Shown in pieces: positions 1 through 64,000 of a stretch of 64,000 nucleotides of DNA. Made by a program: the position numbers and the translations under genes. Under the pieces are notes generated by a model that saw only the letters and a list, made by a program, of their open reading frames with translations, ran no database searches and was not told where the DNA came from. Location: positions 28,963,255 through 29,027,254 of the forward strand of contig CM072919.1 in the NCBI GenBank assembly GCA_037013685.1, read 5' to 3'. Source of the stretch: Acridotheres tristis. Lineage: Eukaryota; Chordata; Aves; Passeriformes; Sturnidae. Position 1 is the first letter of the stretch; each line of letters starts with the position of its first letter.

Positions 1-737
1 AGCTTTTCTGTGGTCCGTGCTTGCCTATATCCAGTCAATCCTCTCCAGCATTGCCAGACAGTAAAACACTGGTTCTGTTGTGTAAAGCACGTCTTTGGCA
101 TTAAATTTTGCCAGGCCACATTTTCAACTCAACTGAGCAGTGTAATACTAACAGTATTAATTTTGCACATTACTGTAGTAATTATCATGGTTCATCTTTG
201 TTGCTTTTTTATTCATTGTGCACACACATCTCAGTGAAGCAAACTTCCAGAGAGGATGGGCCTAATTAATCTGATTTTATAACCTTAATTTGAAATTAAG
301 AGTGTGCCAAAATACACATAGAAAAATAAGGTTTGAGAAAAGTTACTGGAGAACTCACAACAGGTTTTCTGCTTTGCAATATAATGAGCCCAATAAAATC
401 TTACAAAACACTGAAAATAGGTTTTAGGGAAGTGTGGGAAAATATCCTGAAATATTACCAGTTATTTGAAAAGGAAGAAATTATTTCAGGAAAATACAAC
501 ATTTCTCTACATTAACTTAGGTGACTAGTTCTCTTTAACAGCCTGTGTTCCTATATTGCATAAAAGCTTTTCTGAAGAAGAAACAGTGCCTTAGAGTACT
601 TAGGTTAATGCCATGAAGAGGGATTTCATTTCAGCCGTACACATTTGCCTCATCATAAGCACTGAAATTTGGAAGAGCTGAAGTAGCATAACATGATAGC
701 ACAATTTGAAAGAGTGTTTGGAGGTTTAATGCTTCAG
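1..737. other. AT-rich intergenic DNA, no gene seen
   Basis: Only short open frames with no family resemblance occur here. I see no splice-flanked exon, RNA gene or recognisable repeat. Confidence 0.5.
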
Positions 738-1075
738 TGAGGAGACTTGAAGGATGATGTCATTATTGTCTACAATTTCCTTATGAGGGGTTAGAGAGAG
801 AGATCTCTTCTCTCTGGTGTCTGGTGATTGGATGTGAGCTAATGTCTTAAACCTGTGTCAGGGAAAGTTCAGACTGGATATTAGGAAAAAGTTATTCACT
901 GAGAGGTTGGTCAAGCACTGGAACAAGCTTCCCAGGAAGTAGTCATGGCTCCAAGCTTATTACTTTCAACAATGCCCTTATACTAAATCTTCTAAAATTT
1001 ATCTTTTAGGTTGCCCTGTGTGGAGTCAGAAGTGATCCTTGTGAGTCCATTCCAAGTTAGGATATTCTTTGAATT
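738..1075 (+). mobile_element. CR1 LINE 3' fragment, degraded
   Basis: The stretch carries the order of segments typical of the 3' end of a bird CR1: the text around gaggggttag, a degraded tctctggtg block, tcagggaaagttcag, a gaacaagcttcccagg block, and a tail gtgatccttgtgagtcc followed by attccaag. It is a truncated, old copy, and the middle (about 960-1010) is poorly matched. No open frame survives. Confidence 0.75.
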
Positions 1076-1254
1076 TATAATCTAATTGTTTGTTAAGGAA
1101 TAAAATTCCTGTATAAAATCACTTTTCATGAATTAATAATTAAAATTGTACTTATAGCAAATTTGCATTTGATTTGTAAATTAAGTAAATTATAAAATAA
1201 ACTTAAGCTTTAAGTTTTTCTTTTTTTTAACATATATTTCACCAAAGGCATTAC

Positions 1255-1665
1255 AGATATCTCACTTTCAGTATAGGAAATAAAACAGAGAGTACAATGG
1301 AACTAATAAGGGGGCCTAATATCTTAGGACTAATCAAGCAAAAACCATGGGAGAGACAGACACATATAAATACTCCCTGGGCAAGAAGTGACCAAGAAAC
1401 ATATTGTGAAACTTTTTGATAAGATATAGTTACCAGGTGATGTGATGTCATGAAGAATGTGTAACCAACGGGAAATTGTTACCAAAATAAGAGCCCCATC
1501 TAAGTGCCATACAAGTAAAACCCTATATAAATGCCTTATATACTCAGTAAAATTGGCTTCTGATCCAAGCTGATATTTCAGAAGAAATAAAATATATTCA
1601 TTTGAAGTTTTCAAAGTTTCAGGGCTTTGGAACACTCTTGTTTTTGTCTGGGGAACCTGCTTTCT
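1255..1665 (+). repeat. Possible old LTR remnant
   Basis: A TATA-like box (ccctatataaat, about 1520-1532) is followed about 55-60 bases later by an AATAAA signal (about 1586). That arrangement suits the U3-R part of a retroviral LTR. Ends, target duplication and family could not be resolved. The two overlapping open frames on the other strand have no recognisable domain and are probably chance. Confidence 0.35.
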
Positions 1666-3404
1666 GACTTGCAGAATAAAAGGACTTTCTCACACACCTG
1701 TATACTTGTTATGCTTGTGGAGGATACTTAATTCTTTCCTTAATGTGTCAGAAGTTGTAAGGGATAATTACTCATTCTGTATGACCTTCATAACTGCAGT
1801 ATATAGATGGGCAATGTTGTATTATTTGGCATAAAATTAAACAGAATATTTTTTCTAAAGTTTTTCCCTTCTTATCTGCTACAGAGTAACAGGTTGTAAT
1901 CCCTTTTTTTTTTAGAAAGTATTTTTTCTGGATCTGAAAATGAAACTCCCCATTGGTTTTAATCAGTGTTATTGAAAATAAGAGCTTTTATAATAATATA
2001 TCTAGAAAGCAAAAATCTAATACAAACAACTTTTTTTAATAGCCCAAAATGTAAGCACTCCAGCACTTCACTTTACATGAAAAGAACTTTGTTCTCCCTG
2101 CATGAAATGAGAGAAAACCTTTTTGTGAGTTTATATGATGCTGAGGGTGAGGGTGCTATTTTTTCCATTTCAGTGAATAAAATTGTAAATTTATAGAGCT
2201 GAATTTTTCAAGTAAGAGGCAGTTTATTCTCCTTTTTTTTTTTTTTAACAGTAAAATGCCCCCTATCACTTCTCTGATGTGTGGATTTAATTCATACATA
2301 ATATAGACTTAACCTGAGCTCTTTGCAATGGAAATTGATCAGTTTATTCCTAATCCATACATGAAATGAATAAAATGGTGCACATTGTTTTCGTTCCAGA
2401 ATCTTTGAATTTTTAACTTATTTTACTTTTCAGTATATATTTTTCTCAATGCAATTTTTATGATAGGAAGCAAAGTCTCAGATGACTTAATTACAATGGC
2501 CTAATTGGAAAGGATAGAATGAGCTCAAGCCTATTCCAGTTCATAAAGGAAGCAGCACTACTTATTTAAACTGTCACAGTCATTATGATCATCACAACAC
2601 TTATATAGAAGAATAACCCAATGTAGTTTCAGTATGATTGCCCAATCAAATTTCAATATGGTGAAATACTTTAGACAAATGCAAAAATAAAAAAAATTGG
2701 ATGTTTAACATACTGCTCCTTTGAGCAATGGTGTTTCTTTAAAATAAGTGATAAAACCTAGCAAATTATGAATTTCTGGGTTTGGCTAACTACTCAGAAG
2801 TTGCTACTAATATATCCCACAAACAACCAAAATTGTAGGCAATTAAATGGGAATACTTCTAACAGAAAACATGGATTAAAGTTAGGTTATAAGAAACTGT
2901 CAGCTGTGACATTATTAATTTTATTCATACATGAATCTCATGCTAAATGGAAGCTTCAATGTTTGTTGAAGAAGACATCCTGTCGAGTCACAAGGTACAG
3001 AAAGGGATCTTTTGTTTTCTAATTTCCTTAGTGGGGATATTAACTGTGCCTAGGTCCAACCTTAGACCCAATTTTAATCAATGATTTCTGTCTAAAAGAT
3101 CATATAGCAGTAACTGAACCTTTATGCAACTTTCTCCTTCAGGATGATGGATGGCAAACCAATAAATTGATTATGACAATGAATAGACTAAAATACCTTA
3201 ATCAGATTGCTTACTAGCCAGTATAGGCAGCTATAACTACTATTTTTGAGGCAATATTGAAGCAATTATATTAAAGCTTGCAAAACCAATCATTAAGTAG
3301 AGATTGGGTTCACCCATCCACACCAAAGACTGTGGGTAAATCTCTTTCTCTCAGCCTTGAGGAGTAATGTTGAGGGGCAACTCCAATGAAAGAAGGAAGG
3401 GAGG
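1666..3404. other. AT-rich intergenic DNA, no gene seen
   Basis: Low-complexity AT-rich sequence with short open frames only. Nothing recognisable on either strand up to the start of the first provirus. Confidence 0.5.
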
Positions 3405-4121
3405 TGTTTGGGGTTGGATTGTTCCCCTTTTCCTTCTGTGGAATTCCTCCCATTGTTATGCTAAGTAATTGTGGCTACACCTTAAAACGACAGATAATGC
3501 TCTCACGTGGGGGGGGAAGGGGGGGGAGGGGGAACCAGAAAAGGAAACGTGGGATGGGGGGTCTGGAGCAGGGGTCTCACTCTCGCTTGGCTCGTGGAGT
3601 GGGAAGACAGCCTGGGCTTCGCTCTGGCATCTCCCCCTGCCATCCCAGCACTGAGATCCACGCTCCCTGCCATTGGACATTGCTCTGGGGCTTTCCCATC
3701 TCACCCTACTATCTCTGGAAGCTCTGCTGAGCACCACGACTTACACCATGAGGGGGGGGAGTCACTTTCCCATACCGCTCACCTCTGGGCCTCCACCGCC
3801 ATCACTCCAGCCCTCTTCAACTGCGCGGAACCTGCCCTGCCCCCACAGCACCGGTAACTGAGCGCAGGGAGATGGCCTGCGGCCAGAAGAGACTGGAGCG
3901 GAGTGAGACTGTTCTGTTCTGTTGCCAATTTTTATAGCTGTTGTTGTTTTCTGCCTTGTTAAATACCACTAAAGAACTGTTATTCACATCCCCATATCTC
4001 CTGCCTGAAAGCGTCTGATTTGGACCTAAAATAATTAAAAGGGAGGGGGGTTGCACTCTGCATTGCAGAAAAGGGGCTCCTGCCTTTCCTTAGACCATAC
4101 CTGTCTTTTCAAACCAAGACA
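3405..4121 (+). repeat. 5' LTR of provirus 1
   Basis: 717 bp, starting TGTTTGGGGTTGG and ending AAGACA. It aligns end to end with the LTRs at 18669, 24707, 38530 and 60244. It has a G-rich U3 tract (3510-3560), a CT-rich and GC-rich middle, an internal TTCTG repeat with two units and an AT-rich end (aaaataattaaaag) just before the 3' part. The tttttatagc text near 3937 may act as a TATA-like element and aataattaaaag as a weak poly(A) signal, but neither is certain. Confidence 0.93.
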
Positions 4122-4128
4122 GATTTTT

Positions 4129-4148
4129 TGGCGCCCGAAACGTGGAGC
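4129..4148 (+). other. Primer binding site, variant lysine type
   Basis: TGGCGCCCGAAACGTGGAGC lies 7 bases after the LTR end. The first 8 bases match the 3' end of vertebrate tRNA-Lys, and the first 11 match the tRNA-Lys3-type site (TGGCGCCCGAA). The rest resembles the Lys1,2-type site of provirus 3 with two extra bases and one substitution. Confidence 0.8.
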
Positions 4149-4228
4149 ATTGCCTGAGGGCATTGAGAGAGGGGGTAGAAAAGAGGATAACAGTTCTTGA
4201 ATTACCCAAACTTGTGGTAGGTGACACC

Positions 4229-6143
4229 ATGCTGTCCAGCTTACCCTGGATTGGCCTCCATGTGGTCACTGCTATATCTCTCCCATTTGCAAGCCCTTTT
4301 TTAAACATGAGTTTCATAACCAAGGTTACTGTGGCTATTATCCGGTTTATTGTGTGGGTTGATCAGTTGAGGAATTCATGGATTTTTAATTTTCTCTGGA
4401 AGATGGCCACATGGATTCAGAGCTATCGCACTCTAAGTGTGTGTTTCTGGGGCTACTTCAATAATGGTACTTACTGTGAGGAAGTGGCAGCAGGTGAAAT
4501 TTTTTCTCAACGCATCACAGAGTTTTTGAAGTTCACCCCACCAGTCTTCAAGGGGTTCCAATTCGCTTTAAATGCTAATGACATTATATTGTGGCTAGTG
4601 TTGCTTATATCCCTGTTAAACCTGTTCTATCTAACATTCAGAGATAAGGGGAGATTGACTTGGATAACAACCCTGATAGCTACCCCAGGGATTAGTGATG
4701 TTACCCCAGAGCCTGATCCTGTCCCAGAGACTAGGGAGGTTATCCCAGAGCCTGATCCTGTCCCAGAGACTAGGGAGGTTACCCCAGAGCCTGATCTTAT
4801 CCCAGAGACTAGGGATATTACCCCAGAGTTTGACCCTGCCCTACAGCCCACCTCGGAAAGGAACCACCCAGAATGGGTGGGGGTGCTAGCAAAGGAGATA
4901 CGTGAGATGGGCCAGATGATGAAGGAGTACATCTCCCCAGCTGGTGAGAAACCCTCCCCCTGCCTTAAAGAGGGAGACTCTGATGGTGCAGCAGTGGGAC
5001 CCACAGATGTTACATCTGTCCAGGTTCCAGCTGAACTGCAAGGGCACTCACAGCCAGCAGCAGTTGCCCCTGTGGAAACTAGGAAGTCTAAGATGAAAAC
5101 AAGACACCTAGATAATAAGGGTCAGGAAGGGGGCCCCTCACAACCAGCAGGGGAGCCAGAAGTTGAGATCATCACCGAGTCCCTGTCATACCAGAGTCTC
5201 CGTAACCTGCTAAAAGACATTGTACGACGGGGCCGTGAGACTTTTACATCCTGGTTACTGAGGCTTTGGGACCTTATGGGTACAGGTGTGCAACTGGATG
5301 GTACTGAGGCAAGGAATTTGGGAGCCTTGACCCAGGACTCAGGTGTGGACCAGGTATTTGTAAGGGAGACAGGTCTCCTTTCCCTCTGGGAGCGACTTTT
5401 AATGAGCGTGAGAGAGAGATTTGTCCACAGGGAAAGAATGCAGGAGTACCACCAGAGAACACGTTGGAATACCCTTGAAGAAGGGATCCAAAAGCTGAGA
5501 GAAGTGGCAGTACTGGAGGTGCTCTTTGGGAGGGATGAACAGCATGACAATGACCCTGACAAGGTCAGGTGCACAGGACAGATGTTGTGGAATCTGGCAA
5601 ACCTGGGCCCATCTCAATATACCTCCTTTATTGCAATGATTGATGTTGATACCAACCAAGTGACAGTGGGTTCTGTTGCCAACAGGCTCAGGAATTATCA
5701 GAGTATGATGGCTGGCCCAATGCAGGCTCATGTCTCTGCTGTGGCTAAGGACCTCAGAGAGGAGTTTAAGGAGGAGATGAAGGAGATAAGGGAAGAGGTG
5801 AGGAAGATCAGTGCAGCACCAGTGCGAGTCATGGACCTCAAAAGTAGAGCCCAACGCCCCCCAGCTAGGGAGAGAGGGTATACCCCACGTGCTGACCTAT
5901 GGTTTTTCTACATGACCACAGGAAGACATGAGAAGGTGGGATGGGAAACCCACTTCTGTCCTGGCAGCACGGGTGCGCCAACTCAGGGAGGGGAACACCA
6001 ACAGAGGGAACTCCACTAAAGTGAAGGTAGCCTCAGCCTCCCATGGAGGTGCAGGGTATTACAGAAGGGAGGATGATCTGTCAGATCCCCTTGAAGGAAC
6101 CTCTAGTATGTATGCCCAGGAGAGAAGAAATAACCAGGGCTAG
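4229..6143 (+). pseudogene. gag: gag of provirus 1, frameshifted near its end
   Basis: The start is the ATG at 4229 (context ACACCATGC, a good initiation context). The upstream frame is open without an ATG back to the primer binding site. The product has an N-terminal hydrophobic region (about residues 5-60), the sequon NGT near residue 79, a second hydrophobic segment (about 118-137), the 13-residue acidic proline-rich repeats, a linker, and a capsid-like region starting near MGTGVQLDG with a charged helix (REEFKEEMKEIREEV) toward the end. Two single-base deletions near 5903 and 5925 shift the frame, so this copy reads into a foreign tail ending at 6019. The original frame resumes in frame 3 and ends at the TAG at 6141. 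Confidence 0.85.
4703..4837 (+). repeat. 39-bp coding tandem repeat in gag, three units plus a part
   Basis: Units 4703-4741, 4742-4780 and 4781-4819 each encode a 13-residue unit of the form TPEPDPVPETREV. A partial fourth unit (ITPEFDPA) follows. The unit length is a multiple of 3, so unit number can change without breaking gag. Confidence 0.95.
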
Positions 6144-6172
6144 AGGGGCCCTGCCTCTAGCCAGGGAGAGGC
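6138..6172 (+). promoter_or_regulatory. gag stop codon in competing hairpins (copy 1)
   Basis: The TAG at 6141-6143 lies inside a perfect inverted repeat GGCTAGAGG / CCTCTAGCC (6138-6146 and 6154-6162, 7-base loop). The 3' arm can instead form GCCTCT / AGAGGC (6153-6158 and 6167-6172), which begins 9 bases after the stop. Protease continues in the same frame with no further stop until the 6273 TGA. A read-through role is inferred. Confidence 0.6.
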
Positions 6173-6491
6173 ACGGGAAAACCGGATCTTTTGGACGGTG
6201 TGGATCCGATGGCCTGGCACATCAGAGCCACAGGAACACAGAGCATTGGTTGACACTGGTTCACAATGTACATGAATACCATCGGGACATGTCGGGAAGG
6301 AACCTGTTTCAATTGCTGGGGTTACGGGGGGATCTCAGGAATTGACTTTGCTGGAGGCTGAGGTGAGCCTGACTGGGAAAGAGTGACAGAAACATCCAAT
6401 TGTGACTGGCCCAGAGGCACCATGTATCCTAGGCATAGTCTTCCTCAGGAACGGCTATTACAAAGACCCAAAGGGACTCAGGTGGGCTTTT
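6144..6491 (+). pseudogene. pro: Retroviral aspartic protease of provirus 1, broken
   Basis: The catalytic motif LVDTGSQ is encoded at about 6246-6266, in frame with gag. TGA codons at 6273-6275 and 6384-6386 interrupt the domain. Both positions are also TGA in provirus 2 and sense codons in provirus 3. The ILGIDFL text near the end of the domain reads ILGIVFL here, so an aspartate typical of this second conserved block is lost. Confidence 0.85.
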
Positions 6492-9334
6492 GGAATAGCT
6501 GCTGTGGCAGCAGAGGGCATTAAGCAGTTGAACACCCTGCCTGGGCTATCAGAAAACCCATCTGCAGTGGGACTCCTCAGGGTGAAAGAGCAACAGGTGC
6601 CAATTGCTACCTCAACAGTGCACCGCCGGCAGAACCGGACGAATTGAGATGCCGTGATCCCCATCCACAAGATGATCCGTGAGCTGGAGAGCCAAGGGGT
6701 GGTCAGCAAAACCCACTCACCCTTCAACAGCCCCATCTGGCCTGTGCGTAAATCTGAAGGAGAATGGAGACTGACAGTGGACTATCGTGCATTGAATGAG
6801 GTGGTGACTCCACCGCTGAGCGCTGCTGTGCCGGACATGCTGGAACTGCAGTATGAGCTGGAGTCCAAGGCAGCCAAGTGGTACGCCACCATTGACATCG
6901 CCAATGCATTCTTCTCCATTTCTCTGGCAGCAGAGTGCAGGCCACAATTCGCTTTCACCTGGAGGGGTGTGCAATACACGTGGAACCGACTGCCCCAGGG
7001 GTGGAAACACAGCCCCACCATCTGTCATGGATTGATCCAGGCTACACTGGAGAAGGGTGGAGCTCCAGAACATCTGCAGTACATTGATGATATCATTGTG
7101 TGGGGGGACATGGAAATGGAGGTATTTCAGAAACGAGGAAAGATCATCGAGATTCTGCTGGGAGCTGGCTTCGCCATTAAAAGGGCAAAGTCAAAGGGCC
7201 TGCCCAAGAGATCCAGTTTCTGGGAGTAAAGTGGCAAGATGGATGGCACCAGATCCCCAGTGAGGTCATCAATAAGATCACTGCAATGTCTCGACCAACC
7301 AGCAAGAAGGAAACACAAGCCTTCCTAGGTGCCATAGGCTTTTGGAGAATGCACATTCCTGAGTACAGCCAGATTGTGAGCCCTCTTTACCTGGTCACCC
7401 GCAAGAAGAACGATTTCCACTGGGGCCCTGAGCAGCAGCAAGCCTTTGCCCAGATCAAGCAGGAGATTGCTCATGCGGTAGCCCTTGGCCCAGTCAGGAC
7501 AGGACCAGATGTGAAGAACGTGCTCTACTCTGCAGCCGGGAACCATGGTCTGTCCTGGAGCCTTTGGCAGAAGGTGCCTGGTGAGACGCGAGGCCGACCA
7601 CTGGGATTCTGGAGTCGAAGCTACAGAGGGTCCGAGGCCAACTATACTCCAACAGAGAGGGAGATCTTGGCCGCCTATGAAGGGGTTCAAGCTGCCTCAG
7701 AGGTGGTTGGCACGGAAACACAACTCCTCCTGGCACCCTGACTGCCAGTGCTGGGGTGGATGTTTAAAGGAAAGGTTCCTTCAACCCACCATGCCACTGA
7801 CGCCACATGGAGTAAATGGATTGCCCTCATCACACAACACGCCCGTATTGGAAATCCGAATCGCCCTGGGATTTTGGAGATAATTACCAACTGGCCGGAA
7901 GGGGAAGACTTTGGTCTTGCCGATGAAGAGGAACAGGAACAAGTGACCCGGGCTGAAGAAGCCCCACCGTATAACCAACTGCCAGCAGATGAAACATGCT
8001 ATGCTCTTTTCACTGATGGTTCCTGCCGCATCGTGGGGATGAACCGGAAGTGGAAAGCAGCCGTATGGAGCCCCACACGACAGGTTGCACAAGCTACCGA
8101 AGGAGAAGGTGGATCGAGTCAACTTGCTGAACTCAAAGCTGTTCAGCTGGCCCTGGACATTGCTGAAAGAGAGAAGTGGCCAAAACTCTACCTTTACACT
8201 GATTCTTGGATGGTAACCAATGCTCTGTGGGGATGGCTGGAAAGGTGGAAAAAGGCTGACTGGCAACGTAGGGGAAAACCAATCTGGGCTGCCAATGAAT
8301 GGAAAGACATTGCCACCAGGATAGAGAAGCTGCCTGTGAAAGTCCATCCCGTAGATGCCCATGTCCCCAAGAGTCGGGCTAATGAGGAACACCAACACAA
8401 TGAGCAGGTAGATCAGGCTGCACAGGTAGAGGTGTCGAAGATAGATTTAGACTGGCAGCACAAGGGAGAGTTGTTCCTGACTCGATGGGCCCATGATGCC
8501 TCAGGTCATCAGGGCAGAGATGCCACATATAAGTGGGCACGAGACCAAGGGGTGGATCTAACCATGGACAGTATTTCTCAAGTTATCCATGACTGTGAGA
8601 CGTGAGCTGCCATCAAGCAAGCCAAGCGGGTGAAGCCCCTCTGGTATTGGGGGCGATGGGCCAAATATAAGTATGGAGAGGCCTGGCAGATTGATTACAT
8701 CACACTGCCTCAAACCCGCCAGGGCAAGCGCTATGTACTGACCATGGTGGAAGCCACCACTGGATGGTTAGAGACCTACCCTGTGCCTCATGCCACTGCT
8801 CGGAACACCATCCTGGGCCTGGAAAAACAAGTTCTTTGGAGGCATGGTACCCTTGAGAGAATTGAGTCAGACAATGGGACTCATTTCAAGAACAGCCTTA
8901 TAAACACCTGGGCTAGAGAACATGGCATTGAGTGGGTGTACCATATCCCCTACCACGCACCAGCTGCAGGGAAAGTTGAACGGTGCAATGGCCTGCTTAA
9001 AACCACCTTGAAGGCACTGGGTGGGGGAACTTTCAAGAACTGGAAGATTAATCTACCAAAGGCCACCTGGTTAGTGAACACCCGAGGTTCCACTAACCGA
9101 GCAGGTCCTGCCCAATCTGAGCCCTTGGGAATATCAGATGGAGATAAGGTTCCAGTGGTACTCATGAGAGGTATGCTAGGAAAAACTGGTGAATCCTGCC
9201 TCCAGCAAAGACAATCCCATCCGTGGAGTTGTATTCGCTCAAGGACCAGGTTGCACCTGGTGGGTGATGCAAAAGAATGGAGAGACCCGATGTATACCCC
9301 AAGGAGACCTTGTTTTAGGGTGAAATACCTATAG
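6402..9334 (+). pseudogene. pol: pol (RT, RNase H, integrase) of provirus 1, broken
   Basis: Reverse transcriptase, RNase H and integrase are recognisable in order and align throughout with the open pol of provirus 2. The YIDD box is present near 7080. Breaks: TGA at 6645 and 7739 (both CGA to TGA relative to provirus 2, the pattern of methyl-CpG decay), one base lost from an A run near 7183, TGA at 8603 replacing the second cysteine of the integrase zinc finger, and a 5-base deletion near 9187 shifting the integrase C terminus. This copy cannot make a functional polyprotein. Divergence from provirus 2 is roughly 2 percent by eye. Confidence 0.92.
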
Positions 9335-9346
9335 TACTGTGCCTAT

Positions 9347-9899
9347 GTCTCGCTCTCGCTTGGCTCGTGGAGTGGGAAGACATCCTGGGCTTCGCTCTGG
9401 CATCTCCCCTTGCCATCCCAGCACTGAGATCCATGCTCCCTGCCATTGGACATCACTCTGCTGCTCTCCCACCTCACCCTACTATCTCTGGACGTTCTGC
9501 TGAGCACTACGACCAACACCGTGAGGTGGGGGAGTCACTTTCCCATCCCGCTCACCCCTGGGCCTCCACCGCCATCACTCCAGCCCTCTTCAACTGCGCG
9601 GGACCTGCCCTGCCCCCACAGCACCGGTAACTGAGCGCAGGGAGATGGCCTGCGGCCAAAAGGAACTAGAGCGGAGCGAGACTGTTCTGTTCTGTTCTGT
9701 TGCCAATTTTTATAGCTGTTGTTGTTTTCTGCCTTGTTAAATACCACTAAAGAACTGTTATTCTTATCCCCATATCTCCTGCCTGAAAGCGTCTGATTTG
9801 GACCTAAAATAATTAAAAGGGAGGGGGGTTGCACTCTGCATTGCAGAAAAGGGGCTCCTGCCTTTCCTTAGACCATACCTGTCTTTTCCAACCAAGACA
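9347..9899 (+). repeat. 3' LTR of provirus 1, 5'-truncated
   Basis: Only the last ~553 bp of the LTR are present. Sequence jumps from the post-pol spacer (cctatgtctc) into the middle of the LTR (ctcgcttggctcg). The post-pol spacer, polypurine tract and about 170 bp of U3 are missing. It carries three TTCTG units, against two in the 5' LTR. It ends AAGACA at 9899. Confidence 0.92.
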
Positions 9900-12684
9900 A
9901 CATGTTTGAGTAATTTCTTGAAATAACCCATAGGAAACGGGGATCATAAGTGAGCCTTTAGTAACAAGACCAACTATATTTAATTACAGTTTGAAAGAGG
10001 ACTAACGAGGAAATGGTAAAAGCTCTTTGTAGATTCATTATTAACAAAGGGAGAAAAGAGAGGCAAGGGGAAATAGCTATGATAATTAATTGTCAATGTT
10101 ATGCCCTGAGAAATCTTTTACTGAGTTCATCTTCTGGCACTCACTGCTTTTGTTTGGCAGAGGCCTCTCAATTTCTGTACTAATTCTTGCCAATGCACAG
10201 TTTTGCAATTTTGATTTAATGATTTTTTCAAAACATACAACATAGCAATGAATATTTTATTATCACATAATAAAAGGCCTCTTTTGAAGGATGTGAACCA
10301 ATTAGGTAGTTGTACCACATACCCAGCAATAATCCCAAGATAAAAAAGTAAAATATTAGAGTATCTATTTATTCTTAGTCAAATTATGTTCTATAAACAA
10401 GATAAGTTACTTCACCTTTCCTCATTTTTGTTTTCTCCTTAGGATCCCGTAAGCATTTAATTTCTGTTGCATTTTTGGGGGCAGAAACAGCATTCTAGGT
10501 AGAGTTCATACACCCTGAAGCACAGCAAATTTGTCTAGGTGGGTTCAACACATGGAAAAAAGCAATAGAGAGATCTCTCCCAGACTGAGCTAAGAAGATG
10601 CTGTATTTGAATATTCAGTCCCAAAATATCTACATATGATGTAGGTAGAGTGTGTACATGTCCCCCAGTTGTAAAATTTATTTGCTGCAAGAGTGATAGA
10701 TTCTGATAAATTAGTCTTTGTGTTGGTTTGTGTTTTAATGTTGGCAGATGATTCACTTCAGTTTATCATTGTGTATATCGGGGTGTATGGAGGTTGCTGT
10801 CTGTCCACCTGAGACCTCTTCAAGTTTTTAGTATTGTAATGTTTTTCCCTCAAGGTTAAAAATCAGCATCTCACATATTGTGATTGGACATGTGTTGCCT
10901 TTACATGAAACTTGGATTGGTATGTGTTTGGGTTTTTAAACTCTTCCTGGTTTGTAGACTCATTGTAAATATCATTGAAACTTTAAATGAAAATTGGCCC
11001 ATGCCAGAATGCAATATATTGATTGATTAAAACATTAGCAATTATAGTATATCAATTTAATGGATTCTAGATATTAGTTGTCATTACACATAGTTCTAAG
11101 TCCCTCAAGGATGTACAATGGTATTACATTTATTAGTGCACTGATATTGTCAGCTTGAAAGCTACTCTGGATCTGTCTCTGCACTCACTTCTTCCCCACT
11201 AGATCCTCTATATACAGCTTCTCCAACAAGGGGACTACTGATCCTCCTTCATTTTCCACAATTGTGCTTAAAATTTAATTATTTAGAAAACTTACACAGT
11301 TACTGTTTCTTCCTTGCTTCTTCATTCATTATGATAAACTAAATTATATAGTCTGCATTTATAGTCATGAGGAGACTAAAGCTGTGATGAATTTTAATTA
11401 CTTATACTGATTTATGTCTTAATTAGATCAAACCTGCTTTTGGAATTTTTAAGTGAGTGAGAAATAAATACCCATGCTCAAAGTTCTTCATCCTTTCTCT
11501 CTATACAACACTTCACCAAACTGATACACAGCACCACCACCAGAAGCTAATCATGACCTTAGATATACACTCTCCCATAAAGTTGGCTAAGAATTTGAGA
11601 CGGAAGCTTAAGTGTAAATGATATCTGTAGGAATGGAGAAAAAGACCTTTGATAAACCATCACATTCATGTGAAGGTAACAGATGGACTTACTAAAACTA
11701 GATCAGTAACTTATTTCTGAAGGAGGGGAAAGAAAAAAAGAAAAAGCAAGTAAATGCCCAATACAGCAGTAGCTAATTCAAAGCCATCAAAGAGACTCGA
11801 AACACAGATTCTATAAGGTCCACCTGTATTTTCCTCCATGTGATTCCCCCACTAGATAGGATGCAGCTTTCTGACCACCAGCTATTCTTGGCTGGGTACA
11901 TGAAGGGGAACCTGAGTCCACCGACTGGTCCTTAAGGAGTGAAGTGATAGCGCTGAATGACGTCTAGACTGATGTATCAGTCTGTAGTGTGCTTGACTAT
12001 CAAGACTGGGCACCTTAGGACCATAAGGCAGCTTCTTTTTGGGTTTTGTGCTCACATAATCCTCCTATGAAAATCTTTGTGGGAAAGGACAAGAAATAAA
12101 TTGTGTGTGTCTGTTTTACCACTTTGGCACTGAGCCAAGACACAGATACCATCCATGTTTATAGAGGCCTGGACCTTAAAATGAGACTATTGTTATTTTA
12201 CTATAACTTAAATTTTTAAAAGAAGGAAGCTGAAGTAGCTTTTGACTGAGAAAACACAATTCGGCAATTTCATAGCAAACTTATGACAAAATGAGCATCA
12301 GCCAAGGAGTTGATGAACAGCCAGGGGTTTACTCAACAGCAGTCATGTCATGATAGTATTAACAAAGTTTGTGGTAAGAGTGAAGGTAATACAGGCTGCA
12401 GATTGCTCGTGTGATAGCAGTCATAGTGACATTTGGAGTACAGTGTACTGCTCCTGATAGTGGTGTCACAAGCTTGATCATGTCTTCATGGATTTTTGAC
12501 ACTCCTTAATTTTATCTGCTAAAGAAACATTCCTTTCTTACTGTCTTTATCTAAAAGACAGCTACCTAAAAAATATTTATCTAATAAAATATGTTGCGTG
12601 TGCCCTGCATATGCTGTTTTTAATTTCCAAAACAAACCTTGAGAATTCTACCATGCCTACAAGAGAAAATGGCCCTTGGATGAG
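9900..12684. other. AT-rich intergenic DNA, no gene seen
   Basis: No exon, RNA gene or repeat could be recognised. Short open frames lack any family likeness. Confidence 0.5.
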
Positions 12685-12930
12685 AGAGATTCAGATTAGA
12701 TATGAGAAAAGTTTTTTCACTAACAGGGTGATCAGGTAATTGAATATGATTCCCAGGGAAGTGGGGGAGTGACCATCTCTGGAGGTGTTTAAGAGGCTTC
12801 TGAATATGGTGCTAGATGATGTGGTTGAGTGGTTTAGGAGTTTACAGTGGCAGTGTTGGATGTGTGGTTGGATTGAAAAATCCAACAGATCTCTTCCAAC
12901 CTTGATGGTTCTTTGATTCTATGATTCTAT
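12685..12930 (+). mobile_element. CR1 LINE 3' end
   Basis: The segment has the CR1 3' signature: ttcactaacagggtgatcagg, ttcccagggaagtggg, ggaggtgtttaagagg, then ctcttccaacc and the terminal gattctatgattctata octamer repeats (about 12914-12930). It is the best-preserved CR1 terminus on the + strand here. The 5' part is missing. Confidence 0.88.
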
Positions 12931-14159
12931 AATTATCGCTGTGGGATCAGAGTTTTGTCTTTTTTTTAACCCTCAAACATGCTAATATTCACATACTCTT
13001 GTCTGTCCACAGAGAAAACATTTCACACATCCATGGTGGTTTTCTATTCTCATTTGCCCAGAGACTGAGCAAGGTGAAAAAAGTATCCATCAGGCCGTAA
13101 GATACATTATTCCCTTCTAAAATATGATTTGGGCTACCTATCAACCTCTGTATAAACCTTGCTAGAGAGTTTTAGTATGCAAACCTTGAGCTTTACTATA
13201 CAGCATTTATCACATTTTCAAAGTTAGCTCTCTGAAAATACAGGTGTATTTTTTTGGTCTATCATATCTTCTCTTTCTCTTTTCTTATTTTGGGTTTTTC
13301 ATGAACTCTAGTGATATTCAAGCTCCAAGAGAGTTTATATATTATGCTAGTACAATGGAAGATCCCCATCTATTCTGAAGTAGTTCATTGAAAGTATTTG
13401 CTTACTTGAAAATATTCTTTTCCTTGTATGTACACACCCTGTACATTATTAAATATATTCCATTAAATATTTCTCCATAAGTGGTAGAACTTCAGTAGAA
13501 GCATTTAATTTTCGTCAAGGAAAGGATATGAATTTATCTTTTGCCAACACCACACTAAAACAAACAAGATAAATATTAGTCAAGGAGATGCAGTTCAATT
13601 GTATTTAATTTAATATAAGGTCTCCAGCTCTTTTTATCATAACTGTGTGAGGAATAAGCTGTACTTAGTTTTGCAACATTCATATTAACTGTGAGAGACC
13701 TAAACAACAACAATAACTCAAATATGAAATTTTCGTTATTATTTTGCTGTAAATGTTTCTTAAATAACAGCATGTGAAACACTTCAAATGTACACCTGGT
13801 GTTCACAAAGGTTTTTAGAGGGTTTATTTTTTTGCATTTGTTAGGTAAACAAATAAGAATTTACTATAGCCACTAGAAACAACTCCCTTTTTGCTGTGAT
13901 GGGTTTTTAAAAAAACTCCTCGGTTGAAATATACTTTTCTCCTTCATAGATTTTCACATAACCAATACATTGTATAACAGAAGCATTTAGTGAAATTAAA
14001 AAGACTAATGTTGTCTGGATTTGACATAGATCCAATCATGAATGATGGAAACATTGTCCAACAGAATTCATAACACAAGGATCAAATTAAGTTATTAAGT
14101 AACTTGGTTAGGCATCATGTTTAGATCTCCTTAAATACAGCATATTTTTTATAATGAAT
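12931..14159. other. AT-rich intergenic DNA, no gene seen
   Basis: Nothing recognisable on either strand. Confidence 0.5.
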
Positions 14160-14260
14160 AATTAACTTTTGGAACATGCTGCCACAGGATACTCTGGAAG
14201 ACAAAAGTTTAATGCAATTCAAAATCAGATTAAATATTCTCACGGGATAAGAATCTACCA
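14160..14260 (+). mobile_element. Possible ancient CR1-like fragment
   Basis: The text ttttggaacatgctgccacagg ... gtttaatgcaattcaaaatcagatta resembles a conserved block of old amniote CR1 tails (gccacaggat, agtttaa, ttcaaa). It is short and diverged, so the call is weak. Confidence 0.4.
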
Positions 14261-17200
14261 GAGTCCCAGAAGTGGGATCATATGAATGAACACCTAAACA
14301 CATATTTTCAGAATCTGAGGACATATCTTGTGCAAACGTGACAGTGTTCTCACAGCTACTGTCAGGGGCTTGATATTTGTGCTGAAAATCTTAATTTGTA
14401 TCAAAAATTGCCTTTTTTTCCCCTCTCTATAATAGAAAAGACATAGCCCATATTCTGTCATTTAGGTACTTCCTATACAACTCCATAATGGTCAGAACTT
14501 TGTATTTCTCATTTAATACATTATTACATTTTTTATTTTCCTTTCCAAAGTCTCAAGATTAAGATTACTGTCTATAATATACTTTCTAGCCAATCACTTA
14601 TTCTTTCTTTTACCAATTGAAATTTTACAGAAGAGTTATAAGTTGCAATAATTTTATTAAATATATTCTATTTATATATATTATGCATTTATGTGTTAAT
14701 TTACATATTATAAATTGCAGTAATTTTATTATTTTAAATGACAAATTGATTTTTAAATTACAGCAGGGATTGGTTTGTCATACTTTTAGATGGAAATAAT
14801 TATTTTAAAAATAAAGTTAAACTTTAAGAAGAATAAAATGTCAGAGAACTTCTTTCATGTCTAGCACATGTCCTAAGCAGATATCCTCCCAAGTGGCCCT
14901 CCCAAGTCTCCTTGACAGTTTCTGTCCCACTATATGATTAACCAGAAAATGGCAGGAAGAAGTAACCTTCCAGGAAGCCAGCATCAGTGACCCAGAGACT
15001 TAATCAACTTAATTGTTGAACATCCACTGAACATCCACGACGAGGTGGCTGTTAATGTGCTCCCACCATGGTGCCATCCGTCTCGCCGCCCTTTCCTCTG
15101 AGCCTGACCTAAAGCTCTCACATCCAGTCCCCAAACCGATGGACCCTTGACAGCTGAGCTCCTCCATCTGTGAATGACTCCATCTCCCTTTTTCTCCCTC
15201 CCACTGAAAAGCTTTTGCACAACTGCTGCTCTCCCTAGTTTTGCAAGCTGTCTCACAATGTCTCAATTTTTACAACAGCTCCTCTGTCTCTATCTTCTGA
15301 GGGGCTTGCTTGAATATTAAATCAGATCAGGAAGCAAGCACTGATTTCTTGGACAGGTTTCAACCTTCCTGTTGTTGTTGTTGTTGGTTGTTTGTTTGCT
15401 TGCTTGTTTTTGTTTAAAGTTAACAGTGCAACATTAAATTACTTTGCAATTACACTGTTTGGAAGAACACAGGCATGGTCTAGTCAATAGCAATATGTAA
15501 GTGCATCAGCCTAACTGAAGGTTATTTCCTATGAGTATTTGCTGCAGGCATGTGGTCTCCTTTTCATTTCTGCTCCCACCTGCACCAGTAACATCCTCAC
15601 GAGTAAATAAAGAGAAGATTTTTCAGTTCCTGCAAGAATTTTCTGTGGAGACCAGCAGGTTATAAAACAGGAGTATATAAACAGCCCAGAGCATATACAT
15701 GAGTTTTTGAAGCCTAATGGAATTACAAAATATCAGCTGTTTGCAAAGCATGTTCTTGCTTTGCGTAGGGCAACCTAGGTAGGAAAAAAATCACCCTGAC
15801 ATCTTTGTCAGGATGGTTTTATAAGTCTATATAGCTATATTAAAAACCTATCACTTAGGTTCTCAGTGGAATCCAAACTTAGTCTCGAAAAGGTAAAATG
15901 CAGAGAAGAGCAAGGAACAGCTGGCTGTTTCATACATCTCAAAGCAATATCATAACTGTTTCAATAGTGTATAACATACTCTGCTGTTCTGCCGTTTTCT
16001 CATTAATTTCATGATTCATCAGTAATACCATGAACCTGTATGGAGACTGAACGGAGGATTTCAATTTGTAGGGAGGAAGAGTTTTTAAGTATCACAGTTT
16101 TTTTGTGGTACAAATTGGTCTTGAAGGTGATACCTGAGTAGCTAATTTGTTAGGGATTTAGTCTGTGATATATATATGCTATTATTCATAAAGAAATTGA
16201 ACATAAAAATCAAACAGGGAGTTTGAGAAGCGAAGAGATTTTAGGGATTGACCTACCCATAGGCTGTGTCTTGTCAACATCACCATCCCTCTTCTGTACA
16301 TGCGTGACTATTTTTAGAATCTACCCTTCTGTTTTATTTCACAGAAAATTTTAGCTTCCTGAGTTAGATTTAGTTTCGATTCTAAGTCCTTTACTCATTT
16401 TCCACTGAACCTATATAGACATTTTGCATCTATACCTTCAAATGACAATGAGTTCTGTTGATCTATTGCTCATTACATGTTGAATAATCATATGTGATTT
16501 TTTTTGCTGTTTACTATTTCTATTGATGGTCGCCGATTCTTACACCAGAAAAAAATATTAACAGTTGACTCATTTTTCTAAAAGCCTCCATAAAGTTAGA
16601 TTTTGTAGAATTATGGCTACAAATGACCAAGCTTCCTAAGTTTGACTATTTTTTTTTAATTGCTCTCTAATTGATTTTTAGAATTTCATAATATGGGCAG
16701 GTATAGACATATACACATACACAGCATGGAAACATATTGTTTATGGAGATCATGTTCCTCTTTCTAGTGTTTTGAATAAGCAAAAGACCACCATAAGAAA
16801 GTGTCTTTTTATATATACAGATACTGTTTATTAGTTGCCTATTAGATGTCCTAAAAAAGGCATTTGGAAACGTTTGGAAATTATTTCAAGTTTTAATTTC
16901 TATTATTTTATTCAATTTACATATGAATAAAAGACCTTACACTCTCTGATATGCTCAGCATCTTGCTTCATGTCCAATACTGGTTCACAAGCATGAAAAG
17001 TTAAAACAGAGCTGGACTTATTATCTGATAAAACCCCAAAATTAAAACAGTTTTTCTTCTGAATGTGGCCTCCAAGTTTTGCCTTGTTGTGTGACAAGAA
17101 ATTCCTTTACCTGCAAGAAAAGACAGAGAGAATAATTTCCAGAAAGAATGTAGCTGACATGAGAACGGTTCTAAGTTTTTGCATGTCTAGTGAGATGTTT

Positions 17201-18668
17201 TTGCATTGTCATGTAAAAGAGAATATTAGCTAGGTTAAAAACTTCAGTTTGTCTTTCATCCATATTTTAGTAAGTATTTCACAGATTAGTGACTTAATGA
17301 CTTCCTAAAGCAATGCTAAAGTGGCTGCGCTGATAATCCATTTCAGTAAAAGGGTTACTTTTAAGTTGTGGTGTAAAGGTGGTTGACAGATGGTGGTCTT
17401 TATCAAGGAAATTTTTACTTGTTTATCTAATATTTGCACATCTAGTTCTGCAGCTGATACCTATACCAATACCAGAAATAAAATTTAAAAATATAGATTG
17501 TGTGTCTGAGACTAGTTCTTCTACATGAGCAAACTGACACTGCTGAAATTTCTGAATATCACACTGATATTGGATATATTATTCAGCGTGATAAACTGAC
17601 CATGAAACCAGGATGCTGCAGTTTCAGCCCAGTAGTCTTAAAATCTACTGCCCATCTTTTTCCTGAGTAATGCTTTAGTATTGCTGTCATTTAGTTGAAT
17701 TTTTCTTATTGTGCTCACCAATTTAAATGTTTTCAAATGTTTATAGGCCAAGAATTAGTCACTGTGACTATGGAAGAGTTTGTTCTTGTTATGCTAAGCC
17801 CTACAGATACTGTCCACATGCAAGAACTTATGTGATAAAAGCCTTACCCTTAGAAGGTACACCTAGCAATATCAATGGTTCTCTACTTTTACAGGTCAAA
17901 ATACACCAGATCTAACTGCAATATTAGACTCAAAATATGGTAGTTTGAGCTAATTTTGCCAATTCTAGCAGCTGCATTTTTTCTCTACCATGTTTGTATA
18001 CTTCAATTTTAAATTAATCCCTCTGTATTCCCCTGTACAAGAATAAGTTATGTTTCTGTGTACTCCAACATCACTATGTAAATAAATCCTACCAAAGGAA
18101 TTCATGTTCACATTGAAATTTTCTTTTTGATAACATTTGTCAGATTAATAAATGTCTGCTGAAGATGTGAAATTTGATAAACTTATGTAAATATGGAATA
18201 TTCATTATTATAATAGCATATGTGCATATTTAATTTATAAATCTTAATTTATGATAGCCCTAAAACTCATTAAAATGTACTAAATTTAAATTAAGTTAGA
18301 TCATTTACATTCCTTTAGAAAAAAATTAAAAAGACAAATAGAACTATTTCAGCAATATTTTTCTGGCAGCATAGTACATGACATTGTAATCAACCTTGCA
18401 CAAGTGTTTAGGTCCAGAAATTTGGAACATGACTTGGAAGATAATTCCAGCAGCGTGAGATTCAGGTAAAAGATGAGGAAAAGAAAAAAAGCCTTTTGGT
18501 CATGGAGTTAACTAAATTGAATTTTCACAGTCTTGTAGTTCTCTCAGATACTTAGTGAGTCTGGTTATATGTCTTGTCATAGACCTTGTAGTTAGAATCA
18601 AATAACTATATAAAACAAATCAGCTTTTCTTTTTAACCTTTTTCTAACAAAGTTGCAATGTAAAGCTT
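14261..18668. other. Intergenic DNA with one GC-richer patch, no gene seen
   Basis: Mostly AT-rich. A GC-richer patch at about 14880-15290 has two overlapping minus-strand open frames (90 and 85 codons) that match no family I recognise. It could be a retropseudogene or repeat remnant. A TTG/TTTG simple repeat lies at about 15371-15415. Nothing else is recognisable before provirus 2. Confidence 0.45.
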
Positions 18669-19394
18669 TGTTGGGGGTTGGATTGTTCCCCTTTTCTTTC
18701 TGTGGAATTCTTCCCATTGTTATGCTAAGTAATTGTGACTACACCTTAAAACGACAGATAATGCTCTATCATACGGGGGTGGGTGGAGGGGGAGGGGGGG
18801 GGGAACCGGAAAAGGAAAGGTAGGAGAGGGGTCTGGAGCCGGGGCTCCCTCTCTCATGTGGCTCGTGGAGTGAAAAGGCCGCCTGGGCTCCACTCTGGCA
18901 TCTCCCCCTGCCATCCCAGCACTGAGATCCACGCTCCCTGCATTTGGACATCGCTCTGCTGCTCTCCCATCTCACCCTACTATCTCTGGATGTTCTGCTG
19001 AGCACCACGACTGACACCGTGAGGGGGGGGAGTCACTTTCCCATCCCCGCTCACCTCTGGGCCTCCGCCGCCATCACTCCAGCCATCTTCAACTGCGCGT
19101 GACCTGCCCTGCCCCCACAGCACCGGTAACCGAGCGCAGGGAGACGGCCTGAGGCCAAAAGGGACTGGAGCGGAGTGAGACTGTTCTGTTTTGTTGTCAA
19201 TTTTTATAGCTGTTGTTGTTTTCTGCCTTGTTAAATACCAGTAAAGAACTGTTATTTCACATCCCCATATCTCCTGCCTGAAAGCGTCTGATTTGGACCT
19301 AAAATAATTAAAAGGGAGGGGGGTTGCACTCTGCATTGCAGAAAAGGGGCTCCTGCCTTTCCTTAGACCATACCTGTCTTTTCAAACCAAGACA
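18669..19394 (+). repeat. 5' LTR of provirus 2
   Basis: 726 bp, TGTTGGGGGTTGG to AAGACA. The TTCTG block has a single changed unit pair (ttctgttttg). It differs from its own 3' LTR at many sites (roughly 6 percent by eye), more than the internal regions of proviruses 1 and 2 differ from each other. Confidence 0.95.
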
Positions 19395-19399
19395 GATAT

Positions 19400-19419
19400 T
19401 GGCGCCCGAAACGTGGAGC
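19400..19419 (+). other. Primer binding site, variant lysine type
   Basis: Identical to the provirus 1 site (TGGCGCCCGAAACGTGGAGC), 5 bases after the LTR. It shares the two extra bases and the G to A change relative to provirus 3. Confidence 0.8.
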
Positions 19420-19498
19420 ATTGCCTGAGGGCATTGAGAGAGGGGTAGAAAAGGGAATAACAGTTCTTGAATTACCCAAGCTTGTGGTAGGTGACACC

Positions 19499-21412
19499 AT
19501 GCTGTCCAGCTTACCCTGGATTGGCCTCCATGTGGTCACTGCTATATCTCTCCCATTTGCAAGCCCTTTTTTAAACATGAGTTTCATAACCAAGGTTACT
19601 GTGGCTATTATCCGGTTAATTGTGTGGGTTGATCAGTAGAGGAATTCATGGATTTTTAATTTTCTCTGGAAGATGGCCACATGGATTCAGAGCTATCGCA
19701 CTCTAAGTGTGTGTTTCTGGGGCTACTTCAATAATGGTACTTACTGTGAGGAAGTGGCAGAAGGTGAAATTTTTCTCAACCCATCACAGAGTTTTTGAAG
19801 TTCACCCCACCAGTCTTCAAGGGGTTCCAATCCGCTTTAAATGCTAATGACATTATATTGTGGCTAGTGTTGCTTATATCCCTGTTAAACCTGTTCTATC
19901 TAACATTCAGAGATAAGGGGAGATTGACTTGGATAACAACCCTGATAGCTACCCCAGGGATTAGTGATGTTACCCCAGAGCCTGATCCTGTCCCAGAGAC
20001 TAGGGAGGTTATCCCAGAGCCTGATCCTGTCCCAGAGACTAGGGAGGTTACCCCAGAGCCTGATCTTATCCCAGAGACTAGGGATATTACCCCAGAGTTT
20101 GACCCTGCCCTACAGCCCACCTCGGAAAGGAACCACCCAGAATGGGTGGGGGTGCTAGCAAAGGAGATACGTGAGATGGGCCAGATGATGAAGGAGTACA
20201 TCTCCCCAGCTGGTGAGAAACCCTCCCCCTGCCTTAAAGAGGGAGACTCTGATGGTGCAGCAGTGGGACCCACAGATGTTACATCTGTCCAGGTTCCAGC
20301 TGAACTGCAAGGGCACTCACAGCCAGCAGCAGTTGCCCCTGTGGAAACTAGGAAGTCTAGGATGAAAACAAGGCACCTAGATAATAAGGGTCAGGAAGGG
20401 GGCCCCTCACAACCAGCAGGGGAGCCAGAAGTTGAGATCATCACCGAGTCCCTGTCATACGAGAGTCTCCGTAACCTGCTAAAAGACTGTACGACGGGGC
20501 CGTGAGCCTTTTACATCCTGGTTACGGCGGGTCTGGGACGTTATGTGTACAGGTGTGCAACTGGATGGTACTGAGGCAAGGAATTTGGGAGCCTTGACCC
20601 AGGACTCAGGTGTGGACCAGGTATTTGTAAGGGAGACAGGTCTCCTTTCCCTCTGGGAGCGACTTTTAATGAGCGTGAGAGAGAGATTTGTCCACAGGGA
20701 AAGAATGCAGGAGTACCACCAGAGAACACGTTGGAATACCCTTGAAGAAGGGATCCAAAAGCTGAGAGAAGTGGCAGTACTGGAGGTGCTCTTTGGGAGG
20801 GATGAACAGCATGACAATGACCCTGACAAGGTCAGGTGCACAGGACAGATGTTGTGGAATCTGGCAAACCTGGGCCCATCTCAATATACCTCCTTTATTG
20901 CAATGATTGATGTTGATACCAGCCAAGTGACAGTGGGTTCTGTTGCCAACAGGCTCAGGAATTATCAGAGTATGATGGCTGGCCCAATGCAGGCTCATGT
21001 CTCAGCTGTGGCTAAGGACCTCAGAGAGGAGTTTAAGGAGGAGATGAAGGAGATAAGGGAAGAGGTGAGGAAGATCAGTGCAGCACCAGTGCGAGTCATG
21101 GACCTCAAAAGTAGAGCCCAACGCCCCCCAGCTAGGGAGAGAGGGTATACCCCACATGCTGACCTATGGTTTTTTCTACGTGACCACGGGGAAGACATGA
21201 GAAGGTGGGATGGAAAACCCACTTCTGTCCTGGCAGCACGGGTGCGCCAACTCAGGGAGGGGAACACCAACAGAGGGAACTCCACTAAAGTGAAGGTAGC
21301 CTCAGCCTCCCATGGAGGTGCAGGGTATTACAGAAGGGAGGATGATCTGTCAGATCCCCTTGAAGGAACCTCCAGTATGTATGCCCAGGAGAGAAATAAT
21401 AACCAGGGCTAG
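19499..21412 (+). pseudogene. gag: gag of provirus 2, one nonsense and two frameshifts
   Basis: Same domain order as provirus 1 gag from the ATG at 19499. It is interrupted by TAG at 19637-19639 (single-base change), loss of one T from a T run at about 19770-19774, and loss of two bases near 20488. Open segments remain at 19795-20505 and 20543-21412. The second covers the whole capsid-like region and ends at the conserved TAG (21410-21412). A full-length product cannot be made. Confidence 0.9.
19972..20106 (+). repeat. 39-bp coding tandem repeat in gag, three units plus a part
   Basis: Same three full units and one partial unit as provirus 1, with the same variant third unit (EPDLIPETRD). 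Confidence 0.95.
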
Positions 21413-21441
21413 AGGGGCCCTGCCTCTAGCCAGGGAGAGGC
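21407..21441 (+). promoter_or_regulatory. gag stop codon in competing hairpins (copy 2)
   Basis: Identical to the elements in copies 1 and 3: the 9-bp inverted repeat around TAG (21407-21415 / 21423-21431) and the alternative 6-bp stem (21422-21427 / 21436-21441). The frame after the TAG continues into protease. Confidence 0.6.
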
Positions 21442-21760
21442 ACGGGAAAACCGGATCTTTTGGACGGTGTGGATCCGATGGCCTGGCACATCAGAGCCAC
21501 AGGAACACAGAGCATTGGTTGACACTGGTTCACAATGTACATGAATACCATCGGGACATGTCGGGAAGGAATCTGATTCAATTGCTGGGGTTACGGGGGA
21601 ATCTGAGGAATTGACTTTGCTGGAGGCTGAGGTGAGCCTGACTGGGAAAGAGTGACAGAAACATCCAATTGTGACTGGCCCAGAGGCACCATGTATCCTA
21701 GGCATAGACTTCCTCAGGAACGGCTATTACAAAGACCCAAAGGGACTCAGGTGGGCTTTT
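21413..21760 (+). pseudogene. pro: Retroviral aspartic protease of provirus 2, broken
   Basis: LVDTGSQ is encoded at about 21515-21535, in frame with gag and pol. TGA at 21542-21544 follows the active-site motif by two codons, and a second TGA lies at 21653-21655. The end of the domain (ILGIDFL) is intact. Both stops are shared with provirus 1. Confidence 0.88.
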
Positions 21761-24598
21761 GGAATAGCTGCTGTGGCAGCAGAGGGCATTAAGCAGTTGA
21801 ACACCCTGCCTGGACTATCAGAAAACCCATCTGCAGTGGGACTCCTCAGGGTGAAAGAGCAACAGGTGCCAATTGCTACCTCAACAGTGCACCGCCGGCA
21901 GTACCGGACGAATCGAGATGCCGTGATCCCCATCCACAAGATGATCTGTGAGCTGGAGAGCCAAGGGGTGGTCAGCAAAACCCACTCACCCTTCAACAGC
22001 CCCATCTGGCCTGTGCGTAAATCTGAAGGAGAATGGAGACTGACAGTGGACTATCGTGCATTGAATGAGGTGGTGACTCCACCGCTGAGCGCTGCTGTGC
22101 CGGACATGCTGGAACTGCAGTATGAGCTGGAGTCCAAGGCAGCCAAGTGGTACGCCACCATTGACATCGCCAATGCATTCTTCTCCATTCCTCTGGCAGC
22201 AGAGTGCAGGCCTCAGTTTGCTTTCACCTGGAGGGGTGTGCAATACACGTGGAACCGACTGCCCCAGGGGTGGAAACACAGCCCCACCATCTGTCATGGA
22301 TTGATCCAGGCTACACTGGAGAAGGGTGGAGCTCCAGAACATCTGCAGTACATTGATGACATCATTGTGTGGGGGGACATGGCAATGGAGGTATTTCAGA
22401 AACGAGGAAAGATCATTGAGATTCTGCTGGCAGCTGGCTTCGCCATTAAAAAGAGCAAAGTCAAAGGGCCTGCCCAAGAGATCCAGTTTCTGGGAGTAAA
22501 GTGGCAAGATGGACGGCGCCAGATCCCCAGTGAGGTCATCAATAAGATCACTTCAATGTCTCGACCAACCAGCAAGAAGGAAACACAAGCCTTCCTAGGT
22601 GCCATAGGCTTTTGGAGAATGCACATTCCTGAGTACAGCCAGATTGTGAGCCCTCTTTACCTGGTCACCCGCAAGAAGAACGATTTCCACTGGGGCCCTG
22701 AGCAGCAGCAAGCCTTTGCCCAGATCAAGCAGGAGATTGCTCATGTGATAGCCCTTGGCCCAGTCAGGACAGGACCAGATGTGAAGAACGTGCTCTACTC
22801 TGCAGCCGGGAACCATGGTCTGTCCTGGAGCCTTTGGCAGAAGGTGCCTGGTGAGACGCGAGGCCGACCACTGGGATTCTGGAGTCGAAGCTACAGAGGG
22901 TCCGAGGCCAACTACACTCCAACGGAGAGGGAGATCTTGGCCGCCTATGAAGGGGTTCAAACTGCCTCAGAGGTGGTTGGCACAGAAACACAACTCCTCC
23001 TGGCACCCCGACTGCCAGTGCAGGGGTGGATGTTTAAAGGAAAGGTTTCCTCAACCCACCATGCCACTGACGCCACATGGAGTAAATGGATTGCCCTCAT
23101 CACACAACGCGCCCGTATTGGAAACCCGAATCGCCCTGGGATTTTGGAGATAATTACCAACTGGCCGGAAGGGGAAGACTTTGGTCTTGCCGACGAAGAG
23201 GAACAGGAACAAGTGACCCGGGCTGAAGAAGCCCCACCGTATAACCAACTGCCAGCAGATGAAACATGCTATGCTCTTTTCACTGATGGTTCCTGCCGCA
23301 TCGTGGGGATGAACCGGAAGTGGAAAGCAGCCGTATGGAGCCCCACACGACAGGTTGCACAAGCTACCGAAGGAGAAGGTGGATCGAGTCAACTTGCTGA
23401 ACTCAAAGCTGTTCAGCTGGCCCTGGACATTGCTGAGAGAGAGAAGTGGCCAAAACTCTACCTTTACACTGATTCTTGGATGGTAGCCAATGCTCTGTGG
23501 GGATGGCTGGAGAGGTGGAAAAAGGCTGACTGGCAACGTAGGGGAAAACCAATCTGGGCTGCCAATGAATGGAAAGGCATTGCCACCAGGATAGAGAAGC
23601 TGCCTGTGAAAGTCCGTCACGTAGATGCCCATGTCCCCAAGAGTCGGGCTAATGAGGAACACCAACACAATGAGCAGGTAGATCAGGCTGCACAGATAGA
23701 GGTGTCGAAGATAGATTTAGACTGGCAGCACAAGGGAGAGTTGTTCCTGGCTCGATGGGCCCATGATGCCTCAGGTCATCAGGGCAGAGATGCCACATAT
23801 AAGTGGGCACGAGACCAAGGGGTGGATCTAACCATGGACAGTATTTCTCAAGTTATCCATGACTGTGAGACGTGCGCTGCCATCAAGCAAGCCAAGCGGG
23901 TGAAGCCCCTCTGGTATGGGGGGCGATGGGCCAAATATAAGTATGGAGAGGCCTGGCAGATTGATTACATCACACTGCCTCAAACCTGCCAGGGCAAGCG
24001 CTATGTACTGACCATGGTGGAAGCCACCACTGGATGGTTAGAGACCTACCCTGTGCCTCATGCCACTGCTCGGAACACCATCCTGGGCCTGGAAAAACAA
24101 GTTCTTTGGAGGCATGGTACCCCTGAGAGAATTGAGTCAGACAATGGGACTCATTTCAAGAACAGCCGTATAAACACCTGGGCTAGAGAACACGGCATTG
24201 AGTGGGTGTACCATATCCCCTACCACGCACCAGCTGCAGGGAAAGTTGAACGGTGCAACGGCCTGCTTAAAACCACCTTGAAGGCACTGGGTGGGGGAAC
24301 TTTCAAGAACTGGGAGATTAATCTACCAAAGGCCACCTGGTTAGTGAACACCCGAGGTTCCACTAACCGAGCAGGCCCTGCCCAATCTGAGCCCTTGGGA
24401 ATATCAGATGGAGATAAGGTTCCAGTGGTACACATGAGAGCTATGCTAGGAAAAACTGTTTGGGTGAATCCTGCCTCCAGCAAAGACAATCCCATCCGTG
24501 GAGTTGTATTCGCTCAAGGACCAGGTTGCACCTGGTGGGTGATGCAAAAGAATGGAGAGACCCGATGCATACCCCAAGGAGACCTTGTTTTAGGGTGA
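21671..24598 (+). CDS. pol: pol polyprotein segment: RT, RNase H, integrase (open)
   Basis: 975 codons open in one frame, counted here from the first in-frame ATG after the last protease stop. That ATG is not necessarily a real start; the product would normally be made by read-through from gag. Reverse transcriptase: motif-A aspartate in IDIANAF (residue 165), LPQGWKHSPTICHG, and YIDD (227-230). RNase H: D539 (FTDGS), E577 (AELKAV), D601 (YTDSW), D671 (EQVDQA). Integrase: zinc-binding H698, H703, C732, C735 and the catalytic triad D765, D824, E860, with the canonical 35-residue spacing between the last two. All key residues are present. No dUTPase or env follows. The frame ends 108 bp before the 3' LTR. 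It resembles ERV-L pol; the exact family needs a database comparison. Confidence 0.95.
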   Translation: MTGPEAPCILGIDFLRNGYYKDPKGLRWAFGIAAVAAEGIKQLNTLPGLSENPSAVGLLRVKEQQVPIATSTVHRRQYRTNRDAVIPIHKMICELESQGVVSKTHSPFNSPIWPVRKSEGEWRLTVDYRALNEVVTPPLSAAVPDMLELQYELESKAAKWYATIDIANAFFSIPLAAECRPQFAFTWRGVQYTWNRLPQGWKHSPTICHGLIQATLEKGGAPEHLQYIDDIIVWGDMAMEVFQKRGKIIEILLAAGFAIKKSKVKGPAQEIQFLGVKWQDGRRQIPSEVINKITSMSRPTSKKETQAFLGAIGFWRMHIPEYSQIVSPLYLVTRKKNDFHWGPEQQQAFAQIKQEIAHVIALGPVRTGPDVKNVLYSAAGNHGLSWSLWQKVPGETRGRPLGFWSRSYRGSEANYTPTEREILAAYEGVQTASEVVGTETQLLLAPRLPVQGWMFKGKVSSTHHATDATWSKWIALITQRARIGNPNRPGILEIITNWPEGEDFGLADEEEQEQVTRAEEAPPYNQLPADETCYALFTDGSCRIVGMNRKWKAAVWSPTRQVAQATEGEGGSSQLAELKAVQLALDIAEREKWPKLYLYTDSWMVANALWGWLERWKKADWQRRGKPIWAANEWKGIATRIEKLPVKVRHVDAHVPKSRANEEHQHNEQVDQAAQIEVSKIDLDWQHKGELFLARWAHDASGHQGRDATYKWARDQGVDLTMDSISQVIHDCETCAAIKQAKRVKPLWYGGRWAKYKYGEAWQIDYITLPQTCQGKRYVLTMVEATTGWLETYPVPHATARNTILGLEKQVLWRHGTPERIESDNGTHFKNSRINTWAREHGIEWVYHIPYHAPAAGKVERCNGLLKTTLKALGGGTFKNWEINLPKATWLVNTRGSTNRAGPAQSEPLGISDGDKVPVVHMRAMLGKTVWVNPASSKDNPIRGVVFAQGPGCTWWVMQKNGETRCIPQGDLVLG

Positions 24599-24706
24599 AA
24601 TACCTATAGTACTGTGCCTATGTCTCTAACTGCATGTATGTATATATAATGTAACAGTTTAATTTGATATAGCATATTAGTATGGGAGAAATTCAGGGGT
24701 GGCTAA
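24599..24706 (+). other. Post-pol spacer with weak polypurine tract
   Basis: About 108 bp separate the pol stop from the 3' LTR, too short for env. A purine-rich segment (gggagaaattcaggggtgg, about 24684-24702) is the likely plus-strand primer, though it is broken by pyrimidines and four bases (ctaa) lie before the LTR TG. Confidence 0.55.
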
Positions 24707-25432
24707 TGTTGGGGGTTGGATTGTTCCCCTTTTCTTTCTGTGGAATTCCTTCCATTGTTATGCTAAGTAATTGTGGCTACACCTTAAAACGACAGATAAT
24801 GTTTTCTCGTAGGGGGGTGGGTGGAGGGGGGGGGCAACTGGAAAAGGAAAGGTAGGAGAGGGGTCTGGAGCGGGGGACTCTCTCTCACTTGGCTCGTGGA
24901 GTGGAAAGACAGCCTGGGCTCTGCTCTGGCATCTCCCCCTGCCATCCCAGCACTGAGATCCACTCTCCCTGCCTTTGGACATCGCTCTGCTGCTCTCCCA
25001 TCTCACCCTACTATCTCTGGACACTCTGCAGAGCAGCACGACCGACACCGTGAGGTGGGGGGGGAGTCACTTTCCCATCCCCGCTCACCTCTGGGCCTCC
25101 GCCGCCATCACTCCAGCCCTCTTCAACTGCGCGTGACCTGCCCTGCCCCCACAGCACCGGTAACTGAGCGCAGGGAGACGGCCTGTGGCCCAATGGAACT
25201 AGAGTGGAGCGAGACTGTTCTGTTCTGTTCTGTTGCCAATTTTTATAGCTGTTGTTGTTTTCTGCCTTGTTAAATACCAGTAAAGAACTGTTATTCACAT
25301 CCCCATATCTCCTGCCTGAAAGCGTCTGATTTGGACCTAAAATAATTAAAAGGGAGGGGGGTTGCACTCTGCATTGCAGAAAAGGGGCTCCTGCCTTTCC
25401 TTAGACCATACCTGTCTTTTCAAACCCAGACA
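24707..25432 (+). repeat. 3' LTR of provirus 2
   Basis: 726 bp, TGTTGGGGG to GACA. It has three TTCTG units and the ggaactagag / ggagcgagac variants, which it shares with the 3' LTR of provirus 1 but not with the 5' LTRs. Confidence 0.95.
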
Positions 25433-25766
25433 GCCACTCTGTTATTGAGTGGGGATCATTTGAGGGGTAGGGACCAAAGGACCCAGATTCCTTTCACCTC
25501 TCCACCATTCAACAGGATTCGGTCTCCTCCAGTTAAACAAACACACCACAAATTATCAGTTGCAGTTTTCTCTGGCTTACGACCTTAGAATTTTAGTTAA
25601 TTAGCCATCTTAATCAGAACAAATAGGGTTGGTTTTTGGGTATAATTTACCTCTCCACAGAAGGTTTTGGAGGTTTTGGAGCCTAAATAAACCTTAGTTC
25701 AACTTTTTCTACCAGACTTTGTTTCACTTTCTCTTCTTCCTGTAACTGTCCGTGCAGTTGTTCTGT
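25433..25766. other. Unassigned sequence after provirus 2
   Basis: No gene recognised. An AATAAA-like signal (cctaaataaacc, about 25684) is present, and this stretch may belong to the older retroviral remnant that follows. Confidence 0.35.
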
Positions 25767-26021
25767 TTACAGGGACAAAAATAACTCAGTCACTTTCCTT
25801 ATTTCCAGTTCAGTTTTCAGTTCTTGTTTCCCTTTGACAATATCATTTTGGTATTGGCAGGCAGCTTCTTGACAGGTGCCTAGCATTTTGCAAAAAATTT
25901 TTTTATCTTCCCTCTTCTTTGAATGGCATCTAACAACTTTTAAATGTTCTTTCACAGCTTCCCAATCATGCCAATTATCCTGAGCCCATTTGTCCGAGAA
26001 CCTAGGGCTTAGACTTTCCAT
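25767..26021 (-). pseudogene. Possible retroviral gag-like fragment
   Basis: An 84-codon minus-strand frame begins MESLSPRFSDKWAQDNWHDW and continues as a charged, probably coiled-coil stretch. The Trp-rich N terminus and charged helix recall N-terminal ORFs of avian ERVs, but I cannot name the family. It stops before the 3' LTR of provirus 2. Alternative: chance frame. Confidence 0.3.
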
Positions 26022-26359
26022 GCATTTGTAAGTAGGCAGTGATATTACTTGCCACTATGATCACTGTGTCAAATTGTTATGAATGAGTGTTTGAGATCAT
26101 TTATAACCTCACTGGCAAGGCTATAAGCTAAAGCCAGATTTAATATTAAGCAACAGGACAACAAAGTCCATTGGCAAGATTCACTTTCCCACGTACAGGA
26201 CAGTTAAGGCACAACCAGGGAAAACAAGCAACAACAAAACCAAGCAAAATCTAGCCAATAAAACCAGAACTTAACTGAGAACTATCTGGGGTGGAGCTGT
26301 GTGTGGGTGTGTTTAAGTACCTGTAACGAAAGGACAGTGAGGGAAAGAATAAAAAGAAA

Positions 26360-26650
26360 CACAGCCTGAAAGCTTAACTGCACTCAAACTTAACAATGCT
26401 CTTTAACTTATACCTCAAACATGACAATTTAACAAAGGAACAACACTTAACTTATACATAACTTAATTTTTATATTAACTAATAACTTAACCTTAATAAT
26501 TTAACGGGGGAATAACACTTGACAGCATTCAACCTAACTTATAACTTCAAAGATATATTTAACTTTGCTAAAGAGCAGCACTTAGCAACACTTAGCTTAT
26601 AACTTATGACTTTACTTACTTGCCTAACTTACTTAGATATATATAAGGTA
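26360..26650. repeat. Degenerate TAACTTA-rich tract
   Basis: Short words such as aacttaactt, ttaactta and cttaactt recur irregularly over nearly 300 bases. It is a low-complexity tract and no coding sense is evident. Confidence 0.5.
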
Positions 26651-26739
26651 CCTAAACATCTAAGTGTGATAAATGTGATTTGTGCTAATTAAGTTGTAAC
26701 TATATTAACAAAATTGTATTTAAATCAATAGAAGACAAT

Positions 26740-27470
26740 TGTTACAGAGTGAGGGGGGAGATGGGTGAGACAGGGCAAAGGACATCTTCCAGATGTTGGG
26801 AATCGAAGAAGGAGGTTGGAAGAAAGTCAAACAAGAATAGTAGAAGGACGTAGATCTGACAAGCAGCATCTAGAAATAGAAAGTTTTGACCTTGAAATGG
26901 GCCAAAATGGGATGATTCCAAGCATGGGACTCAATTAAAGTCTTGTTATGGACAACATCTGCTCAGTCACATAATGTGCCTGCGCTACCTGCAGGTCACA
27001 CCTCGGTCACTGATGAAGACGATGAGCCTTCATTGGAAATAAGACCCTCAAAAGGATGAAAGACCCCCTAACCCATTAGTAGAACATGCGCTGTACACAT
27101 AGTGACATAGATTTTAGGAACAGAAACTAGTAGGAGTTTTCTAGAAACTTCTGTAGCCTACAGTATATAAGTGGGATTGTTAGCCTGGATGCTTTGGTAT
27201 GTGAGGAATGGCGAGCCACTCCCCGTATCCCTGGTCGGAGGGCGGGGGGGGGCCTGGCCTTCCCCGGTCGGTTTTGCTTATGCTTTATACGAACCTCAAT
27301 TATACTAAATTACTCACTGCTAAATTTTGTATATTCTTAAATATATGCACTTTGATTGTTTAATCTCCAATACTTTAATTGTCATCTCCAATACTTTGAT
27401 TGTATTCATTTTGTTACTATTAAAAACTTACTATTAAATTTAATCTTGTTGCTGGATAAATTGAAAACAT
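26740..27470 (+). repeat. Probable LTR of another ERV family
   Basis: Begins TGTTACAGAG, has a TATA box (TATATAAG, 27164-27171) about 425 bases in, then a GC-rich start-site region (gcgagccactcccc, ggtcggagggcggggg). The right end is placed at aaaaca near 27469, but no matching target duplication was found, so the boundaries are approximate. Confidence 0.5.
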
Positions 27471-27489
27471 AGAACATCAGTCATAACAT

Positions 27490-28090
27490 AAGAAAGAAGC
27501 ATTTCTCCCAGATTTGCTATAGCAGTGTGTGCATGCACACAGACATAAAGTGTCAGTGCACACAAGGTACCCGCGAAAAATGGCCTTCAGAGGTCAGTGA
27601 AACACACAGTTTGGATACCTTTGCATCTCCCAAAGGGCAAAAGTTGGGGTCTCGAAGAGTCAGTGTATCAGCCCAGTATAAATTGTCCTTCAGCAATCCT
27701 CCAGTCGTAGCAAGCCTGAGTTTACTACCTCCAAAAGGCATCCAGCTCAGAGGGAGGTTGATGGTTGCAGGTCGCTGCAATCCAGGAGAGTTCAAAGGGT
27801 CTCATTTTGGACCATTGCTTATAGGGTCACAAGACAGTGGGCTTTATTCATTACAGTGTCTCATCCAGGGCACAGTTTTGGGGCAGCACCTTCTTTGGAA
27901 GTGTGAGAACAAGAATGTTATGCCGTTTAGGCAAGAAAAACTGTTTCATAAGGAAAAGACACCAGCAGCTCCTGGGAGCAGACAGTGTTTCCGATAAGCT
28001 CTGGAAGAGCTGGGCCCAGGTGCTGTTTTCAAGGCCAAGCCCTTAATGAGCATTTCTCGGATCGCAGGCCTGTAAGTGGTGGGGGGGTGG
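27490..28090 (-). repeat. Possible LTR fragment, orientation uncertain
   Basis: Moderately GC-rich block between an LTR and a CR1. On the minus strand it contains an AATAAA signal (about 27841-27846). The overlapping open frames on both strands are unrecognised, and an old LTR or other interspersed repeat is the simplest reading. Confidence 0.3.
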
Positions 28091-28094
28091 GGGC

Positions 28095-28590
28095 GGGTGG
28101 GATTCACCACCACAGAGTCCTGGCCTGTGGCAAGCTGAACATGAGTCATCAGTGCCCTGGCAGCCCAGAGGGCCACCTGTGTCCTGGGGTGCATCAGGCC
28201 CCACACTGCCAGCACGGCAAGGGAGGGGATTGTCCTGCTCTGCACTGGGGCAGCCTCACCTCGAGTGCTGGGGACCAGTCTGGGTGACACACAATAAGAA
28301 AGACATTCAGCTGTTAAGAGAGTGTCCAAAGGGTGGCAACAAAGATACTGAGGGGCTGTGAGGGGAATCCATATGAGGAGTGAGGTCACTTGGTCTGTTC
28401 AGCCTAGAGAAGACTGAGGACAGACCTCACTGCAGTCTACAACTTCCTTGTGTGAGGGGAAGGGGAGGGGCAGGCACTGATCTCTGCTCTGGGGTGACAG
28501 TGACAGGACCAAAGGTATCAGGGCAGATTTAGGTTGGATATGAGGAAATGGTTCTTATCCAGAGGGTGGCTGGACACTGGAACAAGCTGA
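28095..28590 (+). mobile_element. CR1 LINE 3' region, left part (split by an LTR)
   Basis: Matches the untranslated 3' half of a bird CR1: caagctgaacatgagtcatc, ccctggcagccc, ctgtgtcctgggg, gcatcaggcc, ggcagcctcacctcgagtgc, aagaaagacattcagctg, gagtgtccaaaggg, then the gtctacaacttcctt and gggtggctggacactggaac blocks. It breaks off at aacaagctga and resumes at 29247. Confidence 0.9.
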
Positions 28591-29246
28591 TGTTAAGGTG
28601 CTTGTATCTCCAGTCGTGTGTTTATGCTTGGTATTATGTTCTGTGCTTTTAGGACTGACTCTGAAAGTTAAGGTTTGTTTTTGTCTTGTTATCAGCCGGC
28701 TCACCACCCCCATGGTCTGTGTTTAGGAGAGGCTTTGCTTTGCTTGCTTGGGGGCTTGCTTGCTTCGCTTTGCTCTCACTCCTACTTTTTGCTTTTGCCC
28801 TTGCTTTTGCTTTTGCTTATTAGTTAGTTTAGCTAGGCAGTCCAATTTTTTCCCTGGACTGTTTTTTTTCTCTCCCGTTCCTGGATACCATCTGAACCTG
28901 TTCTGGACAGGGACCTGGGAAACACCAAGAAACACCGGGAGTCTGCCTTTTGTGACCTGCAGCAGTCATTCCCAGCGCCAGAGACCAATAACTGGGTGAC
29001 CACTCGCTGGAGAGACTTTCTGAGTTTGTCATCCTTTCAGAGCGGTGAAAGAGGTTTTGTCATCTGGTGTTGTTCATTTTTTTTGTGCTGAGGAGTGTTT
29101 TTCTTGTTAAATAAACAGGTTTTTTTTCCACTTCTCTATGAGGAAATTCTTCCCAAACCCAGTGGTGGGGGGGAGGAGTCATGGGGGTTTGCTTTCTGGG
29201 GGCTCCTTCCGGAGGTTTTCTCCCAAATCTGCCCTAAACCAAGACA
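28591..29246 (+). repeat. Solo LTR inserted in a CR1
   Basis: 656 bp from TGTTAAGGTG to CCAAGACA. An AATAAA signal (about 29110) lies near the 3' end and a CTTTG/CTTTTG-rich tract at about 28735-28820. CR1 sequence runs up to its left edge and continues from its right edge. The flanking bases (gctga, actag) are only similar, so the target duplication is eroded or absent. The LTR family differs from the ERV-L-like one. Confidence 0.75.
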
Positions 29247-29395
29247 ACTAGAAAACTTGTCACAGCACCAGCCTGACAGAGCTCCATAACCACCCAGACA
29301 ATTCTGATTCTTTGGGCTGTCCTGTGCAGGGGCAGGAGTTGGACTTTGTTGATGCTTTTGGATTCCTTCCAACTCAATATATTCTAAGTCCCACA
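29247..29395 (+). mobile_element. CR1 LINE 3' end, right part
   Basis: Continues the CR1 of 28095-28590: gtcacagcaccagcctgacagag, ggctgtcctgtgcagg, ccaggagttggac-like text, and ccttccaactcaatatattct at the terminus. Confidence 0.85.
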
Positions 29396-29409
29396 TAATT
29401 ATTTGTCAG

Positions 29410-30425
29410 TGTCACAGAATCAGTTAGGTTGGCAAAATACGTCTGCTATCACTGTATCCAACCTTTGACTGATCACCACCTTGTCAACTAGACCATGGCA
29501 CTAAGTGCCATGTTCAGTTGTTTCTTGAACTCTTCTGGGTATGGAGAATCCATCTGCCTTCTTGAGCAGTCCATTCCAGTGTCTAACAACCTTTTCCATG
29601 AAGAAATTCCTCCACACATCCAGCCTGAATCTCCCCTGGCACAGCTTGAGGCCATGCCCACTTGTCCTGTCACTGGCTGTCTGGGAGAAGAGACTGCCCC
29701 CCACCTGGCTACAACCTCCTCAAAGGGAATTGGAGAGAGTAATGAGATCATTCCTCAGCCTCCTTTTCTCCAGGCTAAACAACCCAACAACCTCAGCTAT
29801 TCCTCATACGACTTGTTTGCCAGACCCTTCATCAGCTCCATGGCTCTTTTCTGTACACCTTCAACACCTGAATGTCTTTCTTCATGAGAGGCCCAGAAAT
29901 AGACAGAATTCAAGGTGAGCCCAGAACAATGCTGAGTACCAGGGGACAATCACTGTCGTTGTCCTGCTGACCACATTATTACTTATACAGGCCAGGATGC
30001 TCTTGGTCCTTCTGGCTGCCTGGGCACTCTCCTGCTTCATGTTCAGGCATTGTTGACCATGTCCCCCAGATTTTTTTCCACTGGGCCACTTTCCAGCCAG
30101 TCTGCCTTCAGCCTGTGGCACTGCATGAGGTTGTTATGACCCAAGCGCAGGACCCAGCACTTGGCCTTGATGAATCTCATACCTTTGGTCTTGACCCATT
30201 GATCCAGCCTGTCCAGATCCCTCCACAGACCCTTCCTGCCCTTCAGCAGATCAACACTCCCAACAATCATAGCATTTTCTGAAAAGCTACTGAAGGTGAA
30301 CTTGATCCCCTCATCCAGATAATTAATAAAGATATTAAACAGAAACTGGCCACCAAACTGAGGCCTGGGAACCCCTATAGTTACCAACCACAACCTGGAT
30401 TTGACTCCATATATCTCCACCCACT
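29410..30425 (-). mobile_element. CR1 LINE 3' portion, RT C-terminal end
   Basis: Minus-strand CR1 with its 3' end at about 29410 (cacagaatcagttaggttgg read on +). The minus frame at 30420-30043 encodes the C-terminal part of a CR1 reverse transcriptase (FNIFINYLDEGI, then the region before the GHNN motif). Frame breaks and substitutions make it a dead fragment. Confidence 0.88.
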
Positions 30426-31100
30426 AGACCTAGCCATCTTGCCAGTTTCTAACCCAATAACCCAAAGTAATGGTAAACAGAAAGATCAATACAATTTTCA
30501 GCTCAAAGTGCATCAGTATGCCAAGTTTGACATGACTGACAGTAAGACAAAGATCAGCTTTATATCTGCACTTTTCCTAAGGCTTTATAACTGAGCACTC
30601 CCAGAAACAGAATAGTGAAGTAGAGAAACTCCTGTCTTGTTTTAAATGATTGTTCATTTGCTGAAAAAAAAAATTCAGAACTTTTATTTTTATCTTTGCA
30701 GTAAATAACAAAAAATCCAATAAAGCACTTGATTTTTGTTTTTAAAAAAGAGCATAAAAATAATCTTAATAAAATAAAATTCCAACCTTTTATGATAATT
30801 ACAAGGCAGAGAAAGCAAGAATATTTACTGAAAACATATGCTCCAGAGAATGCTGTGTAACAGGATTAGGAAGACCAAACCAATCTATCTTTGTCTATTA
30901 ATGACTTTCATTCACAATTGAAACCTATGCAGCTGGGACAAGAACAAACTGCAGTAAAAAAAAGAAGAAATATAATAGAAAATGTATGGGAAAACATTGG
31001 AGTGTGTAAAACAGAAGCCTCTCTGAGTCCCTCAGAGAGAGATCAGAATGCAGGGACTGAATTAAAACCTTTAGAGAAATTAAAGTATATTAAGCCACAC
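30426..31100. other. AT-rich intergenic DNA, no gene seen
   Basis: No exon, RNA gene or repeat recognised. Confidence 0.45.
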
Positions 31101-31238
31101 AGACATTAAGTAGAAGTGTAAGCTTTAGTTTTAGGTGAGTGGAAATACTATTAAGTTACATAGATATGAAGTAGAAGTCTAAGTTTTAAGTAAATAAGAA
31201 TATTTGCCTTAAGAGAGTAAAAAGCCCTAGAAAGTAAT
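31100..31238 (+). repeat. Left part of an LTR-like element split by another LTR
   Basis: Sequence left of the nested LTR. The left boundary is not resolved. It is paired with 31856-32387 because the nested LTR and its GTAAT duplication split one continuous sequence. Confidence 0.35.
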
Positions 31239-31855
31239 TGTATTGGTTTGAAAGTAAAACCAGTGCGAGACTCCAAGTCAGTAATACAATTTAATAGGAG
31301 AAAAGAGAAAAAATAAAATACATGCAATAATATAAAAGAAACAACCACCAACACAGTCAGAAATACAACCTGACACCCTGTCAGTCAGGGTGTTGGTAGC
31401 AGTCCGTATAAATGGTGGCTGCAGTCCTCCTGGATGACGGATGTGGTTCCGTTGAAGCAGTGCTTCTGTAGAAGGTGCAGTTTTCCTCCAAAGATCCAGC
31501 GATGATGTGGAAATGATCCGACTTTCCTCTGGGATCCTGTAGAAAGGTCTGCCTTTGTGTCCCAAACCCCAGTTTTTTATCTAGGTAGGAAAGGCTTGGC
31601 TCCTGCCCCTGGCTAGGGCATCTCCCAATGGGATGATGTAATCTTATCAGTCACACAATAGGACTTCATGGCCCATTAACGGAATATATCTTCTGGAGGA
31701 AGGATGGGTTGTGAATAGATAACAATGATCATCCCCTGATCTTATCAGATGGCACATCAGCAGAGGATATTTCCCACAGAGAAAAGGATCACCACCCCTC
31801 CCACATTTGAACAGATGGTGATAGAATACACATTGTTGCATTGTACCCCAGGACA
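31239..31855 (-). repeat. Solo LTR with 5-bp target duplication GTAAT
   Basis: 617 bp with TG/CA termini on both strands, flanked by perfect GTAAT repeats (31234-31238 and 31856-31860). Minus orientation is inferred from a TATA-like tagataaaaaac on the minus strand followed by ATTAAA near the inferred 3' end. The sequence starting tgtcctggggtacaatg on the minus strand looks like an avian ERV LTR, but the family is not certain. Confidence 0.82.
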
Positions 31856-32387
31856 GTAATGTAAAGTATAGGCCTCAGTAAAAGTTCAAAAACTTATACC
31901 CAGATATAATGAAAACATAGTAAGAGCATTGCTGACATTTTTTAGATAGAACAGATAGAAACATTTGCCTGAATAGATAGAGCTACATGTGCAACTTATG
32001 AGTAAGGATTAACACTATTTTCATACTATAGAATTAGAATTCTAATTGGTTTAGAAGAAATGTTTTACATTCATGTTTTTAGCTCATTGGGTAATTTGCA
32101 AATAAAAATCTGTATATTGGGGTGAGAACTCTCTCTCTTCACCATCATCATCACTGCCCGGAAGAAGAAGGGAGTTGCACTTGCTACCTTTGTTCAGGAC
32201 TTTATACCAGAGATCTGCTTCTACTCGGGACTTTATACCAGAGAGCTGCTGCTGCTTTATTCAGGACTCTATGCCAAATAGCTCTCGCACAGACTTCCAC
32301 CTTTCATACTCTGGCTTTGAGACTGATGTGCTTCTGTAATAAAGAACTTTACAGCAACTAACAACTTCTCTTGTCTCTTTGAAGACA
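31856..32387 (+). repeat. Right part of an LTR-like element with internal repeats
   Basis: Contains three degenerate tandem units starting ggactttatacc at about 32197, 32228 and 32264. An AATAAA signal follows at 32338-32343, and the element may end at gaagaca (32387). This suits the R-U5 end of an older LTR into which the 31239-31855 LTR inserted. Confidence 0.45.
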
Positions 32388-32639
32388 AAAATCCATGAAT
32401 AACTCCACAGGAAAGTTGATGGAACTGAAAGGTCACTCACAAATCACTTATGAGGAAGCCTATCTGTTCGGCACAGGTGCCTACACAAATACAAAAAACA
32501 GCAAAGGAAGCCCCAAAACAGAAATGGTGATTAGAATTCTGCTTCACTGTCAAAGTACATACTCATTATTCAGCCTATAAGTGCCATCTCAAAACTGCTG
32601 TTGAAAGGTAAAAACTATTTTTAGTCTCTGTTTTGTACA

Positions 32640-32830
32640 CTGAATCACTGGATCATGTGGGTTGGAGGGGACATCGGGATGTCTCAACTGTGGTCCCCTG
32701 CTTGAAGTAGGGCCAACGGGGAACTCAGATGGGGAGGCACAGGGCTTTGTCCCAAGGGCATATGAAAGTCTCCTAAGATGAAGAGTCTGAAGCCATTCTG
32801 ATCAAATTGTTCCACCACTTAGTTATCCTC
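32640..32830 (-). mobile_element. CR1 LINE 3' tail, old
   Basis: Read on +, the order gaatcactggatcatgtggg, ttggaggggacatc, ggtcccctgcttgaagtagg matches the reverse complement of an old CR1 3' end. Diverged and short. Confidence 0.6.
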
Positions 32831-34440
32831 AAGATGACATGTTGATTGCAATATGTGCAGTCTGAACCTTATCTGTCTCAGCAGCAGTCTCACACTACTT
32901 TTTATCCCTCTCCTCTTAATTCCTTCCCTCTAGACACCAGGCTCGAGTTAAGTGTCCCAAAGCTGCCCCTTCTCCCAACAACTCCCACTTTAGAAAACCT
33001 GGTGTCAACTGAGAAATTAATGGAATACATTAAGTAACCATTTCAGGTCATTAAGGACAGGACAGGAACCAGGACCGACAGAACCCTAGGGTCCCTATTT
33101 TCTGAGCATCAAAAATTGTTGTGTTTGTACTTGAAGAATACCATTGTACAAAGACTAAAATAAAAGTATTTAAATATCTGTAAGTAAAGCCTACATAAAT
33201 GCAAATGCAGCTAAGACTGGTGACCTGATCCTAGAATACAAGGCTGATTTCCATATGGGTGCCTGAAAGGCCTCATACAATTTTGTATTTCAAATCTCTT
33301 TAAAAATGTGCAGAGTGGAACAGTGGAATCTTGACATTTTTTATATTTTTCTTTTCTGTCACTCCCATTCCACACTGTAGTGGGTCTAGTGCTGGCCAAA
33401 TGCCCATGCATCCACTAGAATTATGTACTCATTTTCTGCTGCAGTATAAGGATTAGGAGGAGAGCAAAGCAGGCTCAAAACTTCAAAGGATATAAAGAAA
33501 ACTTTCTTAAAAGAATTAAAAGAAAAATAAGAGAATCAGAATAAACCTTCAGAACACTTTTCCCTCCACACTCTCTTTTCTTTCCCACTGACAACGTAAA
33601 GAGACAAAACCTGCGACTTTCAGTCAGTTTATAGTCTCTAAAATAGTCTTTCTTTAGTTCACATATAGAGAGGAGTCCCTCTTGCCATGCCATGGAGACT
33701 TCTCCACAAGAAATGGTTCTCTTATGGCTTCAATGTCACAGCAAATCAGCCATCCAGGAAAGGAAAATCTGTTTGGAGTGTGAAAGTCTCTCCCATGCTT
33801 TTCAGCTTTCCCACAGCTGCTTTCATCGGCCATGTCAACTTACTGGGGTGCTATTTTAAGGATGAGCTGTCCTAGCATAAAAACAAAAGTTCTCTTCATC
33901 CATCCCTGGGAACAGAGGTTTTCTTCTTCTATTCCTGGGGCAAGGTTTCTCATCTCTCTCTTTTCAAGTTTCTCATTGAATCACAGCTACTGCAACATCT
34001 GCTTATTTCACCACTGATGCTTCTGCTCACAGCTGTAGTTAGAATGCTACATCCCTCCAAAGCATTCCATGAAATACAGAGAGAAAACAAAGTCTTCTGT
34101 ATCAAATATATCTTCACCATAGCTTTACCAAAGAATTTCAGACAAGACTAAGTCATCTCCTCAGTTCCCTCCCTTCTAGAATTTGACTCCGTCTTTGTTG
34201 ACCTCAGAATCCTGTGTTGTTCTTTGTGTCTTCACCCTTTCCTTTTAATGATTTGGGAGAGAATTGGTGTTCATAGGTTCATTTGTTCTCAAGGTTTATC
34301 AATTGAAACAGTTTTTATAGAGTTCTGCAATGCTGAGAGGTTAATCTCATTCAGGCTCCGCACTGGGGAAATGCTCTCTGCCATGCCTCTTGCTGCTGCT
34401 CACATGATTTCTGCTGACACCATGTGAGCCCTGCCGGCTG
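32831..34440. other. Intergenic DNA, no gene seen
   Basis: No recognisable exon or repeat. Confidence 0.45.
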
Positions 34441-34765
34441 CCGCCCCACTCAGTGCTTTTTTTCATGTGGAGCTCCAGAAACAAGAAAAGCTGCTGCTGT
34501 TTTATCCTTCTGTCCACAGCATGGTTAGCTAAAATGGGGCTAAACAAAGTGCCTTGCAAGCCGAGGCAGCCATGGCTGCACGCTGCTGTCCTGGTTGCCC
34601 CAGCCACATGGTTGCTCCCAGTCTGGGATGGCGGAAGCCATGCAGCCACTCCAGCTCTGGCTGCTCCTGGCCTCAGGGCTGCCCCCAGCACCGGACACAG
34701 GGCCACTCCTGGTGCTGGTCCCTGCAGCAGGGCTGCTCCCAGTGCTGATATAACCTGTTCAAAGG
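34440..34765. other. GC-rich block of unknown origin
   Basis: A markedly GC-rich stretch in AT-rich surroundings, with Ala/Gly/Pro-rich open frames in several frames on both strands (130 and 151 codons at most). The composition produces long chance frames. No domain is recognised. It could be an LTR, a CpG-rich repeat or a remnant of a promoter. Confidence 0.35.
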
Positions 34766-37332
34766 CCAGAAACCACGAGAGCTTTTCTTGGGCTTTGTTC
34801 ATCTTTAAATGTGCTTTTCCAGAGAGGTGTGTGCAACTCTTTTAAGTGGTTTAACTGGGTGTCAATATTCAAACCTAGTCTGCTGATTGGCTCCACCTGG
34901 TCCCCACAGAGAACCACCCCCCCAGCTGGTTTAACGAAGTTAAACCATGACATACATGCACAATGCCACCAAAGAGCCAGGGTACAAACCTAACCTGTTT
35001 CTCATAATTTCAGTCAGTTACCGTTCTGCACAAATTAAAATTTGTACAAAATATTTATAGAGAAATATTTTCTTGGGGAAAACATCCTGCTGTCTTCAAC
35101 AGGAGTTCATCAAACCTTTTGTTTGATGAAACATGGCTCTTCTGAATATTTCCAGTTTGGGAAGGAAAAAGAAGAATAAAATAAAAAGGAAATGGAATAA
35201 TTTCTGTACTGGATATTAATTTTCTCTATGAAGCAGAAGCATAAAAATCCAATCACATATTTAGGATCTTCATATGTAGATATATATTGTCTCAGTCCTT
35301 GTACAGTTCAGCAGCAGTTTTTAGGAGAGCAAGTTAGATAAGAAGCAGCACTGAGCTATTTGCCCATAATTAAGTGCTTTTGCATTCATATGCATGGCAA
35401 TTTAGAAACTTATTCTGAACAGTAGTGAACTACTGGAAGACACTGAGAACTGATATAAATGTTCTGTATTATCTCTTTTATTCTAGAAAGGGTTGCAGCA
35501 GATAGTTTTCTCTTACAAGCAAACACTTGGCTTTTTGTTATAAACTCAGATAAATTAAATTTTGACATATATTGTCTCTAAATTCTTATGGCAGTTTAAT
35601 TGGTTTTGTTTTGTACAGTCTCTTCTACTGAAGTATATGAATTATTCTTTTCTAACTTAATTAAGTTCACTCTAGCCAAAGTAGTTGGCAAAAAAATGAT
35701 GCTAGCGAATGTTAAAGTCAACCAAATCTGTGTTTCTCAATTCCAAAAGTAGAGTTTGAGTAGATGTGTTCCTAATTATTAAACTCCCACGTTTAAGGGA
35801 GGCATTTAAAAAAAAGAAACCTACCAAACAACTATACCACCAGTCCCAATATTTTTGAGATTACAGATGAATGAGTTATTATGGCATCATATTTCTTTAA
35901 GGTAATAAAGTTCTCATGAATCATTATAAAACATAATTTGAAGTAGATTCACTTTTTGGTATGTGTATATACAGTGAAAGAAAATGTGATATTATCTAGA
36001 AGGTCAGATGTGTTCTGTTGTAAATGTGTCTGCCACTTGCTGATGATGGTCTAATTATTGGACTAAATAGTCACTAAATTTGACATTTAGCTAAATATGC
36101 AAGTTATTTGAACAGGTTTTTTTCCCATTAATTTCTTTTGCTGCTCTTTTCATTTTCTTTCTCCATTCTCATCCCTTCTCTTCAATATTCTAGAAAGAAA
36201 AAAACAGGTATTCAGTTTCTGCATTAAAGTTTGCCCATAAATAAAATGCAGAGTGTCTGAATAAGTTGTCATATTAGAAAGACAAAGTTATTCAGCGTCT
36301 TTTTTTCAAAGAATAATAGGTTATTTTTCATATTATGTGAGTCCATATTCATCAAAGAGGCAACTATATTACTCTGTTAGAAATGAAATCACTTCTCACC
36401 TTGACTTCTGTGATTACCACCACCTTGAAACATCAGTCATTAACCTCCCATTGTTTATTTCTCTCTAAGGATAAATTTAAGCTTAAAATATCCTTTCCCC
36501 TGATATACCACTTTGCATCCAAAAGCAACACAACAAAAATATATTTCCTCCAGCAAACAAGAGAAAAAATATTTTGTTGAATTCTTTCAGAGAAAAAGGT
36601 CAGTGAAAATATCAAGAGAATAGAAGAAAAACGTCTTGGAGATGCACTGCACAATATGAATATATCACACAACCTTCTATAGATGCCTTTTCCTAGTTTA
36701 CATGCCTTATTTCTAGAATGATACTACACCCATTCAAGTTGTCCCAGCTGTGATTATGTCAAAGAATTTAGTAGTGAACCTATGAGCTTTTCAGTACTTT
36801 CTGCTTTGTAATATTAAATGGAAAATCTATGGCAGGTGGCAATAACTACTGATATATATTAGTATCCCCAACATCCTTAGCAGCTTGGCAGTATAAAAAG
36901 CAGTAAAGGCCTTGGCTATGAGTAAACCCTGCTCATTGATAACTAAAATATCTCTATATTATCAACCCTGTGTTCAGTATAAATACAAAACATGCCCCCT
37001 TACTCACACTATGAAGAAAGTTAACTCTTCACAGGCAAAACCAGTACACCATGAAAAAATCAAAGAATCAGCCAAGTGTAGGTGTTGTTGCATGGATTAA
37101 CAAGAAAATTATTTAGAAAACAGCTATTTTTGGCAGGACTCCATGTAAAAGAATAAAATATGCTTATATGTCTAACTCAGATTAACACTGAGTTCCTCTG
37201 TCATAATAAATCCAGGTTAATCTACATGTCATGATTTGATTAATGTGGATTCTTTTGGTTTATCAATGTCTACAATACCAAATGCATGAGTGCACCATTA
37301 AAAAATATGTTTCAAAAGACTGCAGAAATGCT
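34766..37332. other. AT-rich intergenic DNA, no gene seen
   Basis: No recognisable feature other than short homopolymer runs. Confidence 0.45.
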
Positions 37333-37396
37333 TTCTTCTTCTTCTTCTTCTTCTTCTTCTTCTTCTTCTTCTTCTTCTTCTTCTTCTTCTTCTTCT
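37333..37396 (+). repeat. (TTC)n microsatellite
   Basis: About 21 uninterrupted TTC units. A short frame through it would encode a serine run, but there is no gene evidence around it. On the other strand it is a polypurine GAA tract. Confidence 0.97.
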
Positions 37397-38239
37397 GGAC
37401 ATAAAGGTAAAGAAAAAAAGAAAAGTAAGATACAACTGGTACACAAAGATCTATCTTATACTTTTGTTATATAAAACTCCAAGGTTAACTGATATTCCTA
37501 AGCACTAAGATGGGATTTATATTCCCTTTGGGGTATTTTTATTTGCACATTTACTTAAGGGTCAAACTGAAGTAACATACCTTTTGCTTCCAGTTTCTTG
37601 CCATGCATGCATCTTAGAGACTACAGAAAATGCTACTGGGAATAATTAGCTCCCAATTATGACCTTTACTTTACTACTTATTCTGCTCTTAAAACTCTGG
37701 AAATTCTCTCTTATTCAGCTGGTAAGGGCTGAGTTTTCTTCTTTTCTGTTGGGTCACTGTTTGACAGAATACTCTCTCCACTGAGAAAAAAATTCCCAAG
37801 CTAGTAACTTTCCAGGTGGGACTGGAGCTGTTCTTTCAGAATTTCAGTTGCTAATTACATCTTTGACCTAACTGTGGTCAAGGTATATCTATTCTCCTCT
37901 GTACTCAGTGTTCTCACAAGCCCATTTTCTTCAAGTCTCAGATATACAGAATCTGCATATGCCTAAGAACTCCAGCCTAAGGTGAATTTTCAGTATCTTC
38001 ACCGAAACAGATAAAGAAAACTTTAGAAAACATTAGTTAAGGAACCAAAGAGTGGCTAGGGGTCAGAATAAAAGGACAGAACATAAAATTAATGGAGTGA
38101 GAAGAATGAAACAGTATCAACAGCTGAGCTCCTCAGGACCTGCTTTGAAACCAGGCCTGCCTAATTTCATTAGTCTTTTGGTGAGTGACACTTGTTTATT
38201 AAATTTTCTGATGAGGCAAAGTATCTTCAATACAGAAAA

Positions 38240-38529
38240 GCATTGGGGATCATGTAGCCCAATCCCCTGCTAAAGCAGGTTCACCAGAACAGGTTGCATA
38301 GGATTGCCTTCTAGGTAAGTTTTCAGTATATCCAAGGAAGGAGACTCTATAGCCTCTCTGGGCAGTCTGTTCCAGTGCTCTCTCATCCTTACAGTAAGAG
38401 AGTTTTCCCTTATATTTTAGATGGAACTTCCTGTGTATCAGTTTCTGCCTGTTCCCTCTCATCTCATTGCTAGGCACCACTGAGAAGAGCCTGGCTTCAT
38501 TTTCTTCTTTCAAAAGGAACATTAACATG
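38240..38529 (-). mobile_element. CR1 LINE 3' tail, cut by the solo LTR
   Basis: Read on +: cccaatcccctgctaaagcagg, aaggagactctatagcctctctgggcag, ctgttccagtgctc, gcctgttccctctcatc. This is the reverse complement of a CR1 3' region. The solo ERV-L-like LTR sits immediately after it. Confidence 0.75.
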
Positions 38530-39256
38530 TGTTAGGGGTTGGATTGTTCCCCTTTTCTTTCTGTGAATTCCTCCCATTATTATGGTAAGTAGTTGTGGCT
38601 ACACCTTAAAACATAGATAATGTTCTCTCGTAGGGGGGTGGGTGGAGGAGGAGGAGGGGTCGGGGGGGAACCGGAAAAGGAAAGGTGGGAGAGGGGGCTG
38701 GGGTGGGGGACTCTCTCTCGCTGGGCTCGTGTACGGAGAGGACGCCCCGTGCTTCGCTCTGGCATCTCCCCCTGACATCTCAGCGCTGAGACCCCCGCTC
38801 CCTGCCTTGGACATCGCTCTGCCGCTCTCCCATCTCACCCTACTATCTCCGGACACTCTGCGGAGCACCAAGACCGACACCGTGAGGGGGAGTCACCTTC
38901 TCACCCCCGCTCACCTCTGGGCTGCGGCCGCCATCACTCCAGCCCCTCTTCAACTGCGCGGGACCCGCCCTGCCCCCACAGCACTGGTAACCGAGCACAG
39001 GGAGACAGCCTGAGGCCAAAGGGGACTGGAGCGGAGCTAGACTGTTCTGTTCTGTTGCCAATTTTCTTATAGCTGTTGTTGTTTTCTGCCTTGTTAAATA
39101 CCAGTAAAGAACTGTTATTCCTATCCCCATACCTCCTGCCTGAAAGCGTCTGATTTGGACCTAAAATAATTAAAAGGGAGGAGGGTTGCACTCTGCATTG
39201 CAGAAAAGGGGCTCTTGCCTTTCCTTAAACCATACCTGTCTTTTCAAACCAAGACA
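38530..39256 (+). repeat. Solo LTR of the ERV-L-like family, subfamily B
   Basis: 727 bp, TGTTAGGGGTTGG to AAGACA, flanked by perfect 5-bp duplications ACATG (38525-38529 and 39257-39261). It shares with the provirus 3 LTR features not seen in proviruses 1 and 2: ggaggaggagg, ctcgctgggctcg, a gccgctctc block and ctagactgttctg. It formed by recombination between the two LTRs of a lost provirus (known mechanism). Confidence 0.96.
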
Positions 39257-39261
39257 ACATG

Positions 39262-42200
39262 CCAGGTAAATTTCACACCTTGTTTGGTTTATGGACCATA
39301 GCCCCTGTTTGTTGAAGAAATCTCCCAGTTTTATCTTTCCAATTTTATCTTTTATGTATGTCCCCAGTGCATATCCCAAGACCTCTGGGCACATACAAAT
39401 AGAATGCAGATATGTGGGTATAGGAAATTAAGCACTTTGCAGGAGGAGTAACTAGGGATATAAATGGATTTACATTGACAGTACTTATGTAATACATACA
39501 CAAATCTTTCCTGATTACATTGAGAAATTGTCCTTTGTAGAGTCATGCTAATGTACAAGTCAATTGGGAGGAAGAAAATTACTGAATAATAATTTTTTTT
39601 TAATTCCCAAAAGTATTCTTATAGTATAGAATAAGAATGATATTAACAGTGCTATTGTGAAAAGTCAATTCACCAAAATCTTGATTTTCCAAAGCTGTTC
39701 AGTCCCGGAGACCACTAACTGTGTTTGAGATTATTTTTTGTTTATGAGCAAGCATAGCTTCTTCACTTTTAAACTACTCACTAGTGAACAGATATTACTG
39801 GATTAGCTCACCTGTTCAGTACCAGTCAGCTAATGCTGGAAGTGAACAGATAGGACTTTATTTTACAGTCTGGGAAATACACACATTTCCATTTGTAATG
39901 GAAGGAAAGGAAATTTGTATAGGTAAATTTGTATAGGTAAATTTGACTTTTTGGAGATTGAAAGAGAGACTCTTTTCCAAAAAGACTATATACTTCAGAG
40001 CTCATGGCAGACAAGAAATTTCTGCCATTTCTTTGTTCTGCGTAGTAAGATCTTGCACTACAGGTTTTTCACTTCCTTCATGTAGTGCTGAAACAATTCA
40101 CAAACCTATGTAAATTCAATCAGACAGAGAAGGATAATAAGACAAATAATACAGTTTCTGGATCGACTCAGAGAGAAACCAGCTTATTTGTCTAAAATAC
40201 ATACAGAACCTGTTACAGGCATTGGTTCAAAAATATTTCCCATCCACAACTATAAATTCCTTCAAGAACTCCCTACATTCTAGATGTTCTCTTTAGCTAT
40301 TAACATTTAATTCTTACAACAAATCTCTTAAACAAGAGTGCACAAAGTAGTCAACACAACTTCTTCTAGGAAACAGTACTACTGTGCCTACTGGTAGCTT
40401 TTCACAAGAGCTTTTTTTGTCCTCATCATATTAGGTCTTTTTTGCCAAGACTTCACATCATTTCCATTAAACTCGTAGGAAAGTGTTTTTTGGCTGTTAA
40501 GGAGATTAGAAGAACTTGTGCTCTAGTGTCTAGAACATGGGTTTGTGCTGTCTGGGTTCAATGACAAAATCAAATCCAGAGGCAGAATGGGGGGTGCAGT
40601 GCATTTCTAACTCTTATTTTTCCCTGAGAAATTAAAGACATGTCGTGGTTCTATTCTCATATGCCACTCAAAAAACCCCTCAATAAACCCAACCAACACC
40701 CCTCAAAAAACCTCAGACCAAAAAATAAAAAAAGAAAAAGCCCGACAAAAACAACTCCAGATTATTAAGGTTTCAAAAGTTTTAAAAAGGCTAATGAGCC
40801 TAATGAGATTTTTTTACATATTCATTTTATTCATTAGCTTTCGAGACAATATTAAATTTTTTTTTTAATTTTCTTTTAGTCTACCTGTCAGGAGACATTC
40901 AAATCCCAAATGTGAACTTGTCTTAAAATACATCTACCACAGCATGATTTAAACTGAGCATAGGTAAATAAGTTTTCTGTATAATCTGGTAAGAAGACCT
41001 GATTTTCAAAACCAGTAATCAGTTATATGTTATTATGCACGCATTGAAAAATGCACCAAAAAATTACATGAAAATACTTTTGGCCCAATAACAAGCAAGT
41101 TTCTGCAAAAAGAGCATATCTTTTTTAAAGACTTAGAAAAATGTTGATTTATAGGGAAATACATTTGTTGTACAACAAGGCATGGGAGGAATGGGACCCA
41201 AAGCTCAAAAACAACAGTATGCTCTCTAAATCTATAGACTACACCTGAGAACTGAATTGACTTCATAAAGAAATCTCAGTTCACCAAGCCTTGAACACCA
41301 GGATGTCAACACTGGAAAATCTTACACAGCAAATCTTATGAGAAAATTGACAAAACACGTCAGTCAAAGCCTTACAGGGGTTTCTTCTGACATTAACACC
41401 TATTGCAAGGTCAGTGAACCACAGAAAAAGCTGCATTTTTGAGCTGTATTATATATCCTCTTTATCTGAAAATGATAAGTTTTACAAAATATATTTTCAC
41501 TCCAAAAAGAAGTGAGAAATGGACAAACTCCCCAAACTTTTATTAAAATATGTGTTTTTACTAAGAAGGAAAAACTATATTAGTAGGCATACTGCTAAAG
41601 TAGAAGACAAAAGCTGCTATGTTTCTATCTAAAAAATATATAGCGTTATTTTCCTATGAAAGATTGAGTCAAATTATATTTTATCTGATCTTTTGGAAAA
41701 AAAAGTGTAAGGTAGATTTTGCTTTCAAGGTAAATGCTGGTACATTTACAGACAAAGTGATCAAGCACCTTCTTTAAGGATTGAGTTTGGGGTTTTTTGA
41801 GGAGGTTGCCATCAGACTGAAAAGGATAATGGAAAATATATTAAAACATAAGTACAACAGAAAAATATATATTTATTCTGCAAGAAAAAATCAAGTTGCT
41901 TTTCAATTAAGTTGCTCCCACTAATGTCAGGACACCTGTTCATACATATATAAGAATCCAGACTATTAACATTTTTTCTACATGTGCATTTTTTCCTTCC
42001 ATTTACTTAAAATATTTTTTAAATGTAGACTTCAGTTTTCATATTTCTCAGTTTTCAGCATTTCTTATTTGGTAACAGCCATGGTTAAGCACAAACTACA
42101 TGATATCGAGCAGTGGAAATGCCATGATTTCCTCTTTGCATGCCTGTTCTGAAGAAATAACAGAGAGATTAAAATAATAGCCAATCTTGATCCCTTGCCT

Positions 42201-42730
42201 AGAAATAAATAATACTTTTTTGTGTTCTAATTTCTCATACATTATGCTTACATTATGCAGATGCTTGCCAAAATGGCTTACCTCTTCTCCCTGCCAATCT
42301 CTCTAAATTTCACCAATGCTAATGCTAGCTTACTTAATGTGTGAACAGATTTCAAAAATATAAAAGTAAGTACAGTATACAGAGATATATAGATTGATAG
42401 ATAGATGTAGATAGATATGTATAGATAATTTATAGAGATACACAGGTATAAAAATAGCTGTTAAAGATACATATGTGCATATACATGAAAATATATATAT
42501 CAGCATATATAGATGAGATGGAGATAGAGGTAGAGATAGAGATGGTAGAGACAGACGTGATAGAGATAAGGATGATGGAGATAAAAATACAGAAAAGATG
42601 GCATAGATTCAATATAGATTATAAAAAAAAGAGATAATGGTAGAAGTTTAGATAGAGTTGGTATAGTTATGCTTCAACACATACATGCCTACAGTAATAA
42701 TGATATTTGTATACATATACCTGTATACCT
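39262..42730. other. AT-rich intergenic DNA, no gene seen
   Basis: A short tandem duplication (ttgtataggtaaa, about 39916-39945) and GATA-rich low complexity (about 42390-42560) are present. No gene recognised. Confidence 0.45.
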
Positions 42731-42734
42731 AGAA

Positions 42735-43540
42735 CTTCATAAAACCCTTGACACCATCTTCCACAGATTCTCCCAGAGAAACAGGGAGCCCATGGCTTGG
42801 ACAGGTGCACTCCTTGTTGAGTTAAAAGCTGGCTGGATGGGGTCAGGCCCAAAGAGTGGTTGTGAATGGTGTTACATCCAGCTGGTGGCTGAATTCCCAA
42901 GGCTCAGTATTGGGGCCAGCTGGTTGAGAGAGATGAACCCCTTTTTCACCCCTGAGGATGCCACATCTGGTGTGTTGAGTCCAGCATTGGCTCCCCAGTT
43001 CAAGATAGACAAGGTACTACTGGAGAGGCTCCATTGCAGGTCTGCAAAGGTGATTATTGCACTGGAGCATCTCTCTCATGAGGAAAAGCTGGGGGATCTC
43101 TTAGAAAGATATGACTGAGAGGGGAAGTCATTAATATCTATAAGTATCTGAAGGCAGCATGTCAAGAGGGTATATTCAGACTTTTTATGGGGCCAAACAA
43201 TCGACAAGAAGCAATGAGCAGAAGCTGGAACATGGGAAGTGAACACAAGAAAAAAGTTCACTGTGAAGGTGACTGAGGACTGGAACAGATACCCAGAGAG
43301 GCTGTGGATTCTCTATAACTCATAAGATATTTAATATGCATCAAGACAGAAGCCTGAGCATTAGAACAAGCTGCCCAGGGAAGGGGTTGAATCACCATCC
43401 CTGGAAGAATCAAAAAAACATGTAGATATGGCACATAAAGACATTGTTTTGTGGTAAATATGGGAATGTTAGGTTAATCATTGGATTAAGTGATCTTAGA
43501 GGCCTTTCCCAAACCTGATGATTCTATTATTATATATATA
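42735..43540 (+). mobile_element. CR1 LINE 3' portion
   Basis: Starts inside the reverse transcriptase region (cttcataaaacccttgacacc corresponds to the FSKAFDTV block) and passes through an RT C-terminal stretch with internal deletions. It ends with gatcttagaggcctttcccaaacctgatgattctatt. Frames are broken. Confidence 0.82.
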
Positions 43541-46107
43541 GATAAGATGGACATTACATAGATTTAGATACAGATTAGATGGAGGTGAGATTAGATGAGG
43601 GGAGAGAGAGATAGAGAGGAATGGAGGGGATATAGCTATAATGCAGATACAGGTACAGATGCAGACAGAAATCCTGTGCCTCGTTTAGAGCAAAGATAAT
43701 TAAAATATTCGAAGTAAGCCTTGTGAGGTTAAATTGTTAAATTGTGAGGTTAAACCGCATTTCAGAGTTTGCCTGAGGTTGAGGGAGGTTGGTAATGATA
43801 CTGTGAGGAAACTGCAATGATCACAACCTATAATCTTTCATCATGTAATGCAACCATAGAGGTGTCACTGCTGATACTTTGCTGTAATGGATTTACTTGA
43901 TGCCAAGTCCCTCAAGGCAAAGTGTCTTAAAAAAATAGACATGAAAGGCATATAGTATGAGTTTTCATAATTCTAAGAGGATATTGGATGTATTTAGTCA
44001 AATAGAGTAAACTTTCTCATTCTTCTGTACTGGATGAGAAAATAACACTGACAATATAATATCTATTTTAGAGGCACTGCTGTTGATTTTTAAAAGAGCA
44101 TTCTTCGTTTGAATTTATTACCTTCCCAGTTTGCTTCACCTCAGGTTGCAATAATATTTTGCCCCAAGAAAATCTATTTCTTCTCCAGCTAAGTGTGTGC
44201 TTTCCACCAGCAAAAAGTAATGTACATGCAGTGTAAAGAAAAAAAGCAGTGTAAAGAAACAAAGCAGTGCATTAGAGCCACACAACTGCAAAGGAACGCT
44301 CTTCCTTCAGGCAAGATATCTAGCTATGTAGTAATACATACTTGTCTTGTGAGCCAAAGGAAGGAAATAAACATTTCATCACATATTATCTGCTTCATTT
44401 AATCCACAGTGGCTTTAATAGATAATATTCTGTACACAATGTGCTTGAATAAGCATGACATTTATTGTCTTAGAACATTTACTTGGACAGGCTGGAAGCT
44501 ATATGAAGGCAATTAACATTTATCATAAATCAAACAAGGCTTTTATGGCAACCAAAAGAGCACTGCTGGAAATGCCATTTATTAGACCACCAGAAGGAGA
44601 TGAAGAAATTGAGAAATCTTTTCATTTTCTTTTTATTTTTTCTTATTTTTTTAATTAGTAAATTTTTCAGATACATAACTGAAAATCAATTGATTACTTC
44701 CAAAAACTTTGACAATTCAATGTGACATGACATCACACACATGCAGAATAATAGCCACCACAAAAGTATTACCAATGCTAAAATTCCTGGGTTCTATTCA
44801 GAATGCTGGACAGAAGGTGCTACGTATGTTGTCTTACTAGCAACTGTCCTTTAAGGTACATGCTGCACAGAAACAGTAGCTTATACAACCTCTAACAGGC
44901 AGAGAAAACTGTTGAAATCACAGATTTGAAGTGCTTGACGAAAATGGAGGATAAATGTGTCAAACACACCAGCATAACTTAGACAACTGGAAGAAGACTC
45001 TGGGTTCACAGAAATGTGGAAAATCAGCTAAATGTCAAAATTTCACAGGCAGAAACCTAAGAATTTGATTCAGTGTTACAGCCCTGACGATTCAATTTCT
45101 TCTCCATTTCTTGACCCTTTTTCATGTCAAGATCTGCTGTCTTTACTAAACTTTCAGAAAAGTAATTTTTTTTCTCCTAGGTAAAATTTTCTCATTAATA
45201 GTTCCCTTCTGAGATAGCATTGTCTGCCTATGATTTGCACACAGCATATGTTATTTCCCTCTTAGAGTATTTCTTTCAGGTACCTCTTGAATTCCTTTAG
45301 CTGTAGTGAACAGAGCAACCTTATCTCAATGTCAGTGTACTTAGAAATGGAAAACATACTTGCTTCAAAAGAAACCATGCGATATATCCATATTAAAATT
45401 ATACTGACCTGTAAAAAGATACAAACTGTTTAATAAAAACCCATCAACACTTTGAAATTACAAAACTGTTACTCAGAGGAAATCTAATACGTTCCAGTAT
45501 GTGGCAAGAACAGAGCATGACCTTGAGGAACCTATGGGAATTTGAAGTCAGTTTCCTACAATGAAAGGTTTCATCACTCTAAATTCACAACACTGCCACA
45601 TAATAATACTAATTATTTCTCTCAGGAAATTTCTCAAGTTTTCTTCAGTCAAGTAGAAAATGCTTCAGAAGTAATGAATGAAGTCATAATGAGAACTTGT
45701 ACTCGGGAAGAACAGTGTGGATTTCAGAAGCTAAGCACAGGAGATACAAATTTGTGGATCTATCTGGCACACTCTTTCACTGTGCTAGTGGAGAAAACTT
45801 TGCACTTTTTTCACTACAAAGTGGCATTGTGCAAATTTCTGCTTGCTTCCTCTCCCATGAGTGCCACCAGAAAATGTGCAATAGGGAGCCAGGAATCTGA
45901 CCTGAGTGTCAAGGCACTGAATATAACAGCAGAATCTTTATATTTGAGATTGATGCGCCCATTCCATTGACCTCCATGTTTTCATTGGATGCTGATTGAT
46001 ATAGGTGAGTGAATATAGCCAAAAGGCCCTTAAGGAAAGTAATAAAATGTCATATTTTCTTCACATAACTTCTTTGAGATTGAATAATCTTTCATTTTCC
46101 TTTTCAT
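43541..46107. other. Intergenic DNA, no gene seen
   Basis: GATA/GAGA low complexity at about 43540-43650. A 142-codon + frame (45542-45970) has no recognised domain and is probably chance. Confidence 0.4.
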
Positions 46108-48560
46108 GGAATCACAGAATCATTAAGTTGGAAGAGACCTTCAAGATCATCGAGTCCAACCCATGCCCTAACACCTCAACTAAACCATGGCACCAAGTGC
46201 CACTTCCAATCATTTTTTTAAATACATCCAGGGATAGTGACTCCACCACCTCCCCAGGCAGACCATTCCAGTCCTTTATCACTCTTTCTGTAAAAAACTT
46301 TTTTCTAATATCCAACATATATTTCCTTTGGAGCAGCTTAAAGACTGTGTCCTCTTGTTCTGTCAGTTGCTGCCTGGAGAAAGAGACCAACCCCCACCTG
46401 ACTACAACCACCTTTCAGGGAGTTTTAGAGAGTGATAAGGTCATCCCTGAGCCTCCTTTTCTCCAGGCTAAATAACCCTAACTCCCTCAGCTGTTCCTCA
46501 CAGGGCTTGTGTTCCAAGCCCCTCACCAGCCTTGTTGCCTCCTCTGGACATACTCTGAACATCCTAAACTGAGAGGCCCAGAACTGGACACACCACTCAA
46601 GGTGTGACCTCACCAGTGGGAGTACAGTGGGAGAATGACCTCCCTGCTCCTGCTGGCCACACTGTTCCTGACACAGGCCAGGATGTCATTGGCCTTCTGG
46701 GCCACCTGGGCACACTGCTGGCTCATGTTCAGTCAGCTGTTGACCAGAACCCCAGGTCCCTTTCTGCCTGGGCACTGTCCAGCCACACCATCCCCAGCTT
46801 ATAGCATTGCAGAGGGTTATTGTGGCCATAATGTAGGATTTGGCACTTGGACTTATTAAACTTCATCCCACTGGACTCTGCCCATCTATCCAACTGTTCC
46901 TTGTCTCTCTGCAGAACCCTCCTACCTTCCAACACATCGACACACACTCCCAGCTTAGTGTCATCCTCAAATTTACTGATGAAAGACTCAATACCCTTAT
47001 CCATGTCATCAATGAAAATATTGAACAGTACTGGCCCCAGTACAGACCCCTGAAGGATACCTCTGGTGACTGATGCCCAGCTGGATGCAGCACCGTTCAC
47101 CACCACTCTCTGGGCCCGGCCATCCAGCCAGTTCCTAACCCAGCAAAGAGTGCTCCTGTCCAAGCCATGGGCTGCAGCTTTTCCAGGAGTGTGCTGTGGG
47201 AGACGGTGCCAAAGGCCTTGCTGAAGTCCAGGTACACAACATCCACAGCCCTTCCGACATCCACCAGGTGGGTCACCTGGTGATAAAAGGAGATCAGGTA
47301 GGTCAAACGTGACCTACTGCTCCTAAACCTACACTGGCTGGGTCTGACACCCTGGCCATCCTTTGAGTGCTGTGTGATGGCATCAGCATAAACTGTTCCA
47401 TTACCTTATGGGATACTGAGATCACGCTAACTGGCCTACAATTACCAGAATCACCTTCCCACCCTTTTTGTGAATGGGAGTCACATTGGCCAGCCTCCAG
47501 TCACCTGAAACCTCCCCAGTGATCCAGGATTGTTGGTAAATGATGGAGAGAGCCTTTACAAGCTCATCTGCCAGCTCCCTCATCACCCCGGGGTGGATCC
47601 CATCTGGTCCCATAGATTTATGAACATCCAAGCAGCTCAGCAGTTCTCTGACTGCCTCCTTCTGGCTAACAGAGGGACCATTCTGCTCCATGACACCATC
47701 CACCAATCCGGGAGGACAGTTGTCCTGAGGACAAGCCATCTTCCCACTAAAAACTGAGGTAAAGAAGGCTCTAAGAACTTGTGCCTTCTCCTCATCTCAG
47801 TTCAAAAGTTGGTCTTACCCTTCCTTTTACCATTAATATATTTGTAAAAACATTTTTATTTTCCTTTACAAAAGTTGCCAAATTAAGAACTGAACTTTGG
47901 CCTCCCTAATTTTTTTCCTACATACCCTAGCAATCCCCTTAAATACTTCCTGAGAGACCTGACCCTCCTTCCAAAGATGATATATCCTCTTTTTTTTTAA
48001 TAAGTTCCTTCAAAACCTTGTTGTCCATCGAGGCTGGACATTTTCCTTATTGACTCATCTTTTAGCACAAAGGGACAGTCTGTTCCTGTGCCCTCAAGAT
48101 GTGTTTTGAAATACATCCACCTTGCCTGGACTTCTTTGTTTTTAAGGGCTGCTTCCTAAGGAACTCTTTGAATAACTCTCCTAAATAGGCCAAAGTCTGC
48201 CCTCCAGAAGTCCAATGTAAAAGTCTTATTGATGTTCCTCCCGATTTCACCAAATACCAAGAACTCTATAATTTCATGATCACTGTGCCCCAAGCGGCCT
48301 CCAGTCACCACATCTCCCACCAGCAAATCTCTATTTGCAAAAAGCAGGTCTAACATAGTCCGTCCCCTGGTGGGCTCATTCACCAGCTGCAACAGTTATC
48401 CTCTGCACACTCTAAGAACTTCCTGGACTGCCTTTTTTTCTGCTGTATTAAGTTCCCAGCAGATGCCTGGTAGGTTCAAGTCACCTACAAGAACAAGGGC
48501 TGGTGATCCTGAAACATTTTGTTGCTCTACCTGCCTAAAAGAAATAAAACTTCATCATTG
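46108..48560 (-). mobile_element. CR1 LINE, 5'-truncated, about 2.45 kb
   Basis: The largest CR1 here. The 3' end at 46108 reads cacagaatcattaagttgg on +. On the minus strand the pieces encode, in order: the end of the AP-endonuclease domain (GDLNLPGICW near 48470, then HSDHEIIEF near 48280), the RT N-terminal block (KSMGPDGIHPGV, 47739-47422), VYLDFSKAF (near 47220), GSVLGPVLFNIFIDD, and FEDDTKLG where the family norm is FADD. Several frameshifts and stops separate the pieces, so it is a dead copy. The 5' part of ORF2 and all of ORF1 are missing. Confidence 0.95.
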
Positions 48561-51500
48561 ATATCAAAAATTCCTATTTTTTGGGGTTGAGCATCTTTTG
48601 ACAGGATTTCCTTTAGAGAATCAACAAAAGGGCCATTGATAATGAAGATATTTTGCCAGCTTTTAAAGGTGCTGCAGGAGTACACTTTGTTTTGCTTCAT
48701 CTTGTTCCTGATGACTATTTGTGACAGCATCCCTGTTTCAGGATCTAGACTTATCCCAACACTGAGAACAGCTGTTTTGTGATAGGACAGTGGGCTGGTC
48801 AGGGTTTAATGGAGACACTAGTTACACCTCCTGTTTGCAGCAAGATCCACAAAGAATAACAGTACTTCCTTACATACTTAAAATAAATAAATTTTATTTA
48901 ATTTGAAATTAAACTAATGAATTCCTGAATTATAGTAAACAGAAATCTTCATACTTAGTTCTCCCCTTCACCTATGGCATCCGTGCCTTAAGACGTGGAC
49001 ATAGATTTAGTCATGTAAGTTGTTTTCTTTGTGTAATCAAGTAGATACAGCACATGCCTCCCTAGTCCATCTTTTTACCATCACCTTTAACACATATATT
49101 GCAATGAAATTCTATTTCCAGCTCTCAAGAGTGGGAGGTACATAAGAACAATAAAAAAAAAACTGCTACAAAGATGGTGCAGACTAAAGTTGTACCATAT
49201 TGACACCATAATATTTTAGGCTTTCTTGATTTTCCCCCTACTCACATTTTTCCTAAGAAATCTTTAGGTTTCTGAGATGAATCAGCACAGTATCAGAAGG
49301 ATATGGAGAAAAACATGCTTTGAAGTATGTGCCTACAATATACAAAGAGCGAAAAGGACTGAGTTAATATGAAAAACAAATACTTAAACCTGCATAAAAT
49401 ACTCATGTAGCATATGAGTTTAGAGGAAATTAATTAACAGGACTTTCTAGAGAAAAATAGTTTCTTTTTATTATAGACACTTGTCTTCCACAGGGAACTG
49501 ATTTTAGAGAGATATTTGTTGGAATACAACTCCTATAACAGTGTCAGTTTTAGAATTTTATGTTTAATAAGTGCTAGATTATCAGTCCTAATCACATAAA
49601 TTCAGTGCATATCTATTGTATACCAATGAACATTTCCTTTTAAACAAGCTTTCAGGATATTTTAAGTGCTATGGCAAAACAGCATAAATAGAGCCTGTGT
49701 CATCATCTTTTATGTTTCAACTGGAAAAAAGAGAATTTAATTTCACAGTACTATCAATTTTTCCAGCACTCATGTTAAAGAGAGAATTGTGATTTTAATT
49801 ATCCATTAACTCAATTTTTGGAAGTTCAGATACACCTTTTTATTTGTGTGCATTTTATTTGTGTATGTGTGTTTATGTGTAGGTAAATGCTCATATATTG
49901 CTCATATATTGTCTTGAGCCAGGTGGGCAAATGATAGTGAACTTCTGGCTGAAATTTAAAATCTTGGAACTGCATGGTCACTATAGGCCTCAGATCTGGC
50001 TGCTGATATTGTTTAAATAGGAGCTTTTTCTTACCTCCAAATTTGTTTAGACAGGTTATACTGATTTAGAGGCTTTTAAAGCCTAAGAAGTGAATATTTT
50101 ACAGACTAGCAGGAGTACACATATTCACTTATTCTGATAGACATTTGCCAGGAGGCAGGACACAGGAAATGGTGCAAATCTTGTCATTTTTGGTGTGTCA
50201 TATCCTTTCTTTCATGGTCCATTACTCACTGAGCTCCACAGAGCCAGAAGCAAAGAAAGGCTAAAACTGATCAAGAGTGTCGCCTTAACTCTTTTGCTTT
50301 AGGTGAAAAGTACATGCACTCTCCGTGTCATTCACTAATTGCACTGAAAATGAAACTGACTCCCTCTGTATGAGATAATTACTGATCCAATAGACCTAGG
50401 TTCAGCCTCACAAAATTACAAGAAATCTTCTAGAAAACATTGTCAAGAAACACAGTCAATAGAAGAACTGCCACTAAAGAGGATTAGTTTGTGGGACTAG
50501 AGACTCTCTTTGGAAAGGTAAAATGCTCATTTTAGCAAATCACGTCAAAAGCAATGTTAGCAATTACTTAGCTGCTCTCTGTATTGGCCCCTTAAAGCCT
50601 GAAAATACTGCTTCATTCCAAAAATCTGATGTTTTTAGCATCTACAAAGAGTCCCCAATCTACTCTGTGTGGTTCTGGGATTAATTTGATGCTCCAGGCT
50701 CCCAATCAAAGAATACTGAAGACAATATCATTGTATTAACTTTGGTAGAATTTGGAGCAAGCATTAAATGAGCATTTATTTATTTCTGAAAAAAAAAAAA
50801 AAGCAGCAGATACATATATTCCAGTATATAGAGTCCAGACATTCCTGGATACTTGCTGCCTTTCAAATGAGTGCTCAGTCCAATATGCATGGTAGTGGAC
50901 ACCTTTCCATCTATTTCCTGAAGTGCCAGGCTACATCCTTAAAAAAAACTGCGGGTCAATATTAAATATACAGTGAATTAAATTTTTTTTCCTTTTTTTT
51001 CTTTCTTTTTATATTTTAGCAAATTATTTCTAATCATTCTACTATACAGATTTAAGGTTATCAATGCCAGACAAAAAATTGGCATTTCCAGTATATGCAA
51101 CAAAACAAAGAACCTAATTTTTGCCAAACAATTTTGAATACGAGCAAGAAAATTGACAAATCAAACTTGCAAGATAAAATAATTTAGATATGATTTTATA
51201 GATACAAATTGATGGGATTTGTCATAATTACAGATTACACAGATGGGCAAAAGTGTACAATAGGTCAAAAGTTATTTGTTACACTTCTTCAGCAGACAAC
51301 ATTTTAACATTTTAACTAGATATTAACATCTAGTTTTAACATGAAAGAAATCCAGGAAAACTGTCCCATTCTCCAAAATGCCATTCCAAACATTTGCACC
51401 AGCCCTCAGGACAGAGTTACATAAGCTGCTCCTCCTCTCTTTTCTTCACCTGAGCAAGCATGCATTTTTTTTTAGTGAAAGATTCACACAACAGAAGTGG

Positions 51501-52924
51501 AGTTTTAATTTTTTTTATATAATCAGAATTATCAGTTTCAAGAGCATAATAATTTCAATCAAATGACCCTGTACCACATATCTGATTTAAAATTTTTAGA
51601 ATATTAAAGATCCATGTTGCTTTTCTGTCTTTCAAATTTACCTTCCCAATGGAACATCCCAGTCAAGACTTTCCAGTATATCCTTTCCTTATTAAAAAAA
51701 CTATGACACTAGATTTTTTTTGCTTGTTTTTTTGTTTTGTTTGATTTAATACATAATCCTAAATAATTTCTTCCGATAACTTTAGATCTGGCTTTATCAG
51801 AAAAAATGAGAGATAAGACTTGAAGTAAAGCTCCATGTGGAAGCATTACTGATCACCATAACGACAGAAATACATTTGCAAATTCAGTTTAAATAAAAAG
51901 CATCTCTGTTGTTCTCAATTTTTCCTCTGTAATGTATATGAGAATAACACTCTCACGTACAATATGTAATTTCCTTTCAGAGCCAACAAGCTCTAAAAGA
52001 TTCTAAGCTGAACACTGTTCTTCTCAACTGACAAGGTCATATTGCTTTATTCAGAAATAAGTGCTTCAGCAGGAGAAAATTAGTATGGGCAAATCCATCT
52101 CAATCCAGTAAATACTTGAGAGAAAAATAATTGTACATCTAAATTTTAGAATACAAAGACTTGTCCACCCTTAGTACAATAGACTAAATAACACCACAGA
52201 AAAATTACCACTTTATTCTTTCAAGAAAAAAAGTAGTCCTATGAAATGCATGGTAATGAGGGGAATTTTGATTTCCATTCAAATACATTAACAGTTAATT
52301 CCCCAAAATATACAAAGAACTAAAGTGCATTAGACAATGTTAAATTATATACAGATGTCCCATAACATGCCTGTCAATGTAAGGGTCATATTTCAAGCTC
52401 CATTGTAAGAACTCTTAAAGGTTAATCATATAAATTAATGCAATACAACTGGCTTAGGAAAGACAGTGATTGCTGGAGAACACTTTGCTCAGTGTCTGCT
52501 GGTTGCACTAGAAGTACATCATACATTCTGCAAAACAGACAAATGTCAAGACTCAGACACAGGTTTTTTAATATGTTCATTACATATAAAAGTTCTAGTT
52601 AAGAAATACAAATCCTCAGAAAGGCAGGAAAAAAGGCTTCTAGAAACTGATTTATGTATTTTATATACATTAATATTTTAATCTTTATTCTAGCTTCTAA
52701 CCTCTTGAAAAAAAATATATTTTAGTTGCAAATAGTCTTAAAGTTGATCCACAATTTAAAAAAAAATTACTCTAAGTATTCTTTATTTTAGCTTTCTTAC
52801 ACGTTTAGGACATATGGGATAGATAACTGGACACAGAGGTGCCCTTGAATCTAGATGCAGCTGTTGGGCTCGGAGGGAAATTATCAAAGCCACAAAGTCC
52901 TGCTGCAGGTTAGTCATTAATGTA
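48561..52924. other. AT-rich intergenic DNA, no gene seen
   Basis: No recognisable exon, RNA gene or repeat beyond A/T runs. Confidence 0.45.
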
Positions 52925-53210
52925 CCCCAGAGGAGGATACTAGGCCAATACTGTCTAATCTCTGCATGAATCATGTGTGTGATGAGTCAGAGCACACCCT
53001 CAACAAGTTGACTGATACAGTGGAAGGAGTAGCTGATAGAGTTGGTGGGTGTATTGTCATTCAAAGGGACTGCAAAGGCTGGAGAAATGGGCTGGCAGTA
53101 ACCTTGTCACTTTCAACAAAGCGAAATGAGAAATCATGCTCTTGGAAAGAAACAGTTCCAGGCACCATATCAAACTGGGTTAGACCAGCTGATTGAGTCA
53201 GCTTCTATCT
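52925..53210 (+). mobile_element. CR1 LINE fragment (RT C-terminal region)
   Basis: Matches the CR1 block that runs from accctcaacaagttgactgat through cattcaaagggactgcaaaggctgg. It is older than the minus-strand CR1 pieces nested nearby. Confidence 0.7.
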
Positions 53211-53274
53211 GACCCAAAAAAAGGGAAAGGTCTGGAAAAAGAAGACTTTCTGTTGATGAGGCAGATTGAGCTAG

Positions 53275-53347
53275 AGACCATTTAGTTAAACTGCACATCA
53301 ACAAGACCATGGTCCCTGGTGGGAGCACTGAATGAACTGGCAGATAT
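53275..53347 (+). mobile_element. Older CR1 LINE, piece 1
   Basis: Matches the CR1 RT text around gtttaaactgcacatcaacaag ... gagctggcagat. It continues after the nested insertion at about 53546. Confidence 0.65.
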
Positions 53348-53545
53348 AGAATCATAGAATATCCTGACTTGGAAAAGACCAAAAGGAACAGAGAATTCCA
53401 GCTGGTGGCCTTGCACAGGAGCACTCTAAGCTTCATACCATGTGCCTGAGAGCATTGTCTAAATGCTTCATAAAATTTGAAATTCTTGGTGCTGCAACCA
53501 CTTCTCTGAGAAGCCTGTTCCAACACCATGGCACCATTTCTAGAT
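53348..53545 (-). mobile_element. CR1 3' fragment nested in an older CR1
   Basis: Read on +: tagaatcatagaatatcctgacttgg, then a body ending near ccatttctag. It interrupts the + strand CR1 at gcagat / tcatctttgg. Confidence 0.75.
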
Positions 53546-53785
53546 TATTAATCATCTTTGGAAGGTTATGACCATCAGGAGACATGCCTGAGGACTGAAA
53601 TAAAAAGTTAATGTCACCCCAGTCTTCAAAAAGAGACAGAAGGATGGCACAGGGAGTTAGAGGCTATCAGTCTCACATTTGTTCTTGGAAAGGTGATATA
53701 ATGGCAAATCCTGGAGGCCATGTCTAAGCATGTGGTAGACAAGATTATCAGGAATATTCAGCATGGATTCACCAAAAAGAAATCA
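53546..53785 (+). mobile_element. Older CR1 LINE, piece 2
   Basis: Continues the RT region: catcaggagacatgcctgagg, ccagtcttcaaaaag, atctaagcatgtggtagac-like text, cagcatggattcaccaaaa. Confidence 0.75.
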
Positions 53786-53972
53786 CAGAATCATTTCGTT
53801 TGGAAAAGACCTCCAAGGTCATCAGGTTCAGACTTTGCTTACCACTTTATTAAATAGACTGTATCGATCAGTTCCACTCCCAGTTGCCTCTTGAACACCT
53901 CCAGGGATGTTGACTCCACCACCTACCTGAGCAGCCTGTTCCAAGGGTTAGCCGCCCTTTTCAAGAATCATG
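53786..53972 (-). mobile_element. Second CR1 3' fragment nested in the older CR1
   Basis: Read on +: cagaatcatttcgtttggaaaagacctccaagg through tcaagaatcatg. The host words gaaatca occur at 53779-53785 and 53973-53979, a likely 7-bp target duplication. Confidence 0.82.
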
Positions 53973-54420
53973 GAAATCATGCCTAAAAAACCTGATTGTG
54001 TTCTAGGAAGGGACAGCTGACTGAATTGATAAGAGGAGAGCAGTCTATGTTGTCTTCCTGGATTTCAGCAAGACTTTCAACTGTCTCCAGAGATATTCTT
54101 TTATGCAGGGCCAAGAAATGTAGGCTGGATGAGTGAAGAGTGAGGTGGATTGAGAAATGACTGAATTGTGGGTTAGAGAGTGGTGATCAGTGACACAAGT
54201 CAAAAGTGCCACAAGAGTCTAGTTGAAGACTTGTCACTGGTGATGCCTCCTTAGGTTAAATACTGGGCCCAGTATTGTTTGACTTAGCCATCAATTACTC
54301 TGGGGGACAGCAGATGCCTCCTTAGCAAGTTCACTGATGACACAAAGCTGACAGGAGTGACAAAAGCTGTCTGAGGACAATCCTGGGTAGAATGGTCACA
54401 GTGGCCCTGCTTCAGCAGGG
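53973..54420 (+). mobile_element. Older CR1 LINE, piece 3
   Basis: Resumes at aaatcatgcctaaaaaacctg and runs through the FSKAF region (ctggatttcagcaagac) to cagtattgtttgac and aagttcactgatgacac. Frames are broken. Confidence 0.8.
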
Positions 54421-55756
54421 GTTGAATAATGCAAAAAGCAGTACTGCCTACAATCTCAGCCATTCTGTGAATGGCTCTGTTCTAATTCTCTGAGCATTCA
54501 CAGACTGAATTTGTATTTCAGGTCCTTATGCAGTATTTGATGAAGGTCAAGCAAAAATACCACTAGCTGGAAATGTTTTTATTAACTTATATGTACAGTC
54601 ATGTAAAATTCTATGAAAAATTCTGGAGTTTAGTATTCCTCTACTTACTCTAAGTTGTAAAGACACATCTCAGATTTAGACTCCACTAAGATTTACCTGT
54701 GTAGGCATCCTTTTTGACAGAAACAGGTCTACAGATGGAGTAAACTCATACAGGGGCTTCTGAGTATGGCTGTGAGAGGACAAGCCTAACTTAGCAATGA
54801 TTTTGAAACAGCAGAGCTTTTCTGAAGCCAGCAGAATTCTAGGCCTCATTCCTACTTTTCTTATTCTTCTGTGTGATGTCATGTATGTGAATGGTGGCAA
54901 CCCTGGATTTTTTATCGCTCTACAAGTTAGACAGCTAAATTTTGTGGAAAGATAAATGGGACAAGTGCATACTGAACTCTTGCATGGAGAATACTGAGGA
55001 TGTCTGTTTAAGAAATCATTGTGAGATAACTGGTAATGGCAAAGTATTTGCATATACTAATATAAAAAAATAGTGTGGATATTATATATAAAGCATATAA
55101 AGAACCAAGCTCCTTTGGTGTTCAGCATGTTTATGTTTAGCTAGTACTTGACTTTGCCTGTATTCTACATTACCTGCAGGTGTTTTAATTTCACTTCATT
55201 GTCAGCACCAGCTCTTTTTAGAAAAATACATCAAAAAACCCTTAAAACTCAGTAAGAATTATACACCTATTTGCTCTTGGGACTTACGGAAAGACTTCTA
55301 AACTTCATTAGCAAAATCAGTTCTCCAAGGCAGATCTTCACAAAAAATAGACTTGTTTCTTCAATTTCTGTCAGTAAGCTAAACACACAATATTTTATGC
55401 TAAGAGCAATTCCTACCTCAGTTCATGAATTTAACAGTTTTGCTATTATTTCTGCTTTGATATCTGACATTTTTACATATTATTTTGCAATCTAATTAAC
55501 ACTGCTTTAATAAAAGACTTTACAAGATTCCATTTAGTGGTGAATTGCAAAAAAAAAACCTTTGCAAAGTGAAGGTATTGTTCATTTTTCAGAGATACAT
55601 TTGATTTTTGTAATTTAAGAACATCCCTCCCACCTTCTGAAATACCCACAACATTTTCCAGTAGATTGGACAATCTCTTCTTTTTAATGAGTCAGAGTAC
55701 TTCAATATCTCTGCTATTATTTTTTTCAAACTGAGCTTTAGAGCTTTTTAAGATCC
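54421..55756. other. Intergenic DNA, no gene seen
   Basis: Only chance-length frames, for example a 125-codon minus frame without a recognised domain. Confidence 0.4.
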
Positions 55757-56020
55757 TAGAAACACAGAATCATGGAATTGCAGGATCATATAGTTTGGAA
55801 AAGGCCCCTGTGATCATCAGGTCTACCCTCTGACAGATCACCACCTTGTCAATTAAATCGTGGCACTAAGTTCCATGTCCAGTCATATCTTGAACACCTG
55901 CAGGCATAGTACTCCACAACCTCCCTGAACATTCGAAAGTTTAACAACCCTTTCTGTAAAGAAATTCCTTCAGATGACCAAACTGAGCCACCCTGGCACA
56001 TCTTGAGGCTCAGTCCTCTC
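55757..56020 (-). mobile_element. CR1 LINE 3' tail
   Basis: Read on +: acacagaatcatggaattgcagg, gatcatcaggtctaccctctgacag, atcaccaccttgtcaa, ggcactaagttccatgtcc. Same block order as the tails at 29410 and 46108. Confidence 0.85.
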
Positions 56021-57900
56021 ATCCTTCCTACAACTTTCTTTCATTTAACTGTAGAGAGCAAGTTTTACAGGGGCCTGTAGCAAAACAGTGATACAAGTAA
56101 ACATGCTATGTACATTGTACTATACTAACTCATTTGCAGGATGTAAAGTTCAGCAAGTACTAAAAGCAAGCAGGAGAAAAGAATTATAGAGTGGAGTCAT
56201 ATAAATGTTACAATTTAGATGAGTTCTGGGAGGAAGAAACTGCACAAATTCTCTTAAGCAAACAAACAAACAAACAGACAAAAACAACTCACAAACCAAA
56301 TCAAGCAAAACAACAATTTACAACTACTCCCCCCACTCAGTTTTTAAAATTAGGATTTTTTTATTCAGAAAGAAATATTTATGCGTGTCCAAGTAGCATT
56401 CCCTGTGGGGGGGAACTTATCTTCAACAAGTACTATTTGTTGTGTAGTTCATAATTGAATATGATAGTTAAATATATCAAGAGCAATGGATCTGAAAGAC
56501 ACAAGTAGGAGGGGAAAAGTATAGAAGAGAGACAAGCAACAAGGTTTGTTTTGAATAAGGGGATAATTTTCCATATTGATGGAAAATCTCTATTAAGGAA
56601 AATATTTTGTCTGCTGGAAGAAGATATTTGCAATGTACTTTCTAACATCTGAAGACTGAAAACTTGGCACTGTGCTTCCAGACCAAAACCACGTTCCCCA
56701 AAGGCAGAAAATCAGGTACTACTTGGTTTGAACAGAATAAAGTCAATGTTTTCTCTTCATCTTTTTATGTCTGTTTGAATCCCTGTACCTTGAGAGGATA
56801 GTGTTCAAAAAATAAAGTGCTGGTTCAGTGCTGTAACACAGTAAGAATGAGTAATGAAGTCCAGTGCCTTCATTAGTGGAAGCAAAGAGAACTGAGATGA
56901 TCTGACTTCATCAGCCATCAAGACATGGCTGATGTACAGTTGCTAAAATTTTGTTTTGTTGTCTGGCAAGACAACAAGAGACAGCAAGATATCTTTCTAG
57001 TGGTCTGCTTTACAAGTTGTCTTGTAAGATGTAATGATTTTCTGTTAGTAAAAATGGCTTTGCGAACTTTGCGTTTAAGTTATAGTCCTATCCTTATGGT
57101 CATAACTGCAAGTTATGGTCCTAATTCCAAGCTAGGAGCAAGGGGAGGAATTCATTGCAACCGAGATCTATAAGAAAGGAATATTTATATAGATTGGAGA
57201 TCTTTTCAGATGAAAAATGTGAGCAGATATAAAGGCCTGATACAGCAAGAAAGAAACATGCACTTCAAAAGGAAGGAACACTTCATTTGAGACCAGAGCT
57301 TGTTGTCCAAATAATGCAGTAAGTTCTTAGAAATAATCCCAGAAAAAAATTTGGTGACTATTGGTGTTCTAGTTAGGAATAATGAAATGGACAGGAACCA
57401 AAACTGTCATGGTAACTTCCAACTTCCATGAAGAAATAACTTAATCAACAGCATAAATTCATGTTCCTCAGCAGTACTAAAAGAGAAAATTTGATGGTAA
57501 AAACAAAAGCCAAAATTTTCCCTGGTTTGGCAGTCACAAGCTGGGTGATAAGTATGTTATCCCAAAGGCACTCTGCAGCTGCTGTATTTCCATGATTTCT
57601 TATGCCCTGTACCAGAGAAGCAAAGCATCATAATCCTGATACGCAAATCAAATGCTGAAAAGGACTGAGATGTTAAATATTGGTCTACTCTTGGTTATCA
57701 GTTTTGTGCAAGTCATGGAAAGTTCTATAGCTATCACTTGTGTGACCTATGTGCCCTATATACCTTTCTCAGGTATATTCTGCTTAATGGACAAGATGAA
57801 TGATGGTTAATGATCCACCCTCTTTTCACCCTCTATATATATGCAATAGGTGGTATTAAGAACAGACACTGATAAAATATACTCAGATACTGATAAAAGA
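56021..57900. other. AT-rich intergenic DNA, no gene seen
   Basis: An AAAC simple repeat lies near 56260-56280. No gene recognised. Confidence 0.45.
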
Positions 57901-58225
57901 TACTCAGAGGAACACAGACTATTAGTGCCATAGCCTTATTAAAGAAAGTATATGTGAAAGAAACTGTGTAAAAGACAGTACCTACAAGAGACACTAAAAT
58001 CTGTAGAGACAAAAGAGTAGGAGAGAGAAATTACTGTCTCTGGATGTCAAAGATATAACAGTAGGATAAAGAGATTATCAAAACTGTATAGGCAAAAATT
58101 AACTGGTCTATTTTTATTTTGTTCACTACATCTTCAGATTCCCATATGAATATTCATAACCAAACTCATGTCTAATACCTACTGTGGGGCTGTGTTCTAT
58201 ATTTTTGCAGAGAGCAATCATTTTT

Positions 58226-58243
58226 TGGCACCCAGTGTGGGGC
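58226..58243 (+). other. Decayed ERV primer binding site
   Basis: TGGCACCCAGTGTGGGGC matches the lysine-type site of provirus 3 at 15 of 18 positions, and all three differences are transitions. It follows a stretch ending ttttgcagagagcaatc and is followed by a GC-richer region (58310-58560), as a gag leader would be. Confidence 0.6.
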
Positions 58244-58920
58244 TTACGGCTTCAACATAATGACAGGTTTATTTGGGGTGTTCTAGGTTGAATTTATGTC
58301 TGTTATTGCTGTTTAGCAGTAAATCAACAGCTCCTGTGCTTGCCATGGGGCTCACTTGCCTGGCTGTACATTGGACTCTTGTGCTTGTTAGCAGCTGCTT
58401 TCTGCTGTCTCCAGTCACTGCAGCGCTGTGCTGCTGATCACCTCCCTCTGCTGTTCCTGGGAACGCTCTGATAACAGCCAAGACAACCTGCCTGGGCTGG
58501 CAGGTGGCCAGGGCATCGCTGCTGTACCCGTGCTGCTGTCCCTGAGCTGTGCTACTGAACAGCTTGCAATTCTAGTGTGAATTTGTGTTGGACTGTGACT
58601 AGTGTGTGAATCCACAGCAGAGCAGGACACCCTGAAACATCTGTGGCTGTGTGGCAGTAGGTGTAGCTTTGAAATAATTCTGGCTCAATGGTAAGTCCAT
58701 GCTGAAGAAGGCACACCTCAAAATATGTGTGGCTGTGGATGTCTGTGCTGCATCAGATACACAAGAAGCATCAGTGGTGGACATAGTTGTGAATATACCT
58801 TTAATTTATTGCAATCGATGCTTTGATTTGCGTATTATACAAATTGTTATAATAGAAACAACTTGGATCAGTGGAGGAGAAGCCTTGCAAAATACAGTGC
58901 AAGGGAAGCAGTGATCTCAC
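58244..58920 (+). pseudogene. Possible leader/gag remnant of an old ERV
   Basis: Moderately GC-rich region just after the decayed primer binding site, with no long frame left. Short hydrophobic frames near its start could correspond to a membrane-like gag N terminus, but the match is too weak to assert. Confidence 0.3.
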
Positions 58921-59208
58921 CTGAGCTGGCTTTGGTGCCCAGTAGGTAAATTTTACACCACCTCATCTGTCCTGAGTGACCATCATAAGAGATGGAGCCT
59001 GAAGCCATGGACTAAATTAACTCAATAGATGTTTTTTGGACAATTATGGACATTTATGGACTTTTTATTGATATTTCACAGGACTGGCCCACAGATTAAG
59101 GGAATGATATCTTGTATTCTACCAAAGAATGGGAAGAGAGGTGATGGTTATTATATAGTTGGGGATATGAGGATGATGTAAGTTGTGTAAATCAGGGGTG
59201 GAGAATGT

Positions 59209-59446
59209 GTTGGTTTTGGCTGAGATAAAGTTAATTTTCTCCATAGTAGCTAGCACAGAGGGGTTTGGTTTGTGCTGGAAACTGTTGATAACACAGGATT
59301 GTTTCATTATTGCTGAGCAGGGATTGCACAGAGCCAAGGCTTTTCTGCTTCTCACCCCACCTCAGCAGTGAGGAGACTGAAGGTGCATAAGTTGTGGGGA
59401 GGGGACATACAAGGGATGGCTGACTTCAAGTGACCCAAGGGATATC
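59209..59446 (+). repeat. Truncated LTR of a common avian ERV
   Basis: Starts tgttggttttggctgag and continues taaagttaattttctcc, catagtagctagcacag, ttgataacacagg, tattgctgagcag, cacagagccaaggc, and gaccc-like text before the CR1. This is the U3 start of an LTR frequent in bird genomes, from memory. It is cut off by a CR1 tail. Confidence 0.72.
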
Positions 59447-59690
59447 AGAATCATAGAATCATTAAGGTTGGAAAAGGCCTCCAGGATCGAATCCAAACAT
59501 TAACTATGTCCATATTTACCACTGAAGCACATCCCAGATCTCACATCCGTGCATTTTTTTTAACACTTGCAGGGATGATGATTCCACCACTCCCCTGGGC
59601 AGTCTATTCTGATGCCTGGTCATTATTTCAATGAAGAATAAATAGGCTCAAAGGAGATCATGCCTCATGTCATCTTTCGCACTACTCTAG
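59446..59690 (-). mobile_element. CR1 LINE 3' tail abutting the LTR
   Basis: Read on +: cagaatcatagaatcattaagg, ttggaaaaggcctccagg, a body with gggatgatgattccaccac. It terminates the LTR fragment on its left. Confidence 0.85.
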
Positions 59691-60243
59691 AACTCAAATA
59701 TCCCAGTAACATACTACTGTGGCTGTCAACACTGTAGGCTTTGGAAGTGTGCAAATACTCTAAGCTTTCTAATACTCTTTCATGTTTCACTTCTTTCTTA
59801 TATTACTTATCCATTTACTTTTTGTCAGTAATATAAGACTTCTGAAGACAATTTCTTTCCTCTTAACAGAATAAGACATTTTATTTTACACAGAAGCTCA
59901 AATTTCTGATCTTTGCATGTTTATCTTATTTTCTCTCAGCAACTTAGATTTGTTTAATATAATCTTTAGTCATGCATGCTCCAGTTGACCAGTAGAGCCT
60001 TTGGTTCTCACAAGTATTCAGTATTAATAGCTTTGTAATTTCAAAACAAGGCATGTGTATGACTAAGTAGGTTATAGAAAACCACTGCAATGCAATTAGA
60101 GGGACAGCAACTACAACTATGGTTGAACAGAGAGTAAGGAAGATTGAAGATATAAATAGATGTTCCAGAGACCAAGTAGTCATTTATAAAAAAAAGATAA
60201 TTTCATGTGTTCCCTTTCTGCTCCATGCATTCAAATATTAAGT
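59691..60243. other. AT-rich intergenic DNA, no gene seen
   Basis: Nothing recognised before the start of provirus 3. Confidence 0.45.
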
Positions 60244-60965
60244 TGTTAAGGGTTGAATTGCCCCCCTTTTCTTGCTGTTAATTCCTCCCATTGTTATGTT
60301 AAGTAGTTGTGGCTACACCTTAAAACGACAGATAATGCTCTCTCGTAGGGGGGTGGGTGGAGGAGGAGGAGGGGGGGGAACCGGAAAAGGAAAGGTGGGA
60401 GAGGGGGCTGGGGAGGGGACTCTCTCTCGCTGGGCTCGTGGACGGAGAGGACACCCCCGTGCTTCGCTCTGGTATCTCCCCTGACATCTCCGCACTGAGA
60501 TCCACGCTCCCTGCCTGGGACATCGCTCTGCCGCTCTCGCATCTCACGCTACTATCTCCGGACACTCTGCGGAGCACCACGACTGACACCGTGAGAGGGG
60601 GGAGTCACCTTCTCACCCCCGCTCACCTCTGGGCCTCCGCCGCCATCACTCCAGCCCTCTGCAACTGCGCGGGACCAGCCCTGCCCCCACAGCACCGGTA
60701 ACTGAGCACAGGGACACAGCCTGCGGCCAAAAGGGACTGGAGCGGAGCTAGACTGTTCTGTTCTGTTACCAATTTTCATAGCTGTTGTTGTTTTCTGCCT
60801 TGTTAAATACCAGTAAAGAACTGTTATTTCACATCCCCATATCTCCTGCCTGAAAGCGTCTGATTTGGACCTAAAATAATTAAAAGGGGGGGAGGTGCAT
60901 TCTGCATTGCAGAAAAGGGGCTTTTGCCTTTACTTAAACCATACCTGTCTTTTCAAACCAAGACA
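60244..60965 (+). repeat. 5' LTR of provirus 3, subfamily B
   Basis: 722 bp, TGTTAAGGGTTG to AAGACA. It is closer to the solo LTR at 38530 than to the LTRs of proviruses 1 and 2. The two-unit TTCTG form is present. Confidence 0.95.
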
Positions 60966-60970
60966 GATTT

Positions 60971-60988
60971 TGGCGCCCAACGTGGGGC
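60971..60988 (+). other. Primer binding site, canonical Lys1,2 type
   Basis: TGGCGCCCAACGTGGGGC, 5 bases after the LTR. From memory it matches the 18-base tRNA-Lys1,2-type site at every position. Confidence 0.88.
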
Positions 60989-61068
60989 ATTGCCTGAGGG
61001 CATTGAGAGAGGGGGTAGAAAAGAGGATAACAGTTCTTGAATTACCCAAACTTGTGGTAGGTGACACC

Positions 61069-63021
61069 ATGCTGTCCAGCTTACCCTGGATTGGCCTCCA
61101 TGTGGTCACTGCTATATCTCTCCCATTTGCAAGCCCTTTTTTAAACATGAGTTTCATAACCAAGGTTACTGTGGCTATTATCCGGTTTATTGTGTGGGTT
61201 GATCAGTTGAGGAATTCATGGATTTTTAATTTTCTCTGGAAGATGGCCACATGGATTCAGAGCTATCGCACTCTAAGTGTGTGTTTCTGGGGCTACTTCA
61301 ATAATGGTACTTACTGTGAGGAAGTGGCAGCAGGTGAAATTTTTTCTCAACCCATCACAGGGTTTTTGAAGTTCACCCCACCAGTCTTCAAGGGGTTCCA
61401 ATCCGCTTTAAATGCTAATGACATTATATTGTGGCTAGTGTTGTTTATATCCCTGTTAAATCTGTTCTATCTAACATTCAGAGATAAGGGGAGATTGACT
61501 TGGATAACAACCCTGATAGCTACCCCAGGGATTAGTGATGTTACCCCAGAGCCTGATCCAGTCCCAGAGACTAGGGAGGTTATCCCAGAGCCTGATCCTG
61601 TCCCAGAGACTAGGGAGGTTACCCCAGAGCCTGATCCTGTCCCAGAGACTAGGAAGGTTACCCCAGAGCCTGATTTTGTCCCAGAGACTAGGGATATTAC
61701 CCCAGAGTTTGACCCTGCCCCACAGCCCACCTCGGAAAGGAACCACCCAGAATGGGTGGGGGTGCTAGCAAAGGAGATACGTGAGATGGGCCAGATGATG
61801 AAGGAGTACATCTCCCCAGCTGGTGAGAAACCCTCCCCCTGCCTTAAAGAGGGAGACTCTGATGGTGCAGCAGTGGGACCCACAGATGTTACATCCATCC
61901 AGGTTCCAGCTGAACTGCAAGGGCACTCACAGCCAGCAGCAGTTGCCCCTGTGGAAACTAGGAAGTCTAGGATGAAAACAAGGCACCTAGATAATAAGGG
62001 TCAGGAAGGGGGCCCCTCACAACCAGCAGGGGAGCCAGAAGTTGAGATCATCACCGAGTCCCTGTCATACCAGAGTCTCCATAACCTGCGAAAAGACATT
62101 GTACGACGGGGCCGTGAGCCTTTTACAACCTGGTTACTGCGGGTCTGGGACCTTATGGGTACAGGTGTGCAACTGGATGGTACTGAGGCAAGGAATTTGG
62201 GAGCCTTGACCCAGGACTCAGGTGTGGACCAGGTATTTGTAAGGGAGACAGGTCTCCTTTCCCTCTGGGAGCGACTTTTAATGAGCGTGAGAGAGAGATT
62301 TGTCCACAGGGAAAGAATGCAGGAGTACCACCAGAGAACACGTTGGAATACCCTTGAGGAAGGGATCCAAAAGCTGAGAGAAGTGGCAGTACTGGAGGTG
62401 CTCTTTGGGAGGGATGGACAGCATGACAATGACCCTGACAAGGTCAGGTGCACAGGACAGATGTGGAATCTGGCAAACCTGGGCCCATCTCAGTATACCT
62501 CCTTTATTGCAATGATTGATGCTGATACCAACCAAGTGACAGTGGGTTCTGTTGCCAACAGGCTCAGGAATTATCAGAGTATGATGGCTGGCCCAATGCA
62601 GGCTCATGTCTCTGCTGTGGCTAAGGACCTCAGAGAGGAGTTTAAGGAGGAGATGAAGGAGATAAGGGAAGAGGTGAGGAAGATCAGTGCAGCACCAGTG
62701 CGAGTCATGGACCTCAAAAGTAGAGCCCAACGCCCCCCAGCTAGGGAGAGAGGGTACACCCCACGTGCTGACCTGTGGTTTTTTCTACGTGACCACGGGG
62801 AAGACATGAGAAGGTGGGATGGGAAACCCACTTCTGTCCTGGCAGCACGGGTGCGCCAACTCAGGGAGGGGAACACCAACAGAGGGAACTCCACTAAAGT
62901 GAAGGTAGCCTCAGCCTCCCATGGAGGTGCAGGGTATTACAGAAGGGAGGATGATCTGTCAGATCCCCTTGAAGGAACCTCTAGTATGTATGCCCAGGAG
63001 AGAAATAATAACCAGGGCTAG
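61069..63021 (+). CDS. gag: gag polyprotein with membrane-like N terminus
   Basis: 650 codons open from the ATG at 61069 (ACACCATGC context) to TAG at 63019-63021. The frame is open upstream through the primer binding site and LTR end, but that part has no gag likeness, so I chose this ATG. Residues 5-60 are strongly hydrophobic and aromatic. Residues 70-83 hold two cysteines and the sequon N79-G-T. A second hydrophobic stretch is at about 119-136 and is followed by basic residues. Four 13-residue acidic repeats occupy about 159-210. A capsid-like domain starts about residue 365, with a charged helix near 520-545. I see no zinc-knuckle (CCHC) motif. Class III retroelement gags vary, so the assignment rests on position and on the capsid-like region, not on a recognised motif. 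Confidence 0.85.
   Translation: MLSSLPWIGLHVVTAISLPFASPFLNMSFITKVTVAIIRFIVWVDQLRNSWIFNFLWKMATWIQSYRTLSVCFWGYFNNGTYCEEVAAGEIFSQPITGFLKFTPPVFKGFQSALNANDIILWLVLFISLLNLFYLTFRDKGRLTWITTLIATPGISDVTPEPDPVPETREVIPEPDPVPETREVTPEPDPVPETRKVTPEPDFVPETRDITPEFDPAPQPTSERNHPEWVGVLAKEIREMGQMMKEYISPAGEKPSPCLKEGDSDGAAVGPTDVTSIQVPAELQGHSQPAAVAPVETRKSRMKTRHLDNKGQEGGPSQPAGEPEVEIITESLSYQSLHNLRKDIVRRGREPFTTWLLRVWDLMGTGVQLDGTEARNLGALTQDSGVDQVFVRETGLLSLWERLLMSVRERFVHRERMQEYHQRTRWNTLEEGIQKLREVAVLEVLFGRDGQHDNDPDKVRCTGQMWNLANLGPSQYTSFIAMIDADTNQVTVGSVANRLRNYQSMMAGPMQAHVSAVAKDLREEFKEEMKEIREEVRKISAAPVRVMDLKSRAQRPPARERGYTPRADLWFFLRDHGEDMRRWDGKPTSVLAARVRQLREGNTNRGNSTKVKVASASHGGAGYYRREDDLSDPLEGTSSMYAQERNNNQG
61543..61716 (+). 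repeat. 39-bp coding tandem repeat in gag, four units plus a part
   Basis: Four full 39-base units (61543-61698) and a partial fifth, one unit more than in proviruses 1 and 2. Confidence 0.95.
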
Positions 63022-63050
63022 AGGGGCCCTGCCTCTAGCCAGGGAGAGGC
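63016..63050 (+). promoter_or_regulatory. gag stop codon in competing hairpins (copy 3)
   Basis: The TAG at 63019-63021 is within GGCTAGAGG / CCTCTAGCC (63016-63024 and 63032-63040). The alternative stem GCCTCT / AGAGGC (63031-63036 and 63045-63050) starts 9 bases downstream of the stop. Gag and protease share one frame, which suits stop-codon read-through like that of gammaretroviruses. The mechanism is inferred. Confidence 0.65.
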
Positions 63051-64000
63051 ACGGGAAAACCGGATCTTTTGGACGGTGTGGATCCGATGGCCTGGCACAT
63101 CAGAGCCACAGGAACACAGAGCATTGGTTGACACTGGTTCACAATGTACATTAATACCATCGGGACATGTTGGGAAGGAACCTGTTTCAATTGCTGGGGT
63201 TACGGGGGAATCTGAGGAATTGACTTTGCTGGAGGCTGAGGTGAGCCTGACTGGGAAAGAGTGGCAGAAGCATCCAATTGTGACTGGCCCAGAGGCACCA
63301 TGTATCCTAGGCATAGACTTCCTCAGGAACGGCTATTACAAAGACCCAAAGGGACTCAGGTGGGCTTTTGGAATAGCTGCTGTGGCAGCAGAGGGCATGA
63401 AGCAGTTGAACACCCTGCCTGGGCTATCAGAAAACCCATCTGCAGTGGGACTCCTCAGGGTGAAAGAGCAACAGGTGCCAATTGCTACCTCAACAGTGCA
63501 CCGCCGGCAGAACCGGATGAATCGAGATGCCGTGATACCCATCCACAAGATGATCCGTGAGCTGGAGAGCCAAGGGGTGGTCAGCAAAACCCACTCACCC
63601 TTCAACAGCCCCATCTGGCCTGTGCGTAAATCTGAAGGAGAATGGAGACTGACAGTGGACTATCGTGAATTGAATGAGGTGACTCCACCGCTGAGCGCTG
63701 CTGTGCCGGACATGCTGGAACTGCAGTACGAGCTGGAGTCCAAGGCAGCCAAGTGGTACGCCACCATTGACATCGCCAATGCATTCTCCTCCATTCCTCT
63801 GGCAGCAGAGTGCAGGCCTCAGTTTGCTTTCACCTGGAGGGGTGTGCAATACACGTGGAACCGACTGCCCCAGGGGTGGAAACACAGCCCCACCATCTGT
63901 CATGGATTGATCCAGGCTACACTGGAGAAGGGTGGAGCTCCAGAACATCTGCAGTACATTGATGACATCATTGTGTGGGGGGACACAGCAATGGAGGTAT
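63022..64000 (+). CDS. pro-pol: pro-pol, partial, open to the window edge
   Basis: The frame continues gag after the TAG. Protease LVDTGSQ is encoded at about 63124-63144 and ILGIDFL near 63304. Both positions that are stops in proviruses 1 and 2 are sense codons here. The reverse transcriptase follows with LPQGWKHSPTICHG and a YIDD box near 63955-63966. Small differences from provirus 2: one codon missing in the DYR..NEV block and phenylalanine to serine after motif A (AFSSIPL). RNase H and integrase lie beyond the window. Read-through expression is inferred. Confidence 0.93.

What the first reader, a model, noticed from the sequence alone, without database searches (positions are those of the whole stretch)
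63016..63050. gag TAG buried in a perfect 9-bp inverted repeat with a competing downstream hairpin
In all three proviruses the gag stop is in the protease frame, and the stop itself is part of GGCTAGAGG paired with CCTCTAGCC. The same 3' arm can pair downstream instead, forming a stem that begins 9 bases after the stop, close to the spacing of known read-through stimulators. Two mutually exclusive folds, one hiding the stop and one behind it, would make a compact translation switch for gag versus gag-pol. The sequence is identical in all three copies.
Basis: partly seen in the sequence, partly recalled or inferred. Interest (0 to 1): 0.8.

Follow-up and report, generated by a model that had tools for sequence, protein, structure and literature searches.

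The report
Retroviral stop-codon readthrough pseudoknot in birds
A family of retrovirus-like elements in a bird genome ends its gag gene with a stop codon that is probably read through now and then to make the polymerase, helped by a knotted RNA fold just behind the stop much like the one used by mouse leukaemia viruses, although these elements appear to belong to a different branch of retroviruses.

Summary
In detail: gag TAG 63019-63021 lies in a perfect 9-bp inverted repeat in all three copies, and the 3' arm can pair downstream instead. The loop of the downstream stem (S1 63030-36/63045-51, 8 nt after the stop) pairs with 63091-96 (S2), making an H-type pseudoknot of near-gammaretroviral geometry: 0 of 20,000 dinucleotide shuffles, 0.02% of 10,000 codon-preserving shuffles. 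Four families were found at DNA level in the host genome; 79 of 81 junctions chosen neither by the hairpin nor by the finding keep TAG, and S2 is complete in 78. Degenerate codons inside S1/S2 are invariant in 7 of 7 against 32 of 95 elsewhere (p=0.0008, post hoc). Most bird proteins that run through the site carry Q, K, E or Y there, each one step from TAG. The stop-hiding fold is family-specific (predicted 98%, 3%, 24%, 39% of free RNA), whereas S1 is predicted in all four once a ribosome covers the stop. No compensatory changes were seen. Best reading: pseudoknot-driven UAG readthrough in an avian class III-like element. Readthrough was not measured.

The parts
60895..63021 (+). gag open frame (708 aa) of the third provirus, ending at the TAG
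   Evidence: the ORF listing, (start codon mechanical)
63019..63021 (+). gag UAG stop, in frame with protease
   Evidence: TAG in 79 of 81 other junctions
63016..63024 (+). 5' arm of fold A (holds the stop)
63032..63040 (+). 3' arm of fold A; overlaps S1 and S2
63022..63029 (+). 8-nt spacer between stop and S1
63030..63036 (+). S1 5' arm
   Evidence: same in the usual form of all four families
63045..63051 (+). S1 3' arm (last two bases vary between families)
63027..63029 (+). CCC of the S1 base extension; pairs with 63053-63055 across a 1-nt bulge
63053..63055 (+). GGG of the S1 base extension
63038..63043 (+). S2 5' arm, in the S1 loop
   Evidence: 6 of 6 pairs in 87 of 90 places
63091..63096 (+). 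S2 3' arm
63061..63067 (+). 5' arm of nested hairpin H3 inside the long loop (not kept at codon level)
63080..63086 (+). 3' arm of nested hairpin H3
63022..64000 (+). start of the protease-RT frame (continues beyond the window)
   Evidence: protease match below Pfam's cut-off, RVT_1 3.4e-19
6138..6162 (+). same hairpin in copy 1; pseudoknot starts at 6152
21407..21431 (+). same hairpin in copy 2; pseudoknot starts at 21421

Best explanation
The site is a programmed stop-codon readthrough signal between gag and pro-pol of an apparently env-less, class III-like (spuma/ERV-L-like) avian retroelement. Most ribosomes stop at UAG and make Gag; a minority insert an amino acid and go on to make Gag-Pro-Pol. 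The stimulator is an H-type pseudoknot starting 8 nt after the stop (S1 7 bp with a GC base extension, L1 1 nt, S2 6 bp, 1-nt junction, long loop of 39 nt). In this family the free RNA mostly sits in fold A, which uses the same 3' arm; the arriving ribosome opens fold A and thereby frees the arm for S1 and S2. Shown: sequence, frame, conservation of stop and stems, synonymous constraint. Predicted: the folds. Inferred: readthrough itself, its rate, and the ribosome-driven refolding.
For: In-frame TAG in four families: 79 of 81 junctions chosen neither by the hairpin pattern nor by the finding have TAG, the others TAC and TTG. Among 21 bird proteins matched at the site, Q 7, K 6, E 5, Y 3, each one step from TAG or TAA, none one step from TGA. 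Gag proteins of thrush, crow, ibis and stork end exactly at this codon. Pseudoknot with spacer 5-9, S1>=7, S2>=6: 0 of 20,000 dinucleotide shuffles, 0.02% of 10,000 codon-preserving shuffles. Of 8 such pseudoknots on both strands of the window, 3 are at the three gag stops +8 and 5 lie outside the proviruses. Synonymous constraint: S1/S2 codons 7 of 7 invariant across one copy of each family against 32 of 95 elsewhere, p=0.0008; family 1 v 2, codons 1-26, 15 of 18 against 50 of 111, p=0.002. Uncommon codons are used there (Pro CCT twice; 6 of 41 Pro codons elsewhere). S1 forms with P 0.94-0.98 in all four families when stop..+5 is left out of the fold. Geometry near that of five gammaretroviral rows seen in a published table. 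First in-frame ATG lies after the protease DTG in the copy read of each family, so a separate start would lose the protease active site.
Against: No compensatory covariation: the observed score is below the shuffled mean and reached by 500 of 500 shuffles; conservation is by invariance. The families are related, not four independent tests, and the copies were picked by protease/RT similarity, which favours well-kept ones. S1 is weaker in family 2 (5-6 bp plus base). The codon classes were drawn after the fold was known; family pairs f1-f3 (14/22 v 60/114, p=0.24) and f1-f4 (15/21 v 81/119, p=0.49) show no significant excess, f2-f4 is borderline (p=0.053). H3 codons 0 of 3 invariant. The long loop is 39 nt, against 17-19 in the gammaretroviral rows. 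Under relaxed limits a pseudoknot near the stop arises in 1.2% of codon shuffles. RNA from just after the stop is not unusually stable (z -0.7). No Rfam readthrough family matched. Three further proteins with the motif include one R at the site. Readthrough was not measured.
Confidence: 0.7

Rival explanations
1. Readthrough driven by a plain hairpin: S1 (with its GC base) is the stimulator and the S2 pairing is coincidental or minor.
For: S1 plus base is strong on its own (-16.6 kcal/mol in family 1). The S2 3' arm encodes part of the conserved peptide WIRWPGT, so part of its invariance may be protein constraint.
Against: S2 is complete in 87 of 90 places; its codons CCT GGC are the same in the four families although CCA is the commoner Pro codon elsewhere (29 of 41); 0 of 20,000 shuffles give the joint fold.
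Confidence: 0.12
2. One reading: fold A versus downstream stem as a regulated on/off device setting the Gag to Gag-Pol ratio.
For: Both folds exist and exclude each other; in free RNA fold A is predicted at 98% in family 1. The MuLV signal is reported in equilibrium with an inactive form, 6% active (passage of PMC4178896).
Against: Fold A is not kept: 3%, 24% and 39% in families 2-4, and 81.9% of its cells paired against 98.7% for S2. A ribosome at the stop has already melted it (inference). No signal that would throw the switch is known.
Confidence: 0.1
3. Pol is made from a spliced mRNA, as in foamy viruses: CCCTGCCTCTAG/CC is a 3' splice site that skips the stop, and its conservation explains the invariant codons.
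For: The stretch looks like an acceptor, and several swallow gene models appear to splice into it (P0002, P0105, P0149). The nearest solved Pol relatives look like foamy-virus Pol.
Against: Does not explain the invariant S2 3' arm some 50 nt further on, nor an in-frame TAG that is kept; no in-frame ATG before the protease DTG in the copy read of each family; gene models are predictions that have to avoid the stop.
Confidence: 0.08

Closest known systems
Gammaretroviral gag UAG readthrough pseudoknot (MuLV type)
   Same: In-frame UAG between gag and pro-pol, 8-nt spacer, H-type pseudoknot with 1-nt L1 and 6-7 bp S2, a reported active/inactive equilibrium (PMC4178896 passages; PMC3835772 passages and table rows)
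   Different: Long loop 39 nt instead of 17-19, with a hairpin in it in families 1 and 2; S1 7 bp instead of 8-9; a competing hairpin that pairs the stop codon itself; element looks spuma/ERV-L-like, not gammaretroviral; readthrough unmeasured
OVEX1 (chicken endogenous retrovirus with a zebra finch homologue, PMC2717909)
   Same: Avian, Gag without zinc finger, amber codon between Gag and Pro-Pol in one frame, suppression presumed (passages)
   Different: Has a third, env-like protein; the words pseudoknot, hairpin and secondary structure do not occur in its main text; no sequence comparison was made here
XtERV-S (frog class III ERV, PMC8278194)
   Same: Class III, gag and pol in one frame with a stop between, YIDD, no Gag zinc finger (passages)
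   Different: Stop is TGA; has env; the word pseudoknot does not occur in its main text
Foamy viruses
   Same: Apparently the nearest solved Pol relatives (that these entries are foamy is recalled); no Gag zinc finger (as stated in PMC8278194)
   Different: Foamy pol has its own start codon in another frame (PMC8278194 passage); here same frame and no usable ATG

Membership tests
Retroviral in-frame stop readthrough sites | Gag stop in the same frame as pro-pol, kept across family members | tested here: met
   79 of 81 junctions TAG; Q/K/E/Y at the site in 21 of 21 protein rows
Retroviral in-frame stop readthrough sites | Gag and Gag-Pol both made from one mRNA at a set ratio | not testable with these tools
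   needs reporter, ribosome profiling or protein data
Gammaretroviral readthrough pseudoknot | 8-nt spacer between stop and pseudoknot | tested here: met
   8 in family 1; depends on where S1 is taken to begin in families 2-4
Gammaretroviral readthrough pseudoknot | H-type pseudoknot with L1 1-2 and S2 6-7 | tested here: met
   L1 1, S2 6 in family 1; a fold prediction only
Gammaretroviral readthrough pseudoknot | S1 of 8-9 bp | tested here: not met
   7 bp (10 with the bulged GC base); values
Gammaretroviral readthrough pseudoknot | long loop of 17-19 nt | tested here: not met
   39 nt; values
Gammaretroviral readthrough pseudoknot | purine-rich 8-nt spacer (from a reference title seen) | tested here: not met
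   five purines, then CCC
Gammaretroviral readthrough pseudoknot | match to the Rfam gag/pol readthrough families (names recalled: GP_knot1, GP_knot2) | tested here: not met
   3 matches at E<=5 in 62900-63300, none of them these
Gammaretrovirus | gammaretroviral RT | tested here: inconclusive
   Pr125Pol and peptidase A9/RT entries (foamy, recalled) score 8.8e-25 to 2.9e-23, MMLV-type RT 9.6e-21; no tree was built
Class III (spuma/ERV-L-like) ERV | spuma-like RT with YIDD | tested here: inconclusive
   YIDD present, best solved hits as above; no tree was built
Class III (spuma/ERV-L-like) ERV | Gag without zinc knuckle | tested here: met
   no zinc-knuckle family in the last 323 aa of Gag
Class III (spuma/ERV-L-like) ERV | dUTPase at the end of pol (some members) | not tested
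   pol beyond RT was not examined
Foamy virus pol expression | pol with its own start codon in another frame, from a spliced mRNA | tested here: not met
   same frame; first in-frame ATG at codon 126, 45, 177, 177 in one copy of each family, DTG at codon 37; splicing itself not testable

The most novel reading that the evidence does not exclude
A readthrough pseudoknot of near-gammaretroviral geometry exists in an avian class III lineage, arisen independently or kept from a common ancestor, and in the most abundant family nearly all free RNA sits in an alternative fold that pairs the stop codon itself, so that the translating ribosome, by melting it, triggers formation of its own stimulator.
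Probability: 0.35. Interest if true: 0.65.

Novelty: new variant of a known kind. Interest (0 to 1): 0.52.

Why it matters
In the survey read here in passages (PMC3835772), pseudoknots behind the gag stop were found in the gammaretroviruses examined and not detected in the two epsilonretroviruses. A conserved pseudoknot of similar layout in a spuma-like lineage would widen that mechanism to another branch of retroviruses and ask whether it is ancestral or convergent. It also offers families of near-identical copies in a bird, where reporter and RNA-probing tests are direct, and a clean case for asking whether a stop-pairing fold tunes readthrough.

Tried and rejected
Identity of the three copies as evidence: rejected, too close. 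Frameshift instead of readthrough: rejected, the frame is open across the TAG in the copy read of each of four families. Dimerisation loop: fold A's apical loop holds GGCC in families 1, 3 and 4 but not in family 2, so not pursued. A known Rfam element: none. H3 as a conserved part: not supported at codon level (0 of 3). Covariation as proof: looked for, not found. Relatives in viral contigs and genome contigs: none confirmed. The MuERV-L paper PMC5930517 was searched only for stop and readthrough words; its two passages say nothing on the gag-pol stop. A count of all junctions in the genome by a looser pattern did not complete (the TAG-specific form). A search with P0003 did not complete. Structure prediction, fold search and the phrogs, ncbifam and padloc libraries were not used.

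Results against the protein tally: of the 21 rows one (P0160, Q) has upstream residues that do not look like a Gag end; P0142 (Q) fits but was missed by the pattern. In the third search three more proteins hold the motif (P0169 Y, P0171 K, P0173 R), none with a typical Gag end before it; R is not one step from TAG, and P0173 looks spliced. The looser pattern gave 35 rows with spurious matches and was not used. P0129 ends two residues before the site.

Rows dropped before counts: one search kept only ungapped 92-base matches, so L007 and L008 (12-nt deletion) fell out; L039-L041, L043 and L044 have no junction in the stretch held; L089 and L090 are downstream pieces; several loci of one place were merged. 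Of 90 places, the stop tally of 81 leaves out six found by the hairpin pattern and the three of the window. L092, a mixed junction, is counted in family 3.

Full report
WHAT IS THERE. The window holds three related proviruses (about 3402-9904, 18668-25433 and 60241 to beyond the end) and a solo LTR at 38530-39256; the alignment of copies 1 and 2 stops at their LTRs, so they look like separate insertions. The distance between the LTRs of copy 2, about 5.3 kb, is taken up by gag and pol and leaves no room for env (arithmetic). In copy 3 gag is a 708-aa open frame ending at TAG 63019-63021 and protease-RT follows in the same frame. RT matches RVT_1 (3.4e-19); protease matches retroviral protease below Pfam's cut-off. 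The best solved relatives are Pr125Pol and peptidase A9/RT entries, which I recall as foamy viruses, ahead of MMLV RT. No zinc-knuckle family was found in the last 323 residues of Gag. I take it as a class III, spuma/ERV-L-like, env-less element; no tree was built.

THE OBSERVATION. The 9-bp repeat around the stop is real and present in all three copies. RNAfold puts it in the best fold of 63010-63140 (z -2.8), but without the bases up to and including the stop the downstream RNA is not unusually stable (z -0.7). A perfect stem of 9 bp or more including the stop arises in 0.075% of 20,000 dinucleotide shuffles and in 0.11% of 10,000 codon-preserving shuffles.

THE PSEUDOKNOT. Listing helices in 63010-63140 showed another strong one: GCCAGG 63038-43, in the loop of S1, with CCTGGC 63091-96. 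S1 and S2 together form an H-type pseudoknot: spacer 8, S1 7, L1 1, S2 6, 1-nt junction, long loop 39 nt with a nested hairpin (H3), weaker in families 3 and 4. None of 20,000 dinucleotide shuffles had such a pseudoknot 5-9 nt after the stop; 0.02% of 10,000 codon-preserving shuffles did, and 1.2% under relaxed limits. A scan of both strands of the window found 8 pseudoknots of the strict class; three are these, and the five others lie outside the proviruses. In the table rows seen of PMC3835772, gammaretroviral readthrough pseudoknots have spacer 8, S1 8-9, S2 6-7, L1 1-2 and a 17-19 nt loop.

RELATIVES AS PROTEINS. A search with the protease-RT piece found 1183 proteins; 120 were listed, and the named ones among these are from birds. 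A second search aimed at the junction gave 56, a third 66. Among the proteins at hand after the second search, 21 have a residue before [RG][GC]PASSQ: Q 7, K 6, E 5, Y 3, from swallow, white-eye, crane, stork and ibis (names). All four residues are single-base neighbours of TAG (or TAA), none of TGA, and Y is not a neighbour of the Q, K or E codons CAG, AAG and GAG, so a lost TAG/TAA stop is the simplest common ancestor. Gag proteins of Turdus, Corvus, Theristicus and Mycteria end exactly at this codon. Exceptions, among them one R and one doubtful row, are told under Tried and rejected.

RELATIVES AS DNA. The host genome (1.04 Gb, 85 contigs, held without a name) has 243 exact copies of the 25-nt hairpin and none of the reversed control. 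Protein-guided searches (only the best candidates are scored) and short fetches gave four families. After merging there are 90 distinct junctions: 36, 38, 12 and 4. Of the 81 that come neither from the hairpin pattern nor from the window, 79 have TAG, one TAC and one TTG. S2 is complete in 87 of 90 (78 of the 81) and the 5-bp S1 core in 88 of 90 (79 of the 81). Fold A has all 9 pairs only in family 1; family 2 has at most 7 and families 3 and 4 have 8 in the plain register, or 9 with a one-base bulge (by eye).

RNA-LEVEL CONSTRAINT. One copy of each family was compared codon by codon. Between families 1 and 2, same-residue degenerate codons 1-26 after the stop are identical in 15 of 18, against 50 of 111 in the next 152 codons (p=0.002). 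The excess is also seen for f2-f3 (14/17 v 59/115, p=0.014) and f3-f4 (19/22 v 77/119, p=0.035), is borderline for f2-f4 (14/18 v 60/110, p=0.053), and is not significant for f1-f3 (p=0.24) and f1-f4 (p=0.49). Across all four, codons whose degenerate base lies in S1, its base or S2 are invariant in 7 of 7, other junction codons in 4 of 10 (H3 0 of 3), and the rest in 32 of 95 (p=0.0008 for 7 of 7 against 32 of 95); all junction codons together are 11 of 17 (p=0.017). The class was defined after the fold was known. The invariant Pro codons are CCT, which makes up 6 of 41 Pro codons elsewhere. A protein-only constraint on PASSQ and PG would not fix these choices.

WHAT DOES NOT SUPPORT IT. On 38 distinct haplotypes 94.6% of cells pair (S2 98.7%, H3 95.1%, S1 with base 91.8%), above slid versions (28-49%), which is partly expected because the fold was derived from one of these sequences. 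There is no excess of compensatory change: the covariation score (0.069) is below the shuffled mean (0.077) and reached by every shuffle. Fold A pairs in 81.9% of cells, likewise without compensation. The evidence is invariance plus codon choice, not covariation.

HOW IT MOST LIKELY WORKS. In a pseudoknot-free partition function the free RNA sits in fold A with probability 0.98, 0.03, 0.24 and 0.39 in families 1-4. With the stop and the next five bases left out, as if covered by a ribosome at the stop, S1 forms with probability 0.98, 0.94, 0.94 and 0.98. So the conserved state is the downstream structure met by the terminating ribosome, and fold A is a family-specific competitor that the ribosome itself removes (inference). 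In MuLV a comparable signal is reported in equilibrium with an inactive form, 6% active, giving 5-10% readthrough (PMC4178896, passages). I infer that UAG is read through at some per cent here; the amino acid inserted is not known.

RIVALS. A spliced pol mRNA is a serious alternative: the stretch resembles a 3' splice site and some swallow gene models appear to use it, but it leaves the S2 3' arm unexplained, and the first in-frame ATG lies behind the protease active site.

NOVELTY. In-frame stops between gag and pol with presumed suppression are already described for the avian OVEX1 (PMC2717909, passages) and the class III frog XtERV-S (PMC8278194, passages); the word pseudoknot occurs in neither main text. 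Searches of the open library combining ERV-L, class III, avian or bird ERV terms with readthrough, stop-codon or pseudoknot terms listed no title or abstract start that describes one; of the listed papers I looked at passages of seven. The library lacks most subscription journals. I therefore call it a new variant of a known kind.

Noticed in passing
window 3574-4121 v 9347-9899; 18669-19395 v 24707-25433: The two LTRs of copies 1 and 2 differ by about 6% and 7.5%, while the two copies are 97.5% alike over 6 kb: suggests recombination or conversion between copies. Copy 1 also seems to lack the first part of its 3' LTR.
   Followed up: no
G000, places and family 1 rows: Many scattered copies share the same protease-RT score, and 30 of the 36 family 1 junctions (92 nt) are one haplotype: suggests a recent burst of copying in this bird.
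   Followed up: partly
L007 and L008 (C1, about 23 kb apart): Both carry the same 12-nt deletion that removes the S1 3' arm, so they may be a local duplication.
   Followed up: no
codons 180-239 after the stop, family 1 v L009: A stretch of RT differs at 5 of 180 bases between two families that differ at 123 of 456 bases in codons 27-178: possible recombination between families or strong constraint.
   Followed up: no
L092: Junction with a family-4-like upstream part and a family-3 downstream part: recombinant or intermediate.
   Followed up: no
window 60971-60988: The sequence behind the 5' LTR resembles a tRNA-Lys type primer site (recalled, not tested); copies 1 and 2 differ there.
   Followed up: no
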